In this document: in pieces, positions 1 to 50,988 of the stretch | Numbering within the stretch: the stretch's first letter is position 1 | Layout of the letters: every line of letters starts with the position of its first letter | Origin: a virus | IMG/VR virus record: IMGVR_UViG_3300023442_000003 | Span: 1-50,988 of that record | DNA: 50,988 bases | Strand: one strand, 5' to 3' | Notes under the pieces: generated by a model | What the model saw: the letters and a program-made list of their open reading frames with translations, nothing else | The model's database searches: none | What the model was told of the DNA's origin: nothing | Program-made: the position numbers and the translations under genes

Positions 1-122
1 ACGAACGCCGCCGCCGCGATCAGAACCGCCGCGATACCGCCTGCCACCGCTTTCTTGCCACGTTTCGGATTGTTGGCCCGCACCACCAGCGGGGCAGGCT
101 TGTGCTTGCTCCGCCAAATCAT
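1..122 (-). CDS. Small membrane protein, 5' part (continues at the right edge)
   Basis: The minus-strand frame starts with ATG at 122-120, which overlaps the TGA of the upstream holin-like gene (ATGA junction), and stays open to base 1. The visible 40 codons give a basic N-terminus followed by an Ala/Gly-rich hydrophobic stretch from about residue 26 (AVAGGIAAVLIAAAAFV), a probable single membrane anchor. If bases 1 and 50988 are adjacent, the frame continues in phase into 50988-50826 and gives a 94-residue protein with a Pro-rich C-terminus. Read alone, the N-terminus could pass for a signal-arrest-release endolysin anchor, but the joined product has no room for an enzyme domain. Its place directly after a holin-like gene suggests a role in lysis, for example as a spanin subunit; that is inference. 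Confidence 0.6.
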   Translation of the reverse strand, partial: MIWRSKHKPAPLVVRANNPKRGKKAVAGGIAAVLIAAAAF

Positions 123-331
123 CCGCTCACGCTCCGTTGCGGGATCAGCCGGGAAATGCCAGCCCCGACCATGGCCAGTGTCGCCAGAACAGCGAAAACA
201 CGCGGATCAATCCCGAACATGTCGGCGCTGACCAAAGAGAAAAATGTCGGCAGTGCCTGCAAGACCACCGCCAGCACGATCAGCCGCAGGCTCCATGCGT
301 GCCTCAGTACCTTCTTCTGTGCGTCCGTCAT
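119..331 (-). CDS. Holin-like membrane protein (70 aa)
   Basis: This short protein has a charged N-terminus (MTDAQKKVLRHAWS) and two hydrophobic segments, about residues 17-34 and 43-59, ending in a basic tail. Size and topology fit a two-segment phage holin, which would permeabilise the inner membrane at lysis. The ATG overlaps the TGA of the preceding coiled-coil gene, and a GGAGG ribosome site lies just upstream inside that gene. The stop overlaps the ATG of the next membrane protein. The assignment rests on topology and position in the cassette, not on a family motif. Confidence 0.6.
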   Translation of the reverse strand: MTDAQKKVLRHAWSLRLIVLAVVLQALPTFFSLVSADMFGIDPRVFAVLATLAMVGAGISRLIPQRSVSG

Positions 332-672
332 TGTCCGTTCCTCCTGTCCAGCCGCTCCGATAGCCGCTGCAATTGAATTTCGATCCTCGCGATACCGGTC
401 AGAATGCTGTTCGTCCGTTCATCCTGCCGAGACACCGCGATTTCCGTGGCTCGAACCCTCGTTTTCAGCCGCCCGGTATCCTCGCGCGCCTCCCTCACGC
501 TCTCGGCGTTCTTCACCGCCGCATCGGTATTCGCCGCCATTCCACCGCTCAGACTGGCCCACCCCGCCCCAACAGCAAGCAGAAGCGTCACCAATTGTAT
601 AACATTTCCCGCGCTGATTGTCGCTGAAAATGTTGGTCTGAACTTGCTCAGGTTTGGGTTGTTTGTCATCAT
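328..672 (-). CDS. Membrane-anchored coiled-coil protein of the lysis cassette (114 aa)
   Basis: One hydrophobic segment (about residues 21-40, VIQLVTLLLAVGAGWASLSG) is followed by a long, highly charged helical region from about residue 50 to the end with a heptad-like pattern. This architecture is common for proteins that sit beside holins (XhlA-like or i-spanin-like). The start is supported by GGAGGAGC immediately before ATG; a second ATG follows at once. It is the first gene after the tailspike and is coupled to the holin-like gene by an overlapping start/stop. Function is not proven by sequence; an inner-membrane spanin is one option. Confidence 0.55.
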   Translation of the reverse strand: MMTNNPNLSKFRPTFSATISAGNVIQLVTLLLAVGAGWASLSGGMAANTDAAVKNAESVREAREDTGRLKTRVRATEIAVSRQDERTNSILTGIARIEIQLQRLSERLDRRNGQ

Positions 673-680
673 GCTCCTCC

Positions 681-717
681 AAGGATACCCCGTCCTTCAG
701 GGCGGGGAAGATGTTAA
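681..717 (+). repeat. Palindrome resembling an IS200/IS605 (TnpB) right end
   Basis: A stem CCCCGTCC / GGGCGGGG with a TTCA loop (688-707) is followed by GAAGATGTTAA. From memory, many IS605-family elements end with a very similar motif (CCCCGTCC TTCA GGGCGGGG, then a GATGTCA-like tail), which also codes for the PSFRAG-like C-terminus of TnpB; here one plus-strand frame reads DTPSFRAGKM. It lies between the tailspike stop and the start of the lysis cassette. On the minus strand it could instead act as an attenuator hairpin over the ribosome site. No TnpB or TnpA gene is present. Confidence 0.4.
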
Positions 718-2645
718 GTCAGTTCTTCCGTCAGTGTTGCAATATCCCCGGCCTCCAGCTTCACCCGCGAGATCGAGAAATCTCCGGTATAAACATTGGA
801 TGTTTCGGCCAACCTGAACCGAAGCTCGAAGTACGGCGATGCCCCCCATGTCAGACCAGTCGAGTCAGGCCCGGCAAACGTAATCGAATGGCGTTTCGCC
901 GTGGTCGAGAAATTGAACTCTTCCACGCTGCCCATGGCAATGCGGGTGGAGACAGACCCGCCCGATCCGTCGTAGACCTGCACCGTGACGTCATAGAAGT
1001 TCCGGCCTGTGTTCGCTGCCTTGCCAACGAAGCTCAACACAAGGTTTTGGTCCATCAGTTCCCACGGGTTATACCCCTTGAAGTATACCCACTGGATCGC
1101 CGCCGCCGTGCTGGTATTGTTCGCCCGCAGCGCCGGGAGCAGCGCCCCACGCCACGTCAGCAAGTCGCGGCTTGCCGTGATCGTCCCGCCAGTGGACTTC
1201 ACGAACCAATCTGTTGCAACCTCGGCCCCATCAGTCGATGAGGAACTCGCGGCCCATGTATCCATGCCCGGATTCAGGATGAAGTTTTTCTTAGGCGCCG
1301 CGTGTATCACCTGCACATCCGGGTCGGACAAGCTGGCGATGCCGTTGTAAATGCGAGTCTCATCCGTGCTCACATCACCGGGGTAAATCAGGTATTCAAC
1401 ACCCCCGAACACCAGCTTGTATTCCCCTGTGGCGCCGCTCGTGCGCCGTGCCCATTTCCAGCCAGTCGTTTTATCAACCCCATCCACATACCCCGGAAAC
1501 AACCCCTTGTTCGGGTTGTTGACCCCGCGCGGCAGAAGGTTCTCAACCACGATCCGGCTGATCCCCGGAGACCCTGCGCCGGCGTTGCCATACGTCCCAC
1601 CATCATCCAATTCGAACAGCGAACAATCCGACCCTTGAATGGCTGAATGCAGAAACGACCAGTTTTGGATGACAATGTTGGAGCGGTTCGCCCACAGGAA
1701 GGCCGTGTTGTTGCCAGAGAGCTGCGTCGCCTCGGTGTGCATTGCTGCAATCGTCATGGAGTCCGCGCGATCAATCTGGACCATGTGGCCGTTGCACTTG
1801 ACCTGATGGATGTTCATCTGGCCAATGGAGCAGGTCATCAGCGAATGCCCCTTGCTCGTCGCTGGACGCAGATTGAACACGTTCTCGCACGTCCACGTCA
1901 GCCCGCCTTCGATATATAGGTTGGAAATCTCGAACCCGGTGCCGGACGAGAAGTCGAACGCCCGATAGCTGAAATCTCCGATGAAGATGTTCTCCATACG
2001 CCAATTGAACGGCGTCTCCGCAAGATCGGAATAGATCACCGTCCCTGCATCCCCGAATTTCACGTCCGACAGGGGGACTGCCCCCTTGGTCACGCTATCT
2101 CCTGCGGCGTTATCAAGTTCCAGAAGCACACGTTGCCCGGCGGTTTCAGTACCTGCGATAACCCCGCTGGCATACCGAATTTCCAGTGAACTCAACCGCG
2201 CCCGACGCCGCATGATAATCGCCGAGTCGGTAATCGGAACCGCAGACGTGAACTCGATTGCCGACTTTTCACGACCATTCCCTTCAATCCACTCATTCGA
2301 GTTGAGGCTGATCTGGATAGTGCTGAGATACGTCGCGCTTTTCAGGCATACCCGGTCATCGAAATTCTTGGCGCTCACAAGTGCCGCGCCCATATCGGTC
2401 GTGCCCGGCGTTGCGTTGTCCTTGAAGTGGTCCGGGTAAGCTCTCCCGAAAGGCTCCCACCCCGGCATGTCAGATATGGCAGTAGAAGCCGACTCCGCCA
2501 CATAGGACAGCCCAGCGGCGGTTATCACAACCCCATCATCCGGCGCGTTGTCCGCCACCCACGCCACCGCCTCTGCTCGTGTAGCGAAACCCTGCCCGAA
2601 CTCCAGCGCCGTGCGCCGAAGCCCATGTATACGGAGCTTGGTCAT
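714..2645 (-). CDS. Tailspike-like protein, putative beta-helix (643 aa)
   Basis: The start ATG at 2645 overlaps the TGA of the upstream tail fibre. The N-terminal ~110 residues look like an adaptor. The middle (about 110-420) alternates short hydrophobic strands with N, G and S turns (for example IEGNGREKSAIEF, ISNLYIEGG, IVIQNWSFLHSA), the usual look of a right-handed parallel beta-helix tailspike that binds or cuts surface polysaccharide. From about residue 465 a separate domain opens with NFILNPGMDTW and resembles a carbohydrate-binding beta-sandwich. It probably sits at the distal tail and decides host recognition together with the tail fibre. The exact enzymatic activity cannot be read from the sequence. 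Confidence 0.7.
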   Translation of the reverse strand: MTKLRIHGLRRTALEFGQGFATRAEAVAWVADNAPDDGVVITAAGLSYVAESASTAISDMPGWEPFGRAYPDHFKDNATPGTTDMGAALVSAKNFDDRVCLKSATYLSTIQISLNSNEWIEGNGREKSAIEFTSAVPITDSAIIMRRRARLSSLEIRYASGVIAGTETAGQRVLLELDNAAGDSVTKGAVPLSDVKFGDAGTVIYSDLAETPFNWRMENIFIGDFSYRAFDFSSGTGFEISNLYIEGGLTWTCENVFNLRPATSKGHSLMTCSIGQMNIHQVKCNGHMVQIDRADSMTIAAMHTEATQLSGNNTAFLWANRSNIVIQNWSFLHSAIQGSDCSLFELDDGGTYGNAGAGSPGISRIVVENLLPRGVNNPNKGLFPGYVDGVDKTTGWKWARRTSGATGEYKLVFGGVEYLIYPGDVSTDETRIYNGIASLSDPDVQVIHAAPKKNFILNPGMDTWAASSSSTDGAEVATDWFVKSTGGTITASRDLLTWRGALLPALRANNTSTAAAIQWVYFKGYNPWELMDQNLVLSFVGKAANTGRNFYDVTVQVYDGSGGSVSTRIAMGSVEEFNFSTTAKRHSITFAGPDSTGLTWGASPYFELRFRLAETSNVYTGDFSISRVKLEAGDIATLTEELT

Positions 2646-5600
2646 TTCGCTACCCACCCTGTGTTACCAGTACCGCTTTCCTTGACGTACAGCGTTGTCC
2701 CGGTGCCGCCGTCCGTGCGCATGTACATGGACCCCACCGGGGCCGTCACCGCCGTCTCAGGCGACCCCGTACCACTCGTTACATTGATGTCGCTGCGCAG
2801 AATGATCTCCTTGGTTGACGCGTAAGCATACCCGATAAACCACTTGTCCGCCGTGCGGGAATAGGCCAACTCGCTCGCCGTTACTTGGTTCCCGGCCGCA
2901 TCGTAGGGCTTTAACCCTGCGGTTGCATTTGCCACGTTGTTGAACAGCGAGATCGTATCGACCCCGGAAACACTGCCCGTAATAATGTCACCAGACCCGG
3001 ACCCCATAACCTTTACGCGCTCACCGAACGCATAGCTGGATGCCCCACCAAATACGACGTCCGTTCCATCCCAGTCCCACGAGTATGTGGCTGAGCCTAC
3101 CGAGTATTCTTCCCGCACCTTCCCTGTTGGCCTGAACACTGTACGCGTTGGGTCGCTCACATTGCTCGGGACAACGATATTCTCCGGCTGATGGACAATA
3201 GCCCCCTGCCCAGCGGCACGCATGGGCACGTCACTGTACCCATTCCCGTCGTTGGCAGACGATGCGAACCACTTGGTGTCGTCCCAAACACTCGTCGCTC
3301 CGGCAGCGATGGCGGTAATAATGTCGCCCCGAACAAGCGTTGTCGTCGTAGGCGCCCCATAGACCAACGCCACGCCCGTCGAAGTGTCCGTGATAACCTC
3401 GTTGTCCAGAAATGTCCCAGTTACCCCTGTGAGACGCAGCGTGCCCGTAGACCCTATGACCTCCAGCGTCTGGATAGTGCCTGTTGCCCCGGACGTACCA
3501 CCAGTAACAACCAACCCGGCAGTAAAGTTCCCGGTATCTGCGTCGTAGTTCACCGCCAACGGCCTGATGTTGTACCCGGTATCGTCCTCCCCGACAATCC
3601 ATTGGTTCCCAGCAGCAGGCGAAGGGTGCAGACCGACACGGCAAGGGCTTACCCCGATCCCAAGCAGAGCCGTCTGCACAGCGGCTGACGAGACTATGAA
3701 CCCCTTGAAGTCCACAACCCCGGTATAGGCCCCGGTATCCTGCCGATTCAGCACGTTCCACGCCGAGTAATCCCCGGCCATGATGCCGGTTTCCTCGTCG
3801 AAGAACCCCACGGTAGCACCCGTTATGCTGTCAAGCCCGAGTGAGTAAGCCTTAGAACTCAGGTGCCCCTGCTTCGCGTATACCCGCACCCTCGGGTCAA
3901 TAATAATCGCCCGATCACTGGTCCCGCTGTCAAAGCTCGACCCGTTCCATACCGGAACCTTGTTTTTCCCCCCGGAAATAAACGACCCGCCAAAGAAGTG
4001 TATTGCGTCCCCGTGCAGCTGGATTGTCGAAGCGTCAATGTCGCAACCAATGAAGTACGCCTTGTTGGTCTGGTTCCAGCACCGAATGGACGCAGGTCCG
4101 CCGTGCGTCAGGTTGTTAATCCTCGGCTGTTCAGCAGTGCCGCCAAACCCCTGCATGACGTGGACGCCGTAGTGGTAATTATCCCCGCATCCCTGACTGG
4201 TCATCACATAGTCAACGCCACGCGCAGCGTCTGTCCACCAGCGGTTAGTAGCCGCCCGTGCCAGTGCATCCGGATACGTCCGTTTACCGATCTCCGCGTC
4301 AGAGTAGAACGGCCCCTTGTCCACCCACGCCCCACTCACGACGCGGTACAGATGGTCGTCGTCCGCCGTGATACGCTCAAGCCCGTCCGGGGTGGCGGCC
4401 GGCAGGGCGGCGGCATTGGCGACACTCGTGATGCTGGAAATGTCTCTTGTCGCGTCCAGCAGCAAGATGGCTGAGCGGCTCCACCCATAGGTGCCACTCA
4501 GGACAGTGTGGTCCTTGTAGCAAGACACCATACAGTCGCCGACGTAGTTCTCTGGCTCATTTGCCCCGTTTGGCATCATACGCCCGGAGTAGTCGCTGGT
4601 GTCAGACAAGCCCCACTGCTTCGCATTATGCTCATCGAGAACCAGTCCGCCGTTATTGTTGTTGGTCTTGAGTTCCCCGTACTTGCGGAAATTCCAAATT
4701 TGCGCCACGCGGACTTTCAGCGCCGAGCAGGAGTCATACCGAATACCTGAACACAGGAACTCGCAGTGTATCCCCCCAAAGTACGCCTGTGCGGTGCGTT
4801 TCACTCTCAGATTAAGGAGAGGCATCGGGCGCTCAAAGCCCTCCCTGAGCGCGTCATTCGCCGCAGACGTGCCCAAAGTCACCCCCAACCGCGCCGCCTC
4901 CGAGGACAGATGGCTGTCCAGACCGCCGCCGGTAGTCGCGGTGATCCGCCCGGGGTGGTCAATATCCACCTCGCATACTGCACCGTTCCACGGTGCCAGC
5001 GGATCGCTGGGCGTCTTGGTGAAATACAGGGTGTCCTTGGCCAAGAAATCCACGTAGCAAGAGAACTTCACTGAGTGCTCAGCGTCCGTCTCCTGCGTTC
5101 GCGACAGATCAGCCGCGAAGTACGCAGCGGCCTGCCATGCAGCGGAACTTTCAACCCCACTTTGAACCCCGAACTGCTCGGCCTTGATATGGTTGCCATG
5201 CTGCAATTCCGCTTGCAGTCCCGTCCCGGTCAGGTCGATATACGATCCCCCGTCTGCGGTCCCGGTCGCAGCAGCGACAATCTTGTACACAGCAGCTCCG
5301 CCATCGCCGGGCGAGTTGCGCCCCAAGGTATTGACGTAATCACCGAGAGCCAGCGCCGTGTCCGCCACCATCGCTGCCACAGTGTCAAACCGAACCCCAA
5401 CCAACGCTTGTATGGCGGTTGCCCCGTAAGCCGTCTCCGTCCACCCGGTATTACCGGAACCGCTGGTCTTCACATACAGCGCCGTGCCAGACGCCCCGTC
5501 GGTCCGCAACCGCAGCGCCCCCACAGGAGCTGTTACCGCCCCTTCCGGCGATCCTGTTCCTGCTGTTACGGTTGGCCCCGAAGCCCCGAACACCAGACTG

Positions 5601-6010
5601 GTATCTGCCGTGAGCGTAGTAAACGTCCCGGCTACTGCCGTCGTCCCGCCGATAACCGAGTTGTCGATGGTCTTGTTGGTCAGGACGGTGGTCGATGTCG
5701 CAAAATCCGTAACGGAATCCCCGACACTGGCGGCGGTAACACGCAGCTCGATACTGCTCCCGGTAGGGAACCCGAGTGCTGTTGTGCCTTCTTGCGCCCG
5801 AACAACGGTCAGCGTATCCGAAACCACGGCGGTGACCTTCACGATCTCACTGTTGCCAGACACGTCCACAAGCGTCGCGTAGAAATACTCCCCCGCCGAT
5901 GGCGACGGGAAAGACGCCCCGCCCCCTGTGGCCACGACCACAGACGTATCCGCAGCGAGAACCGCCACCGCTATTGTGGACGCCGCATTATTCGCCAGCA
6001 GTACCGTCAT
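2642..6010 (-). CDS. Tail fibre / appendage protein with duplicated knob motif (1122 aa)
   Basis: The N-terminus (AGEYFYATLVDVSGNSEIVK, then VVRAQEGTTA) matches the virion-attachment region seen in many phage tail fibres. A module containing VTAPVGALRLRTDGASGT, LYVK and GNTGW occurs near residues 150-190 and again at the extreme C-terminus (VTAPVGSMYMRTDGGTGT, LYVK, GNTGW). The central part resembles a large beta-rich receptor-binding or spike domain. ATG at 6010 overlaps the TGA of the preceding connector gene, and the 3' end overlaps the tailspike start, so the fibre and spike genes are translationally coupled. Function as a receptor-binding appendage is inferred from domain style and position. 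Confidence 0.75.
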   Translation of the reverse strand: MTVLLANNAASTIAVAVLAADTSVVVATGGGASFPSPSAGEYFYATLVDVSGNSEIVKVTAVVSDTLTVVRAQEGTTALGFPTGSSIELRVTAASVGDSVTDFATSTTVLTNKTIDNSVIGGTTAVAGTFTTLTADTSLVFGASGPTVTAGTGSPEGAVTAPVGALRLRTDGASGTALYVKTSGSGNTGWTETAYGATAIQALVGVRFDTVAAMVADTALALGDYVNTLGRNSPGDGGAAVYKIVAAATGTADGGSYIDLTGTGLQAELQHGNHIKAEQFGVQSGVESSAAWQAAAYFAADLSRTQETDAEHSVKFSCYVDFLAKDTLYFTKTPSDPLAPWNGAVCEVDIDHPGRITATTGGGLDSHLSSEAARLGVTLGTSAANDALREGFERPMPLLNLRVKRTAQAYFGGIHCEFLCSGIRYDSCSALKVRVAQIWNFRKYGELKTNNNNGGLVLDEHNAKQWGLSDTSDYSGRMMPNGANEPENYVGDCMVSCYKDHTVLSGTYGWSRSAILLLDATRDISSITSVANAAALPAATPDGLERITADDDHLYRVVSGAWVDKGPFYSDAEIGKRTYPDALARAATNRWWTDAARGVDYVMTSQGCGDNYHYGVHVMQGFGGTAEQPRINNLTHGGPASIRCWNQTNKAYFIGCDIDASTIQLHGDAIHFFGGSFISGGKNKVPVWNGSSFDSGTSDRAIIIDPRVRVYAKQGHLSSKAYSLGLDSITGATVGFFDEETGIMAGDYSAWNVLNRQDTGAYTGVVDFKGFIVSSAAVQTALLGIGVSPCRVGLHPSPAAGNQWIVGEDDTGYNIRPLAVNYDADTGNFTAGLVVTGGTSGATGTIQTLEVIGSTGTLRLTGVTGTFLDNEVITDTSTGVALVYGAPTTTTLVRGDIITAIAAGATSVWDDTKWFASSANDGNGYSDVPMRAAGQGAIVHQPENIVVPSNVSDPTRTVFRPTGKVREEYSVGSATYSWDWDGTDVVFGGASSYAFGERVKVMGSGSGDIITGSVSGVDTISLFNNVANATAGLKPYDAAGNQVTASELAYSRTADKWFIGYAYASTKEIILRSDINVTSGTGSPETAVTAPVGSMYMRTDGGTGTTLYVKESGTGNTGWVAK

Positions 6011-6774
6011 TGGAATCCCCCGCCGTAAGCCACCATCGTGGCCCGCATGTTGCCCAGATTTGCACGCGCCCGCCGCCGCGTCACCGCCGCCCGGAACTGC
6101 TTGGCATGGTACGCCGCCAGCTCCCGGTCAGACCACGGTACATTGGGTAGCACCAGAAGGTATTGCAACGCCCCGTGTACAACCGCATCCTCGATCTCTG
6201 ACAATACCGACGTGTCCATCCCCGCCGCCGCGCGCGTCGGCTTGAGTGCGTATACCAGCCGAAGCACGGCTCCGCTGTCATCCGGCAGCGGGAGCAGCAC
6301 ATACTTGTCCGGGGTCAGCTGCGTGAAAGTGACGGGCGTACCTGCGTCGGCCAAAGCAGCCGCCGGCATGGCAGAAAGAGACCCCCCACCGTACACATAC
6401 GTGTTATACGTCGCGAGGTCCATCACGCCGCTACCAAGCGCCGCCCACACAACCGCAGGGTCCACACCACTGAACAGGTCAACCCAAGCCGGGTACTGCG
6501 CCAGTGCCACCTCCAGCGTCACCCGGCATAGGGGCGAACTGTCCAGAAGCGCCTCGAACACCGCGTGCACGTCGGTATCCGCCGGACGCGCATACTCATA
6601 CTCCGCCACTCCCGGCAACAGTGCAAACGGCGCCTGCGCGTACCGCCACGCCAAGGTCTCTTCGCACACGACACGCGCAGCACGCGAGATTGATTGCAGC
6701 GCGGTACGCTGCGGGCACCCCGGCACACTTGGTGCAACCTTGTCCATCAGGGAGGTAAACAGCGTCGTGGACAT
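6007..6774 (-). CDS. Head-tail connector / tail tube-like protein (255 aa)
   Basis: The protein starts with ATG at 6774 that shares bases with the TGA of the upstream connector gene (TGATG). It has a PDKYVLLPLPDDSGAVLRL beta-hairpin segment followed by an acidic helix (SEIEDAVVHGALQYLL) and a basic C-terminus, a pattern found in short-tailed phage proteins coded next to the tubular-A-like adaptor. It lies between that adaptor and the tail fibre, where a nozzle or connector component would be expected. The precise place in the tail is uncertain. Confidence 0.55.
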   Translation of the reverse strand: MSTTLFTSLMDKVAPSVPGCPQRTALQSISRAARVVCEETLAWRYAQAPFALLPGVAEYEYARPADTDVHAVFEALLDSSPLCRVTLEVALAQYPAWVDLFSGVDPAVVWAALGSGVMDLATYNTYVYGGGSLSAMPAAALADAGTPVTFTQLTPDKYVLLPLPDDSGAVLRLVYALKPTRAAAGMDTSVLSEIEDAVVHGALQYLLVLPNVPWSDRELAAYHAKQFRAAVTRRRARANLGNMRATMVAYGGGFQ

Positions 6775-7415
6775 CAGCTCTCCCTCCGGGTGCGGATGCC
6801 CGCATGGACATTATCCGTCACCGCCCGAATGTCCGTTGCCTGCTTGACCGAAGCCGTAAACGCATCGAGGAACAGCTTCGCACGCCCGGACACAGCGTGC
6901 TCATCGTCCACCGCCTCCGCGAGAAACACCGTCGCATCCACGAGCATCGGCAAGTATGCCCCCGGAAGGGACATCGTATCAGTCAGTGCGTATGTGCTTG
7001 GCGACTGCGCATACTGCCCCTCAAGGACAACACCGGAGCTCGGTGGGGGGTATAGAAAGAACGTGTTCGGTGACCGGGGGTCGCGCATGAAACTCTCTGG
7101 CGTACCGGACGCTGCGGAGCGCCAAGTCGGGTCGGACCTATCCAGTGTCTCCCGGTCAACCTCCAGAACGGCGGAACCCGTCTTCACACCGAATATATCC
7201 AGCAGCCGGAAAGCGTCGGATGGCAGCGCCTGCGCTACCGTGTCCGCAGTAGTCGGGATGTCACTGAGCACAGCAAACAGGTCAGGGCGCGCCAGCGCAA
7301 GCCGCTTGGTCGCTTGGTTCACGAACCCCAGAAGCGTAGCATCCGTGTACCTCTGCGGGGTAGCCGTGTCGTTGATCAGAACCCGGACCTCGGATATGAC
7401 ATCACTTGGCGTCAA
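6774..7415 (-). CDS. Head-tail adaptor (DUF6682-like, 213 aa)
   Basis: The N-terminus MTPSDVISEVRVLINDT followed by RYTDATLLGFVNQATKRLALARPDL is typical of the helical phage adaptor proteins that bind under the portal (tubular-A-like or gp4-like). A mid-region proline cluster (FFLYPPPSSGVVLEGQYA) and a C-terminal helical hairpin also fit. The start codon is TTG at 7415, inside the last codons of the upstream gene; no in-frame ATG is available nearby and the family start MTPxDVI supports TTG. The stop overlaps the next ATG. Confidence 0.65.
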   Translation of the reverse strand: MTPSDVISEVRVLINDTATPQRYTDATLLGFVNQATKRLALARPDLFAVLSDIPTTADTVAQALPSDAFRLLDIFGVKTGSAVLEVDRETLDRSDPTWRSAASGTPESFMRDPRSPNTFFLYPPPSSGVVLEGQYAQSPSTYALTDTMSLPGAYLPMLVDATVFLAEAVDDEHAVSGRAKLFLDAFTASVKQATDIRAVTDNVHAGIRTRRES

Positions 7416-7647
7416 AAGGCTTCGCTGCTGCCAGCACCACGCCCTCGGGCGGGTCTTCCGGCAGCTCCGTGCTGAGGTCTATTTTCTTGCTTGCTGGGCG
7501 TTTTCGCGCCGCCGCTGCCCGCTTCTTCGGGATGAACCGCTCAGGAAAAGCCTCTTCCTCCGTAACGCGCCGCACATCCGGGTTATCCTTCATGTGCGGG
7601 TTATCCGGGTAAACCGTCCCTGCGGTGTCCATGTAGTACATCTTCAT
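7402..7647 (-). CDS. Small basic protein of the head-tail module (81 aa)
   Basis: ATG at 7647 is preceded by GAGGAGACC, a good ribosome site; an upstream in-frame ATG is less well placed. The protein opens with MKMYYMDTAGTVYPDNPHM, then a Lys/Arg/Ala-rich middle (RFIPKKRAAAARKRPASKK) and an acidic/Pro stretch. I recognise no family. Small proteins of this kind lie between decoration and adaptor genes in several podoviruses. It overlaps the adaptor gene start by 14 bases. Confidence 0.55.
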   Translation of the reverse strand: MKMYYMDTAGTVYPDNPHMKDNPDVRRVTEEEAFPERFIPKKRAAAARKRPASKKIDLSTELPEDPPEGVVLAAAKPFDAK

Positions 7648-7657
7648 CACGGTCTCC

Positions 7658-8260
7658 TCACGTTGGCGTGACGGCATTCGTGCCATCCGCATCAACCCAT
7701 GTAGACGACGCAGAAGCCCCCGTCGCCACCTTCAACTTGTTCGCCGTGCTGTCCCACAGGGCGCGCCCCTGCGCCTTCCCCGTAGTATTCACCGCGTGTG
7801 TAATATCCGCAATGTTCGCGGAAGATGCCACAGTGAAAGTGAGGTCCGCCGCGATGGTACCACCCGTCACGGCCACCGCGCCGGCAGCCTGCGTCGCCAA
7901 TGACCCCAGCCCGAGGTTCACCCGTGCATCCGCAGCCGTAGACGCCCCCGTACCACCGTCTGCTATGGCCAGATCGGCAATCCCGGTCAACGTCCCACCG
8001 GTAACGGCGATATTACTGATGCGAACTGCTCCTGTCCCGGAAGGGGCCAGAACCAAGTCCTCATTCGCGCCTGTGGTAGATATGGTAGCCCCGGCGAACT
8101 TTATGTCGTCAAGCTGCCCGTATGTCGTCCCGAGACGGAAAGTGGAAGCCACCCCGGACCCATCGTAAACGACACGCCCTGCGGCGTCGAACCCGCCATC
8201 CACATGCAGCACCTGATTGTAGGTGTCCTTCAACTCGCTGCTGGCAAGGCTTGTCACCAT
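7658..8260 (-). CDS. Structural protein with tail-fibre-like repeats (200 aa)
   Basis: This Gly/Ala/Thr-rich protein contains ADGGTGASTAADARVNLGLG, a motif widespread in phage tail-fibre stalk or collar regions, preceded by short beta-type repeats (AGATISTTGANEDLVLAPSG). It ends with a small domain (GRALWDSTANKLKVATGAS). It follows the decoration protein, so it could be a head fibre or neck fibre. ATG at 8260 has a GGGGGACGG tract about 7 bases upstream. Confidence 0.55.
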   Translation of the reverse strand: MVTSLASSELKDTYNQVLHVDGGFDAAGRVVYDGSGVASTFRLGTTYGQLDDIKFAGATISTTGANEDLVLAPSGTGAVRISNIAVTGGTLTGIADLAIADGGTGASTAADARVNLGLGSLATQAAGAVAVTGGTIAADLTFTVASSANIADITHAVNTTGKAQGRALWDSTANKLKVATGASASSTWVDADGTNAVTPT

Positions 8261-8311
8261 GATTCACCGTCCCCCGACCGATGGGGGCGCATCGGCGCCC
8301 CCATGAGAGCC

Positions 8312-8800
8312 TTAGCTGCAGTTGACCATAACGGCCCAGACCCGCATCACAGCGGTATCGACAGAGTTGTGCCCAAGCACGATGTCGATGGTGTCAGCGG
8401 ACGCATAGTACTTGCCCACAGACCCGTAGCCCGTAACCGTATTCGGCGTGCCTTCAGCGAGGGTGAGGGTATTGGACGCCGAAGCCGCGACAGTGTTGCC
8501 GTTCACCGTGGCCAAGTAGCCGTTCGTGTCGGCACCGTCGCCAAGGTCGAAAGTGAATGTCGCACCCTCTGCCGTAGTGACGTCCACGCCGACAGCCATC
8601 ACCAGCGTGTCCGCAGGGACACGGATGATCTCCAGTACGTCGTTTGCGGCCAGCGCCGAAACCCCTGCCGTCACCCGCGCTGCTGCAATCTCGGAGAAGT
8701 CGAGATCAACCGACGCGACGACGATCTTCCCGAGGTCGGCGGCAAGGTACGCATCTGCGGTGCCCTTGTTGAAGCCATAGGAGTCAGTATAGGTAGCCAT
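8312..8800 (-). CDS. Head decoration / head-fibre protein (162 aa)
   Basis: A short beta-rich protein placed right after the coat gene. Segments such as LEIIRVPADTLVMAVGVDVTTAEG and DTIDIVLGHNSVDTAVMRVWAV form a regular strand pattern seen in capsid-associated proteins of podoviruses. The start is backed by AAGGAGGGGC just upstream of ATG. The name is based on position and fold style; no diagnostic residues are known to me. Confidence 0.6.
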   Translation of the reverse strand: MATYTDSYGFNKGTADAYLAADLGKIVVASVDLDFSEIAAARVTAGVSALAANDVLEIIRVPADTLVMAVGVDVTTAEGATFTFDLGDGADTNGYLATVNGNTVAASASNTLTLAEGTPNTVTGYGSVGKYYASADTIDIVLGHNSVDTAVMRVWAVMVNCS

Positions 8801-8812
8801 GATTGCCCCTCC

Positions 8813-9742
8813 TTATGCGAGCGTCACGACGGCTTGGGCGATAGCTTCCGGTTTCACAACCTTGTAGCCATATACCTGCAAACCGCGCAAGATGGTGCCG
8901 AACGTGGTTTCCGCGCGCAGCGTTTCAGTGTTGGTCAGCTGCGTGGCAAACGTAAGCCCCATCTTGTGACCGGCGATGACATTGTGCTCCGACCCGGACG
9001 TGAGCAGGTTGTGCGACATGTAGATCGTGAAGCGGTCGATCATGCCGAGGCGCCCATTCCGCAAGATCGACGTGCCGTCACCGGACAGCGACGCATCCTG
9101 CAAATCGGATTTCTTGATAAGTCCGGCCATCTTTGCTGGAATAACCAGGTACCTGTCCATCTCCGGTGCATTCGCCTCGTCCAGCACCGTGCCCATGTCA
9201 ACGATGAAGTCCGTAACCGACACGGTGCTCGATGCAACCCCATCCTTCGACAGAGCCACGGGCGTGCCAGTCACACCGAGGTTGAACGAAGCCGTCTTCG
9301 CACCGGCGGTAGCCCCCTTATTGAGCGACGAAATGCCGGTCAGCATGTTCGTCAAAACATCGACGTCAACCGCCACCTTCATGCGCTCGGAAGCGTCGCG
9401 GGTCCACATATTGAACATGTTGATGTCGGCCTGCACGCGGTCGATGTCGTCCTCGACAGCCGAGAAATACTTCCCCTTGTCAATGAGAAGCTGAATCTTC
9501 GGGCTGTCCGGGTGTTCAGCGGTGAGCGTCTGGCCCTTCACGTAGTCTCGGATGGTGAGAGTCGGCGTGGTACGGATATTCACCGTATCGCCGAACTTCT
9601 TGATCTCGCCCTCGTAGTCAGTATTTGAGATCGCCGTAAGCACGGAAGCGTCATAAAACTCGTTGATGAGCTTGCCGGACCACAGTTCGGGGATGAAGTT
9701 GCCGCTATAGTCGGGGCGGCCCCCAGCAACAGGATATGCCAT
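8813..9742 (-). CDS. Major capsid protein, P22/HK97-like fold (309 aa)
   Basis: The N-terminus (SGNFIPELWSGKLINEFYDASVL) and the following EIKKFGDTVNIRTTPTLTI, then LLIDKGKYFSAVEDDIDRVQ, are typical of P22 gp5-like coat proteins. The C-terminal part (NVIAGHKMGLTFATQLTNTE, GTILRGLQVYGYKVV) also matches that family. Length fits a coat without a large insertion domain. AAGGAG precedes ATG by about 7 bases, and the gene directly follows the scaffold as expected. It assembles around the scaffold in the host cytoplasm into the procapsid. Confidence 0.85.
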   Translation of the reverse strand: MAYPVAGGRPDYSGNFIPELWSGKLINEFYDASVLTAISNTDYEGEIKKFGDTVNIRTTPTLTIRDYVKGQTLTAEHPDSPKIQLLIDKGKYFSAVEDDIDRVQADINMFNMWTRDASERMKVAVDVDVLTNMLTGISSLNKGATAGAKTASFNLGVTGTPVALSKDGVASSTVSVTDFIVDMGTVLDEANAPEMDRYLVIPAKMAGLIKKSDLQDASLSGDGTSILRNGRLGMIDRFTIYMSHNLLTSGSEHNVIAGHKMGLTFATQLTNTETLRAETTFGTILRGLQVYGYKVVKPEAIAQAVVTLA

Positions 9743-9760
9743 GAGTTATCTCCTTGGCGT

Positions 9761-10768
9761 TCACTCGATGCGACCCTCCCGCTGTGCGGTAAAGATGTCG
9801 CGTTCAATCTGAGTGCGCTTGGCGTCATCCCCGGTATACACACCGCGCCGGACATCATCATAGAACTTGCTGATGTACTCACGAGTAACCACCGGCTCCT
9901 GCTTTGCTGCCTTCCCCCCGGTTGCGCGTCCGCGCCCCGGTGCGATCTGGCGTTCAAGCTCGGAGGACGCTGCCGCGCCTCGGTCGGGTTGAGCTTCGGC
10001 CTTCCCGTTCTGCTGCTTCCAGACATTGAAGATACTGGCAACGCGGTCGGCAGCAAAGCTGCGCTGTGCGTCGTCCAGATGCGTTTGCCGTTGCAGCCCC
10101 GTAATCGGGTCCGTGTCCAACAACCACGACTGGAAATCGGGGTCGTTGTTCACCTCCTGCCAGTCCGGCACGGCTGCCTGCAACTCCACCCAGAACCCCC
10201 GCTCGCTCGTCGCCGCCTGTGTTTGCGACAATTGCTGCATCTGGGGTACGACACTGGCACGCATCTGCTCGATCTGCTGTTCGAGCGCCGATACACGGGC
10301 CTGCGCCGCTGCGGTTTCCTCACGCGACACCCTGCGCATAACGTCGATGGAATCCCCGTATTCCTCCAAATCCTGCTCGGTTATGAGCTTCGAAGGCGGA
10401 GTATCCTGTTGTTTCGCCTCGGGTTCCTTGGCCATTGTCGCCATGAGCTGTTCAAGCTCCGCGACACGTGCCTTCAAATCCCGGTTCTCCGCGTTCACAC
10501 GCGGTATCTCGACGTTGTACTTTCCCTGCAACGAGCGGTACTTCTGCTCGAACAGGGCCTCGTTGTCCGTATTATCCTGCGCCTGCTCACTCGGCGCGGA
10601 ATCAGCAGTCACATCTTCTCCAGCAGGTACCGTATCCTCGTCCGAAGTCTCTGCGTCGTCAGCAACGCCGTCTGCGTCCTCGTCGCTGCCTTCTTCGGTC
10701 TTGGCCATGTCAGCGTAAAACTTGTCCACCGCCTCTGCCTGCTTGCGAATCTGTGCCGGTCTTGCCAT
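9761..10768 (-). CDS. Scaffolding protein (335 aa)
   Basis: The N-terminal third is extremely acidic (Glu/Asp-rich to about residue 75). It is followed by a coiled-coil stretch (EIPRVNAENRDLKARVAELE), a Gln-rich helix around 150-190, a tryptophan-containing segment (VPDWQEVNNDPDFQSWLLDT) and a basic C-terminal end, the usual scaffold layout in which the basic end binds coat protein. ATG at 10768 is preferred over an upstream TTG because GGAGCG sits 9 bases upstream. It precedes the coat gene directly. Confidence 0.75.
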   Translation of the reverse strand: MARPAQIRKQAEAVDKFYADMAKTEEGSDEDADGVADDAETSDEDTVPAGEDVTADSAPSEQAQDNTDNEALFEQKYRSLQGKYNVEIPRVNAENRDLKARVAELEQLMATMAKEPEAKQQDTPPSKLITEQDLEEYGDSIDVMRRVSREETAAAQARVSALEQQIEQMRASVVPQMQQLSQTQAATSERGFWVELQAAVPDWQEVNNDPDFQSWLLDTDPITGLQRQTHLDDAQRSFAADRVASIFNVWKQQNGKAEAQPDRGAAASSELERQIAPGRGRATGGKAAKQEPVVTREYISKFYDDVRRGVYTGDDAKRTQIERDIFTAQREGRIE

Positions 10769-10797
10769 CTTCAACGCTCCATCTCGGTATGCGTATC

Positions 10798-11031
10798 TCA
10801 GGAGCCGCCCGTATTCCGAGTACTGACCCCCATATCAGGGGCTTTGTCGAGTACGTCGCAGATTTCCCGCAACACCTGACATCGCCCCTGTGCCTGCTGT
10901 ATGTTATGCACGACAAGCGGCAGTTGTGCAAGCTCCGCGTTGCACCACGTCTGCACCCACTGCACAAAATGTTGGTGCCGCGCAACAATCCCCACCATAT
11001 CTTGGACCGCTTTCTGGTCTGGCCGCTTCAT
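10798..11031 (-). CDS. Small hypothetical protein (77 aa)
   Basis: The ATG shares bases with the TAA of the preceding gene (TAATG), so translation is coupled. The product is mainly helical (VQDMVGIVARHQHFVQWVQTW), with three Cys and several His, and ends in a polar tail. I recognise no family. It belongs to the portal-scaffold interval, where podoviruses often carry small assembly factors. Confidence 0.5.
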   Translation of the reverse strand: MKRPDQKAVQDMVGIVARHQHFVQWVQTWCNAELAQLPLVVHNIQQAQGRCQVLREICDVLDKAPDMGVSTRNTGGS

Positions 11032-11288
11032 TACCCCATACCCCGAACCACGTCTTCGAGTTCGGCTATGGCGGTGTGCGCCGCTCCCAGCATCGTGTAC
11101 CCCCCAACCATCCCGTCAAGGCCCCGCATGGCACAACCGTCAAACATGCTGGCTACAACCACCACCCCGCCGATTTCCCCGGACTCCGCCGTCTCCAGCC
11201 ATCTCCGTAGAGCCTCAACACAATCCGGCACCACAATGCGCTCGCCCGTAGGCATACCCTCCTGTAGCGGAAGTACCTCGGCCATCAT
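11031..11288 (-). CDS. Small hypothetical protein (85 aa)
   Basis: Two tandem ATGs (11288 and 11285) follow a GGGAGGGGCAGG ribosome site that lies inside the portal 3' end, and the portal TGA overlaps both. The protein has an acidic helix (DCVEALRRWLETAESGE), a hydrophobic beta-like stretch (IGGVVVVASMFD) and a short helical end. The family is unknown. It is tightly coupled to the portal and to the next gene, which suggests a structural or assembly role. Confidence 0.5.
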   Translation of the reverse strand: MMAEVLPLQEGMPTGERIVVPDCVEALRRWLETAESGEIGGVVVVASMFDGCAMRGLDGMVGGYTMLGAAHTAIAELEDVVRGMG

Positions 11289-13339
11289 CCTGCCCCTCCC
11301 GTGGCTCTGTTCATCACTGTATTTGCCGCCTGCCCGCCACGCGGATCGCCACCGGGCAACAACGCCTGCCCCTGTTGGGGCTGCGCTTGCGCCTGCTGCA
11401 CCTGCGGCTGACCCTTCTGCTGCGCCATTTTCTCCCGTGAGGGCACGATGTCATCGACCGGCATCTGCAACCCCTTGGCGACTTCCCGCAGCAGCGCCGC
11501 GCGCCCGTCCTTGCCGACGATCTCCATATCGACCGGATTGGCCGTGGCGTTCAGGAACTCGACCCGACGCACGTCAACCGTTTCCTTGACCGCGAGGCTG
11601 ACCGCGCCGCGCGGAACAACCTGTGCATCCCCCTTGATGGTGTTGTCCGTCGAGTAGCGCATGTTGTACACGAATTGCCGCTGCACGATTGGCTGCACGA
11701 TGTCATTGTCGATGTGCATGACGATCTGCCGAATGCCTTTCCCGGCAGACCCCATGAGCATGGACAACCCGGACGCAGTACGCCCGGCCCCCTGCACGTT
11801 AAGGTCGCCGTAGATGTACGCCGGAATCCCGCTGTGGTCGTCCGCCAGCCGGGAAAATCTATCGTATACTTCCATCAGTTCCCGCGCCCGCGACTCCGGC
11901 TGCGTAAACCGTATGGCCGGCGCACTTGACCCGAGCGGGTCGTTCATCGTCTGCCATATTTTCCATGGGTGCATCTGCGTGATGTCCTCATCCGCCGGTA
12001 TGCGATCCAGATTGACCTCGACCTGCGGCCCCGATGCCACGCCCATATTGTTGACCAGCCCGCGCGCGGCAGCGTTGCATATGCCCTGCAAGTCTGCGAC
12101 GATTTCCGGGATGCCGCGCCCCCAGAACGCCCCCGGCAGCTTGATGAAGCTGGTCTTGGCGTAGGGCTTCTCCCCGAGGGGGTCGTAGTTCAACGTCGCC
12201 TTGATGACGTAATCGCCGACCACCCACGCATTTGCATCGTACTCGCGGTCCTCGTCCGGCACCTCGGCGTCGCTCAGCCCCCACTCGCGCAACATGCGCC
12301 CGCTGATCTTCCCCCAGAACTCCAGCGCATCGTAGGTATCCGTCGGCGTGTCGTCAGCATGATGCCGCCGTTCCTCGTCCGCCTGCTCCGTCGCCAGCGG
12401 GCGCTGCACCCACGACGCCCCGTTGCCCACTTCCAGCAGCCTGCGCACGGCCTCGGCGTCATACCCCGGCACACCGACAAGCTCCGCCAAGTCCGACCGG
12501 CTCAGGCGGTGCACCTCGAACAGGTACCCATCGCGCAGGCGCGAAATCCCCGGCTCGGGGTAGATATTGAACGGGTCCACCCGCTCAAACTCCGGCCCCA
12601 GCCGCTCAACCATCCTGACCGTGGTGCTGCCATCCGCCGCCGTGGTGTACCCGAGCGTGCGCTGACGGCGCACGACCGGCCCCTTGAGAAACGCTGCCGG
12701 GTACGTCACCACGTCAGTCAGGAACTCATTGAACGCCGCCGGCCACCCGCCCTGCTGAAATTGATCCTCGATCAGCGTTTTCATGCGGTCGGCCCGCGCC
12801 TGCGCTTCCTGCATGATGGCAAGCTTCCGCTCCTGCAACGCCAGCGTCCGTATTTCCCGCATGTCGTCCGGCGACGGTGCCGTCCCCAGCGCCTGCACCT
12901 GTGCCACCACGCGGCGAGCAATGCCCGCCGCCACGCTTTCCTCTTCCCCGGGAGGCAGGGCGGGAAGCGGCGTGGGGGAGAGCGCCCACGGTGGTGACCC
13001 GTCATCGAGCAGAATATCCCGCAACCAGCTCTCCGCAGCACGGCACTTGACCTCGGTAATCATCATGTAGACTTCGGACCCGCCCTGCTTGCGTATCTCG
13101 GCCAGCTTGCCCGGCTCATACTCCCCCGTGCGCTGGCGCAGAGAGCGCAGCATGGCGTCCTCTATCGGCTGCTTCGCTTTCTTGGCGGCGTCCCATGCGC
13201 GACGCAGGTACGCCGAAAGCCCGGTTATGAGCGGGTCGTTCTGCCGCTGCTCCAGCAGGGCAGCGCGGCGCGCCGCCTCCGAGTCCATTCTGTCCAGTGT
13301 GGCGTTATCGACAACGCGTAACAGGGAAAGTCCAGCCAT
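11285..13339 (-). CDS. Portal protein, podovirus type (684 aa)
   Basis: The length is typical of short-tailed phage portals. The N-terminus is helical with a conserved-looking YMMITEVKCRAAESWLRDIL segment. The central stem and wing regions include GPEFERVDPFNIYPEPG and the clip-like stretch LNYDPLGEKPYAKTSFIKLP, then a long helical crown and a Gln-rich disordered tail (from about residue 645). It forms the dodecameric DNA entry ring at one capsid vertex and docks the terminase. AGGAGG precedes ATG by 6 bases. It follows the large terminase by about 40 bases. Confidence 0.85.
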   Translation of the reverse strand: MAGLSLLRVVDNATLDRMDSEAARRAALLEQRQNDPLITGLSAYLRRAWDAAKKAKQPIEDAMLRSLRQRTGEYEPGKLAEIRKQGGSEVYMMITEVKCRAAESWLRDILLDDGSPPWALSPTPLPALPPGEEESVAAGIARRVVAQVQALGTAPSPDDMREIRTLALQERKLAIMQEAQARADRMKTLIEDQFQQGGWPAAFNEFLTDVVTYPAAFLKGPVVRRQRTLGYTTAADGSTTVRMVERLGPEFERVDPFNIYPEPGISRLRDGYLFEVHRLSRSDLAELVGVPGYDAEAVRRLLEVGNGASWVQRPLATEQADEERRHHADDTPTDTYDALEFWGKISGRMLREWGLSDAEVPDEDREYDANAWVVGDYVIKATLNYDPLGEKPYAKTSFIKLPGAFWGRGIPEIVADLQGICNAAARGLVNNMGVASGPQVEVNLDRIPADEDITQMHPWKIWQTMNDPLGSSAPAIRFTQPESRARELMEVYDRFSRLADDHSGIPAYIYGDLNVQGAGRTASGLSMLMGSAGKGIRQIVMHIDNDIVQPIVQRQFVYNMRYSTDNTIKGDAQVVPRGAVSLAVKETVDVRRVEFLNATANPVDMEIVGKDGRAALLREVAKGLQMPVDDIVPSREKMAQQKGQPQVQQAQAQPQQGQALLPGGDPRGGQAANTVMNRATGGAG

Positions 13340-13380
13340 GCCCGCCTCCTACTTGCCCCTGCGTAGCACAGCAGAGCGCA

Positions 13381-14784
13381 TCAAGTCCACCCGGCGGAAG
13401 CCACGGCCACCACCTCCCGCCTCTGCACCCCGACGAACCCCCCGCCCCCGGCGCTGCCGATATGCAGCGCTGCGTATTGCAGGGCCTCGGCGATATGCGA
13501 ATGCTTCCCGGCCCTGCCCGTCTTGTCGATCTTGCCATTGTTGTCGAAGCGGTACCCGCCCATCATGGCCGCCTTGAGCCGCGTACAGCGGGGGTCCACG
13601 AGGAACGCGCTGTCACCATCCACCTGCCGCATGAGCAGGTCGTCCACCGAATTGAGCCGGGCACTTATGCGGTTGGTACGCGCGGGAATGACCTTGAGAC
13701 CCTCGGCCCGGATGATGTCCACCGCGCTGCGCTCATCCGTCTGCGCCCGCTGCACCCCGGCAGGGTCCACCACCACGAGCACCTGCGCGCCGGAGAAACG
13801 CTCAAGCAGCAGGGGTTTGAGCATCGTGCGCACGAACCGTTGCACCCCCATGTCGAAGCTCACCAGCTCGTCGAACAGCAGCATCCGCCCACGGGGGTCT
13901 TGCTGCGCCAGCACGGCAGCCGGCGTAAGCCCGAGGTCCATGCCCACGACGAGCGGGCGAAAGCCGTTCAATATGGGCCGGAGCGGGGACTTGGCCATGT
14001 GGTAGTCCGGGCGAAAGTACTTGTAGACCGGCATCCCGGCGGAACTCAGCCCGTACTCCCCGTCTATGTACACCCGGATGTACTCTTCGCTGCGCCCCTG
14101 CGTCGTGTAATAATCCTCGGGCAGGTTCTCCAGATTCTCCGCGTCGGGGCCGCGCCCCGAGGGCTGCTTGAATACATCCCACCCGTTGTCGTTGGCGCTG
14201 ACGCCATCCGTCGGGTCCAGATGCTCCATCTGGTAATACCACCACGTATCCATGGTCGGCGGGTTGGTATCCCCCCACATCCCGTACCACGTCGGGCCAC
14301 CATCCTTGGCCGACGGGAACCGCCCGATGCGCTTGGACATGGCGTCGATGATGTCCGGGTGGATGTCCCGGCATTCGTTGAACCACGCGAATGTCAGTTC
14401 CAGCGAGTTGAGGTTCGCCACGTCGTCGGCGTCGTCCAGCGCCCGGAACATGACCTCGCACTCCACGTCGCCGACAGCGAAGAAATACGTCTTGGTCGTG
14501 CGCATATACCGCCCGCACACCCCCGGCGGGAACCAGTCCAGAAAGGTCTTGATGGTCGTATCCTGCAACTGCCGGGCGGTCTCCCGCACCACGGCGGCGC
14601 GTGTACGTCGCTTGCCCGTATTCGCATCCGGCGCCTGCTCGGCAGCGCGTTTTATCACTTCAAAACAAGAGGTTACGGATTTCCCGGAGCCAACCGGGCC
14701 GGCCAGCACACGCATACGCGCATTTGACAACATGAACTTCTTGCATGTCGGTGCCGGTTCGAAGTCTATCTGGAGGTCAGCCAT
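13381..14784 (-). CDS. terL: Terminase large subunit (467 aa)
   Basis: This is the packaging motor: an N-terminal ATPase with Walker A GPVGSGKS (residues 29-36), a Walker-B-like region with a catalytic acid (TFAWFNE, about residue 135), and a C-terminal RNase H-like nuclease with VGMDLGLTPA (Asp near 283), VVVDPAG and a final HSHIAEALQY segment. Length is normal for podovirus terminases. ATG at 14784 is chosen over a TTG one codon upstream. It overlaps the end of the small terminase gene by 8 bases, so both subunits are translated together. Confidence 0.9.
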   Translation of the reverse strand: MADLQIDFEPAPTCKKFMLSNARMRVLAGPVGSGKSVTSCFEVIKRAAEQAPDANTGKRRTRAAVVRETARQLQDTTIKTFLDWFPPGVCGRYMRTTKTYFFAVGDVECEVMFRALDDADDVANLNSLELTFAWFNECRDIHPDIIDAMSKRIGRFPSAKDGGPTWYGMWGDTNPPTMDTWWYYQMEHLDPTDGVSANDNGWDVFKQPSGRGPDAENLENLPEDYYTTQGRSEEYIRVYIDGEYGLSSAGMPVYKYFRPDYHMAKSPLRPILNGFRPLVVGMDLGLTPAAVLAQQDPRGRMLLFDELVSFDMGVQRFVRTMLKPLLLERFSGAQVLVVVDPAGVQRAQTDERSAVDIIRAEGLKVIPARTNRISARLNSVDDLLMRQVDGDSAFLVDPRCTRLKAAMMGGYRFDNNGKIDKTGRAGKHSHIAEALQYAALHIGSAGGGGFVGVQRREVVAVASAGWT

Positions 14785-15235
14785 CAATCACCACCGGCTG
14801 CCGTGGCGCGGGATCGGATGCCCCGCCCAGCACTATGTTGATGCGCACCCCGGCGCCGCCGCCGCCATCCGTCCCGTCAGGTATGTCCTGCAAGCCCGCC
14901 CAGCGCACGGTGGATTTTATCAGGTCGGCCCGTACCGCCGGCGATACATCCGCGTCGTGGATCATCAGCCACGAGGTCGACAGCAGCTCTTCCGCCTGTG
15001 CCCGCGCCTTTACCCGGAAAGTAAGCCCCCGCTCCCGGACATCCACGCGGTAATCCGCCACCCGCCGAAGAAATACGCGATCCTGCTTGAACAGCGTCAG
15101 CGCGTCGTCGGAAATCCCGTACCGCTCGCGCAACTCGGCCATCGTCTCGCCGCTGCCCTCCAACGCGAGCGCCACGTCAAAAGCCAGCCGGTCGGACCAC
15201 TTCGTCGTACTCGGGGGTGCCACCATTCCCAACAT
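14777..15235 (-). CDS. terS: Terminase small subunit (152 aa)
   Basis: The protein has an N-terminal helix-turn-helix-like segment (MAELRERYGISDDALTLF, residues ~30-48) that would bind packaging-site DNA, a helical oligomerisation region (AEELLSTSWLMIHDADVSPA) and a Gly-rich C-terminal tail. It lies just upstream of the large subunit, as is normal. The frame is open much further upstream (to 15430), but that extension is translated repeat DNA (Pro/Tyr/Val repeats) and is unlikely to be coding. ATG at 15235 or the one 9 bases downstream are the best starts; neither has a strong ribosome site. Confidence 0.75.
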   Translation of the reverse strand: MLGMVAPPSTTKWSDRLAFDVALALEGSGETMAELRERYGISDDALTLFKQDRVFLRRVADYRVDVRERGLTFRVKARAQAEELLSTSWLMIHDADVSPAVRADLIKSTVRWAGLQDIPDGTDGGGGAGVRINIVLGGASDPAPRQPVVIDG

Positions 15236-15290
15236 GGCCGGAAGGTAGCCGCTGGCGCCGTTTTCGTCAAGGCGCGGGCAGGGGCCAGGG

Positions 15291-15450
15291 GTATACACGC
15301 TTGGTTTTGGGGGCTGCGGGTATACACTCTTGGCTTTGGGGGCTGCGGGTATACACTCTTGGTTTTGGGGGCTGTGGACTGCGGGCTGTGGGCCGTGGAC
15401 TGGGGGCTGTGGGTATACAGTACTATACACTCTTGGTTTTGGGGGCCGTG
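15291..15450 (+). repeat. G-rich GTATACAC direct repeats upstream of the terminase operon
   Basis: Copies of a unit reading GTATACACTCTTGGTTTTGG followed by GGGCTGYGG begin at 15291, 15320 and 15349, giving a period of 29 bases. A fourth, interrupted copy is at 15422-15450, and between them lies a GGGCTGTGGGCCGTGGACTG-type G-rich stretch. The unit carries the TATACAC motif that is also abundant in the 16.6-17.6 kb control region. The block lies between the divergent terminase and early operons, so it probably holds promoter or operator sites for the leftward late operon. Confidence 0.75.
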
Positions 15451-15530
15451 GACTGAGATGTTTAGGACAAATAGGGGGGGCTTCGCCCCACGCCAGTCCA
15501 TGTGCCCCCCTCCGAGGTACGCCACGGCTG

Positions 15531-15590
15531 CGCTAGGCGCATATCGAGCGCGCTAGGCGCATATCGAGCGCGCTAGGCGCATATCGAGCG
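15531..15590 (+). repeat. Three exact 20-bp tandem repeats
   Basis: The unit CGCTAGGCGCATATCGAGCG occurs three times head to tail without change (15531, 15551, 15571), followed by a partial CGCT. Each unit has a CGC-ATAT-CGAGCG near-palindromic centre. Identical iterons in the divergent intergenic region suggest binding sites for a phage or host regulator, or a packaging or replication signal recognised by the terminase region. Confidence 0.85.
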
Positions 15591-15766
15591 CGCTGAAAAA
15601 CCTAATGTTTTCAGCTGGTTAGACTTCCGCAGTCTGTTGTGGGATAGATGATTTGTCCGAAACGACACGCTCTTTGAAAACTGAATACAGTCTGCCCTAG
15701 CGGGAAACCGCGATAATGGCTCCACCTGAAACGCGGCAATCATGCCGCAAACACTGGAGAGAAACT
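15591..15766 (+). promoter_or_regulatory. Leader upstream of the first rightward gene
   Basis: About 175 bases without a gene separate the tandem repeats from the first rightward start. I see a perfect six-base hairpin GCGGCA-ATCA-TGCCGC at 15733-15748, followed by the GGAGAG ribosome site. A TTGAAA box is present in CTCTTTGAAAACTGAATAC (about 15670), but no convincing -10 sits at the right distance. A promoter for the early operon is expected here; its exact position is not resolved. Confidence 0.35.
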
Positions 15767-16192
15767 ATGACTGAACGCACGTATCGCCCATATGGGTCTG
15801 ACTGGGATACCAATGTCTCCATTCAGGAAGTGACCATCGGCTCTGGGGTCTTTGGGTTTGTGCCCAATGAGGACGGCGCCTACAGCGCCGACGACGTGGA
15901 AAGCATCCTCAAAGCGTTCCTCGACGCCAAGGTGAAAGTGTCCTTCTGGGCCATCTGGGCTGGTAAGGGTCTGCCGAAAATCGAGCCGGTGAACCCCGAT
16001 GAACGCCCGAAATCTCGATTCTACATCGAAACCAAGACGCTCAAATCCCTCATCAAGGCGGCCAAGACTGTTCGCCTCGTGGCGGGTAAAGGCCCGCGCA
16101 CGGCGGTCCCGAGGCTGCTGTTCGAGGTGCAGGAGTACACCGGGCGGCGCAGCGCCGGCAAGACCGAGCGTGCCAAGCCCCGGCAGCTCTGA
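15767..16192 (+). CDS. Hypothetical early protein (141 aa)
   Basis: ATG at 15767 follows GGAGAGAAACT, a good ribosome site; an upstream ATG at 15716 lacks one. The protein has an alternating strand pattern (NVSIQEVTIGSGVFGFVPNE), an acidic helix (SADDVESILKAFLDAKVKV), the stretch SFWAIWAGKG and a basic C-terminus (from about residue 95 to the end). No family is recognised. It is the first gene of the rightward strand, where host-takeover genes are common. A strong hairpin follows its stop codon. Confidence 0.65.
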   Translation: MTERTYRPYGSDWDTNVSIQEVTIGSGVFGFVPNEDGAYSADDVESILKAFLDAKVKVSFWAIWAGKGLPKIEPVNPDERPKSRFYIETKTLKSLIKAAKTVRLVAGKGPRTAVPRLLFEVQEYTGRRSAGKTERAKPRQL

Positions 16193-16198
16193 CAACAA

Positions 16199-16222
16199 GG
16201 AAGGCGGCGCGAGCCGCCTTCC
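16199..16222 (+). terminator. Perfect 10-bp hairpin with GCGA loop
   Basis: GGAAGGCGGC pairs fully with GCCGCCTTCC around a GCGA (GNRA-type) loop. It begins six bases after the stop of the upstream gene and ends 21 bases before the next start. A C-rich tract follows in place of a T-run, so it is more likely an RNA stability or processing element, or a weak attenuator, than a classic terminator. Confidence 0.5.
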
Positions 16223-16243
16223 CCCAAACCAAGGAGAAACGAC

Positions 16244-16405
16244 ATGCCTGACTACAACCGCCAGATCATCGAGATCATGCGCGCGCTCGTGATGCGCGCC
16301 GCCCGCAATGAACGCATCAGCGAAGATGCACGGGCGCTGGTGCTGGCACACCGCCTCGGATGCAAGGCGCTGGTTGCCGAGATGTACCAGAACATCGCTG
16401 CATAG
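16244..16405 (+). CDS. Small helical protein (53 aa)
   Basis: ATG at 16244 is preceded by AAGGAGAAACGAC, a strong ribosome site. The product (beginning MPDYNRQIIEIMRALVMRAA) is almost entirely helical with alternating basic and hydrophobic residues and ends QNIAA before TAG. It resembles no family I can name. It shares the transcript of the preceding gene and is followed by a terminator-like hairpin, so the two form a short early unit. Confidence 0.6.
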   Translation: MPDYNRQIIEIMRALVMRAARNERISEDARALVLAHRLGCKALVAEMYQNIAA

Positions 16406-16413
16406 ACCCTTCG

Positions 16414-16441
16414 AAGCCCCGCCAGACCATCGGCGGGGCTT
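16414..16441 (+). terminator. Terminator-like hairpin after the first early unit
   Basis: AAGCCCCGCC and GGCGGGGCTT form a 10-bp stem around AGACCATC, followed by TCTGTG. The stem is strong but the U-tract is short. It starts nine bases after the stop of the 53-residue gene and would separate the first early unit from the control region that follows. Confidence 0.65.
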
Positions 16442-16624
16442 CTGTGCTGCCTGCTGATGCCCACCTCAACCCCCTCGGCTAGGGTACCACCCGCCAGCGC
16501 ATGACGGCGCTCAGTCGGGCGCTCAGAGCCTCTCGGCCATGGCCTCGCCATACGTCGGGGGCATGAAGCCCACCTACGTAGCGCCGAGGATACCCCGTTC
16601 ATACCCCGACACCGTGGGGAGGCC
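16442..16624. other. Non-coding GC-rich spacer
   Basis: No credible gene with a ribosome site is visible. The only structure I see is a C4/G4 inverted repeat at about 16596-16613 (CCCCGACACCGTGGGG) close to the border with the AT-rich region. It could code for a short RNA, but nothing in the sequence proves it. Confidence 0.35.
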
Positions 16625-17638
16625 GTAAGTATACACTGCGCGTACTCGCCTTAGGGTAGAAAATGTACAGTTGTGTATACTGAACTGTATATTTCCCGTT
16701 ATACGGTACTATGTATTGTTGTATCTACTAGGAAGTCATTGAAAACAAACGACATAATACAAAAACGATTGTATAGTTAGCTACAGCCCCTAAATAATAC
16801 AGTTTTAGATACTTGCTAAAGTAGAACTGGACACTATACACACCACGGGGAAAATCGTTTGGCGCCAGGGGGTTAGGTGGGGATTTCGCAGGTACCACGG
16901 ACTGTATAGTATATACTCTTATTATACAAATAGTTAGATAATACACTTTTTTTTCGTAGATACGTGTAATGTCAACTAACAAAAAGCGTAAAAAGCTCAA
17001 TGATTTCAACACCTTAGCGTTACTATACACTGTAACCCATTGAAATTCCAGCATAATCGGTTCCCGCATAGCATAACCTATTGAAATCACAAGGATTATT
17101 TATAACTATACACTGTAACCCCCTGATATTACAGCATAATCCTAAACTATACAATGGTTTATCGTTGTAAATCAATAGGTTAACCCCATCTGAAAAAGCT
17201 AACCCATTGAAATCATTACATTTTCACTAAACTATACGGAAAAAGGACCCCTGATCTACGAAAGTTTACAGTATAAACTATATAATCTAACTAATTTTGG
17301 CATTTTCTCTCGTAACCCCGTGGTACCACTGCATTTTTTCAGGCCCAAAAATGACTGAAAATCGGCCCACTGTATGCTTGTATCTACTAAGCCCGTAACC
17401 CCTTGGGGCTAAAGGCTTTTTTCACTATACACTGCTGTGTCCAGTTAGCTAACCCATTGGGATAACTGCATTATCCGAAACTATACACTAAAAATAACTA
17501 CCTAAACTGGACAGCAAAAACTATATAGTCGCGGTTTGACACCAAAAAATTTTTCCGGCAAATTCCCCGTGGCGCCGAAAAATTCCGGCACCAACAAGCC
17601 TGTATACTTATGGCCCACCATACACAAGGAGACACAAC
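16625..17638. promoter_or_regulatory. AT-rich control region with dense short repeats (possible origin)
   Basis: About 1 kb is visibly AT-rich within a GC-rich genome and contains no convincing gene. ACTATACAC occurs at 16833, 17022, 17105, 17424 and 17480, with variants at 17146 and 17231. A second element, TAACCC followed by a TTG- and GCAT-containing tract, occurs at 17033, 17116, 17181, 17200, 17313, 17396 and 17450; at 17022-17042 and 17105-17125 the two are joined. Iterated motifs in AT-rich DNA between operons fit a replication origin and/or a regulator-controlled promoter array. A TTGACA box at 17536 and TATACT at 17603 precede the next gene. Confidence 0.7.
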
Positions 17639-17950
17639 ATGGCTTTCGAGCACCTGTTCACTGACACCCAAGCACAACCTGAGGACGAAGAATACACACC
17701 CCTTCACCAGACCGACACCCTCCATCTGATCCCGGCCTACCGCCGTGAGACCCTTACCCCCACCGATGCCGGCTATGATTGGGCCGTGGGGCGGCAGTTC
17801 GTGGTGGTTGGCCCGGAGCTGACGCCACACCGTGGCCAGCGGATTACTGTTGCCGATGTGAAGACCCTCATCCAGTGCGGCATTCGCTACATTGACATCC
17901 AGTTCAACCGTCGGTTCGGCGACAGTGTGTTGGTGGAGCTGCGTCAATGA
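17639..17950 (+). CDS. Hypothetical protein (103 aa)
   Basis: ATG at 17639 has CAAGGAGACAC upstream. The protein is acidic at the N-terminus, then shows strands such as DWAVGRQFVVVGPE, a helix (ITVADVKTLIQCG) and strands at the end (IRYIDIQFNRRFG). The layout suggests a small mixed fold; no family is recognised. It is the first gene after the AT-rich control region and opens the accessory block that contains the RELHWP genes. Confidence 0.6.
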   Translation: MAFEHLFTDTQAQPEDEEYTPLHQTDTLHLIPAYRRETLTPTDAGYDWAVGRQFVVVGPELTPHRGQRITVADVKTLIQCGIRYIDIQFNRRFGDSVLVELRQ

Positions 17951-17958
17951 GGTATATC

Positions 17959-17997
17959 ATGGCCCATGTCGAAGGGCGGTGCGGCGATGTTGCGTGA
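17959..17997 (+). CDS. Possible 12-codon leader peptide
   Basis: ATG at 17959 preceded by TGAGGTATATC opens a 12-codon frame (MAHVEGRCGDVA) whose TGA lies inside the first codons of the first RELHWP gene. That is exactly where the stop of a full gene lies in the other four copies. It may therefore serve to couple translation into the RELHWP gene. The evidence is position only. Confidence 0.3.
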   Translation: MAHVEGRCGDVA

Positions 17998-18172
17998 GCT
18001 GCACTGGCCAGCCGTTGTCAGGGGCCGATGTGGCCTCTGGCCAGTACCCAAGGGCCATGACATCTGCAGCGGCGACGGTCCGCACTTCGGTGACGGCTGC
18101 ACCATGGGTCACGGCCATAGCTACGGGTTCGGTCTGCTCGATGGCCATGGTTATGGTACCAATGCCCCGTGA
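17987..18172 (+). CDS. RELHWP-family small Gly/His-rich protein, copy 1 (61 aa)
   Basis: The protein begins MLRELHWPAVVRGRCGLWPV, then PKG and a tail rich in Gly, His and Asp (HGHSYGFGLLDGHGYG), ending NAP. It is the most divergent of five paralogues: the core R-E-L-H-W-P-A is intact but the HVGRW part is changed to RCGLW. The ATG is placed at the position matching the other copies; an in-frame ATG 21 bases upstream is possible. Its last codons contain the start of copy 2 (11-base overlap), so the two copies are tandem. Function is unknown. Confidence 0.65.
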   Translation: MLRELHWPAVVRGRCGLWPVPKGHDICSGDGPHFGDGCTMGHGHSYGFGLLDGHGYGTNAP

Positions 18173-18380
18173 ACTGCACTGGCCGGCCATTGTCAGTGGC
18201 CATGTTGGCCGTTGGCCAATACCCGAGGGGAACGGCAGGGGCTATAGCGGCCACCAGCGCTACGGCAAAGGCAGGGGCTACCGCCAAGGCAATGGCCGGG
18301 GTTACGACGGCGATGGCGGCAATGGCTACCGCTACGGCAATGGCTACCGCTACGGTAATGGCTATGGCAATGCCCCATGA
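18162..18380 (+). CDS. RELHWP-family small Gly/Tyr-rich protein, copy 2 (72 aa)
   Basis: It starts MPRELHWPAIVSGHVGRWPI, then PEGNG and a tail of near-repeats such as NGYRYGNGYRYGNGYGNAP. The start has no clear ribosome site and overlaps the stop of copy 1, so reinitiation is likely. In the tail, nucleotide changes between repeats (GGC/GGT, TAC/TAT) are silent in this frame, while they change residues in the +1 frame, which supports this frame as the coding one. The TGA overlaps the ATG that opens the conserved leader of the next gene. Tails rich in Tyr, Arg, Gly and Asn are typical of self-associating proteins; that is inference. Confidence 0.75.
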   Translation: MPRELHWPAIVSGHVGRWPIPEGNGRGYSGHQRYGKGRGYRQGNGRGYDGDGGNGYRYGNGYRYGNGYGNAP

Positions 18381-18406
18381 ATACCAACCAACCAAGGAGA
18401 GAGAAT
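18377..18406 (+). promoter_or_regulatory. Conserved leader with ribosome site (after RELHWP copy 2)
   Basis: This 30-base stretch begins with an ATG overlapping the RELHWP stop, reads ATGAATACCAACC then ACCAAGGAGAGAGAAT, and ends at the next gene start. It holds a strong AAGGAG site. The upstream ATG is in frame with the next gene (adding MNTNQPRREN), but the leader length and frame vary between copies, so the downstream ATG is the real start. Confidence 0.75.
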
Positions 18407-18691
18407 ATGAAATCCAACAAACCACACGTCGTTGTCCTGAGTGCAGGCTTCGTCTACGCTTGCAAGAAGATGGAGATCGACTTGGAGAACCGACAGGTGA
18501 CGCTCTTCGACTGCCGGTGCTGTGCCCGGTGGGACATCGACGTGGGGCTGGTGAGCCTTCTGGACGGGCCGGACGCTTCCGACAGCATCGTCTTGCAGCC
18601 CTACATCCCCATCATAACCGTGGCGTTCCACAGCTACCTGCACAGCTTCGCTGTCAGCCCGGAAGGCTGGGAAAAGCACCTTGCCCCGTGA
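18407..18691 (+). CDS. Hypothetical protein between RELHWP copies (94 aa)
   Basis: ATG at 18407 has AAGGAGAGAGAAT upstream. The protein shows strands (HVVVLSAGFVYACKKMEIDL), a CRCC cysteine pair with further Cys nearby, and a C-terminal hydrophobic/aromatic part (PIITVAFHSYLHSFAV). The last codons (LAP, then TGA) coincide with the start of the next RELHWP element, so the C-terminus may derive from it. No family is recognised; the cysteines could bind metal. Confidence 0.6.
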   Translation: MKSNKPHVVVLSAGFVYACKKMEIDLENRQVTLFDCRCCARWDIDVGLVSLLDGPDASDSIVLQPYIPIITVAFHSYLHSFAVSPEGWEKHLAP

Positions 18692-18902
18692 ACTGCACTG
18701 GCCGGCCATTGTCAGTGGCCATGTTGGCTGTTGGTCAATACCCAAGGGTGATGGCGGTGGCTACGGCTACGGGTTCGGCTACCGCTACGGCCATTACCGC
18801 GTTGGCGAAGGCTTCGGCGGTGGCTACGGTGGCGGCTACGACTACCGCTCTGGCTACGGCAGAGGCTACCGCTACGGCTACGGCTATGACAGTGCCCCAT
18901 GA
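18681..18902 (+). CDS. RELHWP-family small Gly/Tyr-rich protein, copy 3 (73 aa)
   Basis: The start codon is TTG at 18681, matching the M-P-R-E-L start of copy 2, and lies 11 bases inside the previous gene. The core is nearly identical to copy 2 (RELHWPAIVSGHVGCWSIPK). The tail is dominated by Gly and Tyr (for example YGYGFGYRYGHYR) and ends SAP. The stop overlaps the next leader ATG. This copy is the richest in GY/RY pairs. The encoded product is judged real because differences from the other copies are mostly silent or conservative in this frame. Confidence 0.7.
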   Translation: MPRELHWPAIVSGHVGCWSIPKGDGGGYGYGFGYRYGHYRVGEGFGGGYGGGYDYRSGYGRGYRYGYGYDSAP

Positions 18903-18924
18903 ATACCAACCAAGGAGAGAGAAT
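18899..18924 (+). promoter_or_regulatory. Conserved leader with ribosome site (after RELHWP copy 3)
   Basis: This is the same leader as after copy 2, but four bases shorter (one ACCA step is missing). The shift puts its first ATG out of frame with the ATPase gene, showing that the leader itself is not translated as part of the next protein. The AAGGAGAGAGAAT ribosome site is unchanged. Confidence 0.7.
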
Positions 18925-19920
18925 ATGCGTGCAAGACTTTTGGCAGATACACTGGCACAGCTGGTGCGGCTGGGCCGCACCACGGTGTTGGAAGGCCCCC
19001 CCGGTGGTGGCAAGACGTCCATCGTCCACCAAGTCGGCGAACGGCTGGGGTTGCCGGTTATCGAGCGGCACCTGCCCACCATGCTGGTGGAGGATTTTGG
19101 GGTACCCTATCCGACAGACAGCGGGTTCGAATACCGGCTGCCGGACTGGTTCCCCCGAAAGGGTAAGGCCGGGACGGAGCAAGGCGGCATTCTGCTGTTC
19201 GACGACCGCAATCAGGCCGGACCGGACTTGCAGAAGGTGCTGGCGAACATCTGTCAGGCCCGAACACTGCACGGCGCTCCGCTGGCCGATGGCTGGGTGG
19301 TACTCAGCACGGGGAACCGGCAGAAGGATCGGGCCGGGGCCAACAGGGTGCTCAGCCACCTTCGGAACCGGGAGACCGTGCTGGATTTGGAGACGCACCT
19401 TGACGACAGCACGGCGTGGATGGTCTCCCATGGGGTGAAGTCCGAGGTGGTAGCGTTTCTGCGCTTCCGCCCTGCGTTGCTGCATGACTTTGACCCGCAG
19501 CGGGATCAGAACCCGACCCCTCGGAGTTGGGTGGAGGGGGTGTCTGCTGTCATGGGCGAAGTGCCATCCGAGGCGGAGTATGAAGTATACTCCGGCGCCG
19601 TCGGTGAGGGCGCGGCAGCAGAGTTTGTCGGCTTTCTCAGGGTATACCGGACAATGCCCGACCCGGACGACATTCTCCGTGGCGTGGACCCCAACCCCGT
19701 GCCGACCGACCCGGCTACCTGCTATGCTCTGACCGGGGCACTGGCCTACCGGGTTACCCCGGATACGTTTTACAGCATGGTCAACTACCTCGAAGGGATG
19801 CCCCCGGAGTTCGGGGTGCTGGCCGTAACCATGGCTGTTCGGAATGACCCGAGCATTGCCAGTGGCCAGACATCGGGGTTTGCCGCATGGGCAGCGGCCA
19901 ATAGCGATGTACTGTTCTGA
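18925..19920 (+). CDS. MoxR-like AAA+ ATPase (331 aa)
   Basis: The protein carries Walker A GPPGGGKTS (residues 24-32), a Walker-B-like ILLFDD (89-94; the usual final Glu is Asp), sensor 1 STGNR (128-132) and a candidate arginine finger in LSHLRNR (143-149). Size and motif spacing fit MoxR/ATPase_5-type chaperones that act with VWA proteins; a metallopeptidase/VWA gene lies two genes downstream. The frame is open far upstream through RELHWP copies 2 and 3, but that part is read in the wrong frame; ATG at 18925 with AAGGAGAGAGAAT is the start. The TGA lies inside the start region of RELHWP copy 4. Confidence 0.85.
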   Translation: MRARLLADTLAQLVRLGRTTVLEGPPGGGKTSIVHQVGERLGLPVIERHLPTMLVEDFGVPYPTDSGFEYRLPDWFPRKGKAGTEQGGILLFDDRNQAGPDLQKVLANICQARTLHGAPLADGWVVLSTGNRQKDRAGANRVLSHLRNRETVLDLETHLDDSTAWMVSHGVKSEVVAFLRFRPALLHDFDPQRDQNPTPRSWVEGVSAVMGEVPSEAEYEVYSGAVGEGAAAEFVGFLRVYRTMPDPDDILRGVDPNPVPTDPATCYALTGALAYRVTPDTFYSMVNYLEGMPPEFGVLAVTMAVRNDPSIASGQTSGFAAWAAANSDVLF

Positions 19921-20125
19921 ACTGCACTGGCCAGCCGTTGTCAGCGGCCACATCGGTCGCTGGCTACTACCCAAGGGCGACGGCTCCGGTGGCGGTTACT
20001 ACGTAGGCTATGGCTATCGCTACAACCATTACCGCCGAGGTGATGGCTCCCGCGACGGCTACCACTATGGCTTCGGCGATGGCTATGCTTCCGGTGACGG
20101 TGAAGGCATCGGTTTCGCCCCATGA
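19907..20125 (+). CDS. RELHWP-family small Gly/Tyr-rich protein, copy 4 (72 aa)
   Basis: ATG at 19907 overlaps the last codons of the ATPase gene by 14 bases and gives MYCSELHWPAVVSGHIGRWL, then LPKGDG and a tail with GYGYRYNHYRRGDG and GFGDGYASGDGEG. In the core, comparison with copy 2 shows silent changes at Pro, Ser, His, Gly and Arg codons and Ile/Val or Ile/Leu swaps, a pattern expected for a protein under selection. The +1 frame is broken here by a TAG. The TGA overlaps the next leader ATG. Confidence 0.75.
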   Translation: MYCSELHWPAVVSGHIGRWLLPKGDGSGGGYYVGYGYRYNHYRRGDGSRDGYHYGFGDGYASGDGEGIGFAP

Positions 20126-20150
20126 ATACCAACCAACCAAGGAGAGAGAC
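20122..20150 (+). promoter_or_regulatory. Conserved leader with ribosome site (after RELHWP copy 4)
   Basis: This is the third leader copy: ATGAATACCAACCAACC, then AAGGAGAGAGAC directly before the ATG of the DUF3150-like gene. It is one base shorter than the 30-base form, which again changes the frame but not the ribosome-site spacing. Confidence 0.7.
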
Positions 20151-21005
20151 ATGACAAGGATTGCTGACAAGGCGCTGCTGGTGCAGCTCAACATCAGCCA
20201 GTGGACGGCACGGAAATACGACCGCCGGGCTACGGCGGACGTGGCGCATACCAACGGCGTCGCTATCGACGTCGGGCGGTACAACAAGAACCTGCTGCCG
20301 GTGGGCAACATGCTCAAGGACGTTGCCAAGCTGGCGACGAGGGTGCGCACGGCGTTCTATGCCAACACCTTGCCGTGGGGTATGGAAGGGACGCAGTTGT
20401 TGCCAACCGACAACTTCCTCGCATTTCGGGATCGGTTCCAGAAGGACAAGGACGATTGGCAGCAGCTTGTCAGCCGCTTCGTCGATGCCTACCCGCAGCT
20501 TCGGGCCGATGCCGAAACCTGTCTGGGGCCGCTCTACAATGCCGAGGACTACCCCCGACCCGAAACCATCGGGCGGAAATTCAGGATGGAGCTGGCGGTG
20601 TACCCACTGCCGACCAACGATTTCCGGGTACAATTGGCCGATGAGGAACTCCAACGTATCCAGAAAGACGTTGAGGATCGCACCGAAGCGGCCAGCAAGG
20701 CCGCGATGGAAGCCCTGTGGAAACGCCTCTACGACAAGGTGGCGCATCTGGCCGACAAACTGGCTGCCCCGGATGCCGTGTTCCGCGATACCACGGTTAC
20801 GGGGTTGGAGGAACTGCTGGACCTCATCCCCCGGCTCAACGTGACCAACGACCAACAGCTTGAGGCACTGCGCCAGCAGGCTGTTGCGAAGCTCACGGCC
20901 CATGAGCCGGACCAGCTGCGGCACAACCCCGGTGTGCGCAAGGCGGCCAGCGATGCTGCTGCCGATGTTCTCGCCAAGATGGGAGCATTCATGGGTGCCG
21001 CGTGA
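20151..21005 (+). CDS. DUF3150-like protein (284 aa)
   Basis: The start NISQWTARKYDRRATADVAH and the following VDVGRYNKNLLP-type segment, then a helical body with TAFYANTLPW and LPTDNFLAFRDRFQ, match my recollection of the DUF3150 family, which is coded beside MoxR-type ATPases and metallopeptidase/VWA proteins in phages and bacteria. The C-terminal half (from about residue 165) is strongly helical and Ala-rich. Together with its neighbours it probably forms a chaperone-like complex whose substrate is unknown. The stop lies inside the start of RELHWP copy 5. Confidence 0.65.
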   Translation: MTRIADKALLVQLNISQWTARKYDRRATADVAHTNGVAIDVGRYNKNLLPVGNMLKDVAKLATRVRTAFYANTLPWGMEGTQLLPTDNFLAFRDRFQKDKDDWQQLVSRFVDAYPQLRADAETCLGPLYNAEDYPRPETIGRKFRMELAVYPLPTNDFRVQLADEELQRIQKDVEDRTEAASKAAMEALWKRLYDKVAHLADKLAAPDAVFRDTTVTGLEELLDLIPRLNVTNDQQLEALRQQAVAKLTAHEPDQLRHNPGVRKAASDAAADVLAKMGAFMGAA

Positions 21006-21180
21006 ACTGCACTGGCCGGCCATTGTCAGCGGCCACGTTGGCCGTTGGTCAATACCCAAGAGCGGCTACCGCTTTGGCGGCGGCCTCCACTACACTGGCT
21101 TTGGCTATGGCTACGGCTGTGGGTACAGCGGCTCTGGCTATGGCTACAATCGCGGTAGTAGCCTCAGCTTTGCCCCATGA
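20995..21180 (+). CDS. RELHWP-family small Gly/Tyr-rich protein, copy 5 (61 aa)
   Basis: The start is GTG at 20995, 11 bases inside the DUF3150-like gene, and gives VPRELHWPAIVSGHVGRWSI, then PKSGYRFGGG and a tail with YGYGCGYSGSGYGYNRG, ending FAP. The core differs from copy 3 mainly by silent changes (AGT/AGC, CAT/CAC, TGT/CGT being the one replacement). It is the last copy, and its TGA overlaps the leader of the metallopeptidase gene. Confidence 0.7.
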   Translation: MPRELHWPAIVSGHVGRWSIPKSGYRFGGGLHYTGFGYGYGCGYSGSGYGYNRGSSLSFAP

Positions 21181-21206
21181 ACACCAATCAACCAAGGAGA
21201 GAGAAT
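21177..21206 (+). promoter_or_regulatory. Conserved leader with ribosome site (after RELHWP copy 5)
   Basis: This fourth leader copy carries two silent-looking changes (AAC ACC AAT in place of AAT ACC AAC) and the same AAGGAGAGAGAAT site. It has the 30-base length and is in frame with the next gene, but the downstream ATG is preferred for the same reason as in the other copies. Confidence 0.7.
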
Positions 21207-22313
21207 ATGACCAAGGAAATCGAGACGAAGATCAGCCGGGCGAAAGCCCGGCTTATCACCAAGCACCCGTTCTTCGGTGCCATCGCATTGCGGCTGGAGA
21301 CGCGGATCACCGACACAGTGCCGACGGCAGGGACGGACGGCAAGACGATCATGTATAACCCGGAGTTCGTGGCTGACCTGACGGACGCCCAGACAGTGTT
21401 CCTCGTAGCCCATGAATGCGGGCATCCCATGCTGGAGCATCTGCACAGGATGAAGGGCCGGGATGCTACCCGGTGGAACAAGGCGGCGGATTTTGTCATC
21501 AACCAGCTGCTGACCGACGAAGGCATCGGGGAGTTCATCCCCGGCGGGTGTCTGGACAAGGCGCTCTACCAGCGTGGCAAGACCGCCGAGGGCATCTATG
21601 CCCTGCTGGAGAGCGAGGCCGAAGGCGGCGGGGTCGGCGGCACCGGGGCCGATCTGATGGAGCCGCAAGGGTCCGAGGCAGAGCAGGCGCAACAGGCTGC
21701 CGAGTGGCGGGTTGCCGTGGCACAGGCTGCACAGGCCGCACGCATGGCTGGCAAGCTGAGTGCTGGCTTGCAACGGGTTGTCGGGGAAGCTCTGCAGCCC
21801 AAGGTGCCGTGGCGCGATGTGCTGGCTCAGTTTGTCTGCAAGGCACGGACGAATGAGCGCAGCTTTGCGCGGCCCAACCGGCGGTTCCTGTCACAGGGGT
21901 TGTATCTGCCCAGCGTGACAGGGGAAGCCTTGGGCGAGATAGTGTTCGCCATTGACTGCTCGGGGTCGGTTGGCCCCAAGGAACTGGATCAGTTTGCCGC
22001 GGAGATGCAGGTGGTACACGAGGATATGCAACCGGCGAAGCTGCATGTGCTGTATTTCGATACCAAGGTTTGCCACAGCGACGTGTTCGAGCCTGACGAC
22101 ACGTTGATGGTTGAGCCGCATGGCGGCGGCGGGACACGGTTCAGCCCAGTGTTCCGACATATCGACGAGCATGGTCTTGAGCCGGTGGCAACGGTGTTCC
22201 TGACGGACCTGTATTGCAGCGACTTCGGGGGTGCGCCGGACTACCCGGTGCTGTGGGTAACGAACGGCGCAGTGGATGCGCCGTTCGGCGATGTAACCAA
22301 GATGGAGGCTTAA
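21207..22313 (+). CDS. Metallopeptidase-like protein with VWA domain (DUF2201-like, 368 aa)
   Basis: The N-terminal half has a zincin motif HECGH at residues 69-73 within VFLVAHECGHPMLEHLHR, and a second conserved-looking stretch WNKAADFVINQLL. After a Gly/Glu/Gln/Ala-rich linker (about 140-180) the C-terminal half is a VWA-like domain with the metal-site motif DCSGS (250-254) in IVFAIDCSGSVGP and later FLTDLYCSDFGG. This two-part build is known in DUF2201-type proteins paired with MoxR ATPases. It likely works with the ATPase and DUF3150-like protein upstream; the biological role in the phage is unknown. Confidence 0.8.
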   Translation: MTKEIETKISRAKARLITKHPFFGAIALRLETRITDTVPTAGTDGKTIMYNPEFVADLTDAQTVFLVAHECGHPMLEHLHRMKGRDATRWNKAADFVINQLLTDEGIGEFIPGGCLDKALYQRGKTAEGIYALLESEAEGGGVGGTGADLMEPQGSEAEQAQQAAEWRVAVAQAAQAARMAGKLSAGLQRVVGEALQPKVPWRDVLAQFVCKARTNERSFARPNRRFLSQGLYLPSVTGEALGEIVFAIDCSGSVGPKELDQFAAEMQVVHEDMQPAKLHVLYFDTKVCHSDVFEPDDTLMVEPHGGGGTRFSPVFRHIDEHGLEPVATVFLTDLYCSDFGGAPDYPVLWVTNGAVDAPFGDVTKMEA

Positions 22314-22314
22314 C

Positions 22315-22515
22315 ATGGACCTGACAACGGTATTTCTGATTGGCACAACAGGTGGTGTCGCGGCGCTGCTCGTGTCGCTCTACCTCGATGGCCGCGAGCT
22401 GCGCCGCAGGGTGGACTACTTGGAGCATGTCATCCGCAGCGCCGCCCGTGGGGAAGTCGATCTGCGGATGGTCAACGGGGAGGTACTGGCCAATGCCACA
22501 CGCATATATAATTGA
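22315..22515 (+). CDS. Small membrane protein (66 aa)
   Basis: ATG at 22315 follows GGAGGCTTAAC. The N-terminal half is hydrophobic (TTVFLIGTTGGVAALLVSLYL, residues 4-24) and the rest is a charged helix (ELRRRVDYLEHVIRSAARGE). It is a single-pass membrane protein with a short cytoplasmic coiled-coil-like region. No family is recognised. It overlaps the next gene by 23 bases. Confidence 0.6.
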   Translation: MDLTTVFLIGTTGGVAALLVSLYLDGRELRRRVDYLEHVIRSAARGEVDLRMVNGEVLANATRIYN

Positions 22516-22996
22516 CGAGGCGGTGCGCCGCTTGCGGCGTATCGGCATGGACGTGGACCCTGACGATATTCGGTGGAGCGGGTTCTATAGCCAAGGTGAC
22601 GGGCTGAGCTTTACGGGGTACATGTGGAGCTTTGCTCGGCTGTTCGTCGCGAGTGGCTGTGCGAAGGACAACTTCCCCATGACGTTCAAGCTGCTGTCCG
22701 GCTTTTCCGGGGAGCTGGAGTTCGTCATGAGGCGGTGGCCGGGCGGTCCCTATGTGCACGACCTGACAGTATTCGGAGACATGACCTACGCAGAGGGCTT
22801 CTACGACATGGCCATGGGTTACGACGATGTGCCGGTGCTGTTCGACATTCTGCTGGCCATGGATGAGGCCCTGTCTGACGAGGTGCAGGAGCTGGAGGAA
22901 ATATTCACCGACTATCTACGCGGCATCATGCGCGAAATCTACCGCCAACTGGAGGACTTCTACGATGAATACGAGCAAGAAACCGGAGCTGCTTGA
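22493..22996 (+). CDS. Hypothetical acidic protein with WSGFYSQGDG motif (167 aa)
   Basis: ATG at 22493 has GGGGAGG about 10 bases upstream. The segment DIRWSGFYSQGDGLSFTGYM is a motif I recall from a family of phage proteins of unknown function (sometimes annotated as antitoxin-like). The C-terminal half is very acidic and helical (ALSDEVQELEEIFTDYL). Such proteins are typical of phage accessory regions. Role unknown; DNA mimicry by the acidic end is possible but unproven. Confidence 0.6.
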   Translation: MPHAYIIDEAVRRLRRIGMDVDPDDIRWSGFYSQGDGLSFTGYMWSFARLFVASGCAKDNFPMTFKLLSGFSGELEFVMRRWPGGPYVHDLTVFGDMTYAEGFYDMAMGYDDVPVLFDILLAMDEALSDEVQELEEIFTDYLRGIMREIYRQLEDFYDEYEQETGAA

Positions 22997-23180
22997 CACC
23001 CATTGTATCCGCGAGGCAGACGATTTTTTCACCCTCTCCGCAGACATTGACCAAGCCCTGCTGGAGATACCGCAAAGCCCGGAGGACTCGGCTTATGCAC
23101 TTGGCATCGCGGAACTGCGAGAAATGGCACGGTGGTGCGACGCCGCAGCGAACTATCTGGAGGACCAAAGCAATGACTGA
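22965..23180 (+). CDS. Small acidic hypothetical protein (71 aa)
   Basis: ATG at 22965 lies within the end of the preceding gene, with GGAGGACTTC as ribosome site. The product is acidic and helical (EADDFFTLSADIDQALLEIP, LGIAELREMARWCDAAANYL). No family is recognised. The stop overlaps the start of the clamp-like gene, so the two are coupled. Confidence 0.55.
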   Translation: MNTSKKPELLDTHCIREADDFFTLSADIDQALLEIPQSPEDSAYALGIAELREMARWCDAAANYLEDQSND

Positions 23181-23832
23181 CTTTTCCCTGAGAACCGACT
23201 ACCTCATGGCGGCGGCGGCGTGCATGAGTACCGATGGCACGCGGTATTACCTGAACGGCGTCCATGTCGAGCCGCACAAGGACGGCGGCGTGTTCATGGT
23301 TGCGACCGACGGGGGTGTCATGGCCATTCTGTATGACAGGTATGGATTGGCGCCGCGCGGGGCCATTTTGTCAATGGACTTCAAGGACAAGGGGCTGAAA
23401 AGTACCGCACGCGAAAGCGGTGTTCGGCGGCTCATGTTCAATGACCCCGGACTGGACGCACTGTTGGCTGGCATCCCGGCAGGGGTCATACACAACTGCC
23501 CGGAATATGAACCGTCAATGGCTGACGGGACCGGCGTTGACGGGTATGTGACCGTGCGGGAGGTAGACGGGACGTTCCCGCCGTTCCGCCGGGTGATCCC
23601 CAAAGGCGATGCGGTGGGGCCGAACGCGCCTTACGGGTGGACCCTGCCATTGCTGGATCGGCTGAACAAGGCTGGGCGGATTCTCGGGCAGCGCCGCAGC
23701 GCCGCGACGTTCTACCAGACGGCACCGGGAGACCCGGCGCTTGTCACGATTACCGGGTGTGAGGATGCGGCGTTCGTTGTCATGCCGTGCCGCGCCGACA
23801 GCGCAGGCAAACCGGAGTGGCTCAATGGGTGA
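23173..23832 (+). CDS. Sliding-clamp-like protein (219 aa)
   Basis: The N-terminal segment (YYLNGVHVEPH, then GGVFMVATDGGVMAILYD) resembles the start of bacterial beta-clamp domains, where a hairpin of this shape is followed by VATDGHRLA. A further pattern of strands follows (ILSMDFKDKGL, TVREVDGTFPPFRRVIPK); the stretch FPPFRRVIP closely recalls the clamp motif YPDYRRVIP. At 219 residues it is shorter than a three-domain bacterial clamp, so it would have to form a ring from more subunits or be a reduced form. It sits ahead of the exonuclease and polymerase genes, which fits a processivity role. Function is inferred. Confidence 0.55.
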   Translation: MTDFSLRTDYLMAAAACMSTDGTRYYLNGVHVEPHKDGGVFMVATDGGVMAILYDRYGLAPRGAILSMDFKDKGLKSTARESGVRRLMFNDPGLDALLAGIPAGVIHNCPEYEPSMADGTGVDGYVTVREVDGTFPPFRRVIPKGDAVGPNAPYGWTLPLLDRLNKAGRILGQRRSAATFYQTAPGDPALVTITGCEDAAFVVMPCRADSAGKPEWLNG

Positions 23833-24568
23833 GATAGCGTTCTATCGGTATGGGCATGTGGCCGACTTCATGGTTGGCCGCGATACCCGGCCCTACATGT
23901 CTTGGGGCCGGGTTGACCGGCTTGGGCGTGGCGAGGGTTTCCGCTTGACAGTGCGTCGGAAGCCTGACCCCGCGCTGGTGTTGCGCTGGACGCCGGACAA
24001 CATACTGACGTTTGAGCCGGGGCAGGTGTTGCATGGGGCACCCAACAGCATAGGGATCAGGAGCTGGGGGCTGGCCATATGGCCAACGCGATGCGCCACC
24101 GCGCCATTCTCTGTCTCTTACGTGCGTGTCGTAGACACCGAGCGAAAGCACTTGCCGGGGTACTGGGTCTACCCCGGCTTGGCGCTCGACATGGCGACCG
24201 GGAAGGCCGTCAATCCCCGGCCTGAACCCCGGTACGAGGAAGTCCCTGAACGGCGGACAGCGTGGCAGGAGAAGGTGCGGCAATGGGCCACTGTCACCCG
24301 CGCCGCCATCGTCGTTGGCGGCGTACAGGAACCGCCAACGGCTTCGTTCACGATACCAGCCGCAAAAGCAGTTGACATACTTTACACATCCATTGTACGC
24401 TGTGAGAATACCGATGCGACATGGGGACTTCTGGTGGCTACGGCGCGGCTCAGATACAAGCCGCTCGACCCGGCAACAGTGCTGGAGCTGCTGGATACCC
24501 ACAAAGTGGCACTGCTCGTCCGGGCCGGTATTTACAGGGAGGTCTACAATGAAACAGCCGGCGCGTAA
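23825..24568 (+). CDS. Hypothetical protein (247 aa)
   Basis: ATG at 23825 overlaps the stop of the clamp-like gene. The protein is basic with many Arg and Pro, contains several short beta-like segments (GFRLTVRRKPDPALVLRW, FSVSYVRVVDTERKH) and a Trp-rich centre. The C-terminus (LLDTHKVALLVRAGIYREVY) is helical. I see no motif that allows a function. It lies within the replication operon between the clamp-like gene and a DUF3310 gene. Confidence 0.55.
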   Translation: MGEIAFYRYGHVADFMVGRDTRPYMSWGRVDRLGRGEGFRLTVRRKPDPALVLRWTPDNILTFEPGQVLHGAPNSIGIRSWGLAIWPTRCATAPFSVSYVRVVDTERKHLPGYWVYPGLALDMATGKAVNPRPEPRYEEVPERRTAWQEKVRQWATVTRAAIVVGGVQEPPTASFTIPAAKAVDILYTSIVRCENTDATWGLLVATARLRYKPLDPATVLELLDTHKVALLVRAGIYREVYNETAGA

Positions 24569-24788
24569 ATCACAGGTCGGCGGGGCGCACTATCTGCACA
24601 TGGCCATACAGCCATGGGAGGCGCTGGAGGCATGGCTTACCCCCGAGGAACTGCGGGGGTATCACAAAGGGGTGGTGGTTGCGTATCTGGCCCGGGAGCG
24701 GGCCAAGGGCGGCGATGTGGACATACAGAAGGCGGCGCACCACCTTGAGGCGCTGCTGGAAATAATCTCGGAAGAAGGGAGTGCCTGA
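24549..24788 (+). CDS. DUF3310 protein (79 aa)
   Basis: The pattern VGGAHYLHMAIQPWEALEAW, then GYHKGVVVAYLARERAKGG and DIQKAAHHLEALLE, is that of DUF3310 (H-Y, IQP, E, then K-x-R and a DxxKAxxxL helix), a small phage family often loosely called nucleotide kinase-like. The biochemical role is not established. ATG at 24549 follows GGGAGG about 10 bases upstream. The stop overlaps the ATG of the exonuclease gene (TGATG). Confidence 0.75.
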   Translation: MKQPARKSQVGGAHYLHMAIQPWEALEAWLTPEELRGYHKGVVVAYLARERAKGGDVDIQKAAHHLEALLEIISEEGSA

Positions 24789-25345
24789 TGGTACAGATAA
24801 TGATTGACTTGGAGACAATGGGGACCGGGCCGGACGCGCCCATTGTTGCCATCGGGGCAGTGGCGTTCTCCCTGCCCGCGCTGCGCGTATGGGCCACCGG
24901 CCCAGCGGATGGGTTCTATGCCAGCGTGGACCTTGGTTCTGCCATGGCAAGCGGGGGCATCCCGACTGCCGGCACTATCAAGTGGTGGTTGCAGCAGGAC
25001 GACGCAGCGCAGGAGGCCCTGTTTCGGGGTGTCGTGCCAGTGCGTAAAGCACTGGAGCACTTTGACGAGTTCATTGGCCGCACGGTTCGAAAGCACGGTG
25101 TGGTTGAGGGTGTTTGGGGGAACGGGGCGGCGTTCGACAACGTGATCCTGCGCCGAACCTATGAGCGTGCCGGGATGGAAGCCCCGTGGAAGTTCTACCA
25201 AGACCGCTGTTACCGAACGGTTCTGGCCATGGCGAGAGAGCGCGACGTTCTGATAGACCCCATGCCGGAGACAGCGACGAAGCATAATGCGTTTGACGAC
25301 GCTCTGTATCAGGCGCGAACGCTGGTTGCCATCCATGCCAGATGA
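24788..25345 (+). CDS. 3'-5' exonuclease, DEDDh family (185 aa)
   Basis: Catalytic residues are visible in order: D7 and E9 in MIDLETMG, D117 in GNGAAFDNVIL, and H166 with D171 in KHNAFDDALYQA. The sequence resembles the DUF5051/Rv2179c-like branch of RNase T-type exonucleases found in many phages. The Rv2179c protein itself acts on RNA, so the phage protein may process RNA or single-stranded DNA ends. It overlaps the polymerase gene by 11 bases; the polymerase has its own exonuclease domain, so this is an additional activity. Confidence 0.85.
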   Translation: MVQIMIDLETMGTGPDAPIVAIGAVAFSLPALRVWATGPADGFYASVDLGSAMASGGIPTAGTIKWWLQQDDAAQEALFRGVVPVRKALEHFDEFIGRTVRKHGVVEGVWGNGAAFDNVILRRTYERAGMEAPWKFYQDRCYRTVLAMARERDVLIDPMPETATKHNAFDDALYQARTLVAIHAR

Positions 25346-27197
25346 CCGGCTGATTACCCTCGACTTCGAGACCTATTGGGACAGCGAGTACTCGCTGTCC
25401 CGGATGACTACGGAAGCGTACATCCGGGATGATCGGTTCGAAGTGATCGGCGTCGGGGTACAGCACGGCAATCAGGCCGCCGAGTGGTATAGCGGCCCGG
25501 ACGTGGCAGACTTCCTGCACCAGACAGACTACCGCGACAAGATGGTGCTATGCCACAACACGCTGTTCGATGGGGCCATATTGTCGTGGTGCTATGACAT
25601 CCGCCCGAAACTGTGGCTGGATACGCTGTCCATGGCGCGTCCCAAGTGGCAGAGTACCAGCCGCTTGTCGCTGGCGGCTTTGGCCGGGCTGTTCAAACTC
25701 GGGGTCAAGGGCGACGAGGTGCTGCGCACGCAGGGCAAACGCCGCGCTGATTTCTCTGCTGCTGACCTGCAACGGCTGGGTACATACTGTCTGGGCGACG
25801 TGGGCTTGACGCACAAGCTGTTCAACGTCCTCGTGCAGGGCTTCCCGGCGCGTGAGTTGCTGGTAATCGACCAGACGCTGCGCATGTTTACCGAGCCTCA
25901 GTTTGTGCTGGACCGGACTGTTCTCGCCCAGCATCTGTTTGACGAGCAAGCCCGCAAGCAACGTCTGCTGGATGCGCTGGGGGGCGACAAGATGCGCGCG
26001 GTCCTATCGTCCAGCGCCAAGCTGGCGGCGCTGTTGAAAGCGCTGGGGGCCACGGTGCCCATGAAAACCAGCCCGGCGACGGGCAAGCCGACTTTCGCTT
26101 TCGCCAAGACCGACACTGCGTTCACTGCCATGCGCGAACACCCCAACCCAGCCGTGCGGGCGGTGGTGGAGGCGCGCTTGGGCACCAAGTCATCCATCGA
26201 AGAAACGCGCACAAAATCGTTTCTGGATATAGCCGCGCGGGGGCCTTTGCCTATCGCCCTACGATATTTTGGCGCGCATACAGGCCGGTTTTCCGGCATG
26301 GAGAAAGTCAATCTGCAGAACCTGCCACGCGGCGGCGCCCTGCGGCGCGCGGTCGCAGCACCGAAAGGGCATGTTGTCGTGTCCTGCGACTCCAGCCAGA
26401 TAGAAGCCCGCATGATTGCATGGATGGCAGGACAGATCGACCTTTTGCGGGCCTTTGCCGGAGGGCGGGACGTATACTGCGAGTTTGCCACGGATGTCTA
26501 TGGGCGCAAGATCACCAAAAAGGACAAGACGGAAAGGCATGTGGGGAAAAGCTCCATACTCGGGCTTGGCTACGGGATGGGTGCCGAGCGGTTCGTGGAC
26601 GAATTGGCAACAGGATTCATCCCGGTCAACATGGAGCTGCACCGTGCCAAGCAGGTTGTTGACCTGTATCGCAACAAGTACCACGCCATCGCCTCACTGT
26701 GGCAGCGCGGGAACCGCACGCTGGCCCATATGGTGACGGGCGGCGCCGGTGAGTTCTGCCCGGCGGTAAGCTACGACACGTTGGGGTTTATCCTGCCCAA
26801 CGGGATGCGGATTGACTACCACCTGCTGCACAAGCGCTGGACAGGCTACGCATACAGCCGCGACCGGCGGGCTTTTCAGCAGGTAGCGCACTCTGATACG
26901 CCACTGGTGGATACGGACGACAAGTTGTGGACCAAGTTGTACGGTGCGAAATGCTGTGAAAACCTGACGCAGGCGTTGGCCCGTATCGTCGTGGCCGATC
27001 AGATGGTGGCCATCGGACGGCACTACCCCGTGGCATTGCAGGTGCACGACGAAGTAATATGCGTGGTGCCAGAGGCCGAGGCCGAGGCGTGCAAGGCGCT
27101 GATGCTGGAAGTCATGTCTACGACACCGGACTGGGCGGAAGGGCTGCCGGTCGCCTGCGAGGCCGGCATCGGGGCAAACTATGGAGAGGCAAAATGA
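25335..27197 (+). CDS. DNA polymerase, family A (620 aa)
   Basis: The N-terminal third is a 3'-5' exonuclease domain with LDFET (D10, E12), a second acidic motif in LCHNTLFDGAIL and a third in YCLGDVGLTHKL. The polymerase part holds motif A (VVVSCDSSQIEARM, D352), motif B (K405 to Y413 in GKSSILGLGYG) and motif C (VHDEV, H571-D572-E573). All key residues are intact, so the enzyme should be active with proofreading. It replicates the phage genome with the primase-helicase coded downstream. ATG at 25335 overlaps the end of the exonuclease gene. Confidence 0.93.
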   Translation: MPDDRLITLDFETYWDSEYSLSRMTTEAYIRDDRFEVIGVGVQHGNQAAEWYSGPDVADFLHQTDYRDKMVLCHNTLFDGAILSWCYDIRPKLWLDTLSMARPKWQSTSRLSLAALAGLFKLGVKGDEVLRTQGKRRADFSAADLQRLGTYCLGDVGLTHKLFNVLVQGFPARELLVIDQTLRMFTEPQFVLDRTVLAQHLFDEQARKQRLLDALGGDKMRAVLSSSAKLAALLKALGATVPMKTSPATGKPTFAFAKTDTAFTAMREHPNPAVRAVVEARLGTKSSIEETRTKSFLDIAARGPLPIALRYFGAHTGRFSGMEKVNLQNLPRGGALRRAVAAPKGHVVVSCDSSQIEARMIAWMAGQIDLLRAFAGGRDVYCEFATDVYGRKITKKDKTERHVGKSSILGLGYGMGAERFVDELATGFIPVNMELHRAKQVVDLYRNKYHAIASLWQRGNRTLAHMVTGGAGEFCPAVSYDTLGFILPNGMRIDYHLLHKRWTGYAYSRDRRAFQQVAHSDTPLVDTDDKLWTKLYGAKCCENLTQALARIVVADQMVAIGRHYPVALQVHDEVICVVPEAEAEACKALMLEVMSTTPDWAEGLPVACEAGIGANYGEAK

Positions 27198-27454
27198 CGG
27201 TAGACTATACGCGCTTGGGTTTTGGGAAATACAAGCTACGGGTACAACACGGGGCATTGGACCAGATCGTTCATGAGCGGGCGGAGGCCCGGGGGTGGGT
27301 ATCTTACCCCGGCGTATGGAACCCCCATGTGCGCACATACTTATTTACCGACCCCGCACGGGTACTGCAGGTAGCCGCAGGGGCTATGCGTGGCGACCCC
27401 TGCATTTTTAGCGCCGCGCGGGAAGAAGTTGCACGGGCTATTGTCTGGTGCTGA
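27194..27454 (+). CDS. Small basic hypothetical protein (86 aa)
   Basis: The ATG overlaps the polymerase TGA (AAATGA junction). The product has aromatic and basic residues throughout (YTRLGFGKYKLRVQHG, VSYPGVWNPHVRTYLF) and a C-terminal helix (DPARVLQVAAGAMRGD). No family is recognised. The tight link with the polymerase suggests a replication accessory role, but nothing in the sequence proves this. Confidence 0.55.
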   Translation: MTVDYTRLGFGKYKLRVQHGALDQIVHERAEARGWVSYPGVWNPHVRTYLFTDPARVLQVAAGAMRGDPCIFSAAREEVARAIVWC

Positions 27455-27462
27455 AAAGGGGC

Positions 27463-28128
27463 ATGATGATGACCAAGCTTACGCATTCCTATTCCGCGCT
27501 GGCGATGTACGAGAATTGCCCGAAGCGGTATTTCCACCAGCGGGTGGAGAAGTCCGTGCGCGACAGCGGCAGCCCCGCGACGGCCTACGGCGAGCGGGTG
27601 CATAAGGCATTGGAGCTGCGGTTGAACGGCGAAGCCCCGGATATGACTGACGAGACCAAGCAGTACGCTGCCCTGTGCGATGCGCTGGAGCGCAAGGCCG
27701 CCGGCGGCGTGCTGACGGTCGAGGAAGAAATGACGCTGAATGCCAAGCTGGAGCCGACGGGCTGGTGGGATGCCGATGCGTGGATGCGCTCAAAGATAGA
27801 CGTGTTGATACGCAAGGGTGATCGGGCATGGGTGCTGGACTGGAAAACCGGGAAGCGCCGTGTGAACCCGGCGCAGCTCGAACTGTTCGCGTTGCAGACG
27901 TTCCTGCACTACCCCGAGATCGACAAGCTCACGGCGACGTTTATATGGCTCAAGGTCGGCAAGTCGGACAGCCGGGATTACGAGCGTCGGTACCTACCGG
28001 GGTTGACCGCCAGCATGTTGTCCAAGGTACAACGCGTTGAACGGTCCTTGGCCGAGGACGAATGGCCTGCGCGCCCAAGTGGCCTGTGCGGGTGGTGCCC
28101 GTGCAAGGATATGTGCGAATTTAGTTGA
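27463..28128 (+). CDS. PD-(D/E)XK nuclease with Cas4/AddB-like cysteine cluster (221 aa)
   Basis: The protein matches the PDDEXK_1/Cas4-like group: an early motif YENCPKRYF with C19, YGERVHKALE, D113 in SKIDVLI, then LDWKTGK with D126 and K128, and a terminal cluster C209, C212, C214, C218 in CGWCPCKDMC. C19 plus the C-terminal cysteines can hold a 4Fe-4S cluster. Such nucleases trim single-stranded ends in recombination-dependent replication. Three ATGs in a row follow AAAAGGGGC; the first (27463) is used here, while a GTG at 27448 is less likely. Confidence 0.85.
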   Translation: MMMTKLTHSYSALAMYENCPKRYFHQRVEKSVRDSGSPATAYGERVHKALELRLNGEAPDMTDETKQYAALCDALERKAAGGVLTVEEEMTLNAKLEPTGWWDADAWMRSKIDVLIRKGDRAWVLDWKTGKRRVNPAQLELFALQTFLHYPEIDKLTATFIWLKVGKSDSRDYERRYLPGLTASMLSKVQRVERSLAEDEWPARPSGLCGWCPCKDMCEFS

Positions 28129-28131
28129 CAA

Positions 28132-28154
28132 ACTATACAGTGGAGTGTACACCC
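28132..28154 (+). promoter_or_regulatory. ACTATACAG motif in the gap before the VRR-NUC gene
   Basis: The short gap between two replication genes has TTGACA at its left edge (28124-28129), then ACTATACAG (28132-28140), GGAG and GTGTACAC. The 9-base motif differs in one position from the ACTATACAC motif repeated in the AT-rich control region, so it may be an internal regulatory site or promoter of the replication operon. Confidence 0.35.
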
Positions 28155-28469
28155 ATGGCAACGACCCCCGAGGGCCGCATCAAACGGAAGCTGGATACGA
28201 TGCTCAAGCAGGAAAAAGTCTGGTACTACAGCCCGCAGGCCGGGCCGTTTGGGCACGCTGGCATACCTGACCGGGTGGCCATCGTTTGTGGCAGGTTCGT
28301 GGGCATTGAGTGCAAGGCCGATGCGAAGAAGCCGCTGCGCCCGCTGCAAGTTGTCACGCGGGATGCCATTTGCGCGGCTGGCGGGGTGTGGTTCCGCGTC
28401 CATGACGACGACACAGTGGCTTCGGTGCGGCAGTTCATCGCGGAGGCGCGCGCCCATGCTCGTCGTTAA
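28155..28469 (+). CDS. VRR-NUC nuclease (104 aa)
   Basis: The stand-alone VRR-NUC domain is clear: GHAGIPDRVAIV with D39, GIECKADAKKPLRPLQ with E52, K54 and Q65, and the final GGVWFRVHDDDTV strand. Such small phage enzymes form dimers and resolve or cut branched DNA. GGAG lies about 9 bases before ATG. The next gene, a helicase, overlaps its 3' end by 14 bases. Confidence 0.9.
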   Translation: MATTPEGRIKRKLDTMLKQEKVWYYSPQAGPFGHAGIPDRVAIVCGRFVGIECKADAKKPLRPLQVVTRDAICAAGGVWFRVHDDDTVASVRQFIAEARAHARR

Positions 28470-30015
28470 GCCTACGCAGACGCTGGTCATGCGCCCTGCG
28501 GTCCCGGAGCAGGTTCTCAGGGTGGTGTCATCTGCCAAGCGCCTGCGGTACCGGGACAAGGGGTTGGTGGCTGTGCCCCACCAGATGCGCGAAGTCTGCG
28601 CTCTGCGCAGCATCGGCCTGCGAGCGCCGTCTCCGATCCGGTATTACTACGATTGGCCGGGCGGGTTTGCCCCTTATGCGCACCAAGAGGCAACAGCGGC
28701 ATTCCTGACGCTGCACCGACGGTGCTTGGTACTCAACGACATTGGCACGGGCAAGAGCTTGAGCGCGCTATGGGCGGCGGACTACCTCATGCGGGAGGGG
28801 CTGGTCAGGAAGGTTCTTATCCTGTCTCCGCTGTCCACGCTGGAGCGCGTGTGGGGGGACAGCGTATTCATGCACTTCTTCCACCGCCGGCATGTTGTGC
28901 TTTACGGCTCGGCGGAGCGGCGCAAGCGCCTGCTGAAAACCAATGCCGATTTCTATATCATCAACCACGACGGGTTCAACATCATCAGCGATGACATTGA
29001 CGAGCAATTCGACTTGGTAATTGTCGATGAGGCAGCGGTATACCGCAACGCTTCCACCAACCGGTACCGTGCCTTCAACAAGTGGCGCCGGAAGCACCCG
29101 GAAACGCGGCTATGGTTGATGACCGGTACGCCGACACCCAACGCGCCGACGGATGCGTGGGCCTTGGCCAAGCTCGTAGACAGCGCCAATGTGCCACGCA
29201 CGTTCAGTGCTTTCCGCGACCACGTCATGTTCAAGCGCGGGCAGTGGGCATGGGAGCCGCGCGCAGACAGCAGCGAAGTTGTCAAGCACGTACTCCAGCC
29301 GTCGATCCGCTTCACGCGGGATGAATGCGGTGATCTGCCCGATACGATCACGCAGACGCGGGTTGCGCCCCTGACAGCAGAGCAGGAGAAGCACTATGGG
29401 ACGATGCTCAAGACGTTCATCGCCGAGACAGCGGGCCAAGGGCGGATAACAGCGGTCAACGAGGCAGTGAAACTGCAAAAGCTGGTGCAGATTGCGTGCG
29501 GTGTGGCCTACACCGATACTGGCGAAGAGTTTGCACTGGACTGCGCGCCGCGTGTCAGTGCCGTGAAAGAAGTTATCGCCGAAGCCGGGGAGAAGATCAT
29601 CATATTCGTGCCGCTGACAGGTACGCTGCACATGCTTGAGCGAGAACTGTCGAAGCACTGGACAACCGCCGTGGTGAATGGCGCTGTGCCACGCACACAG
29701 CGGGATGAAATATTCCGGGCGTTCCAAGACGACACCGACCCTCACGTGCTGATCGCGCACCCGGCGACGATGGCACATGGGCTTACGCTTACATCGGCAT
29801 CCACCATCATCTGGTATGGCCCGATCACCAGCAACGAGCAGTACGTTCAGGCGAACGGGCGGGTCGAGCGTATCGGGAAGCGGCACGTCAGCAACGTGGT
29901 GCATATCGAAGGTACGAAGTTGGAACGTAAAATGTACCACAGGCTGGCCAACAAGCAGAAGCTGCAGGGGCTGCTGCTGGAGCTGGTCCAGAAAGCGACG
30001 GAGGACGGCGCATGA
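28456..30015 (+). CDS. SNF2/SF2-type helicase (519 aa)
   Basis: Helicase motifs in order: motif I DIGTGKS (G97 to S101), motif II DEAA (D191-E192), motif III MTGTPTP, motif V-like MAHGLTLTSAS, and motif VI QANGRVERIG with the arginine finger near residue 470. The spacing corresponds to the compact SNF2-like helicases of phages. It probably remodels replication forks or branched intermediates together with the VRR-NUC gene before it. The start at ATG 28456 has GGAGG about 11 bases upstream. Confidence 0.88.
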   Translation: MLVVKPTQTLVMRPAVPEQVLRVVSSAKRLRYRDKGLVAVPHQMREVCALRSIGLRAPSPIRYYYDWPGGFAPYAHQEATAAFLTLHRRCLVLNDIGTGKSLSALWAADYLMREGLVRKVLILSPLSTLERVWGDSVFMHFFHRRHVVLYGSAERRKRLLKTNADFYIINHDGFNIISDDIDEQFDLVIVDEAAVYRNASTNRYRAFNKWRRKHPETRLWLMTGTPTPNAPTDAWALAKLVDSANVPRTFSAFRDHVMFKRGQWAWEPRADSSEVVKHVLQPSIRFTRDECGDLPDTITQTRVAPLTAEQEKHYGTMLKTFIAETAGQGRITAVNEAVKLQKLVQIACGVAYTDTGEEFALDCAPRVSAVKEVIAEAGEKIIIFVPLTGTLHMLERELSKHWTTAVVNGAVPRTQRDEIFRAFQDDTDPHVLIAHPATMAHGLTLTSASTIIWYGPITSNEQYVQANGRVERIGKRHVSNVVHIEGTKLERKMYHRLANKQKLQGLLLELVQKATEDGA

Positions 30016-30407
30016 CCATGAAAGTGGACGATATTATCCGCAGCTACGTTGCCTTGCGGCAGCGTAAAGCCGATCTGGAGGCAAAGGTGAAGGAGGAAGT
30101 GGCCGACATCAGGGTGATGCTCGGCAAGCTGGAGGGCTGGATACAGGCCCGTGCCGAACAAGAGGGTGTGACCTCGTTCAAGACTCCGCACGGCACGGCG
30201 TTCCTCACCACTACGGACTACGCGCAGGTGGCCGACTGGGATGCTACACTGGCCTTCATCAAGGATACTGAAAATTTCCATATGCTGGACAAGCGCGTGA
30301 GCAAGGTTGCAGTGCGTGAGTATATGGAAGAGACTGGCGAAGTCCCGCCGGGCGTGACGTATGGCACGCGCTTGGGCGTCAACGTCCGCAAACCGACGAA
30401 AATCTGA
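30012..30407 (+). CDS. Hypothetical replication-operon protein (131 aa)
   Basis: The ATG overlaps the helicase stop (ATGA). The N-terminal half is a long charged helix (IIRSYVALRQRKADLEAKVK) with a coiled-coil pattern; the C-terminal half has TPHGTAFLTTTDYAQVADWD and a small mixed region ending in basic residues. Proteins of this type lie next to the phage single-strand-binding protein in several podoviruses, which hints at a recombination or SSB-partner role; that is inference. Confidence 0.6.
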   Translation: MTMKVDDIIRSYVALRQRKADLEAKVKEEVADIRVMLGKLEGWIQARAEQEGVTSFKTPHGTAFLTTTDYAQVADWDATLAFIKDTENFHMLDKRVSKVAVREYMEETGEVPPGVTYGTRLGVNVRKPTKI

Positions 30408-30425
30408 TTGCACAGGAGCAACAAC

Positions 30426-31421
30426 ATGAACGACATGGTTCCCACTCTTACCGAGGTTCCCGAACACCTCGCCAAATACATTGGGCAGACATCCGCGTTG
30501 TCCGAGAGCATCGCTGCCGGGTTGTCCTCGGGCACGAGCCACCCGAGGATTTCCCTCAAGGGGAGTCGGTTCCGCATTGTCGAGGACGGCGCGGAGACGG
30601 TTATCGACGCCACTTATCTGGAGGTCATCATCGTCGGCGCCAACCCCCGGCTGTCCAAGATGTATTACGACAAGCCATGGGATCCTGACGCTGAAGCAGA
30701 GGCGCCCACCTGTTCGTCCCTTGACGGTGTATCCCCGGATACCGGCGTGGAAGACCCGCAGAGCGACTTGTGCGCAACCTGCCCGCACAACGCTTGGGGG
30801 TCGAAGACGACCCCCGCCGGCACGAAGATCAAGGCTTGCCCGGACCAGAAGCGGCTGGCTGTCGTCGCAGCCAATAACCCCAGCGGGCCGGTGTACCTGT
30901 TGGTGGTGACGCCTGCGGCGCTCAAAGGGCTGAACGCCTACCAGAAGACGCTGGACATGCGGAAAATCCCGGCGGAGATCGTGCGCACGCGCATCTCGTT
31001 CGACACCAGTGCATCCTACCCGCTGCTTACGTTCGCGGTGGCCGGGTTTATCGACGAAGATACGCAGGAAGAGGTCGAGAAGCACTTCGGGTCGGACGAG
31101 GTTCTGGAGATCACCGGCGAGGCCGTGCCAGCGAAGGCTGAGCCGGAGCCGGAGCCGAAGCCAAAGCCGCGCAAAGCGGCTGTGCGGGCCAAGCCGGAGC
31201 CGGAGCCCGAGCCGGAATCCGAGCCTGAGCCGGAGCCCGAGCCTGAGCCGAGTGCAGCGGCACAGGCTTTCGGCGCTGCGCCCGCCAAGGAGAAACCCAA
31301 AGCGGCGAAGCCCAAAGCCACGCGGGCACGGGCAAAGCCCAAGGCTGACCCGGTGGAAGTGGACGACATGGACGACCTCGTGGCAGAGATCGAGGCGCTC
31401 GTGGGTGGCGACGATGGCTGA
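30426..31421 (+). CDS. Putative single-stranded DNA-binding protein with Cys motif and acidic tail (331 aa)
   Basis: ATG at 30426 follows AGGAGCAACAAC. The first 230 residues contain strands (ISLKGSRFRIVEDGAETVID, LEVIIVGANPRLSKMYYDK), a cysteine set in CSSLDGV, DLCATCPHNAW and KACPDQ that may bind zinc, and an OB-like second half. From about residue 235 there is an EP/KP-rich linker and then an acidic end (VEVDDMDDLVAEIEALVGGD). SSBs use such acidic tails to bind polymerase and helicase. Position just before the primase-helicase supports this reading. Confidence 0.65.
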   Translation: MNDMVPTLTEVPEHLAKYIGQTSALSESIAAGLSSGTSHPRISLKGSRFRIVEDGAETVIDATYLEVIIVGANPRLSKMYYDKPWDPDAEAEAPTCSSLDGVSPDTGVEDPQSDLCATCPHNAWGSKTTPAGTKIKACPDQKRLAVVAANNPSGPVYLLVVTPAALKGLNAYQKTLDMRKIPAEIVRTRISFDTSASYPLLTFAVAGFIDEDTQEEVEKHFGSDEVLEITGEAVPAKAEPEPEPKPKPRKAAVRAKPEPEPEPESEPEPEPEPEPSAAAQAFGAAPAKEKPKAAKPKATRARAKPKADPVEVDDMDDLVAEIEALVGGDDG

Positions 31422-31701
31422 CCTGCGCGAGATCGACTTCGAGCGGCTGGAGCTTGTACGGGAAGCCGCTCGGCTTACCATCCGGGACTTCGCCGACTTC
31501 CTCGGCGTTACGCGCGCGGCGTACTACAAGTGGTTGAACGGCGGCCCCATCAGGGCCGCCAACACTGCGAAAATCCAAGAAGCCCTGCGTGACCTGCTCC
31601 CCCTCATCAAAGAGGGGGCGTGGCCCCCGAAGCGCGTGCGTGGGGTGAGCGGCGGTGACCTGTATCGGCAACTGCTTGAGCTGCTGGAGTCACGGGTGTA
31701 G
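31414..31701 (+). CDS. HTH transcription regulator-like protein (95 aa)
   Basis: A helix-turn-helix of the XRE/Cro kind is visible (LTIRDFADFLGVTRAAYYKW, then LNGG), with a basic C-terminal part (PPKRVRGVSGG). The ATG lies inside the 3' end of the SSB-like gene. It is the only clear DNA-binding regulator in the window, so it is the best candidate to bind the repeated TATACAC sites; that link is inference. An alternative is a role as a primase or origin accessory factor. Confidence 0.7.
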   Translation: MADLREIDFERLELVREAARLTIRDFADFLGVTRAAYYKWLNGGPIRAANTAKIQEALRDLLPLIKEGAWPPKRVRGVSGGDLYRQLLELLESRV

Positions 31702-31730
31702 CTTCCACAACGCAACGGAGGCTGCATTCC

Positions 31731-34571
31731 ATGGATACGGCGGATTTTCTGCGGCGGGTTCTCCCAGACGAGGGCCTGTATTGTGCGTTCACCATCAGAG
31801 GCAAAGCGAAGTACAACAAGTTCTACGGCACTACCGACGCTCTGGCTGAGGCGGTTATCGCCACTGACGCGGCAGGGAACAGCGCTTACTACGCCATCGC
31901 GGCATTCAAGACCATGGAGAGCCGGTGCACAGACAACGCCCGTGCGATACGGGTGCTGGCTTTCGACGTAGACTGCGGCGAAGGCAAACCCTACCCCTCG
32001 TGGCGGGAGGGCCTCCGGGCACTCGGGGCTTTCGTCGCCAAGCTGCGACTGCCCAAGCCGTTGATCGTACATTCGGGCAATGGGCTGCACGTTTACTGGG
32101 TACTGGACCGGGCGTTGACGGTACCGGAGTGGCTGCCATTGGCCCGTGCACTGAAAAGCGCCGCTGCTACCACGGGGTTCGATACGGACGCCGGGCCCAC
32201 GGCAAACGCGGCGCTGGTGCTGCGCCCGACCGGGACACACAACGCCAAGAACGGGAACACGGTGCGCGTGCTGCTGGACGCGGCGCCCACTACAGCGGAG
32301 ATCATGGCCAACAGGCTGGGTACCTGCACCCAAGCCCCGTCGCAGCGGGCATCCGGCAATTTGCTCAGCGCCTTGGCAGTGCAGTACAACTACCCCCCAG
32401 CGGACCCGGCAGAGGTAGTTCGCAAATGCGCGCAGGTGCGCACTGCGGTAGAGGATCAGGGGGATGTCTCCGAGCCGGTGTGGTACGCCCTACTCGGGGT
32501 CGCGGCCTACTGCGAGGACTCGGACGCCACCGCCCGCGCGTGGAGCCGCAACCACCCCGGCTACAGCGCGACAGAGACCGCGCGCAAATTGCGGCATTGG
32601 CAGGGCAGCACTACCGGCCCGGCGACGTGTGCCAAGTTCAAGGCGGAAAACCCGAAGGGTTGCAAGGGCTGCGCCTACGCCGGGGAGATAGGCACGCCCG
32701 CACAGCTCGGCGTGCAGTTCGATGAAGTCGATACTGCGGCTGACGCGCCCGAGGCGGCCAATGCGCAGGTGGAGATACCACGCCCCTTCAAACGCACGGC
32801 AGATGGCATCGTGGTATCGCTGGACGGGACAGATGTCCCTATATGCGGGTTCGACCTGTACCCCGTCGGCTATGGGTTCGACGACGCCAGACAATATGAA
32901 ACCGTGCGCTATATGTGGGACAGACCGCATGTCGGGTGGAAGCCCCTCATGCTGCGGCAGGCATTGCTGGTGGATGGCGCGTACCGCGATTTCGCCGAGG
33001 CTATCGCGGATCAGGGGATAATCCTAGAAACGCGCAAACAAACGGAGTTCTTTCAGGTCATGCTCAGATCGTACATGGCGGAGTTGCGGCGGTCGCAGAC
33101 AGTCACGAACACCCATTCGAACATGGGGTGGAAGGGGGGGTTCACGTCGTTTGCCCTCGGGGCCGATCTGTACCGCAGAACCGAGGGCGGTACAGTGGAG
33201 CATACCCTGTTGCCACTTACCTCCAGCGTCCAGCGCGCCGGCGCAACCATGTTCATCACCAAGGGGTCACTGGATACATGGCGCGCGGGTGTATCGGCGC
33301 TGGCAAAAGCCGACCTGCTGGCGATGCAATACTCGCTGGGGACAGGGCTGGCATCTGTGCTGTTCGAGTTCACGGGGCTGAAAGGTGTGACCATATCCTT
33401 CCACGGTCCCACGGGTAGCGGAAAAACACTGGCGCAGCTTATTCAGCAGTCCTTGTGGGGCGACCCCGAGCAGATACATTTCCAATCCAAATTCACACAG
33501 AACGTATTGTTCAACAGGTTCGGGATGCACGGCAACCTCCCCATGACCATCGACGAAGCTACCATCATGTCGCACAAGGACGTTGGGGACTATCTGTACT
33601 GGGTCAGCCAAGGGCGGGACAAGGCCCGGCTGGACCGCAACATCGTGGAACGCGCCCCGAGAGTATGGGCGCTCACGTCCACCCTGTCTACGAATACACC
33701 GGTAGCCAGCAAGATCGTGAGCAGCAGGCATGAGTCGGACGCGCAGCTGGCGCGCTTGCTTGAGCTGCGGGTAGACGTCCCTGCGGTACTGGCCAAGAAC
33801 ACCGAAGTGGGGCGGAAGATATATCGGCTGTTTACCACGAACTACGGGCTGGCGGGGCGCGAGTTTGTGCAGCATCTGTTAATGGCCGGCGAGGGCAAGA
33901 TACGCCGACTGATCGAGCGGGCCGAACCCGCCTTTCGCAAGCGGTACAAGATAAAGTTCACGGGCAACGAGCGGTACTGGGAGCAGGCGCTGGTGCTCAC
34001 GGACTTGGCCCTGCGGCTGGCGCGCGATTACGGCATACTCGACATTGACCCGGCACCGTGCATCCAGTGGGCTGTTGCGCAGGTGGCAGACATGCGTACT
34101 GAGGTGAAGAACCAGACGATGGACGACTTCGATCTCCTTGCCGAGTACCTCAATGAACACCTGTCAAGCACAATACGTGTGTTCTACATAGGAAAGCGCG
34201 CACCGGTGATCGACTTCGGAGACCTGCCACGAGGCAGCGTGCATGTGCGGATAGAAGTTCGTCGGGATACTGCCGACGACGATCCCCACGGGATAATGTA
34301 CATAGACCGCACGCACTTCCGTCGGTGGATGGCGACAAATGGCGGCAGTTACTCGGCATTGCGGAAAGCCCTGCAAGCTGCCAGAGCGGACTTCACCCCG
34401 GCACATGGGAAACTCACGCTGGGTCGGCACACGCCGCTGTCGTTGCCACAGCAGTATGTTCTTGGTGTTGGGTTGCATCACCCCCGGCTTGCAGGCGTTC
34501 TTGCGGACGTGGCGGCGGGGCGCAAACAAGGGGACCACAACGTGGTTCGGCTCAATACCCCAAAAGCGTAG
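31731..34571 (+). CDS. Primase-helicase with DUF927-like region (946 aa)
   Basis: The N-terminal part looks like an archaeo-eukaryotic-type primase: FDVDCGEG (D79, D81) and HSGNGLHVYW (S115 to W123), followed by LRPTGTHNAKNG and a PriCT-like helical and Cys-containing region. The central and C-terminal part is a DUF927-like ATPase with Walker A GPTGSGKT (559-566) and a Walker-B-like LPMTIDEATIM. This is the fork motor and primer-making enzyme of the phage. GGAGG is about 13 bases before ATG. The 3' end overlaps the convergent polyvalent gene by 20 bases. Confidence 0.85.
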   Translation: MDTADFLRRVLPDEGLYCAFTIRGKAKYNKFYGTTDALAEAVIATDAAGNSAYYAIAAFKTMESRCTDNARAIRVLAFDVDCGEGKPYPSWREGLRALGAFVAKLRLPKPLIVHSGNGLHVYWVLDRALTVPEWLPLARALKSAAATTGFDTDAGPTANAALVLRPTGTHNAKNGNTVRVLLDAAPTTAEIMANRLGTCTQAPSQRASGNLLSALAVQYNYPPADPAEVVRKCAQVRTAVEDQGDVSEPVWYALLGVAAYCEDSDATARAWSRNHPGYSATETARKLRHWQGSTTGPATCAKFKAENPKGCKGCAYAGEIGTPAQLGVQFDEVDTAADAPEAANAQVEIPRPFKRTADGIVVSLDGTDVPICGFDLYPVGYGFDDARQYETVRYMWDRPHVGWKPLMLRQALLVDGAYRDFAEAIADQGIILETRKQTEFFQVMLRSYMAELRRSQTVTNTHSNMGWKGGFTSFALGADLYRRTEGGTVEHTLLPLTSSVQRAGATMFITKGSLDTWRAGVSALAKADLLAMQYSLGTGLASVLFEFTGLKGVTISFHGPTGSGKTLAQLIQQSLWGDPEQIHFQSKFTQNVLFNRFGMHGNLPMTIDEATIMSHKDVGDYLYWVSQGRDKARLDRNIVERAPRVWALTSTLSTNTPVASKIVSSRHESDAQLARLLELRVDVPAVLAKNTEVGRKIYRLFTTNYGLAGREFVQHLLMAGEGKIRRLIERAEPAFRKRYKIKFTGNERYWEQALVLTDLALRLARDYGILDIDPAPCIQWAVAQVADMRTEVKNQTMDDFDLLAEYLNEHLSSTIRVFYIGKRAPVIDFGDLPRGSVHVRIEVRRDTADDDPHGIMYIDRTHFRRWMATNGGSYSALRKALQAARADFTPAHGKLTLGRHTPLSLPQQYVLGVGLHHPRLAGVLADVAAGRKQGDHNVVRLNTPKA

Positions 34572-37500
34572 CAGCGCGCTCATATTGCGCGCGGGTGGAC
34601 TTCGGCGAGTATTTCAGTGTGCGAGCAGATACAGTCTGCTTGGCGGCGCGGACCCGGGCGGCGGCGTTTTTCTGGAAGTTGCGCACTTCCAGCCCGGTAC
34701 CTCGGGCTTCCTTGTTCCATGCGTGCACCTCACGCACGATGCGCACCATTGCGGCGGTGTCTCCACGCAACGAGGCTTGCACATAGGCGTTGTAGAATGT
34801 CGCGGCAGTGTCCCGCTGGTAGTTGGACAGGCGCTGAGCTACGCGGATAACTCCGTACTGCTGCGCGGCGGCACTGGGGTAGAACCCAAGTGCCCGTGCC
34901 ATGATGACCGCCGCGCTGGCATCCTGTGTGACATGATACCCGCGCTTATCCACAACAGCGCCGGTCTCGTGGTAAGCGTAGGCATCGGCCCATGCCCGCA
35001 CCATGGTGACAGGGGACTTGCGCGCCGCCGTCAAAAGAGACGCCGGGCGTTGTGTCAGGCCAACCGCATGGGCGGCCCACTGCGCGGCTTCCGTACCGCT
35101 GGTCAGGAGGCCGGCAATAGCACCAGCGGCGGGGCCAGCAACTGCAAGCCCTTCACGCCACGTATCCGCGTTTGGCAGGAACATGCCCGTACCGGGGAAC
35201 ATGTCCCCAAGGGACGTGCGCGCGCCGAAGTCTCCGGGCAGGACCGTGTTTATCGCGCCGCTTGTAAGGATCGACGACCACCCCGGCACTACGCTGTCCA
35301 TCGCCTCGGCGATCTTGAGGCGGATACTTGGCGTCTTGAGGCCGAGCCGCGCAGCAAGCGTATCCACTACGTCCTCCATATCCTGCGCGAAGGGCAGACC
35401 TGCGACCCCGGACAATCCGAGCATCCCGCCGAGGAAGATGAGTTGCGATTTTCGTGGCAGGTTACGCAGCAGATGTACCGTCATGGTCGGGTATATCTTG
35501 TACATGTACATGAATTGCTGCACGCCGCCGCGCCACAGCGCGGGCCGGTTGGACACGGCGTACTCACCGAGCGTGTCCTCCACGGTGGTGACAGCGAACT
35601 TGCGCGCCCGCGCCATGGCAATATCCATGGGCTGCCCGGCCTGTCGTGCGCGGTCAAACTGCAAGCGGTATGACGCCAGCAGGACCGCGCGCCGGGAAGC
35701 CTGCTCTGTGCGGTTGAACGGGAGCAGCCAGAAATCCAGAAATTTCTGCAAGGCTACGTTGGTCATACGCCCGCGCGCAGAAGCAATAAGGGCGTTCGAC
35801 AGGGCCGGGATGGCTATGCCTTCTTCGATCTCATGGGCGAGGAACAGCGCTTCGTCCGCAGTCAGGTCTGCCTTCTTCAAACCGGCGCTATCTTCGGCCA
35901 GCGCGAAGTAGTACCGCGCCGTGTTTGCCTTGGCGTTTACCATGCCGACAGTGCCAACAGTGCGCATGGCCCTGAACAGGGCAGTGATGGTCGGACCATA
36001 GTTGAAGCCCCCGCCGAAAGCGCGGGCCCCGTTGTAGGACGCCAGATACGGCACCGTGTTCGTTATGACGGATACGACGTTGAGAGACCCCGTGGCAATG
36101 GAGCCGCCGAGTTGGGCGGCGCTTGCGGCTCCGCGCACTGCTGATGCCACCGCACCGCTGCCAAAATCCGATTCGTCGAGGTTGCGCTGGCTCTCCATGA
36201 AGGCGAGTGACCGCGCTGCTTCGGCGTAGTACCGCTGGGCCATGCTGACGCCACCCGTGCCGGGCCGGGCAGTGCGTTTCTGCTGGAACTGGTACGTGCG
36301 CAGGGCGCGCTTGGCTTCGACACGCGCAGACTCACTGGCGTTCGGGTCGGCAGACAACGCGGCGTGCGAGGCTTTCAAGCGACCGAGCAGCTCCGTGTCG
36401 TTGGCGTTCCACAGCCGCCGCGAGGCAGACAGGCTCATATTCATGAGCTGGTCAAGGTCGGGCCGGATGATTGTCTTGGCGATGGTGGCCGCACGCGACT
36501 CGATGTGCCCCGATATGGCCTTGGCCGCATTTGGGCTGGCCCCCGGCTGGAAAGCACGCATGAGTCGGTTTCTGGCCCGGCTGTTCTGCCGGGTCATCGT
36601 GATGACAAGCTCTTCCATCTTCTTCGGCGGGATGGGGATACTGAAACGGCGCAAGCCGATCAGGAACTCATTCAGGTTAAGCTGCGGCGGTGCGGCTTCC
36701 AGTGTTACCGCATGGTCCGCCACGGCCTTGATATGCACATCGCGCACGCGGTACCCTCGCATGTCACCGTCCCACACGGCTACTTGGTACGTGTTGTCCG
36801 TGCCACCGAATACCTCGTTGATCTTGTCGCGCAAGGTGGCCGCTTCTCCCACAGTGTCCACCTGATGGTAGGAGAGTTGCTGCGAGAAGGAGTCCTTCAT
36901 GCGCAGTTCTTTCCCTGTTGCGGGGTCGATAGCTACCATGCGCACCTGTATGCGCCCCTCACGCAGCACCGGCACGTAGCCGGTTGCAATGGACTGCTCT
37001 GTTCTCTGGCTGCCGTCGTTTCGGGAAATCTCCGAGACCGCCAACTCTTTCATCTTGTTCTGTATGACGAACTTCTGATCTTCTGACGGATGGAACCGTG
37101 TTTTGAACTGTTCGATATTGGCGGCTACTTCGTCCGCGCGTTTGCCTGTAAACCACCCCTTCACCTTGGCGTTACGGTCTGACCCTCTGGTAGCAATCAG
37201 TGCCGCGTTGAGGTCTGCGAGGAACTGGTTGGCCCGGTCCAGCGCGGCAGTGTCCACGATGATTTGCCCATCCGAGGCAACCTGTGATCCAGCGTTGTAC
37301 AGATCACGGTATACGGAGTTCATGTCGAGCAGGAATGCACGGTCCTCTGGCGTCATGGCGCCGCCCATGGCATCGTTTATTTCGAGCAGTTGCGTGTCGG
37401 TCACTTTCAGGTGCGCGATATACTTGGCACGCAGCAGGTCCATCTCTACCTTGTCCATCTGCTCACGGGCGCGCTTGTAGAACTTCCACTCCAAGCTCTT

Positions 37501-40500
37501 TTCCGTCAGGTGCGGCAGCGCGGGGAACTTCTCCGTGCGCTCTTCGAGGAACACACCGCTGTCGATGCGCATGGCGTAGTCCGTCCTTATGGCCGCTTTC
37601 TCGGACGGGGATGCCGCCTTGGCGATGGCGGCATCCCGCGCGGCTTCCAGCTTGGCCGTAAGCTCTGGAGTCAACGGCGCTTCGTCGAATACGGTGTAGG
37701 TGAACCCCTTGCGGAAGTCTTCCAAGGCCATGTGCCCTGCCTGCTGCAATTTCTTGAGGTACGCGGCGTTCTCCACGATCTTGCCGTCTACGAGGTCTAT
37801 GAGCTTTGGCTTCTTCGCGGACGTGTCCGGCGTGTATCGGGATACCGCCAGCCGTTGCCCGGCGTACAACATGCTGTCCAGCAGTTTTTTCTGGGTAGTT
37901 GTTACGCCGTCGCCGATCTTGACAAGTTTCAGGTCGAGCTGCGGATTGAGGTACCCAGCCAGTGCTTCGTTCGCCTTCGTCTTGGTGCTCATGGCCTGCC
38001 GGTTTGCCGACATGATGATGTCGTAGTACCTGCTCAGGCCGGGGTTCTCCTTGGCGCGGTAGTTCGTCAGTGCGAATGCGTGCGATTTCATGCGGTCCAG
38101 CAAGTCTGTGACATTGTGGAAGCTGGAGAGGAGGTTGTCCTTGGACAGCGGTGGGAGCTTGCCGTTCATCAGCCCCGTGGCAAACCCCAGTTCGTGCAGG
38201 GAATTTGCCGGCATGTACCGACCGACAGCAGCCTCCGTGGCGGCCCCGGTCTCCATGTCATGCAGAGACCGCGCAATTGCCACGTTGTCGAACATGGCCC
38301 CGATGCCCCCATTGCGGACATAACGCCGCGCATGGCTTACAAGGTACCGCGCAGCATCGTCGGAGAATCCGAAACCCGCCCGGTTGAGCGCGGTCTTGAG
38401 CGCAGCCCATATGCGCGCCAGCAGACTGCTGTCCAGCGCAGCGGCGAAGTCCGCCAGATACTCTTCGACGGCCTCCGGGCGGCTCATGCCCGCTGTCTCC
38501 ACTGCTGCGTCTGCTGCGTGCCGGATAGCCGGGCTGCCGTCGTATATTTCTTGCATCATCGTGTTGAACTTCGTCGCCGGGATGACGCCCCGCAGGCCAA
38601 AATGCCCAATGGTTTCATGCGCCAGAACGGCCCGGGCGTGGGCTTCATCGGCGATGTTGTCGGTAAACAGGAACACATGCCCGTCACCGAAGGAATAGCC
38701 CGCTGCCTTGGACGCAGCAAAGTCTCCCTGCGGGCGTGCGGCGTTCGCCGCCTTGTACAGATGCGGGTCTTTCTTTCTCAGATGCGCCACGTTTCGGTAC
38801 AGCCGTACTTTCGGTCTGCGGGCCAGCTTCTTGATGTATCGGCCTACGACAAGGCGTGCTCTGCCCATCTTGATGGGGCTGCTGATGTCGTTATACGAGT
38901 CGAGCTTGTTGCGCCCCGTATCTTTGCTCACCACAGGCCGTATGCCGTTGGCGTCCCGTGCGCCCCGGTGGAAAAACTCCGGGTTTTCCGGCGAGAGCAA
39001 CGCGCTCATAGGCCCATCACCGTACTGTGGGTTGCTGTCTTTTATGCGCCGCCATGCGTCGCGCAGGGCTGAGCGCGCCTTGGCGGACAGGTTGCGGGTC
39101 TTGCCCGCGTTTATTGCGTCGATGGTGCTGGCAATCAATTCGTAGTCGAACCCCGGCGCCAACCTCCGCGTATCGCGCATGGCAGCCTCGGCTGCGTGTG
39201 CGTCCTCCCGCCGCAGTTCGTACAGGGCCTCGGCGTCTCGAACTTGCGCTGCACCGTTGGGGTCGTTCTGCACGCTCACGAGGAACTCCTTGGCGTGCAG
39301 ACGCACGGCATTGTCACCCATCTTGCTCCAGAAAATAACTTCCTCCAGTGCATGGACGGCGCGCTTGGACGTATTTGCCACTTCGGCTTGCCCGATTGCT
39401 TCGTCGAGAAACTCCCTGTCAGTCAGCGGCGCCTCCGGCCCACCAGCCTGTTTGCGGCGCGCGGCCAGCTGGCGCTGAGTATCCAGCTTGGCCCTGTATT
39501 CGGCCAGCGCCGTTTTCGGCGGCAGGAGTACGCGGCGTTCGGGCTTACTTGCGCCCGCGTTTGGTACGGGCTTTTTTGCCGTGCCTTTCGCAGGCTGCGC
39601 CTCCGGTGGCAAGGTACCCTCGGTGGCAAGGCGCGCAACTTCGGCCTTTGCTTCGGCCAATGTATTTCCGAGGTACCCATTACCTAGCGGCCCCGTGAAG
39701 TTCGGCTCCGGCGTAAACCCTTCGAGATACCAGCCGGGAACCCGGTTGGCCTGCGCTGCTGCCTCCCGCCTGATTGCTACGGTCTTACCGTCGGACAGCG
39801 TAAGGATGTGGTCTGACCCTTCGTTCACACCGAGGGAACGCCGCTTGCTGCCCACGACCGTAACTGGCGACTTCGGCGTGGCTTTCAGCTTGGCTGCCTT
39901 CGGTGCCTTGGGCTTCAGCGTGGCTTTCAGCTTGGCTGCCTTCGGTGCCTTGGGCTTCGGCGTGGCTTTCAGCTTGGCTGCCTTCGGTGCGAACGCTTTC
40001 TCCAACCGAGCTTTCGTTGCTGCCGGGTTCTCGTTGTTGGCGACTGCCAGACTGGGGTTTGGTTGCGTCGGTGACGGCAGGATCGTTGGCTGGTCCAGCA
40101 GGGGCTGCGCTTTGCCCGGTCGCACGCGGCGTTTCAGTTTTTTGAACAGCGCCTCGTCAGCGGAGCCACCAGCGACGGCCTGCGTCCAGTCCAGCCGCGC
40201 TTTTGGGGTCAGCCTGTCGAATGTAACCCGCGACTCCGGCGGGCGCATCTGTTCCCACGCGGCCTCTGCTTGCAGCAGCGCATCGCGGGCCTGCTGTTGG
40301 GCCTGCTGTTGAGCCTGCTCGAACTCCTGCTGCCGGCGCGCGGCGATCTCGGCGGCCTGCTGCTGCGCGTGCTGGTCTTGCGCAGTTGCTATCTCCTGCG
40401 CCTTGCGCATCTCAGCCTGCCGCGCCAGCAACGGGGTAAGCTGGTCTGCGATAGCCGTGCTTGTCTGTGTAGCCGGCGCGGCAGCGAAGGTATTTATGGG

Positions 40501-42099
40501 CAGCTCCGGTTGAGCAGGGCCGGGTTGCATCACAGGCGCCACCGGGGCAGGCTGTGCCGCGCGCTGGCCCATCTCGCTGGCGCGGAACATTTCAGATTGC
40601 AGGGGCAACGAAGGCTGCGTTTGTCCTGCTACAGGCGCCAGTGCCCCATCTGCTGCCGGGGCAGGCTGCGTGGCGCGCTGGCCCATCTCGCTGGCGCGAA
40701 ACATCTCGGATTGCAGCGGCGGCGTAATCAATGCGGAGTCCGACTGTGAGACGGGGCGGCCCGCTCTGACGGTGGGAGCGGCGTTCACAGGTGGCGGAGT
40801 AACCAAGGCCGGCGGAGGCAGTAGCCCGGCAGGGCGCGGCGTAGCATCCGCCAAGGGCAATGGGGCCGCCGCTGTCTGTGTCTCTACCCCGTTGAGCAGG
40901 TCAACAGGCGCAGTGGTGTCTGTATTACGTTTTGGCCTCGGCGGCGCGTCTGGCACGCCTGTTGCATCCTGCGAGGCCCCCTGTACATGCACAGCGCCCA
41001 AGGGAGCGCCAAGAGCAAAGCCCGCGCCGAATGCCACGAGGGCGTCGGTGCCGTATCGCTGTGCGACGAGCGGTGCCAGCGCGGCAATGTCCGCGTCGTT
41101 CAGCTTTGCTCGCAGCTCCGGGTCGAACATGATCTGGTCGGTGACCTGCGCAATGGCCTCGGATGACCCTTCGAGGGCGCCTGTGCCTACGCCGCGCGCA
41201 ATGCGCCCGCCCATCGTGCGCTTGACTGCATCGCCCACAACCCCGCGCAGGGCAGGCGAAAACCCGCGTGCAATGATCGTTGGGCCGACAGTCTGTATGC
41301 CAGTATTGAAGATCGACGTCAGGAGTATGTCGGTCTGCACGGATGGATCAGACGTATCATGCCCGTTCTGCTCTGCGACATCCCACGCCTGCTGCAACTC
41401 CAGTGGCAGTATGGAAGCCGCCACCCCGGCAACAGCCCCGACAGGACCACCGAACGCTCCGCCTGCCAAGCCCCCGCCTACGGCGGCCCCAATGGATGGG
41501 ATACTCTGGAGGGTCGCTGTGGCGATCTTGCCCGCCAGCCCCTGCCCTTTGGAGACGGCCCCCAGTCGAGCTTCTTGCGAGGGGCTGAGGCCGATGTGCT
41601 TGTCGGCGAAGTCCGCAATGGCGCCACCGAGCTTGTCCGCTCCGGCCAGCTGCAACCCTCGGCCAACTCCGCCGACAAGCCCTTCTCCGAGAGACTGCGC
41701 GCCTGCTGCGATGTTCCCCGTCACGCTCAGCGGCGTGGCGAAGCTGCGCAGGTATGTATCGTACCCCGCCGGATCGACACGCAGCCAGTCGCTTGCTATG
41801 CCCGTCGGCGGCGGAGCCTTGCGGCTGGCGAATGCTGGCGATTGCAGCGCCGCTGCCGCGTCGTTCTGGTCGAACACGGTGCCACCGACCGCCATCTTGC
41901 CTGTGGACGGGCTGAAAAAAATATCTGGTGCCGCAGGCGCCGCTGCGGCGGGCGGCGCGGCAGGCGCGGAAAGCACCGGCGGTGTCTGGAATGGCTGGGT
42001 GCTAAGCACCGCCGCGTCGGCAGCGGGGAACTGAAGTCCAGCAACGCCAGTAGTCGGAGTTTTTGGTAGCCGCAAAGGGCGCAGATCGGCGGTGGTCAT
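34552..42099 (-). CDS. Giant internal virion / polyvalent protein with HExxH site (2515 aa)
   Basis: ATG at 42099 overlaps the TGA of the preceding gene. Regions in order: Ala/Pro-rich N-terminus; hydrophobic Gly/Ala segments (about residues 190-290, VGGGLAGGAFGGPVGAVAGV) suited to membrane insertion; Gln/Ala-rich helices with a duplicated QSEMFRASEMGQRA motif; three 14-residue KAPKAAKLKATPKP repeats (about 705-745); a zincin-like HETIGHFG with a following EEYLADFA (about 1155-1200); long helical parts; and a C-terminal region typical of PLxRFG proteins. It probably enters the host with the DNA, like other podovirus ejection proteins, and the HExxH domain may act as a peptidase. Confidence 0.75.
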   Translation of the reverse strand: MTTADLRPLRLPKTPTTGVAGLQFPAADAAVLSTQPFQTPPVLSAPAAPPAAAAPAAPDIFFSPSTGKMAVGGTVFDQNDAAAALQSPAFASRKAPPPTGIASDWLRVDPAGYDTYLRSFATPLSVTGNIAAGAQSLGEGLVGGVGRGLQLAGADKLGGAIADFADKHIGLSPSQEARLGAVSKGQGLAGKIATATLQSIPSIGAAVGGGLAGGAFGGPVGAVAGVAASILPLELQQAWDVAEQNGHDTSDPSVQTDILLTSIFNTGIQTVGPTIIARGFSPALRGVVGDAVKRTMGGRIARGVGTGALEGSSEAIAQVTDQIMFDPELRAKLNDADIAALAPLVAQRYGTDALVAFGAGFALGAPLGAVHVQGASQDATGVPDAPPRPKRNTDTTAPVDLLNGVETQTAAAPLPLADATPRPAGLLPPPALVTPPPVNAAPTVRAGRPVSQSDSALITPPLQSEMFRASEMGQRATQPAPAADGALAPVAGQTQPSLPLQSEMFRASEMGQRAAQPAPVAPVMQPGPAQPELPINTFAAAPATQTSTAIADQLTPLLARQAEMRKAQEIATAQDQHAQQQAAEIAARRQQEFEQAQQQAQQQARDALLQAEAAWEQMRPPESRVTFDRLTPKARLDWTQAVAGGSADEALFKKLKRRVRPGKAQPLLDQPTILPSPTQPNPSLAVANNENPAATKARLEKAFAPKAAKLKATPKPKAPKAAKLKATLKPKAPKAAKLKATPKSPVTVVGSKRRSLGVNEGSDHILTLSDGKTVAIRREAAAQANRVPGWYLEGFTPEPNFTGPLGNGYLGNTLAEAKAEVARLATEGTLPPEAQPAKGTAKKPVPNAGASKPERRVLLPPKTALAEYRAKLDTQRQLAARRKQAGGPEAPLTDREFLDEAIGQAEVANTSKRAVHALEEVIFWSKMGDNAVRLHAKEFLVSVQNDPNGAAQVRDAEALYELRREDAHAAEAAMRDTRRLAPGFDYELIASTIDAINAGKTRNLSAKARSALRDAWRRIKDSNPQYGDGPMSALLSPENPEFFHRGARDANGIRPVVSKDTGRNKLDSYNDISSPIKMGRARLVVGRYIKKLARRPKVRLYRNVAHLRKKDPHLYKAANAARPQGDFAASKAAGYSFGDGHVFLFTDNIADEAHARAVLAHETIGHFGLRGVIPATKFNTMMQEIYDGSPAIRHAADAAVETAGMSRPEAVEEYLADFAAALDSSLLARIWAALKTALNRAGFGFSDDAARYLVSHARRYVRNGGIGAMFDNVAIARSLHDMETGAATEAAVGRYMPANSLHELGFATGLMNGKLPPLSKDNLLSSFHNVTDLLDRMKSHAFALTNYRAKENPGLSRYYDIIMSANRQAMSTKTKANEALAGYLNPQLDLKLVKIGDGVTTTQKKLLDSMLYAGQRLAVSRYTPDTSAKKPKLIDLVDGKIVENAAYLKKLQQAGHMALEDFRKGFTYTVFDEAPLTPELTAKLEAARDAAIAKAASPSEKAAIRTDYAMRIDSGVFLEERTEKFPALPHLTEKSLEWKFYKRAREQMDKVEMDLLRAKYIAHLKVTDTQLLEINDAMGGAMTPEDRAFLLDMNSVYRDLYNAGSQVASDGQIIVDTAALDRANQFLADLNAALIATRGSDRNAKVKGWFTGKRADEVAANIEQFKTRFHPSEDQKFVIQNKMKELAVSEISRNDGSQRTEQSIATGYVPVLREGRIQVRMVAIDPATGKELRMKDSFSQQLSYHQVDTVGEAATLRDKINEVFGGTDNTYQVAVWDGDMRGYRVRDVHIKAVADHAVTLEAAPPQLNLNEFLIGLRRFSIPIPPKKMEELVITMTRQNSRARNRLMRAFQPGASPNAAKAISGHIESRAATIAKTIIRPDLDQLMNMSLSASRRLWNANDTELLGRLKASHAALSADPNASESARVEAKRALRTYQFQQKRTARPGTGGVSMAQRYYAEAARSLAFMESQRNLDESDFGSGAVASAVRGAASAAQLGGSIATGSLNVVSVITNTVPYLASYNGARAFGGGFNYGPTITALFRAMRTVGTVGMVNAKANTARYYFALAEDSAGLKKADLTADEALFLAHEIEEGIAIPALSNALIASARGRMTNVALQKFLDFWLLPFNRTEQASRRAVLLASYRLQFDRARQAGQPMDIAMARARKFAVTTVEDTLGEYAVSNRPALWRGGVQQFMYMYKIYPTMTVHLLRNLPRKSQLIFLGGMLGLSGVAGLPFAQDMEDVVDTLAARLGLKTPSIRLKIAEAMDSVVPGWSSILTSGAINTVLPGDFGARTSLGDMFPGTGMFLPNADTWREGLAVAGPAAGAIAGLLTSGTEAAQWAAHAVGLTQRPASLLTAARKSPVTMVRAWADAYAYHETGAVVDKRGYHVTQDASAAVIMARALGFYPSAAAQQYGVIRVAQRLSNYQRDTAATFYNAYVQASLRGDTAAMVRIVREVHAWNKEARGTGLEVRNFQKNAAARVRAAKQTVSARTLKYSPKSTRAQYERAATLLGY
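39880..40005 (-). repeat. Three 42-bp tandem repeats inside the giant virion gene
   Basis: The 14-codon unit translated as KAPKAAKLKATPKP occurs three times in tandem with only a few base changes. It codes for a Lys/Ala/Pro-rich linker between the helical N-terminal part and the next domain. Copy number may vary between isolates because such repeats recombine easily. Confidence 0.7.
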
Positions 42100-43883
42100 G
42101 GCGCCGCTCCCGGCCTGAGAATCTGTACGCGTCGCCGCGCCGTGGGCAACCCGGGCGCGGCGTCCGGGATGGCTTCCCAATAGTGCAACTCATTGTTTCC
42201 AGTGACACTGTTGTATACAAGGACCGCCGGGCCGGAAATACCGAAGTCGCCCAAGTCCCCCGCCGCGTATTTTTGCAGCACTTGCAAGCCGCCGCTCAGC
42301 CCGAGGTCGGCGGCGGCGCGCGCGGCCTCTTTGCCTTGCGCCTTACTATTTGCAGTGGCCACCTCGGCCACTTGGTCCCTGTAGGCACTGTCGAAGAACT
42401 CACGCGCCATGTTCGCCAGTGCGTCCTTGCTCAGCTTTTGCATGTCTCGAGGACCAAGTGCGCCGTTAACATACAGGTCGTAAGTACCGTCGCCCCGGAG
42501 CACCGGTGTAACTTCGGAGCCGTAGTAGTGAGTGAGTACGCGCCCAAGGCGGGTAGCACTGCCAAGGGCGAGGTCGTTCACGGCCTGCATACCTTCCAGA
42601 TAAGTCAGCGTGGCATCCAGTTTCTGGATCGTGGTTGCATACTGCTGCGCGCGCTTTGTATCCCCCGATGCTACGGACTGGTTATACGCGGCTGTGAGTC
42701 GCTGGCGCTGCGTAATCGCGTTGACCAGCTCACCATTCAGGCGGGGCATGTCCCGGATAAGCACCTTTGACGGCGTAACGACACGCCCGCTTTCCGGCGG
42801 GGCGGCCACAACGGTGTCCACTGGCGACGCGTCTGTCTTGCCCCGCACACCCGCCTTTGGGCCCGCCGCTGTGGCAGCAGGCGGCGATTTCGCGCCAAGC
42901 TCCGGCCCCTCCAGCGCAAATACCCCGCGCGGAGCCGGGGCCTTGGGCCGCGTCGTATCCTTGGTCGCTACGGTAAATTCGGTCAGCGCGTTGTTCAGCA
43001 GTCGCTCAGCCTTGACAGTATCCGCGAGTGCCCCAGCGTCGCCAGCATCGTAGCGCTGTTGCGCCAGCTCTGCGGCGTGCTGGAGGCCCGGAATGCTCGC
43101 ATTAAGCTGCTGCGCGTAGATGGCACGAACTTGGCTTTCCAGCTTGCGGCGCTGCGCAGGCTTGGCGTTCTGGAACTCCGACGGCAGGGTGACGGCCCCG
43201 GTAGCAGGGTCATACTGCGCGATGAGGCCACTCAACCCCGGCGCTGCCACAGGTACAGTTGCGCCACCGCCTGCTACTGGCTCTGGCATGGCGGTAAACC
43301 CCGCGCGGGACGCCGCCAGACCCGCCCGCGTCGCCATGGCATCCGCTTGCGAAAGGTGCGTAGACAGCCCCGGTGCGGGCGCCGTTGGTGCCGCAGGCGC
43401 AGGTGGCGCCGTGGGAAGCCCCGGTCGGGCGGGGAATGTACTCACAGGCGCGCTGGCAGCCGGCGCGACGGCGGGCGCCCCCACAGGGGTACCGACAGGG
43501 AAGGCCGGCAGTGGCGGCGGGGCGCCTGTTACCGGCGTACCGAGAGCAAACCCGACCGGGGAGAACCCGAGCGGCGCCGGTCCCGCAGCCGGTGCAGCGG
43601 CGGGCGCGGTGTTCAGCCCGATAACATCCGGCATGGCGCCAAGGGGCGGCGGGGGTGTGCTCGCCTTGCCCCTGCCACGCGCAGCGGCTTTGGCCATGCG
43701 GAGACGCTCGGCCTGTATGGCCATGTTCTGACGTATCTGCGCGGCAGCCAGCTTGTCCTTCTCGCGCTGGCGCAGCGTTTCGTCAAGCCCGGCCAGCGCG
43801 TCAGCCGGGCCGGGGCCGGGGACAGCCCTAAGCCCCCCGAGGATGTTGACCCCACGACGAACACTGGTGGCGGACAGGACCAT
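42096..43883 (-). CDS. Pro/Ala-rich internal virion protein (595 aa)
   Basis: ATG at 43883 follows TTAGGAGACAACC. The N-terminal 80 residues are helical (ETLRQREKDKLAAAQIRQNM), followed by about 120 residues rich in Pro, Ala and Gly, then helical segments (LESQVRAIYAQQLNASIPGL) and a C-terminal part with LTHYYGSEVTPVLRGDGTYD and YLEGMQAVNDLALG. It is coded between the 327-residue and the giant virion genes and is translationally coupled to the latter, so it is most likely an ejected inner core protein. No enzymatic motif is visible. Confidence 0.6.
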   Translation of the reverse strand: MVLSATSVRRGVNILGGLRAVPGPGPADALAGLDETLRQREKDKLAAAQIRQNMAIQAERLRMAKAAARGRGKASTPPPPLGAMPDVIGLNTAPAAAPAAGPAPLGFSPVGFALGTPVTGAPPPLPAFPVGTPVGAPAVAPAASAPVSTFPARPGLPTAPPAPAAPTAPAPGLSTHLSQADAMATRAGLAASRAGFTAMPEPVAGGGATVPVAAPGLSGLIAQYDPATGAVTLPSEFQNAKPAQRRKLESQVRAIYAQQLNASIPGLQHAAELAQQRYDAGDAGALADTVKAERLLNNALTEFTVATKDTTRPKAPAPRGVFALEGPELGAKSPPAATAAGPKAGVRGKTDASPVDTVVAAPPESGRVVTPSKVLIRDMPRLNGELVNAITQRQRLTAAYNQSVASGDTKRAQQYATTIQKLDATLTYLEGMQAVNDLALGSATRLGRVLTHYYGSEVTPVLRGDGTYDLYVNGALGPRDMQKLSKDALANMAREFFDSAYRDQVAEVATANSKAQGKEAARAAADLGLSGGLQVLQKYAAGDLGDFGISGPAVLVYNSVTGNNELHYWEAIPDAAPGLPTARRRVQILRPGAAP

Positions 43884-43892
43884 GGTTGTCTC

Positions 43893-44876
43893 CTAAGCGA
43901 TGCTGCCGAACAGGCTGGGTGCGACCAAGCCTGCGGATTGCACGAAGTCGTGCTGCGCCTGTCGCCGACGCGCGGCGAGGTCATTGTACAGCGGAAGTAG
44001 CCGCCCGGCGACGCCCTCGGGCGCGTTCTGTGGCAGGGCGTTCAGCCCGGCCTGCGTGAGGTTTGCCTGCGCGGCGCTGCCGCGCGCGTAGTCGGCAGCG
44101 GCAGCGGTCGCGCCCGTCTGCGAACTGCGGATTCCCGCCCGGCGCTGGGCAAAGGCTGTCTCGGGTGCGCTCAGTCCCCGCGTACTGTCAGCAAGCTGGC
44201 GCTCGGTAGCAATCTTGGTGCGCGCAAAAGCCTGCTCCGGGTTGGGCGCCTGTTGCGCGGCCTGTTGCAGCAGCCCGTGCGCGGCAGCCACCTGCTCGTC
44301 GAGTAGTCGCCTGTCCGTGGACGCCAAGCGCGCAAGTTCCGTCTTGCGCTGTCCGATGAGCGCGCGTTCCTCTGCGCTGAGGCCATCCAGATTCGGGTTC
44401 TGCGCCGCCGCCAACAGCGTTATACGCGCCAAGGACTGCGGACTGGCCAAGGACGCCAGCGTGCTTTTCAGCGCCCCGCCAAAGCTCACAGGCGCTGCTG
44501 CTGCGGTCGCAGCAGCCGGGGCGGCAGCGACAGCGGGAGCCACCGGCGCAGCAGTAGCCGCCGTAGGCACGGCCAACCCGGCACCCGTGGCTCCCGCAGC
44601 GGGTGCAGCACCCGTAGCGCCCGTCGTTGCCGCTGTCGTACCGCCGAACAGGGAGCCGAACCCGCCTTGCAGCCCGAAAGTCCCCACGCCGCCCAAGGCC
44701 GCGCCGAGCAGTGGGTTCTGCCCGGTTGCGGCGGCGCTTGCCGCGCCAAGTCCGGCGCCCACAAGAGAAGTCCCGAGCGTCGAGGTTACGCCGAGCACAC
44801 CCGCCACCGCCGGGGCAAGGAAAGGCACCGCGACCGCAGCCACTACCCCCAGAACACGCTTTACACCCTTGGACAT
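43893..44876 (-). CDS. Ala/Gly-rich internal virion protein (327 aa)
   Basis: The N-terminus is hydrophobic (VKRVLGVVAAVAVPFLAPAV) and the first 140 residues are dominated by Ala, Gly and Thr, compatible with a membrane-inserting ejection protein. The second half is helical and charged (LARLASTDRRLLDEQVAAAH). It follows a GNAT-like gene and has GGGGGG just upstream of ATG. Size, order and composition fit the first of a set of internal core proteins that make a DNA channel through the cell envelope. Confidence 0.6.
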   Translation of the reverse strand: MSKGVKRVLGVVAAVAVPFLAPAVAGVLGVTSTLGTSLVGAGLGAASAAATGQNPLLGAALGGVGTFGLQGGFGSLFGGTTAATTGATGAAPAAGATGAGLAVPTAATAAPVAPAVAAAPAAATAAAAPVSFGGALKSTLASLASPQSLARITLLAAAQNPNLDGLSAEERALIGQRKTELARLASTDRRLLDEQVAAAHGLLQQAAQQAPNPEQAFARTKIATERQLADSTRGLSAPETAFAQRRAGIRSSQTGATAAAADYARGSAAQANLTQAGLNALPQNAPEGVAGRLLPLYNDLAARRRQAQHDFVQSAGLVAPSLFGSIA

Positions 44877-44885
44877 GCTGCCCCC

Positions 44886-45308
44886 CTATAGCTCCATGCG
44901 CATATACACGCACGATCTGTCAAACCCGAACTTGTTTCTGTACACCTCGGCCAGCCGCTCGGTGGCATAGGCATCGAGAAATACACAGCCGTTAGCCCGC
45001 AGCCAGTCAAGAATGACCGGCCAGTATGCCGCCTTGAACCGCAGCAGATGTTGTCCGCCCATGGCCACTACGTCTGCCCCTTTACGACCATTCGTGGTAT
45101 GGAATTGCAAGACCAGCACAAAGGCTAGTTCGCCCTGTAATCGCCCTGCAAACACCGCACATAGGCCGGCCAGCGCCATGGCGCGTATATCTGCCGGCGA
45201 TATGTCACCTGCGCCGACTTCATTACTTGCGCACGATGCCGCAAGGAGTGGCTCCAGCTCGGGCCACTCCGTGTCCACATCCTCCGCGCCCAGCATGGCG
45301 ATTGCCAT
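44886..45308 (-). CDS. GNAT-like acetyltransferase (140 aa)
   Basis: The start used is ATG at 45308, two bases beyond the stop of the previous gene; an upstream ATG (45332) is in the same frame. The protein has a central strand pair (GELAFVLVLQFHTTNGRKGA, a beta4-like region), VVAMGGQHLLR and a final GCVFLDAYATERLAEVYRNK followed by FGF, which matches the last GNAT motif (Y-x-x-x-GF). The canonical acetyl-CoA loop is not obvious. Phage genes of this kind occur beside virion proteins; target unknown. Confidence 0.55.
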   Translation of the reverse strand: MAIAMLGAEDVDTEWPELEPLLAASCASNEVGAGDISPADIRAMALAGLCAVFAGRLQGELAFVLVLQFHTTNGRKGADVVAMGGQHLLRFKAAYWPVILDWLRANGCVFLDAYATERLAEVYRNKFGFDRSCVYMRMEL

Positions 45309-45309
45309 A

Positions 45310-45945
45310 TCACTTTTTCTGGGCCGGGTCATATTGCGCGAGCAGCTTGTCAAAGAACTCCCGCCCCTTCATGTCAACGACGTGCTTGGGCACGACATAC
45401 TCGCCCGTGTGGGCCTTTATGGGCACGGGGCGGCTTACCCCGACGTTGGGACCGACCGGGCCGCCGTCCTGCATGGACGGCCCCTGTGCGTCCTGTGGCG
45501 GCCCGGCTTCCTGCGCCCCCTGTGCAGCGCGCGCCGCGATGAGGACTGCGATAACCAGCCCTTGGTCGTATTGCGCGGGCAGGTCTTGCTCGGTCGCAAT
45601 GCCCTGTTGGATGACAAACTGCCTGATCTGCGGGTACAGCCCCGGGTCACGCAGGACCGTAGTCGCCAATTGTGCCAACATGTTCAACTCACTCAGGGTG
45701 AGTTCGCCGCTTTGCACGGCGCTGTCAATCTCTTGTCGTATCTGCGCGACCTGCTCCGGGTGGTCCGCCGCGAACTTGGCAACGCTGTCCGTCACCACCC
45801 CGACGTCCAGCGGCTGGCCCCTGCCCTGCAACCCGGCAGCGGTGTTCTGCGGTAGTGCAGCAGGCGCAGCAGGCGCGACAGGAGCAGGTGTGAACGGCGC
45901 CATCGGTGCGGCGGGTGGGCGATTGGCTATAAGCGGGTTGGGCAT
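45310..45945 (-). CDS. Virion-module protein (211 aa)
   Basis: GAGAGG precedes ATG. The N-terminal 45 residues are Pro/Ala-rich, then a helical core (ADHPEQVAQIRQEIDSAVQS, LSELNMLAQLATTVLRDPG), a second Gly/Gln/Pro-rich part and a C-terminal segment GEYVVPKHVVDMKGREFFDK. The latter resembles C-terminal segments seen in proteins coded ahead of podovirus ejection proteins. Function not established; structural role inferred from its place in the operon. Confidence 0.55.
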   Translation of the reverse strand: MPNPLIANRPPAAPMAPFTPAPVAPAAPAALPQNTAAGLQGRGQPLDVGVVTDSVAKFAADHPEQVAQIRQEIDSAVQSGELTLSELNMLAQLATTVLRDPGLYPQIRQFVIQQGIATEQDLPAQYDQGLVIAVLIAARAAQGAQEAGPPQDAQGPSMQDGGPVGPNVGVSRPVPIKAHTGEYVVPKHVVDMKGREFFDKLLAQYDPAQKK

Positions 45946-45947
45946 CG

Positions 45948-46295
45948 CTAACCTCTCAACTGCGTGATGAGTGCCTCAACGGTGGCACGCAGGTTGGCAA
46001 CGTCGTTCGCCAGTGTCTGTGTGTCCACCATAAGCCTTACATAGTCTTCAAGCAATGGCATATTGGCCCCGCTGATGGTCACGCCACTGCCATGGGCGCT
46101 GATATTGGTGAGCACCTGTGCCGGCGGGGTAGTTACGGTTATGCTCGACCGGCTTATCGCGGAACTGGCAAGGTCGGTCTCCCCGCGCGTCCCTGTCAAC
46201 AACTCTACATTTTCCTTGAGGGCGCTGAGTACACGCGACTGCCACTCTGGCAGGCCCGACTGCGGGATTGCCGGTACTGCTGTATAACGCGCCAT
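45948..46295 (-). CDS. Small virion-module protein (115 aa)
   Basis: AAAGGAGTC lies upstream of ATG and overlaps the end of the tail protein gene. The protein has WQSRVLSALKENVELLTGTR, a Ser/Thr-rich middle and a C-terminal coiled-coil-like helix (VRLMVDTQTLANDVANLRAT). A helix of this kind often drives trimerisation of tail-associated proteins. Family unknown to me. Confidence 0.55.
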   Translation of the reverse strand: MARYTAVPAIPQSGLPEWQSRVLSALKENVELLTGTRGETDLASSAISRSSITVTTPPAQVLTNISAHGSGVTISGANMPLLEDYVRLMVDTQTLANDVANLRATVEALITQLRG

Positions 46296-46296
46296 G

Positions 46297-48726
46297 TCAG
46301 ACTCCTTTCAGCCCAATGGGCGTCTCAGCCAGCTTTATGGCGCGCAGCCGCACTGCAGCGGATACTTCCACCTCGAAGTTATCCGCCTTGTATCCTGCCG
46401 GGAGCCGGAAAGCCGTGCCGCCCGTGACGGTGTTCGTATACAACAGCGTGCCGTCCGCCCAGAACTTGAATACTACCCCGCCGCCAGTACTCCACAGCGC
46501 TGTGGATGTGCCCCACACGTCAGTAGACGCGCCCCATACGAGGGACAGATTGCTGAAATCAGCCAGAACCTGTGCCGCACCCATGTTTATCGGTGCTGGG
46601 GTTGTCAGTACCTTGGACTTCCAACGGAACGTCTGCGAAGACTGCGCGGGGTCGTCCCACTGGTATACGCTCCCGGCAGTTCCGTGCGTGAAATACATGG
46701 CATTGGTCTCAGCGTCATACCATGTTGCCGTTGGCGCAACGGATGTCGTGAGGTCAACAAAGAAGCCCCCGGCCTGCTGGTCGCGCTCGAAACTGATCCC
46801 CCCGGCGTCGTGCCATGCCAGATAGCTGTCCTTGTATGCCGCCGCGACAAGCGTTGTCGGGTCCAGATCGGCGTTCCATGTGTCGCTGTTGTACACAGCC
46901 TTGGTGAGAAGCTGCGGCCCCGAAGTCGTCGAGTACAGCACCAGCCCATCGTGCGTGGCGTACACTACCCCGAAGCCCATGTTGACCATACTGCGCTTGT
47001 TGAGGCAGGGGTAGAGTGCGTCAATGCGCGTCGTATTCAGGACCGCCGGATCGCCCCCGGCCACGAGGTACGGGTAGGACTCCGTTGCCACGAACAAGTA
47101 CCCGGACGCCGCTGACAGGCCAACTATGCCATAGGGTATGGTGATCTTGTATCGACGCGGCCACGCATGAAATTCCCCCGGCTCGGAGAAATACAGTTCA
47201 TTCCCGACAAACCCGACCAGCACATTGTTGTTGTACACCACAAGCCCGTCGAGACCAGCCGGCGGTGGCTCGTAATCGTCGGTATTGAGCGAGTTCAGCA
47301 AGCTCGCAACGGCGAAATCGTCAGTGAAGTCATATGACCCATCGCCCCAATACCGCGCGGGCGTTACCCCCGGCGTCTCGGATACATCGTGGTACAGCGT
47401 CCCCGCAGTGACCGGTGCAGTAGCTGTGGCCGACCCGGACGACGCATATGTGAAAGTGCTGGCATCTGGCGTGCTGAGTACGACGCCGCCGGAGACATCG
47501 AACGACGCATCGCTGCAACTACCAACCTTGAAGTAGTCGCCGACCGTCAGGTTATGCGGATACGCCGTTGTCACCGTTGCCGTGCTGCCGCTGCGCTGGA
47601 CCGTAGACAACCCTGTGGGAAACCACAGGGTCGCGAGGCGCAGGTAGGCCGTGTCCGAGGTGGACGACAGGGTGCGGTACAGGCGCAGCCCACGTATCTG
47701 GTTCTTCCCGGATGGCGCTGCTGTCGGCAGCCCGCTCACAGTAACGACTTGGCCCTCCTTTATGAACAACGCGTCAGCCGGGTCAGAGCCGACCGACTCT
47801 TCACTCCACGGCGTGAACCACGTATATAGGTATGTCCGCGCGGTAGTCGCGCCAGACAGGTCTATCTTGCCGTCTGTACTGGCCGTTGTAGCCACTTGGA
47901 AATCGGAGCTGAGGTAAGTGATCGTCGTAGCATCAATGACAGTAACAGCCACCGTTGGCGTGTTGAACCCAGAAATGTCCCACTCGATAGTCCCTGTTGC
48001 CGTGGTAGAAGTCGCCATGGTGACAGTGAACGTATTCACATCGGGCACAGTGACAACGGTGTACGCACTGCTGGCCGTGCCCCCGGAAGTTTGCGTAAGA
48101 ACCACGCGCGCGCCGACAGCCAGCCCATGGGCAGTTATCGTGACCGTCATGGTCGTGCCGGATTGGCTGTATGTCCCCGTCACCACGGTAAACCCGCTCA
48201 CCGTGATGAACGCCCCGGTCTTGAGGCCGTGCGCAGTGCCTGTAACGAGCGTCACCATACCGCCTGCGTCACGGGCATAGGAGGCCGTTGTCACCGTGGT
48301 GAAGGACGCCGCAGAAGTGGTCGGTGTCTGCGTAGGAAGCGGAAGCCCGAGGTCGTAGTAATCTGCCGGGTAAGGCGCAGCACCCGCCGTCGCCAGAGCA
48401 TATGTCGAGACCTTCGGGGCGCCGTCCCCTGTGTAGTAGAACCGCTGCTCACTCGAAGTCTGCGCTGCTGCCGGTGTCGCAATATCTACCCCGGTCGTCC
48501 ATGCCAGCCAGCGCAGCGTATTATCCGTTGGGTCGCGCAGCGCGTATAGCGCCTTGGGGGTGCTCAGCAGACCGTGGGAAGCTACGATGGCCGGCTGCGG
48601 GTAGGGGATGATGTCACCGGAATACAGCTTCGCATCCTCAGCGACCTGCGCAGCCTTGTCCGGCAGCAACTCAGGCGCCATGCGCGGCGCTTTGCCGAGA
48701 AACTTATCCAGCCTTATCGCGACCAT
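46297..48726 (-). CDS. Large tail protein with Ig-like insertions (809 aa)
   Basis: ATG at 48726 is taken as start; a GTG at 48771 extends the frame by 15 codons, but that part is poor in structure. The protein is beta-rich: WLAWTTGVDI and FYYTGDGAPKVSTY near the N-terminus, then two Thr/Val-rich domains that repeat a GLxxGAxVxVS-type pattern (around 170-270 and near 415), and a C-terminal blade-like region (LDGLVVYNNNVLVGFVGNEL, YLFVATESYPYLVAGGDP). It resembles the tubular-B-like or stabilisation proteins that form the tail nozzle of podoviruses. It is the first gene of the leftward virion operon. Confidence 0.65.
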   Translation of the reverse strand: MVAIRLDKFLGKAPRMAPELLPDKAAQVAEDAKLYSGDIIPYPQPAIVASHGLLSTPKALYALRDPTDNTLRWLAWTTGVDIATPAAAQTSSEQRFYYTGDGAPKVSTYALATAGAAPYPADYYDLGLPLPTQTPTTSAASFTTVTTASYARDAGGMVTLVTGTAHGLKTGAFITVSGFTVVTGTYSQSGTTMTVTITAHGLAVGARVVLTQTSGGTASSAYTVVTVPDVNTFTVTMATSTTATGTIEWDISGFNTPTVAVTVIDATTITYLSSDFQVATTASTDGKIDLSGATTARTYLYTWFTPWSEESVGSDPADALFIKEGQVVTVSGLPTAAPSGKNQIRGLRLYRTLSSTSDTAYLRLATLWFPTGLSTVQRSGSTATVTTAYPHNLTVGDYFKVGSCSDASFDVSGGVVLSTPDASTFTYASSGSATATAPVTAGTLYHDVSETPGVTPARYWGDGSYDFTDDFAVASLLNSLNTDDYEPPPAGLDGLVVYNNNVLVGFVGNELYFSEPGEFHAWPRRYKITIPYGIVGLSAASGYLFVATESYPYLVAGGDPAVLNTTRIDALYPCLNKRSMVNMGFGVVYATHDGLVLYSTTSGPQLLTKAVYNSDTWNADLDPTTLVAAAYKDSYLAWHDAGGISFERDQQAGGFFVDLTTSVAPTATWYDAETNAMYFTHGTAGSVYQWDDPAQSSQTFRWKSKVLTTPAPINMGAAQVLADFSNLSLVWGASTDVWGTSTALWSTGGGVVFKFWADGTLLYTNTVTGGTAFRLPAGYKADNFEVEVSAAVRLRAIKLAETPIGLKGV

Positions 48727-48833
48727 GGCTGCTTGTACCACATATTCCCGGGGATGGAAGCAAATTAGCACTTGCTGTGCAAGTAGACATACTATACGCT
48801 GCTAGTTGTTGGCGAGCATCTTAGGAGGGCAAC
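48727..48833. promoter_or_regulatory. Divergent promoter region between late and right-end operons
   Basis: About 100 bases separate the leftward tail gene from the rightward small membrane gene. ACTATACGCTG at 48791 is close to the repeated ACTATACAC motif of the AT-rich control region. AGGAGG before 48834 is the ribosome site of the rightward gene. No complete sigma70-like promoter is convincing. Confidence 0.45.
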
Positions 48834-48914
48834 ATGAACAACGGGTGGTGGATCATACCCGGACTGTGCCTGTCGCTGGCATTCTGGACGGCGCTGCTGT
48901 GGTGGCTGTTGTGA
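48834..48914 (+). CDS. Mini membrane protein (26 aa)
   Basis: ATG at 48834 is preceded by TTAGGAGGGCAAC, a very good ribosome site. The product is nearly all hydrophobic and rich in Trp and Leu (MNNGWWIIPGLCLSLAFW and so on), a single membrane segment. It is followed at once by a tRNA gene. Very small phage membrane proteins can block superinfection or affect the host membrane; no specific role can be assigned. Confidence 0.6.
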   Translation: MNNGWWIIPGLCLSLAFWTALLWWLL

Positions 48915-48933
48915 CTGCCATCGGGAAGATTAC

Positions 48934-49008
48934 GGCATGGGTACTGGCTGGGCCAGCGGCGGTTTGCAAAACCGTTCGCAAAGGGTTCGATTCCCTCCCA
49001 TGCCTCCA
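48934..49008 (+). tRNA. tRNA-Cys (anticodon GCA)
   Basis: A full cloverleaf can be drawn: acceptor GGCATGG/CCATGCC, anticodon stem GCGGT/ACCGT with loop TTGCAAA (GCA), T-arm AGGG/CCCT with TTCGATT, U73 as is normal for tRNA-Cys, and an encoded CCA. The anticodon arm is very close to the bacterial tRNA-Cys. The D-arm is atypical and one T-stem pair is mismatched. Confidence 0.8.
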
Positions 49009-49036
49009 TATCGGATGGCGTCCGCGTTTTTATGTC

Positions 49037-49504
49037 ATGCTGTATTTCCCGTGGTACAGAGAGCAGCATGACGACCGCATATTCAAATGGTCGAACGTAT
49101 GGATGTTGCCCGAGGAACATGAACGGCTGCTCTTCCCCGATAACACCCGGCAGCTTTACGCCCAAGAGCTAGCGAAAGCTGCGTTCAACGACGCGTATAA
49201 GCCATCAGAAATAGCAATATACCTCGCGAAAGACTGCATCGTGCACTACAGGCACCTTGCTGAGAGCCATAAAACCGAGGCTATCGAGGCCCGAAAAGAG
49301 GTGTCGGCAATGAAGCGGCAAAAAAGAAAGCCCGTTCGAAAAACCGTCTTGGGGTCGCACATAGCATCAGCGAAGGCGCTGGAAACCCAACTTGCCAAGT
49401 ACGGGCTGCACGCGGAGGCGGAAACAATAGCGCGGCTACGCCGAAGTGCGGAAGCTCTCTCGGCCTTGCCCAGCCATTTGGAGCGAGCCACCCACAACAT
49501 CTGA
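49037..49504 (+). CDS. Hypothetical protein ending in the first ERA repeat (155 aa)
   Basis: The frame is open from 48806, but that part covers the small membrane gene and the tRNA; the first ATG after the tRNA is at 49037, without a clear ribosome site. The protein begins MLYFPWYREQHDDRIFKWSN, has a long charged helical half (KDCIVHYRHLAESHKTEAIE) and a basic segment (MKRQKRKPVRKTV). It ends SHLERATHNI, where ERAT is the first unit of the repeat array that continues in the +1 frame immediately after its TGA. No family is recognised. Confidence 0.5.
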   Translation: MLYFPWYREQHDDRIFKWSNVWMLPEEHERLLFPDNTRQLYAQELAKAAFNDAYKPSEIAIYLAKDCIVHYRHLAESHKTEAIEARKEVSAMKRQKRKPVRKTVLGSHIASAKALETQLAKYGLHAEAETIARLRRSAEALSALPSHLERATHNI

Positions 49505-49739
49505 GCGAGCCACTCAATATGAGAACCCCATGGCAACAAAGCGAGCCATTTGCCTTGAGCCACCCACTACACCTGAGCGAGCCACACCTAGCGAGAAACC
49601 CACTACATATGAGCGAGCCAGCTACGAAGATACGCCCATCGCACCGGAGCGAGCCGACATACATGAGAACCCCAACCCTCCAGAGCGAGCCAATTGGACC
49701 GAGACACCCCAGAGGAGCGAGCGACATGACCAGAGATGA
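49446..49739 (+). CDS. 12-residue repeat protein (about 97 aa)
   Basis: This frame codes for six 12-residue repeats of the form ERAxxxExPxxx (ERATQYENPMAT, ERATPSEKPTTY, ERADIHENPNPP and so on). The GTG at 49446 would start a 97-residue protein; an internal ATG at 49530 is possible, and neither has a good ribosome site. Glu, Arg-Ala and Pro positions are fixed while the others vary, including one E-to-D change, which suggests coding. It may also be the C-terminal part of the upstream protein reached by frameshift. The end overlaps the next gene by 13 bases. Confidence 0.45.
   Translation: MRKLSRPCPAIWSEPPTTSERATQYENPMATKRAICLEPPTTPERATPSEKPTTYERASYEDTPIAPERADIHENPNPPERANWTETPQRSERHDQR
49503..49718 (+). 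repeat. 36-bp tandem repeat array (GAGCGAGCCA core)
   Basis: The core GAGCGAGCCA (first base A in one copy, one G for A in another) begins at 49503, 49539, 49575, 49611, 49647 and 49683, exactly 36 bases apart; a related core at 49481 is 22 bases earlier, and one at 49715 is 32 bases after the last. Between cores, a half-unit GAGAACCCCA or similar falls at +18. The regular period equals 12 codons. Confidence 0.85.
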
Positions 49740-50058
49740 AGCGATCCGGGCAAGCATTACGCATTGGCGCGAGGTTGAGAAAACGGACGATCCGTTTGTT
49801 CGCATAGGCGTGGGCGACTGTGCGTTGTGCGAGAAGTACCTTGATACCGGGTGCGACACTTGCCCACTCGGAAAAGCCGGTTATGGATGCCGCACCAACG
49901 CAAGCCCATATATCCGCGCCAACAAGGCGTCGTGGGGCTGGCGCCACAGCGGCACTAAGACTGCCAAAGCGAATTTCCATGCTGCCGCCAGAGCCATGCT
50001 AGAGACACTGGAAGGGCGAACAAAGGACAGACGACATGGACGGGTAGCACAATGGTAG
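49727..50058 (+). CDS. Cys-rich small protein (110 aa)
   Basis: ATG at 49727 has GAGGAGCGAGCGAC upstream (part of the last repeat core). The protein is MTRDEAIRASITHWREVEKT and then GVGDCALCEKYLDTGCDTCP, a CxxC...CxxC motif that probably binds zinc, followed by helical residues with KASWGWRHSGTKTAKANFHA. Its last seven codons lie inside the tRNA-Met gene that follows, ending at TAG 50056-50058. Function unknown. Confidence 0.65.
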
Positions 50059-50112
50059 TGCGCTGCGCTCATAACGCATCGGTTGCAGGTTCGAGTCCTG
50101 CCCCGTCCACCA
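50038..50112 (+). tRNA. tRNA-Met (anticodon CAT)
   Basis: Acceptor GGACGGG pairs with CCCGTCC, D-arm GCAC...TGC has AATGGTAG, the anticodon arm CTGCG-CTCATAA-CGCAT gives CAT, and the T-arm GCAGG/CCTGC has TTCGAGT. A73 and encoded CCA are present. CAT may also be a lysidine-modified tRNA-Ile; the sequence alone does not exclude this. Confidence 0.88.
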
Positions 50113-50143
50113 ATTGAAGCGGCGGCAATGGTGCCACCGTACT

Positions 50144-50173
50144 CCGCCGGGCTTCGTGAGTGCGGCCCGGCGG
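50144..50173 (+). terminator. 9-bp hairpin downstream of tRNA-Met
   Basis: CCGCCGGGC and GCCCGGCGG form a perfect stem around TTCGTGAGTGCG. It lies between the tRNA and the next gene. There is no T-run (GGAAGG follows), so it may help to process the tRNA transcript or act as a weak attenuator. Confidence 0.4.
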
Positions 50174-50191
50174 GGAAGGAAAGGGACAGAC

Positions 50192-50389
50192 ATGACCGAT
50201 AACATCTGGTCCACCGTTGCCGCCATCAGCACCGCCCGCGCGGAAGAGCGTCGGTGGGATGCCAAGTTTGACGACCTAGTGCGCCGGGCGCGGAACGGCG
50301 AACGCAATCTGGAATGCGCCGGGGCCATGTGTGTCGGCGCGTGGAAAGCCGCCCGAAATATCCGGGTGCAATTGGGGGAAAACGAATGA
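50192..50389 (+). CDS. Small hypothetical protein (65 aa)
   Basis: GGAAAGGGACAGAC precedes ATG at 50192. The product is helical with mixed charge (AISTARAEERRWDAKFDDLV, then RRARNGERNLECAGAMCV) and acidic at the end (LGENE). No family is recognised. The stop overlaps the ATG of the next gene (ATGA). Confidence 0.6.
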   Translation: MTDNIWSTVAAISTARAEERRWDAKFDDLVRRARNGERNLECAGAMCVGAWKAARNIRVQLGENE

Positions 50390-50775
50390 CTAGCAACGTG
50401 TATGGATACTGCCCTTTCTGCGGGGCCGAAGTCTACGCCCGCGAACGTCGCCCGAATGGGAACGATTGGTGCGGTAATGACCACACTTACCCGAGCACCC
50501 AATCCTTGAGTGAAAAACCGTTGGGAATGACGCAGGATGCTGCTTGCGATGTGTGCGGGCACGCCGTGATGATAGATGTCGTGGTTGCCAATGACGTATG
50601 GGCGGCGATAAGCCCCTCTGGCGATGAGCACGGGTATCTGTGCGCAAACTGCATGGTCGAGGCCATCGCCGAGAAATACAAATGGCCCAGCGTCAGGCTG
50701 TTGAGCAGCCGTGACGACCACAAAAAACCCCGCCTGACGCAAGCCGGGCGGGGAGTTGGAACAGGAAAAAACTGA
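50386..50775 (+). CDS. Double zinc-ribbon protein, Lar-like (129 aa)
   Basis: The first half has YCPFCGAEVYARERRPNGND followed by WCGNDHTYPS, the second half CDVCGHAVMI and later LCANCMVEA, giving two Cys/His sets for zinc. The first set resembles the Lar-type restriction-alleviation proteins of phages (CPFCG, then a W and more Cys/His), but similarity is short. The last codons cover a minus-strand terminator. Function as anti-restriction protein is a guess; a generic zinc-binding role is more secure. Confidence 0.6.
   Translation: MTSNVYGYCPFCGAEVYARERRPNGNDWCGNDHTYPSTQSLSEKPLGMTQDAACDVCGHAVMIDVVVANDVWAAISPSGDEHGYLCANCMVEAIAEKYKWPSVRLLSSRDDHKKPRLTQAGRGVGTGKN
50723..50749 (-). terminator. 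Rho-independent terminator for the leftward lysis/structural operon
   Basis: Read on the minus strand, CCCCGCCC... and GGCGGGG form a stem around a loop of about 12 bases, followed directly by TTTTTT. It lies about 75 bases beyond the stop of the minus-strand gene at the right edge. It falls inside the 3' end of the plus-strand zinc-ribbon gene. Confidence 0.75.
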
Positions 50776-50825
50776 GAAGTCTAAGGCCCTTTCCTAGTTG
50801 TCGCACCTGCACCCCGGTGCCGGGA
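50776..50825. other. Short spacer between convergent genes
   Basis: The spacer between the zinc-ribbon gene and the minus-strand membrane gene contains GCACCCCGGTGC, a short inverted repeat. I see no gene in it. Confidence 0.4.
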
Positions 50826-50988
50826 TCACTCGCCGGTTTTCTCCGGCATTGGCGGCTGGGGTGGGGCATAAGGCTCAAACTCCCCGGCAGACTTGAACGG
50901 CAGTTTGATCCGCGCTTTCACCCCCGCCTGTCCCGCCTCGAAGTTCTGCCCGGCCATGCTCAGGCAGGAGCGCATGTCAGGCGACGTG
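50826..50988 (-). CDS. Small membrane protein, 3' part (joins 1-122 if circular)
   Basis: The minus-strand frame is open from base 50988 to TGA at 50828-50826: one base completing a Val codon, then TSPDMRSCLSMAGQNFEAGQ and a Pro-rich end (YAPPQPPMPEKTGE). No start is needed if it is the continuation of 122-1; the phase fits exactly. A stand-alone start at the internal ATG (MRSCLS) is possible but lacks a ribosome site. The C-terminal, Pro-rich part would be outside the membrane. Confidence 0.55.
   Translation of the reverse strand, partial: TSPDMRSCLSMAGQNFEAGQAGVKARIKLPFKSAGEFEPYAPPQPPMPEKTGE

Follow-up and report, generated by a model that had tools for sequence, protein, structure and literature searches.

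Mobile regulatory cassettes are known from T4-type phages, in which they are located between genes and take the form of early promoter stem-loops. Condensate proteins such as FUS carry Gly/Tyr low-complexity domains. In prokaryotes, low-complexity regions are reported to be strongly depleted of aromatic residues, and those of DNA-processing proteins to be enriched in Lys, and also in Gly and Tyr (PMC6821194).

Here we describe five minigenes encoded in a viral record from IMG/VR, which was analysed over its whole length of 50,988 bp (the window). Like the T4-type cassettes, they are short repeated units at gene junctions with a possible role in module shuffling, but the T4-type cassettes are non-coding promoter/hairpin units, whereas the minigenes are coding and show no sign of structured RNA. 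Their tails share Gly-spaced Tyr and predicted disorder with FUS-type domains, which however are eukaryotic and have no sequence relationship to the minigenes; self-association of the minigene products is suggested by composition only. The moron-like junction genes of related phages have the same junctions, the same start embedded in an ATPase gene and the small size in common with the window minigenes, but their sequences are ordinary and lack a Gly/Tyr tail, and in the window a single family fills several junctions. ATGA overlaps, low-complexity tails and intergenic cassettes are each already known as single ingredients. To our knowledge no described kind of element combines these features, and we found none. 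In the open-access literature (subscription papers were not covered), no description of Gly/Tyr-rich phage families or low-complexity phage proteins of this kind was found.

The operon and its five minigenes

The left part of the window encodes late genes on the minus strand (terminase, head-tail adaptor/portal, major head protein and tail fibre), and the region from 17.6 to 34.6 kb encodes an ATPase, a VWA-like protein, exonucleases, DNA polymerase, helicase and primase on the plus strand. We call the latter module early because of its gene functions, which is an inference. The minigenes are located at the start of this module, ahead of the replication genes, in the order upstream gene, m1, m2, GFV, m3, AAA ATPase, m4, 284-aa gene, m5 and VWA gene (Table 1). 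These frames and positions are shown by computation, and no further minigene copies are present elsewhere in the 50,988-bp record. An AT-rich stretch without long frames (~16.6-17.6 kb) directly precedes the minigene region. This stretch (16620-17640), between the leftward late and the rightward early genes, contains repeated ACTATACACTGTAACCC(A/C)... units and is likely a promoter/origin region. As a separate observation, the protein of the VWA gene carries the PHROG 1314 label 'HNH endonuclease', whereas Pfam assigns DUF2201 metallopeptidase-like and VWA-like domains to it; the PHROG label appears to be a misassignment here.

Table 1. Coordinates of operon genes, minigenes and a cassette edge in the window.
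Feature	Coordinates	Strand	Description
Upstream operon gene	17639..17950	+	103 aa, function unknown; homologues in close relatives
Minigene m1	17987..18172	+	61 aa, ATG; core ELHWPAVV; Gly/His tail, Tyr-poor
Minigene m2	18162..18380	+	72 aa, ATG; tandem behind m1, overlaps m1 stop
m2 cassette 3' edge	18377..18409	+	Includes ribosome-binding site of next gene (ATGAATACCAACCAACCAAGGAGAGAGAATATG)
'GFV' operon gene	18407..18691	+	~94 aa, function unknown
Minigene m3	18681..18902	+	73 aa, TTG
AAA ATPase (MoxR-like)	18925..19920	+	Operon anchor gene
Minigene m4	19907..20125	+	72 aa, ATG inside 3' end of ATPase gene
284-aa operon gene	20151..21005	+	Function unknown
Minigene m5	20995..21180	+	61 aa, GTG
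DUF2201 putative metallopeptidase/VWA-like gene	21207..22313	+	

A first-pass annotation, made from the sequence alone, had listed five frames with a common core, all ending in AP, and all five were confirmed. The core ELHWPA[IV]V is present in all five copies and is followed by S-G-H-[VI]-G-x-W in four of them and by R-G-R-C-G-L-W in m1; a C-terminal AP directly precedes the stop in 5/5 products. The description of the tails as rich in G, Y, R and N held in part. The tails of m2-m5 contain 33-41% Gly and 18-25% Tyr, and Tyr and Arg are spaced by Gly, with the exception of m1, which has a tail of the Gly/His/Asp type and just two Tyr in 61 residues. GGN and TAN codons account for 122 of the 228 codons in the five tails, versus 71 expected (codon-position shuffle; 0/5000 shuffles), and Gly/Tyr codons are retained although the DNA of the tails has diverged. 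Self-association of such tails, also put forward in that annotation, is plausible from their composition. AlphaFold2 predictions for 18 sequences (mean pLDDT 41) gave low-confidence, unstructured models, none of them usable.

The start codons of m1, m2, m3 and m5 are located 8 nt ahead of the stop of the preceding frame, and that of m4 11 nt ahead. For m2-m5 the preceding frame is in each case the preceding gene; for m1 it is a frame of 16 codons, running from the ATGA that closes the upstream gene (17947) to a TGA at 17995-17997. The ATG, TTG and GTG starts of m2, m3 and m5 sit in otherwise near-identical sequence, and this A/T/G variation before TG fits selection for any start codon. At the 3' end each copy reads GCCCC[AG]TGA, and m2-m5 are followed by a conserved AAGGAGAGAGA and then by the ATG of the next gene. 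The edges behind m3, m4 and m5 are near-identical to that of m2, while m1 runs straight into m2 without a ribosome-binding site for a next gene. Each cassette in the window measures ~200-250 bp. The gene upstream of m3 ends in HLAP*, and its L018 homologue (E=1e-13) ends in HL*. The additional codons for AP correspond to the edge of the cassette itself (TGCCCCGTGAAC), and we read them as an insertion footprint, the only one shown.

Related minigenes in other phages

We compared the locus with 80 others whose ATPases are related to that of the window (61-75% identical). Several of these loci carry Gly/Tyr-tailed minigenes with different core DNA. L020, L026 and the L110/L022 record have 2-5 copies of [MV]THLYWPRLLPGQIIT.KDG(YG.G)n, L018 has MT[HQ]LHWPRLLSDGWVF in two copies, L086 has seven copies built around [IV]LWPLFSxGxLxT, and L028 has one minigene with another core. 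The start codons of these minigenes share nucleotides with the previous stop, for the most part in the form ATGA or GTGA, and the same holds between tandem copies. Their tails are acidic and Arg-poor. The common junction slots are shown by computation: in L086 and in the window the minigenes occupy the same operon junctions. In nearly every relative the 284-aa gene is conserved at its place between the genes for the ATPase and the VWA protein, and the GFV gene is homologous to the genes adjoining the minigenes of L018 and L020 (blastp E=1e-13 and 9e-13, respectively).

We propose a family of LxWP/Gly-Tyr minigenes that includes the lineages L018, L020/L026/L110 and L086, with a frame of 60-90 aa, L-x-W-P near the start and then a Gly/Tyr-rich tail. 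The window copies fit this design, m1 in its core and not in a Tyr-rich tail, and they also fit in placement, at the ATPase/284-aa/VWA operon junctions with the start codon close to the previous stop or overlapping it. The window and the lineages have the operon, its junctions, the architecture and L-x-W-P in common. A profile search with the core had been suggested in the first-pass annotation; core-only HMMs with the tails masked revealed no significant similarity across lineages. Common descent of the lineages, which rests on position and architecture, is likely, but has not been proven. Copies are much more alike within one phage than between phages, a pattern suggestive of local expansion or of concerted evolution.

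Minigenes are absent from most relatives of the operon, indicating that they are dispensable. The near-identical L020 and L026 differ by one whole copy and in tail length, which points to rapid gain and loss of copies. Among the nearest relatives, L012, L013, L014, L015, L017, L018 and L019 have other small genes in the post-ATPase junction, and these start at the very ATG, inside the 3' end of the ATPase gene, that m4 uses; L016 lacks a gene at this place. Other small genes are also found in the junction before the VWA gene in L013, L015 and L018. The post-ATPase slot of L012-L019 looks like a place where small accessory genes are exchanged.

Searches of Pfam, PHROGs, NCBIfam, PADLOC and PDB gave nothing more than weak matches to low-complexity sequence, which for the profile families did not reach the curated cut-offs, and the earlier statement that no described family has this core holds within the libraries searched. 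Neither protein nor DNA searches of IMG/VR with the window minigenes found close relatives, and a search of phage records returned only two partial low-complexity matches and no close relatives. The one match in the genome-contig search (L182) was rejected as chance; it has no tail, and no close relatives were found there. Whole-minigene tblastn against phages gave no matches, probably because the low-complexity tails are masked.

Minigenes built along similar lines are also present in unrelated phages. Rhodobacteraceae phage LS06-2018-MD06 (L179 6793-7230) has two tandem overlapping minigenes (WBK39798 and WBK39797), which, like those in the window, have a short aromatic core (MFRL[YH]P), a Gly/Tyr tail and a start overlapping the previous stop. 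The core is different, however, the C-terminus is GFLNV, the function is unknown, and the likeness is architectural only. Each junction in this phage reads TTTTTAAATGTTTAGACTG or similar, with stop and start overlapping. MW202566, MW202478 and Chlorobiaceae phage CV-1-33 each have a single minigene of this general design, again with a different core.

The largest number was found in the 457-kb record of a jumbo phage (G051, IMGVR_UViG_3300021979_000001; L096/L188/L189), with ~80 minigene frames in ~28 kb, a count that allows for a small overlap between the fetched pieces. They are located at both contig ends and comprise several core families (TIYNLYYSIPLITN, SIKLN, INQSFYINI and SIETY) with Gly/Tyr/Asp tails. 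The array resembles the window in the combination of a short core with a Gly/Tyr/Asp tail, in the size of 60-110 aa and in the many tandem copies on one strand. It differs in its cores, its AT-richer codons and its copy number, and has gaps of 21 or ~55 nt where the window has overlaps; again, the resemblance is architectural only. The codons GGT, GGG, GAT and TAT are used for a similar residue pattern, which points to the protein. The terminase DNA of this phage is nearest to that of Agrobacterium phage Atu_ph07. The occurrence of such arrays in cultured RaK2-like jumbo phages was not supported, as Atu_ph07, RaK2, Serratia BF and XaC1 contain no match to a strict repeat pattern. This pattern would miss irregular tails; even in a loosened form it matches the window only once.

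Evidence for coding

The first-pass annotation had argued from substitutions between the window copies that these are real proteins and not DNA repeats. Within the window the argument was overstated. In the proposed frame the core has a pN/pS of 0.46 (column-shuffle p=0.065), and a slightly shorter core has 0.50 (p=0.12). Because shuffles reach 0.46 in 6.5% of cases, the window alone is suggestive of coding and no more. The TAG that had been noted in the +1 frame of m4 is indeed present, but in the remaining four copies that frame is open.

The conclusion itself held, mainly by virtue of the relatives, in which frame-specific selection in two lineages is accompanied by the same operon and architecture. 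Coding selection in these relatives is shown by computation: the seven L086 cores have a pN/pS of 0.32 in the proposed frame (0/5000 shuffles) and of 0.99 and 1.92 in the other two frames, which contain stops, and the L018/L020-type cores have a pN/pS of 0.21 (p=0.001). Chiefly on this comparative evidence, we have little doubt that the five window frames are protein-coding, with translation itself being inferred.

Alternatively, the repeats could be DNA or RNA elements, serving as recombination linkers or structured junction RNA, with the open frame incidental. The genes are set apart by direct repeats, between which recombination could take place, and the core carries a weak conserved hairpin. 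Against this explanation, selection in the relatives is frame-specific, folding z-scores range from -1.7 to +0.35 without covariation support, there is no match in Rfam, and the protein design is kept across lineages while the core DNA differs. We consider it very unlikely.

A cassette model and its rivals

Of the explanations considered, we prefer one in which the minigenes are mobile cassettes under translational coupling, each for a small disordered protein whose tail mediates self-association, although the arguments on either side weigh roughly the same. Within this reading, coding and the behaviour as cassettes have good support. A cassette would consist of a start at the previous stop, an LxWP core of ~20 residues, a disordered, Gly-rich and mostly Tyr-rich tail, and the stop [AG]TGA. 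Cassettes would have spread into the junctions of the early operon, probably through recombination, although this spread is inferred. The overlap of start and stop in the window and in the relatives suggests that translation is probably coupled. Ribosomes finishing one operon gene would restart on the minigene, so that the minigene dose would follow the operon; both coupling and dose are inferred from geometry. The LxWP core would provide a specific contact, with a partner that is inferred, and the tail may act as a multivalent 'sticker', in which Gly separates the Tyr residues and, for the window copies, the Arg residues as well. This role is deduced from composition only. The proteins would gather into assemblies during early infection; the self-association and its benefit to the phage are inferences as well. 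Since the m1 tail is nearly free of Tyr and the tails of the relatives are acidic and Arg-poor, Tyr-Arg stickers are ruled out as a general feature of the family. With acidic tails in the relatives, Tyr-Tyr rather than Tyr-Arg contacts would have to serve the family as a whole.

The main rival is that the minigenes are selfish filler, coding cassettes that serve mainly themselves. A minigene overlapping its neighbours at start and stop would be the least harmful insertion for an operon, because ribosomes are kept in motion and there is no polarity, and a tail growing by GGC-NAC slippage would need only to be soluble and harmless. The fast turnover of copies and tail length, the lack of minigenes in many relatives, the HL* to HLAP* footprint and the free variation of the tails around a simple composition favour this explanation. 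However, the cores of two lineages are under purifying selection stronger than 'any open frame' needs, the window tails hold on to their Gly/Tyr codons in spite of the divergence, and unrelated phages carry similar designs with other cores. In our judgement the balance tips against selfish filler.

The minigene products could also be specific regulators or inhibitors, with the LxWP core binding one host or phage target, for example a polymerase, a nuclease or the ATPase/VWA pair. The tail would then be a tether for solubility or nucleic-acid contact, and multiple copies would raise the dose or vary the specificity. The location of the minigenes ahead of the replication genes in the early module, the presence of other small accessory genes in the same slots in relatives, and the Lys, Gly and Tyr enrichment reported for low-complexity regions in DNA processing (PMC6821194) are in agreement with this explanation. 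On the other hand, no similarity to known effector, defence or structural families was found in the libraries searched, the cores are very short, and the tails in relatives are acidic. We therefore regard it as unlikely.

Returning to self-associating cassettes, we speculate that the minigenes may represent a new class of phage genes, coupled mobile minigene cassettes for self-assembling Gly/Tyr-rich proteins that would build an early intracellular assembly. On this bolder reading, which is no more than possible, the class would have arisen or spread in unrelated phages, with five copies in the window operon and ~80 in the jumbo phage. If the tails do assemble, phages would possess a so far unrecognised set of tiny proteins that form condensates or scaffolds. 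Even without assembly, the cassettes show short coding DNA colonising operon junctions at stop codons while expression remains unbroken.

Three other features of the window are located outside the minigene region. A 2542-aa frame on the minus strand (34552-42180) matches only the C-terminal part of the 3431-aa phrog_11358, of unknown function, and contains three 42-nt repeats at 39871-39996. At 15281-15594, 29-nt direct repeats (GGTATACACTCTTGGTTTTGGGGGCTG...) are found together with a 20-nt tandem repeat (GCGCTAGGCGCATATCGAGC). At 49472-49687, near genes for tRNA-Cys (48934) and tRNA-Met (50038), there are imperfect tandem repeats of 36 nt around GAGCGAGCCA.
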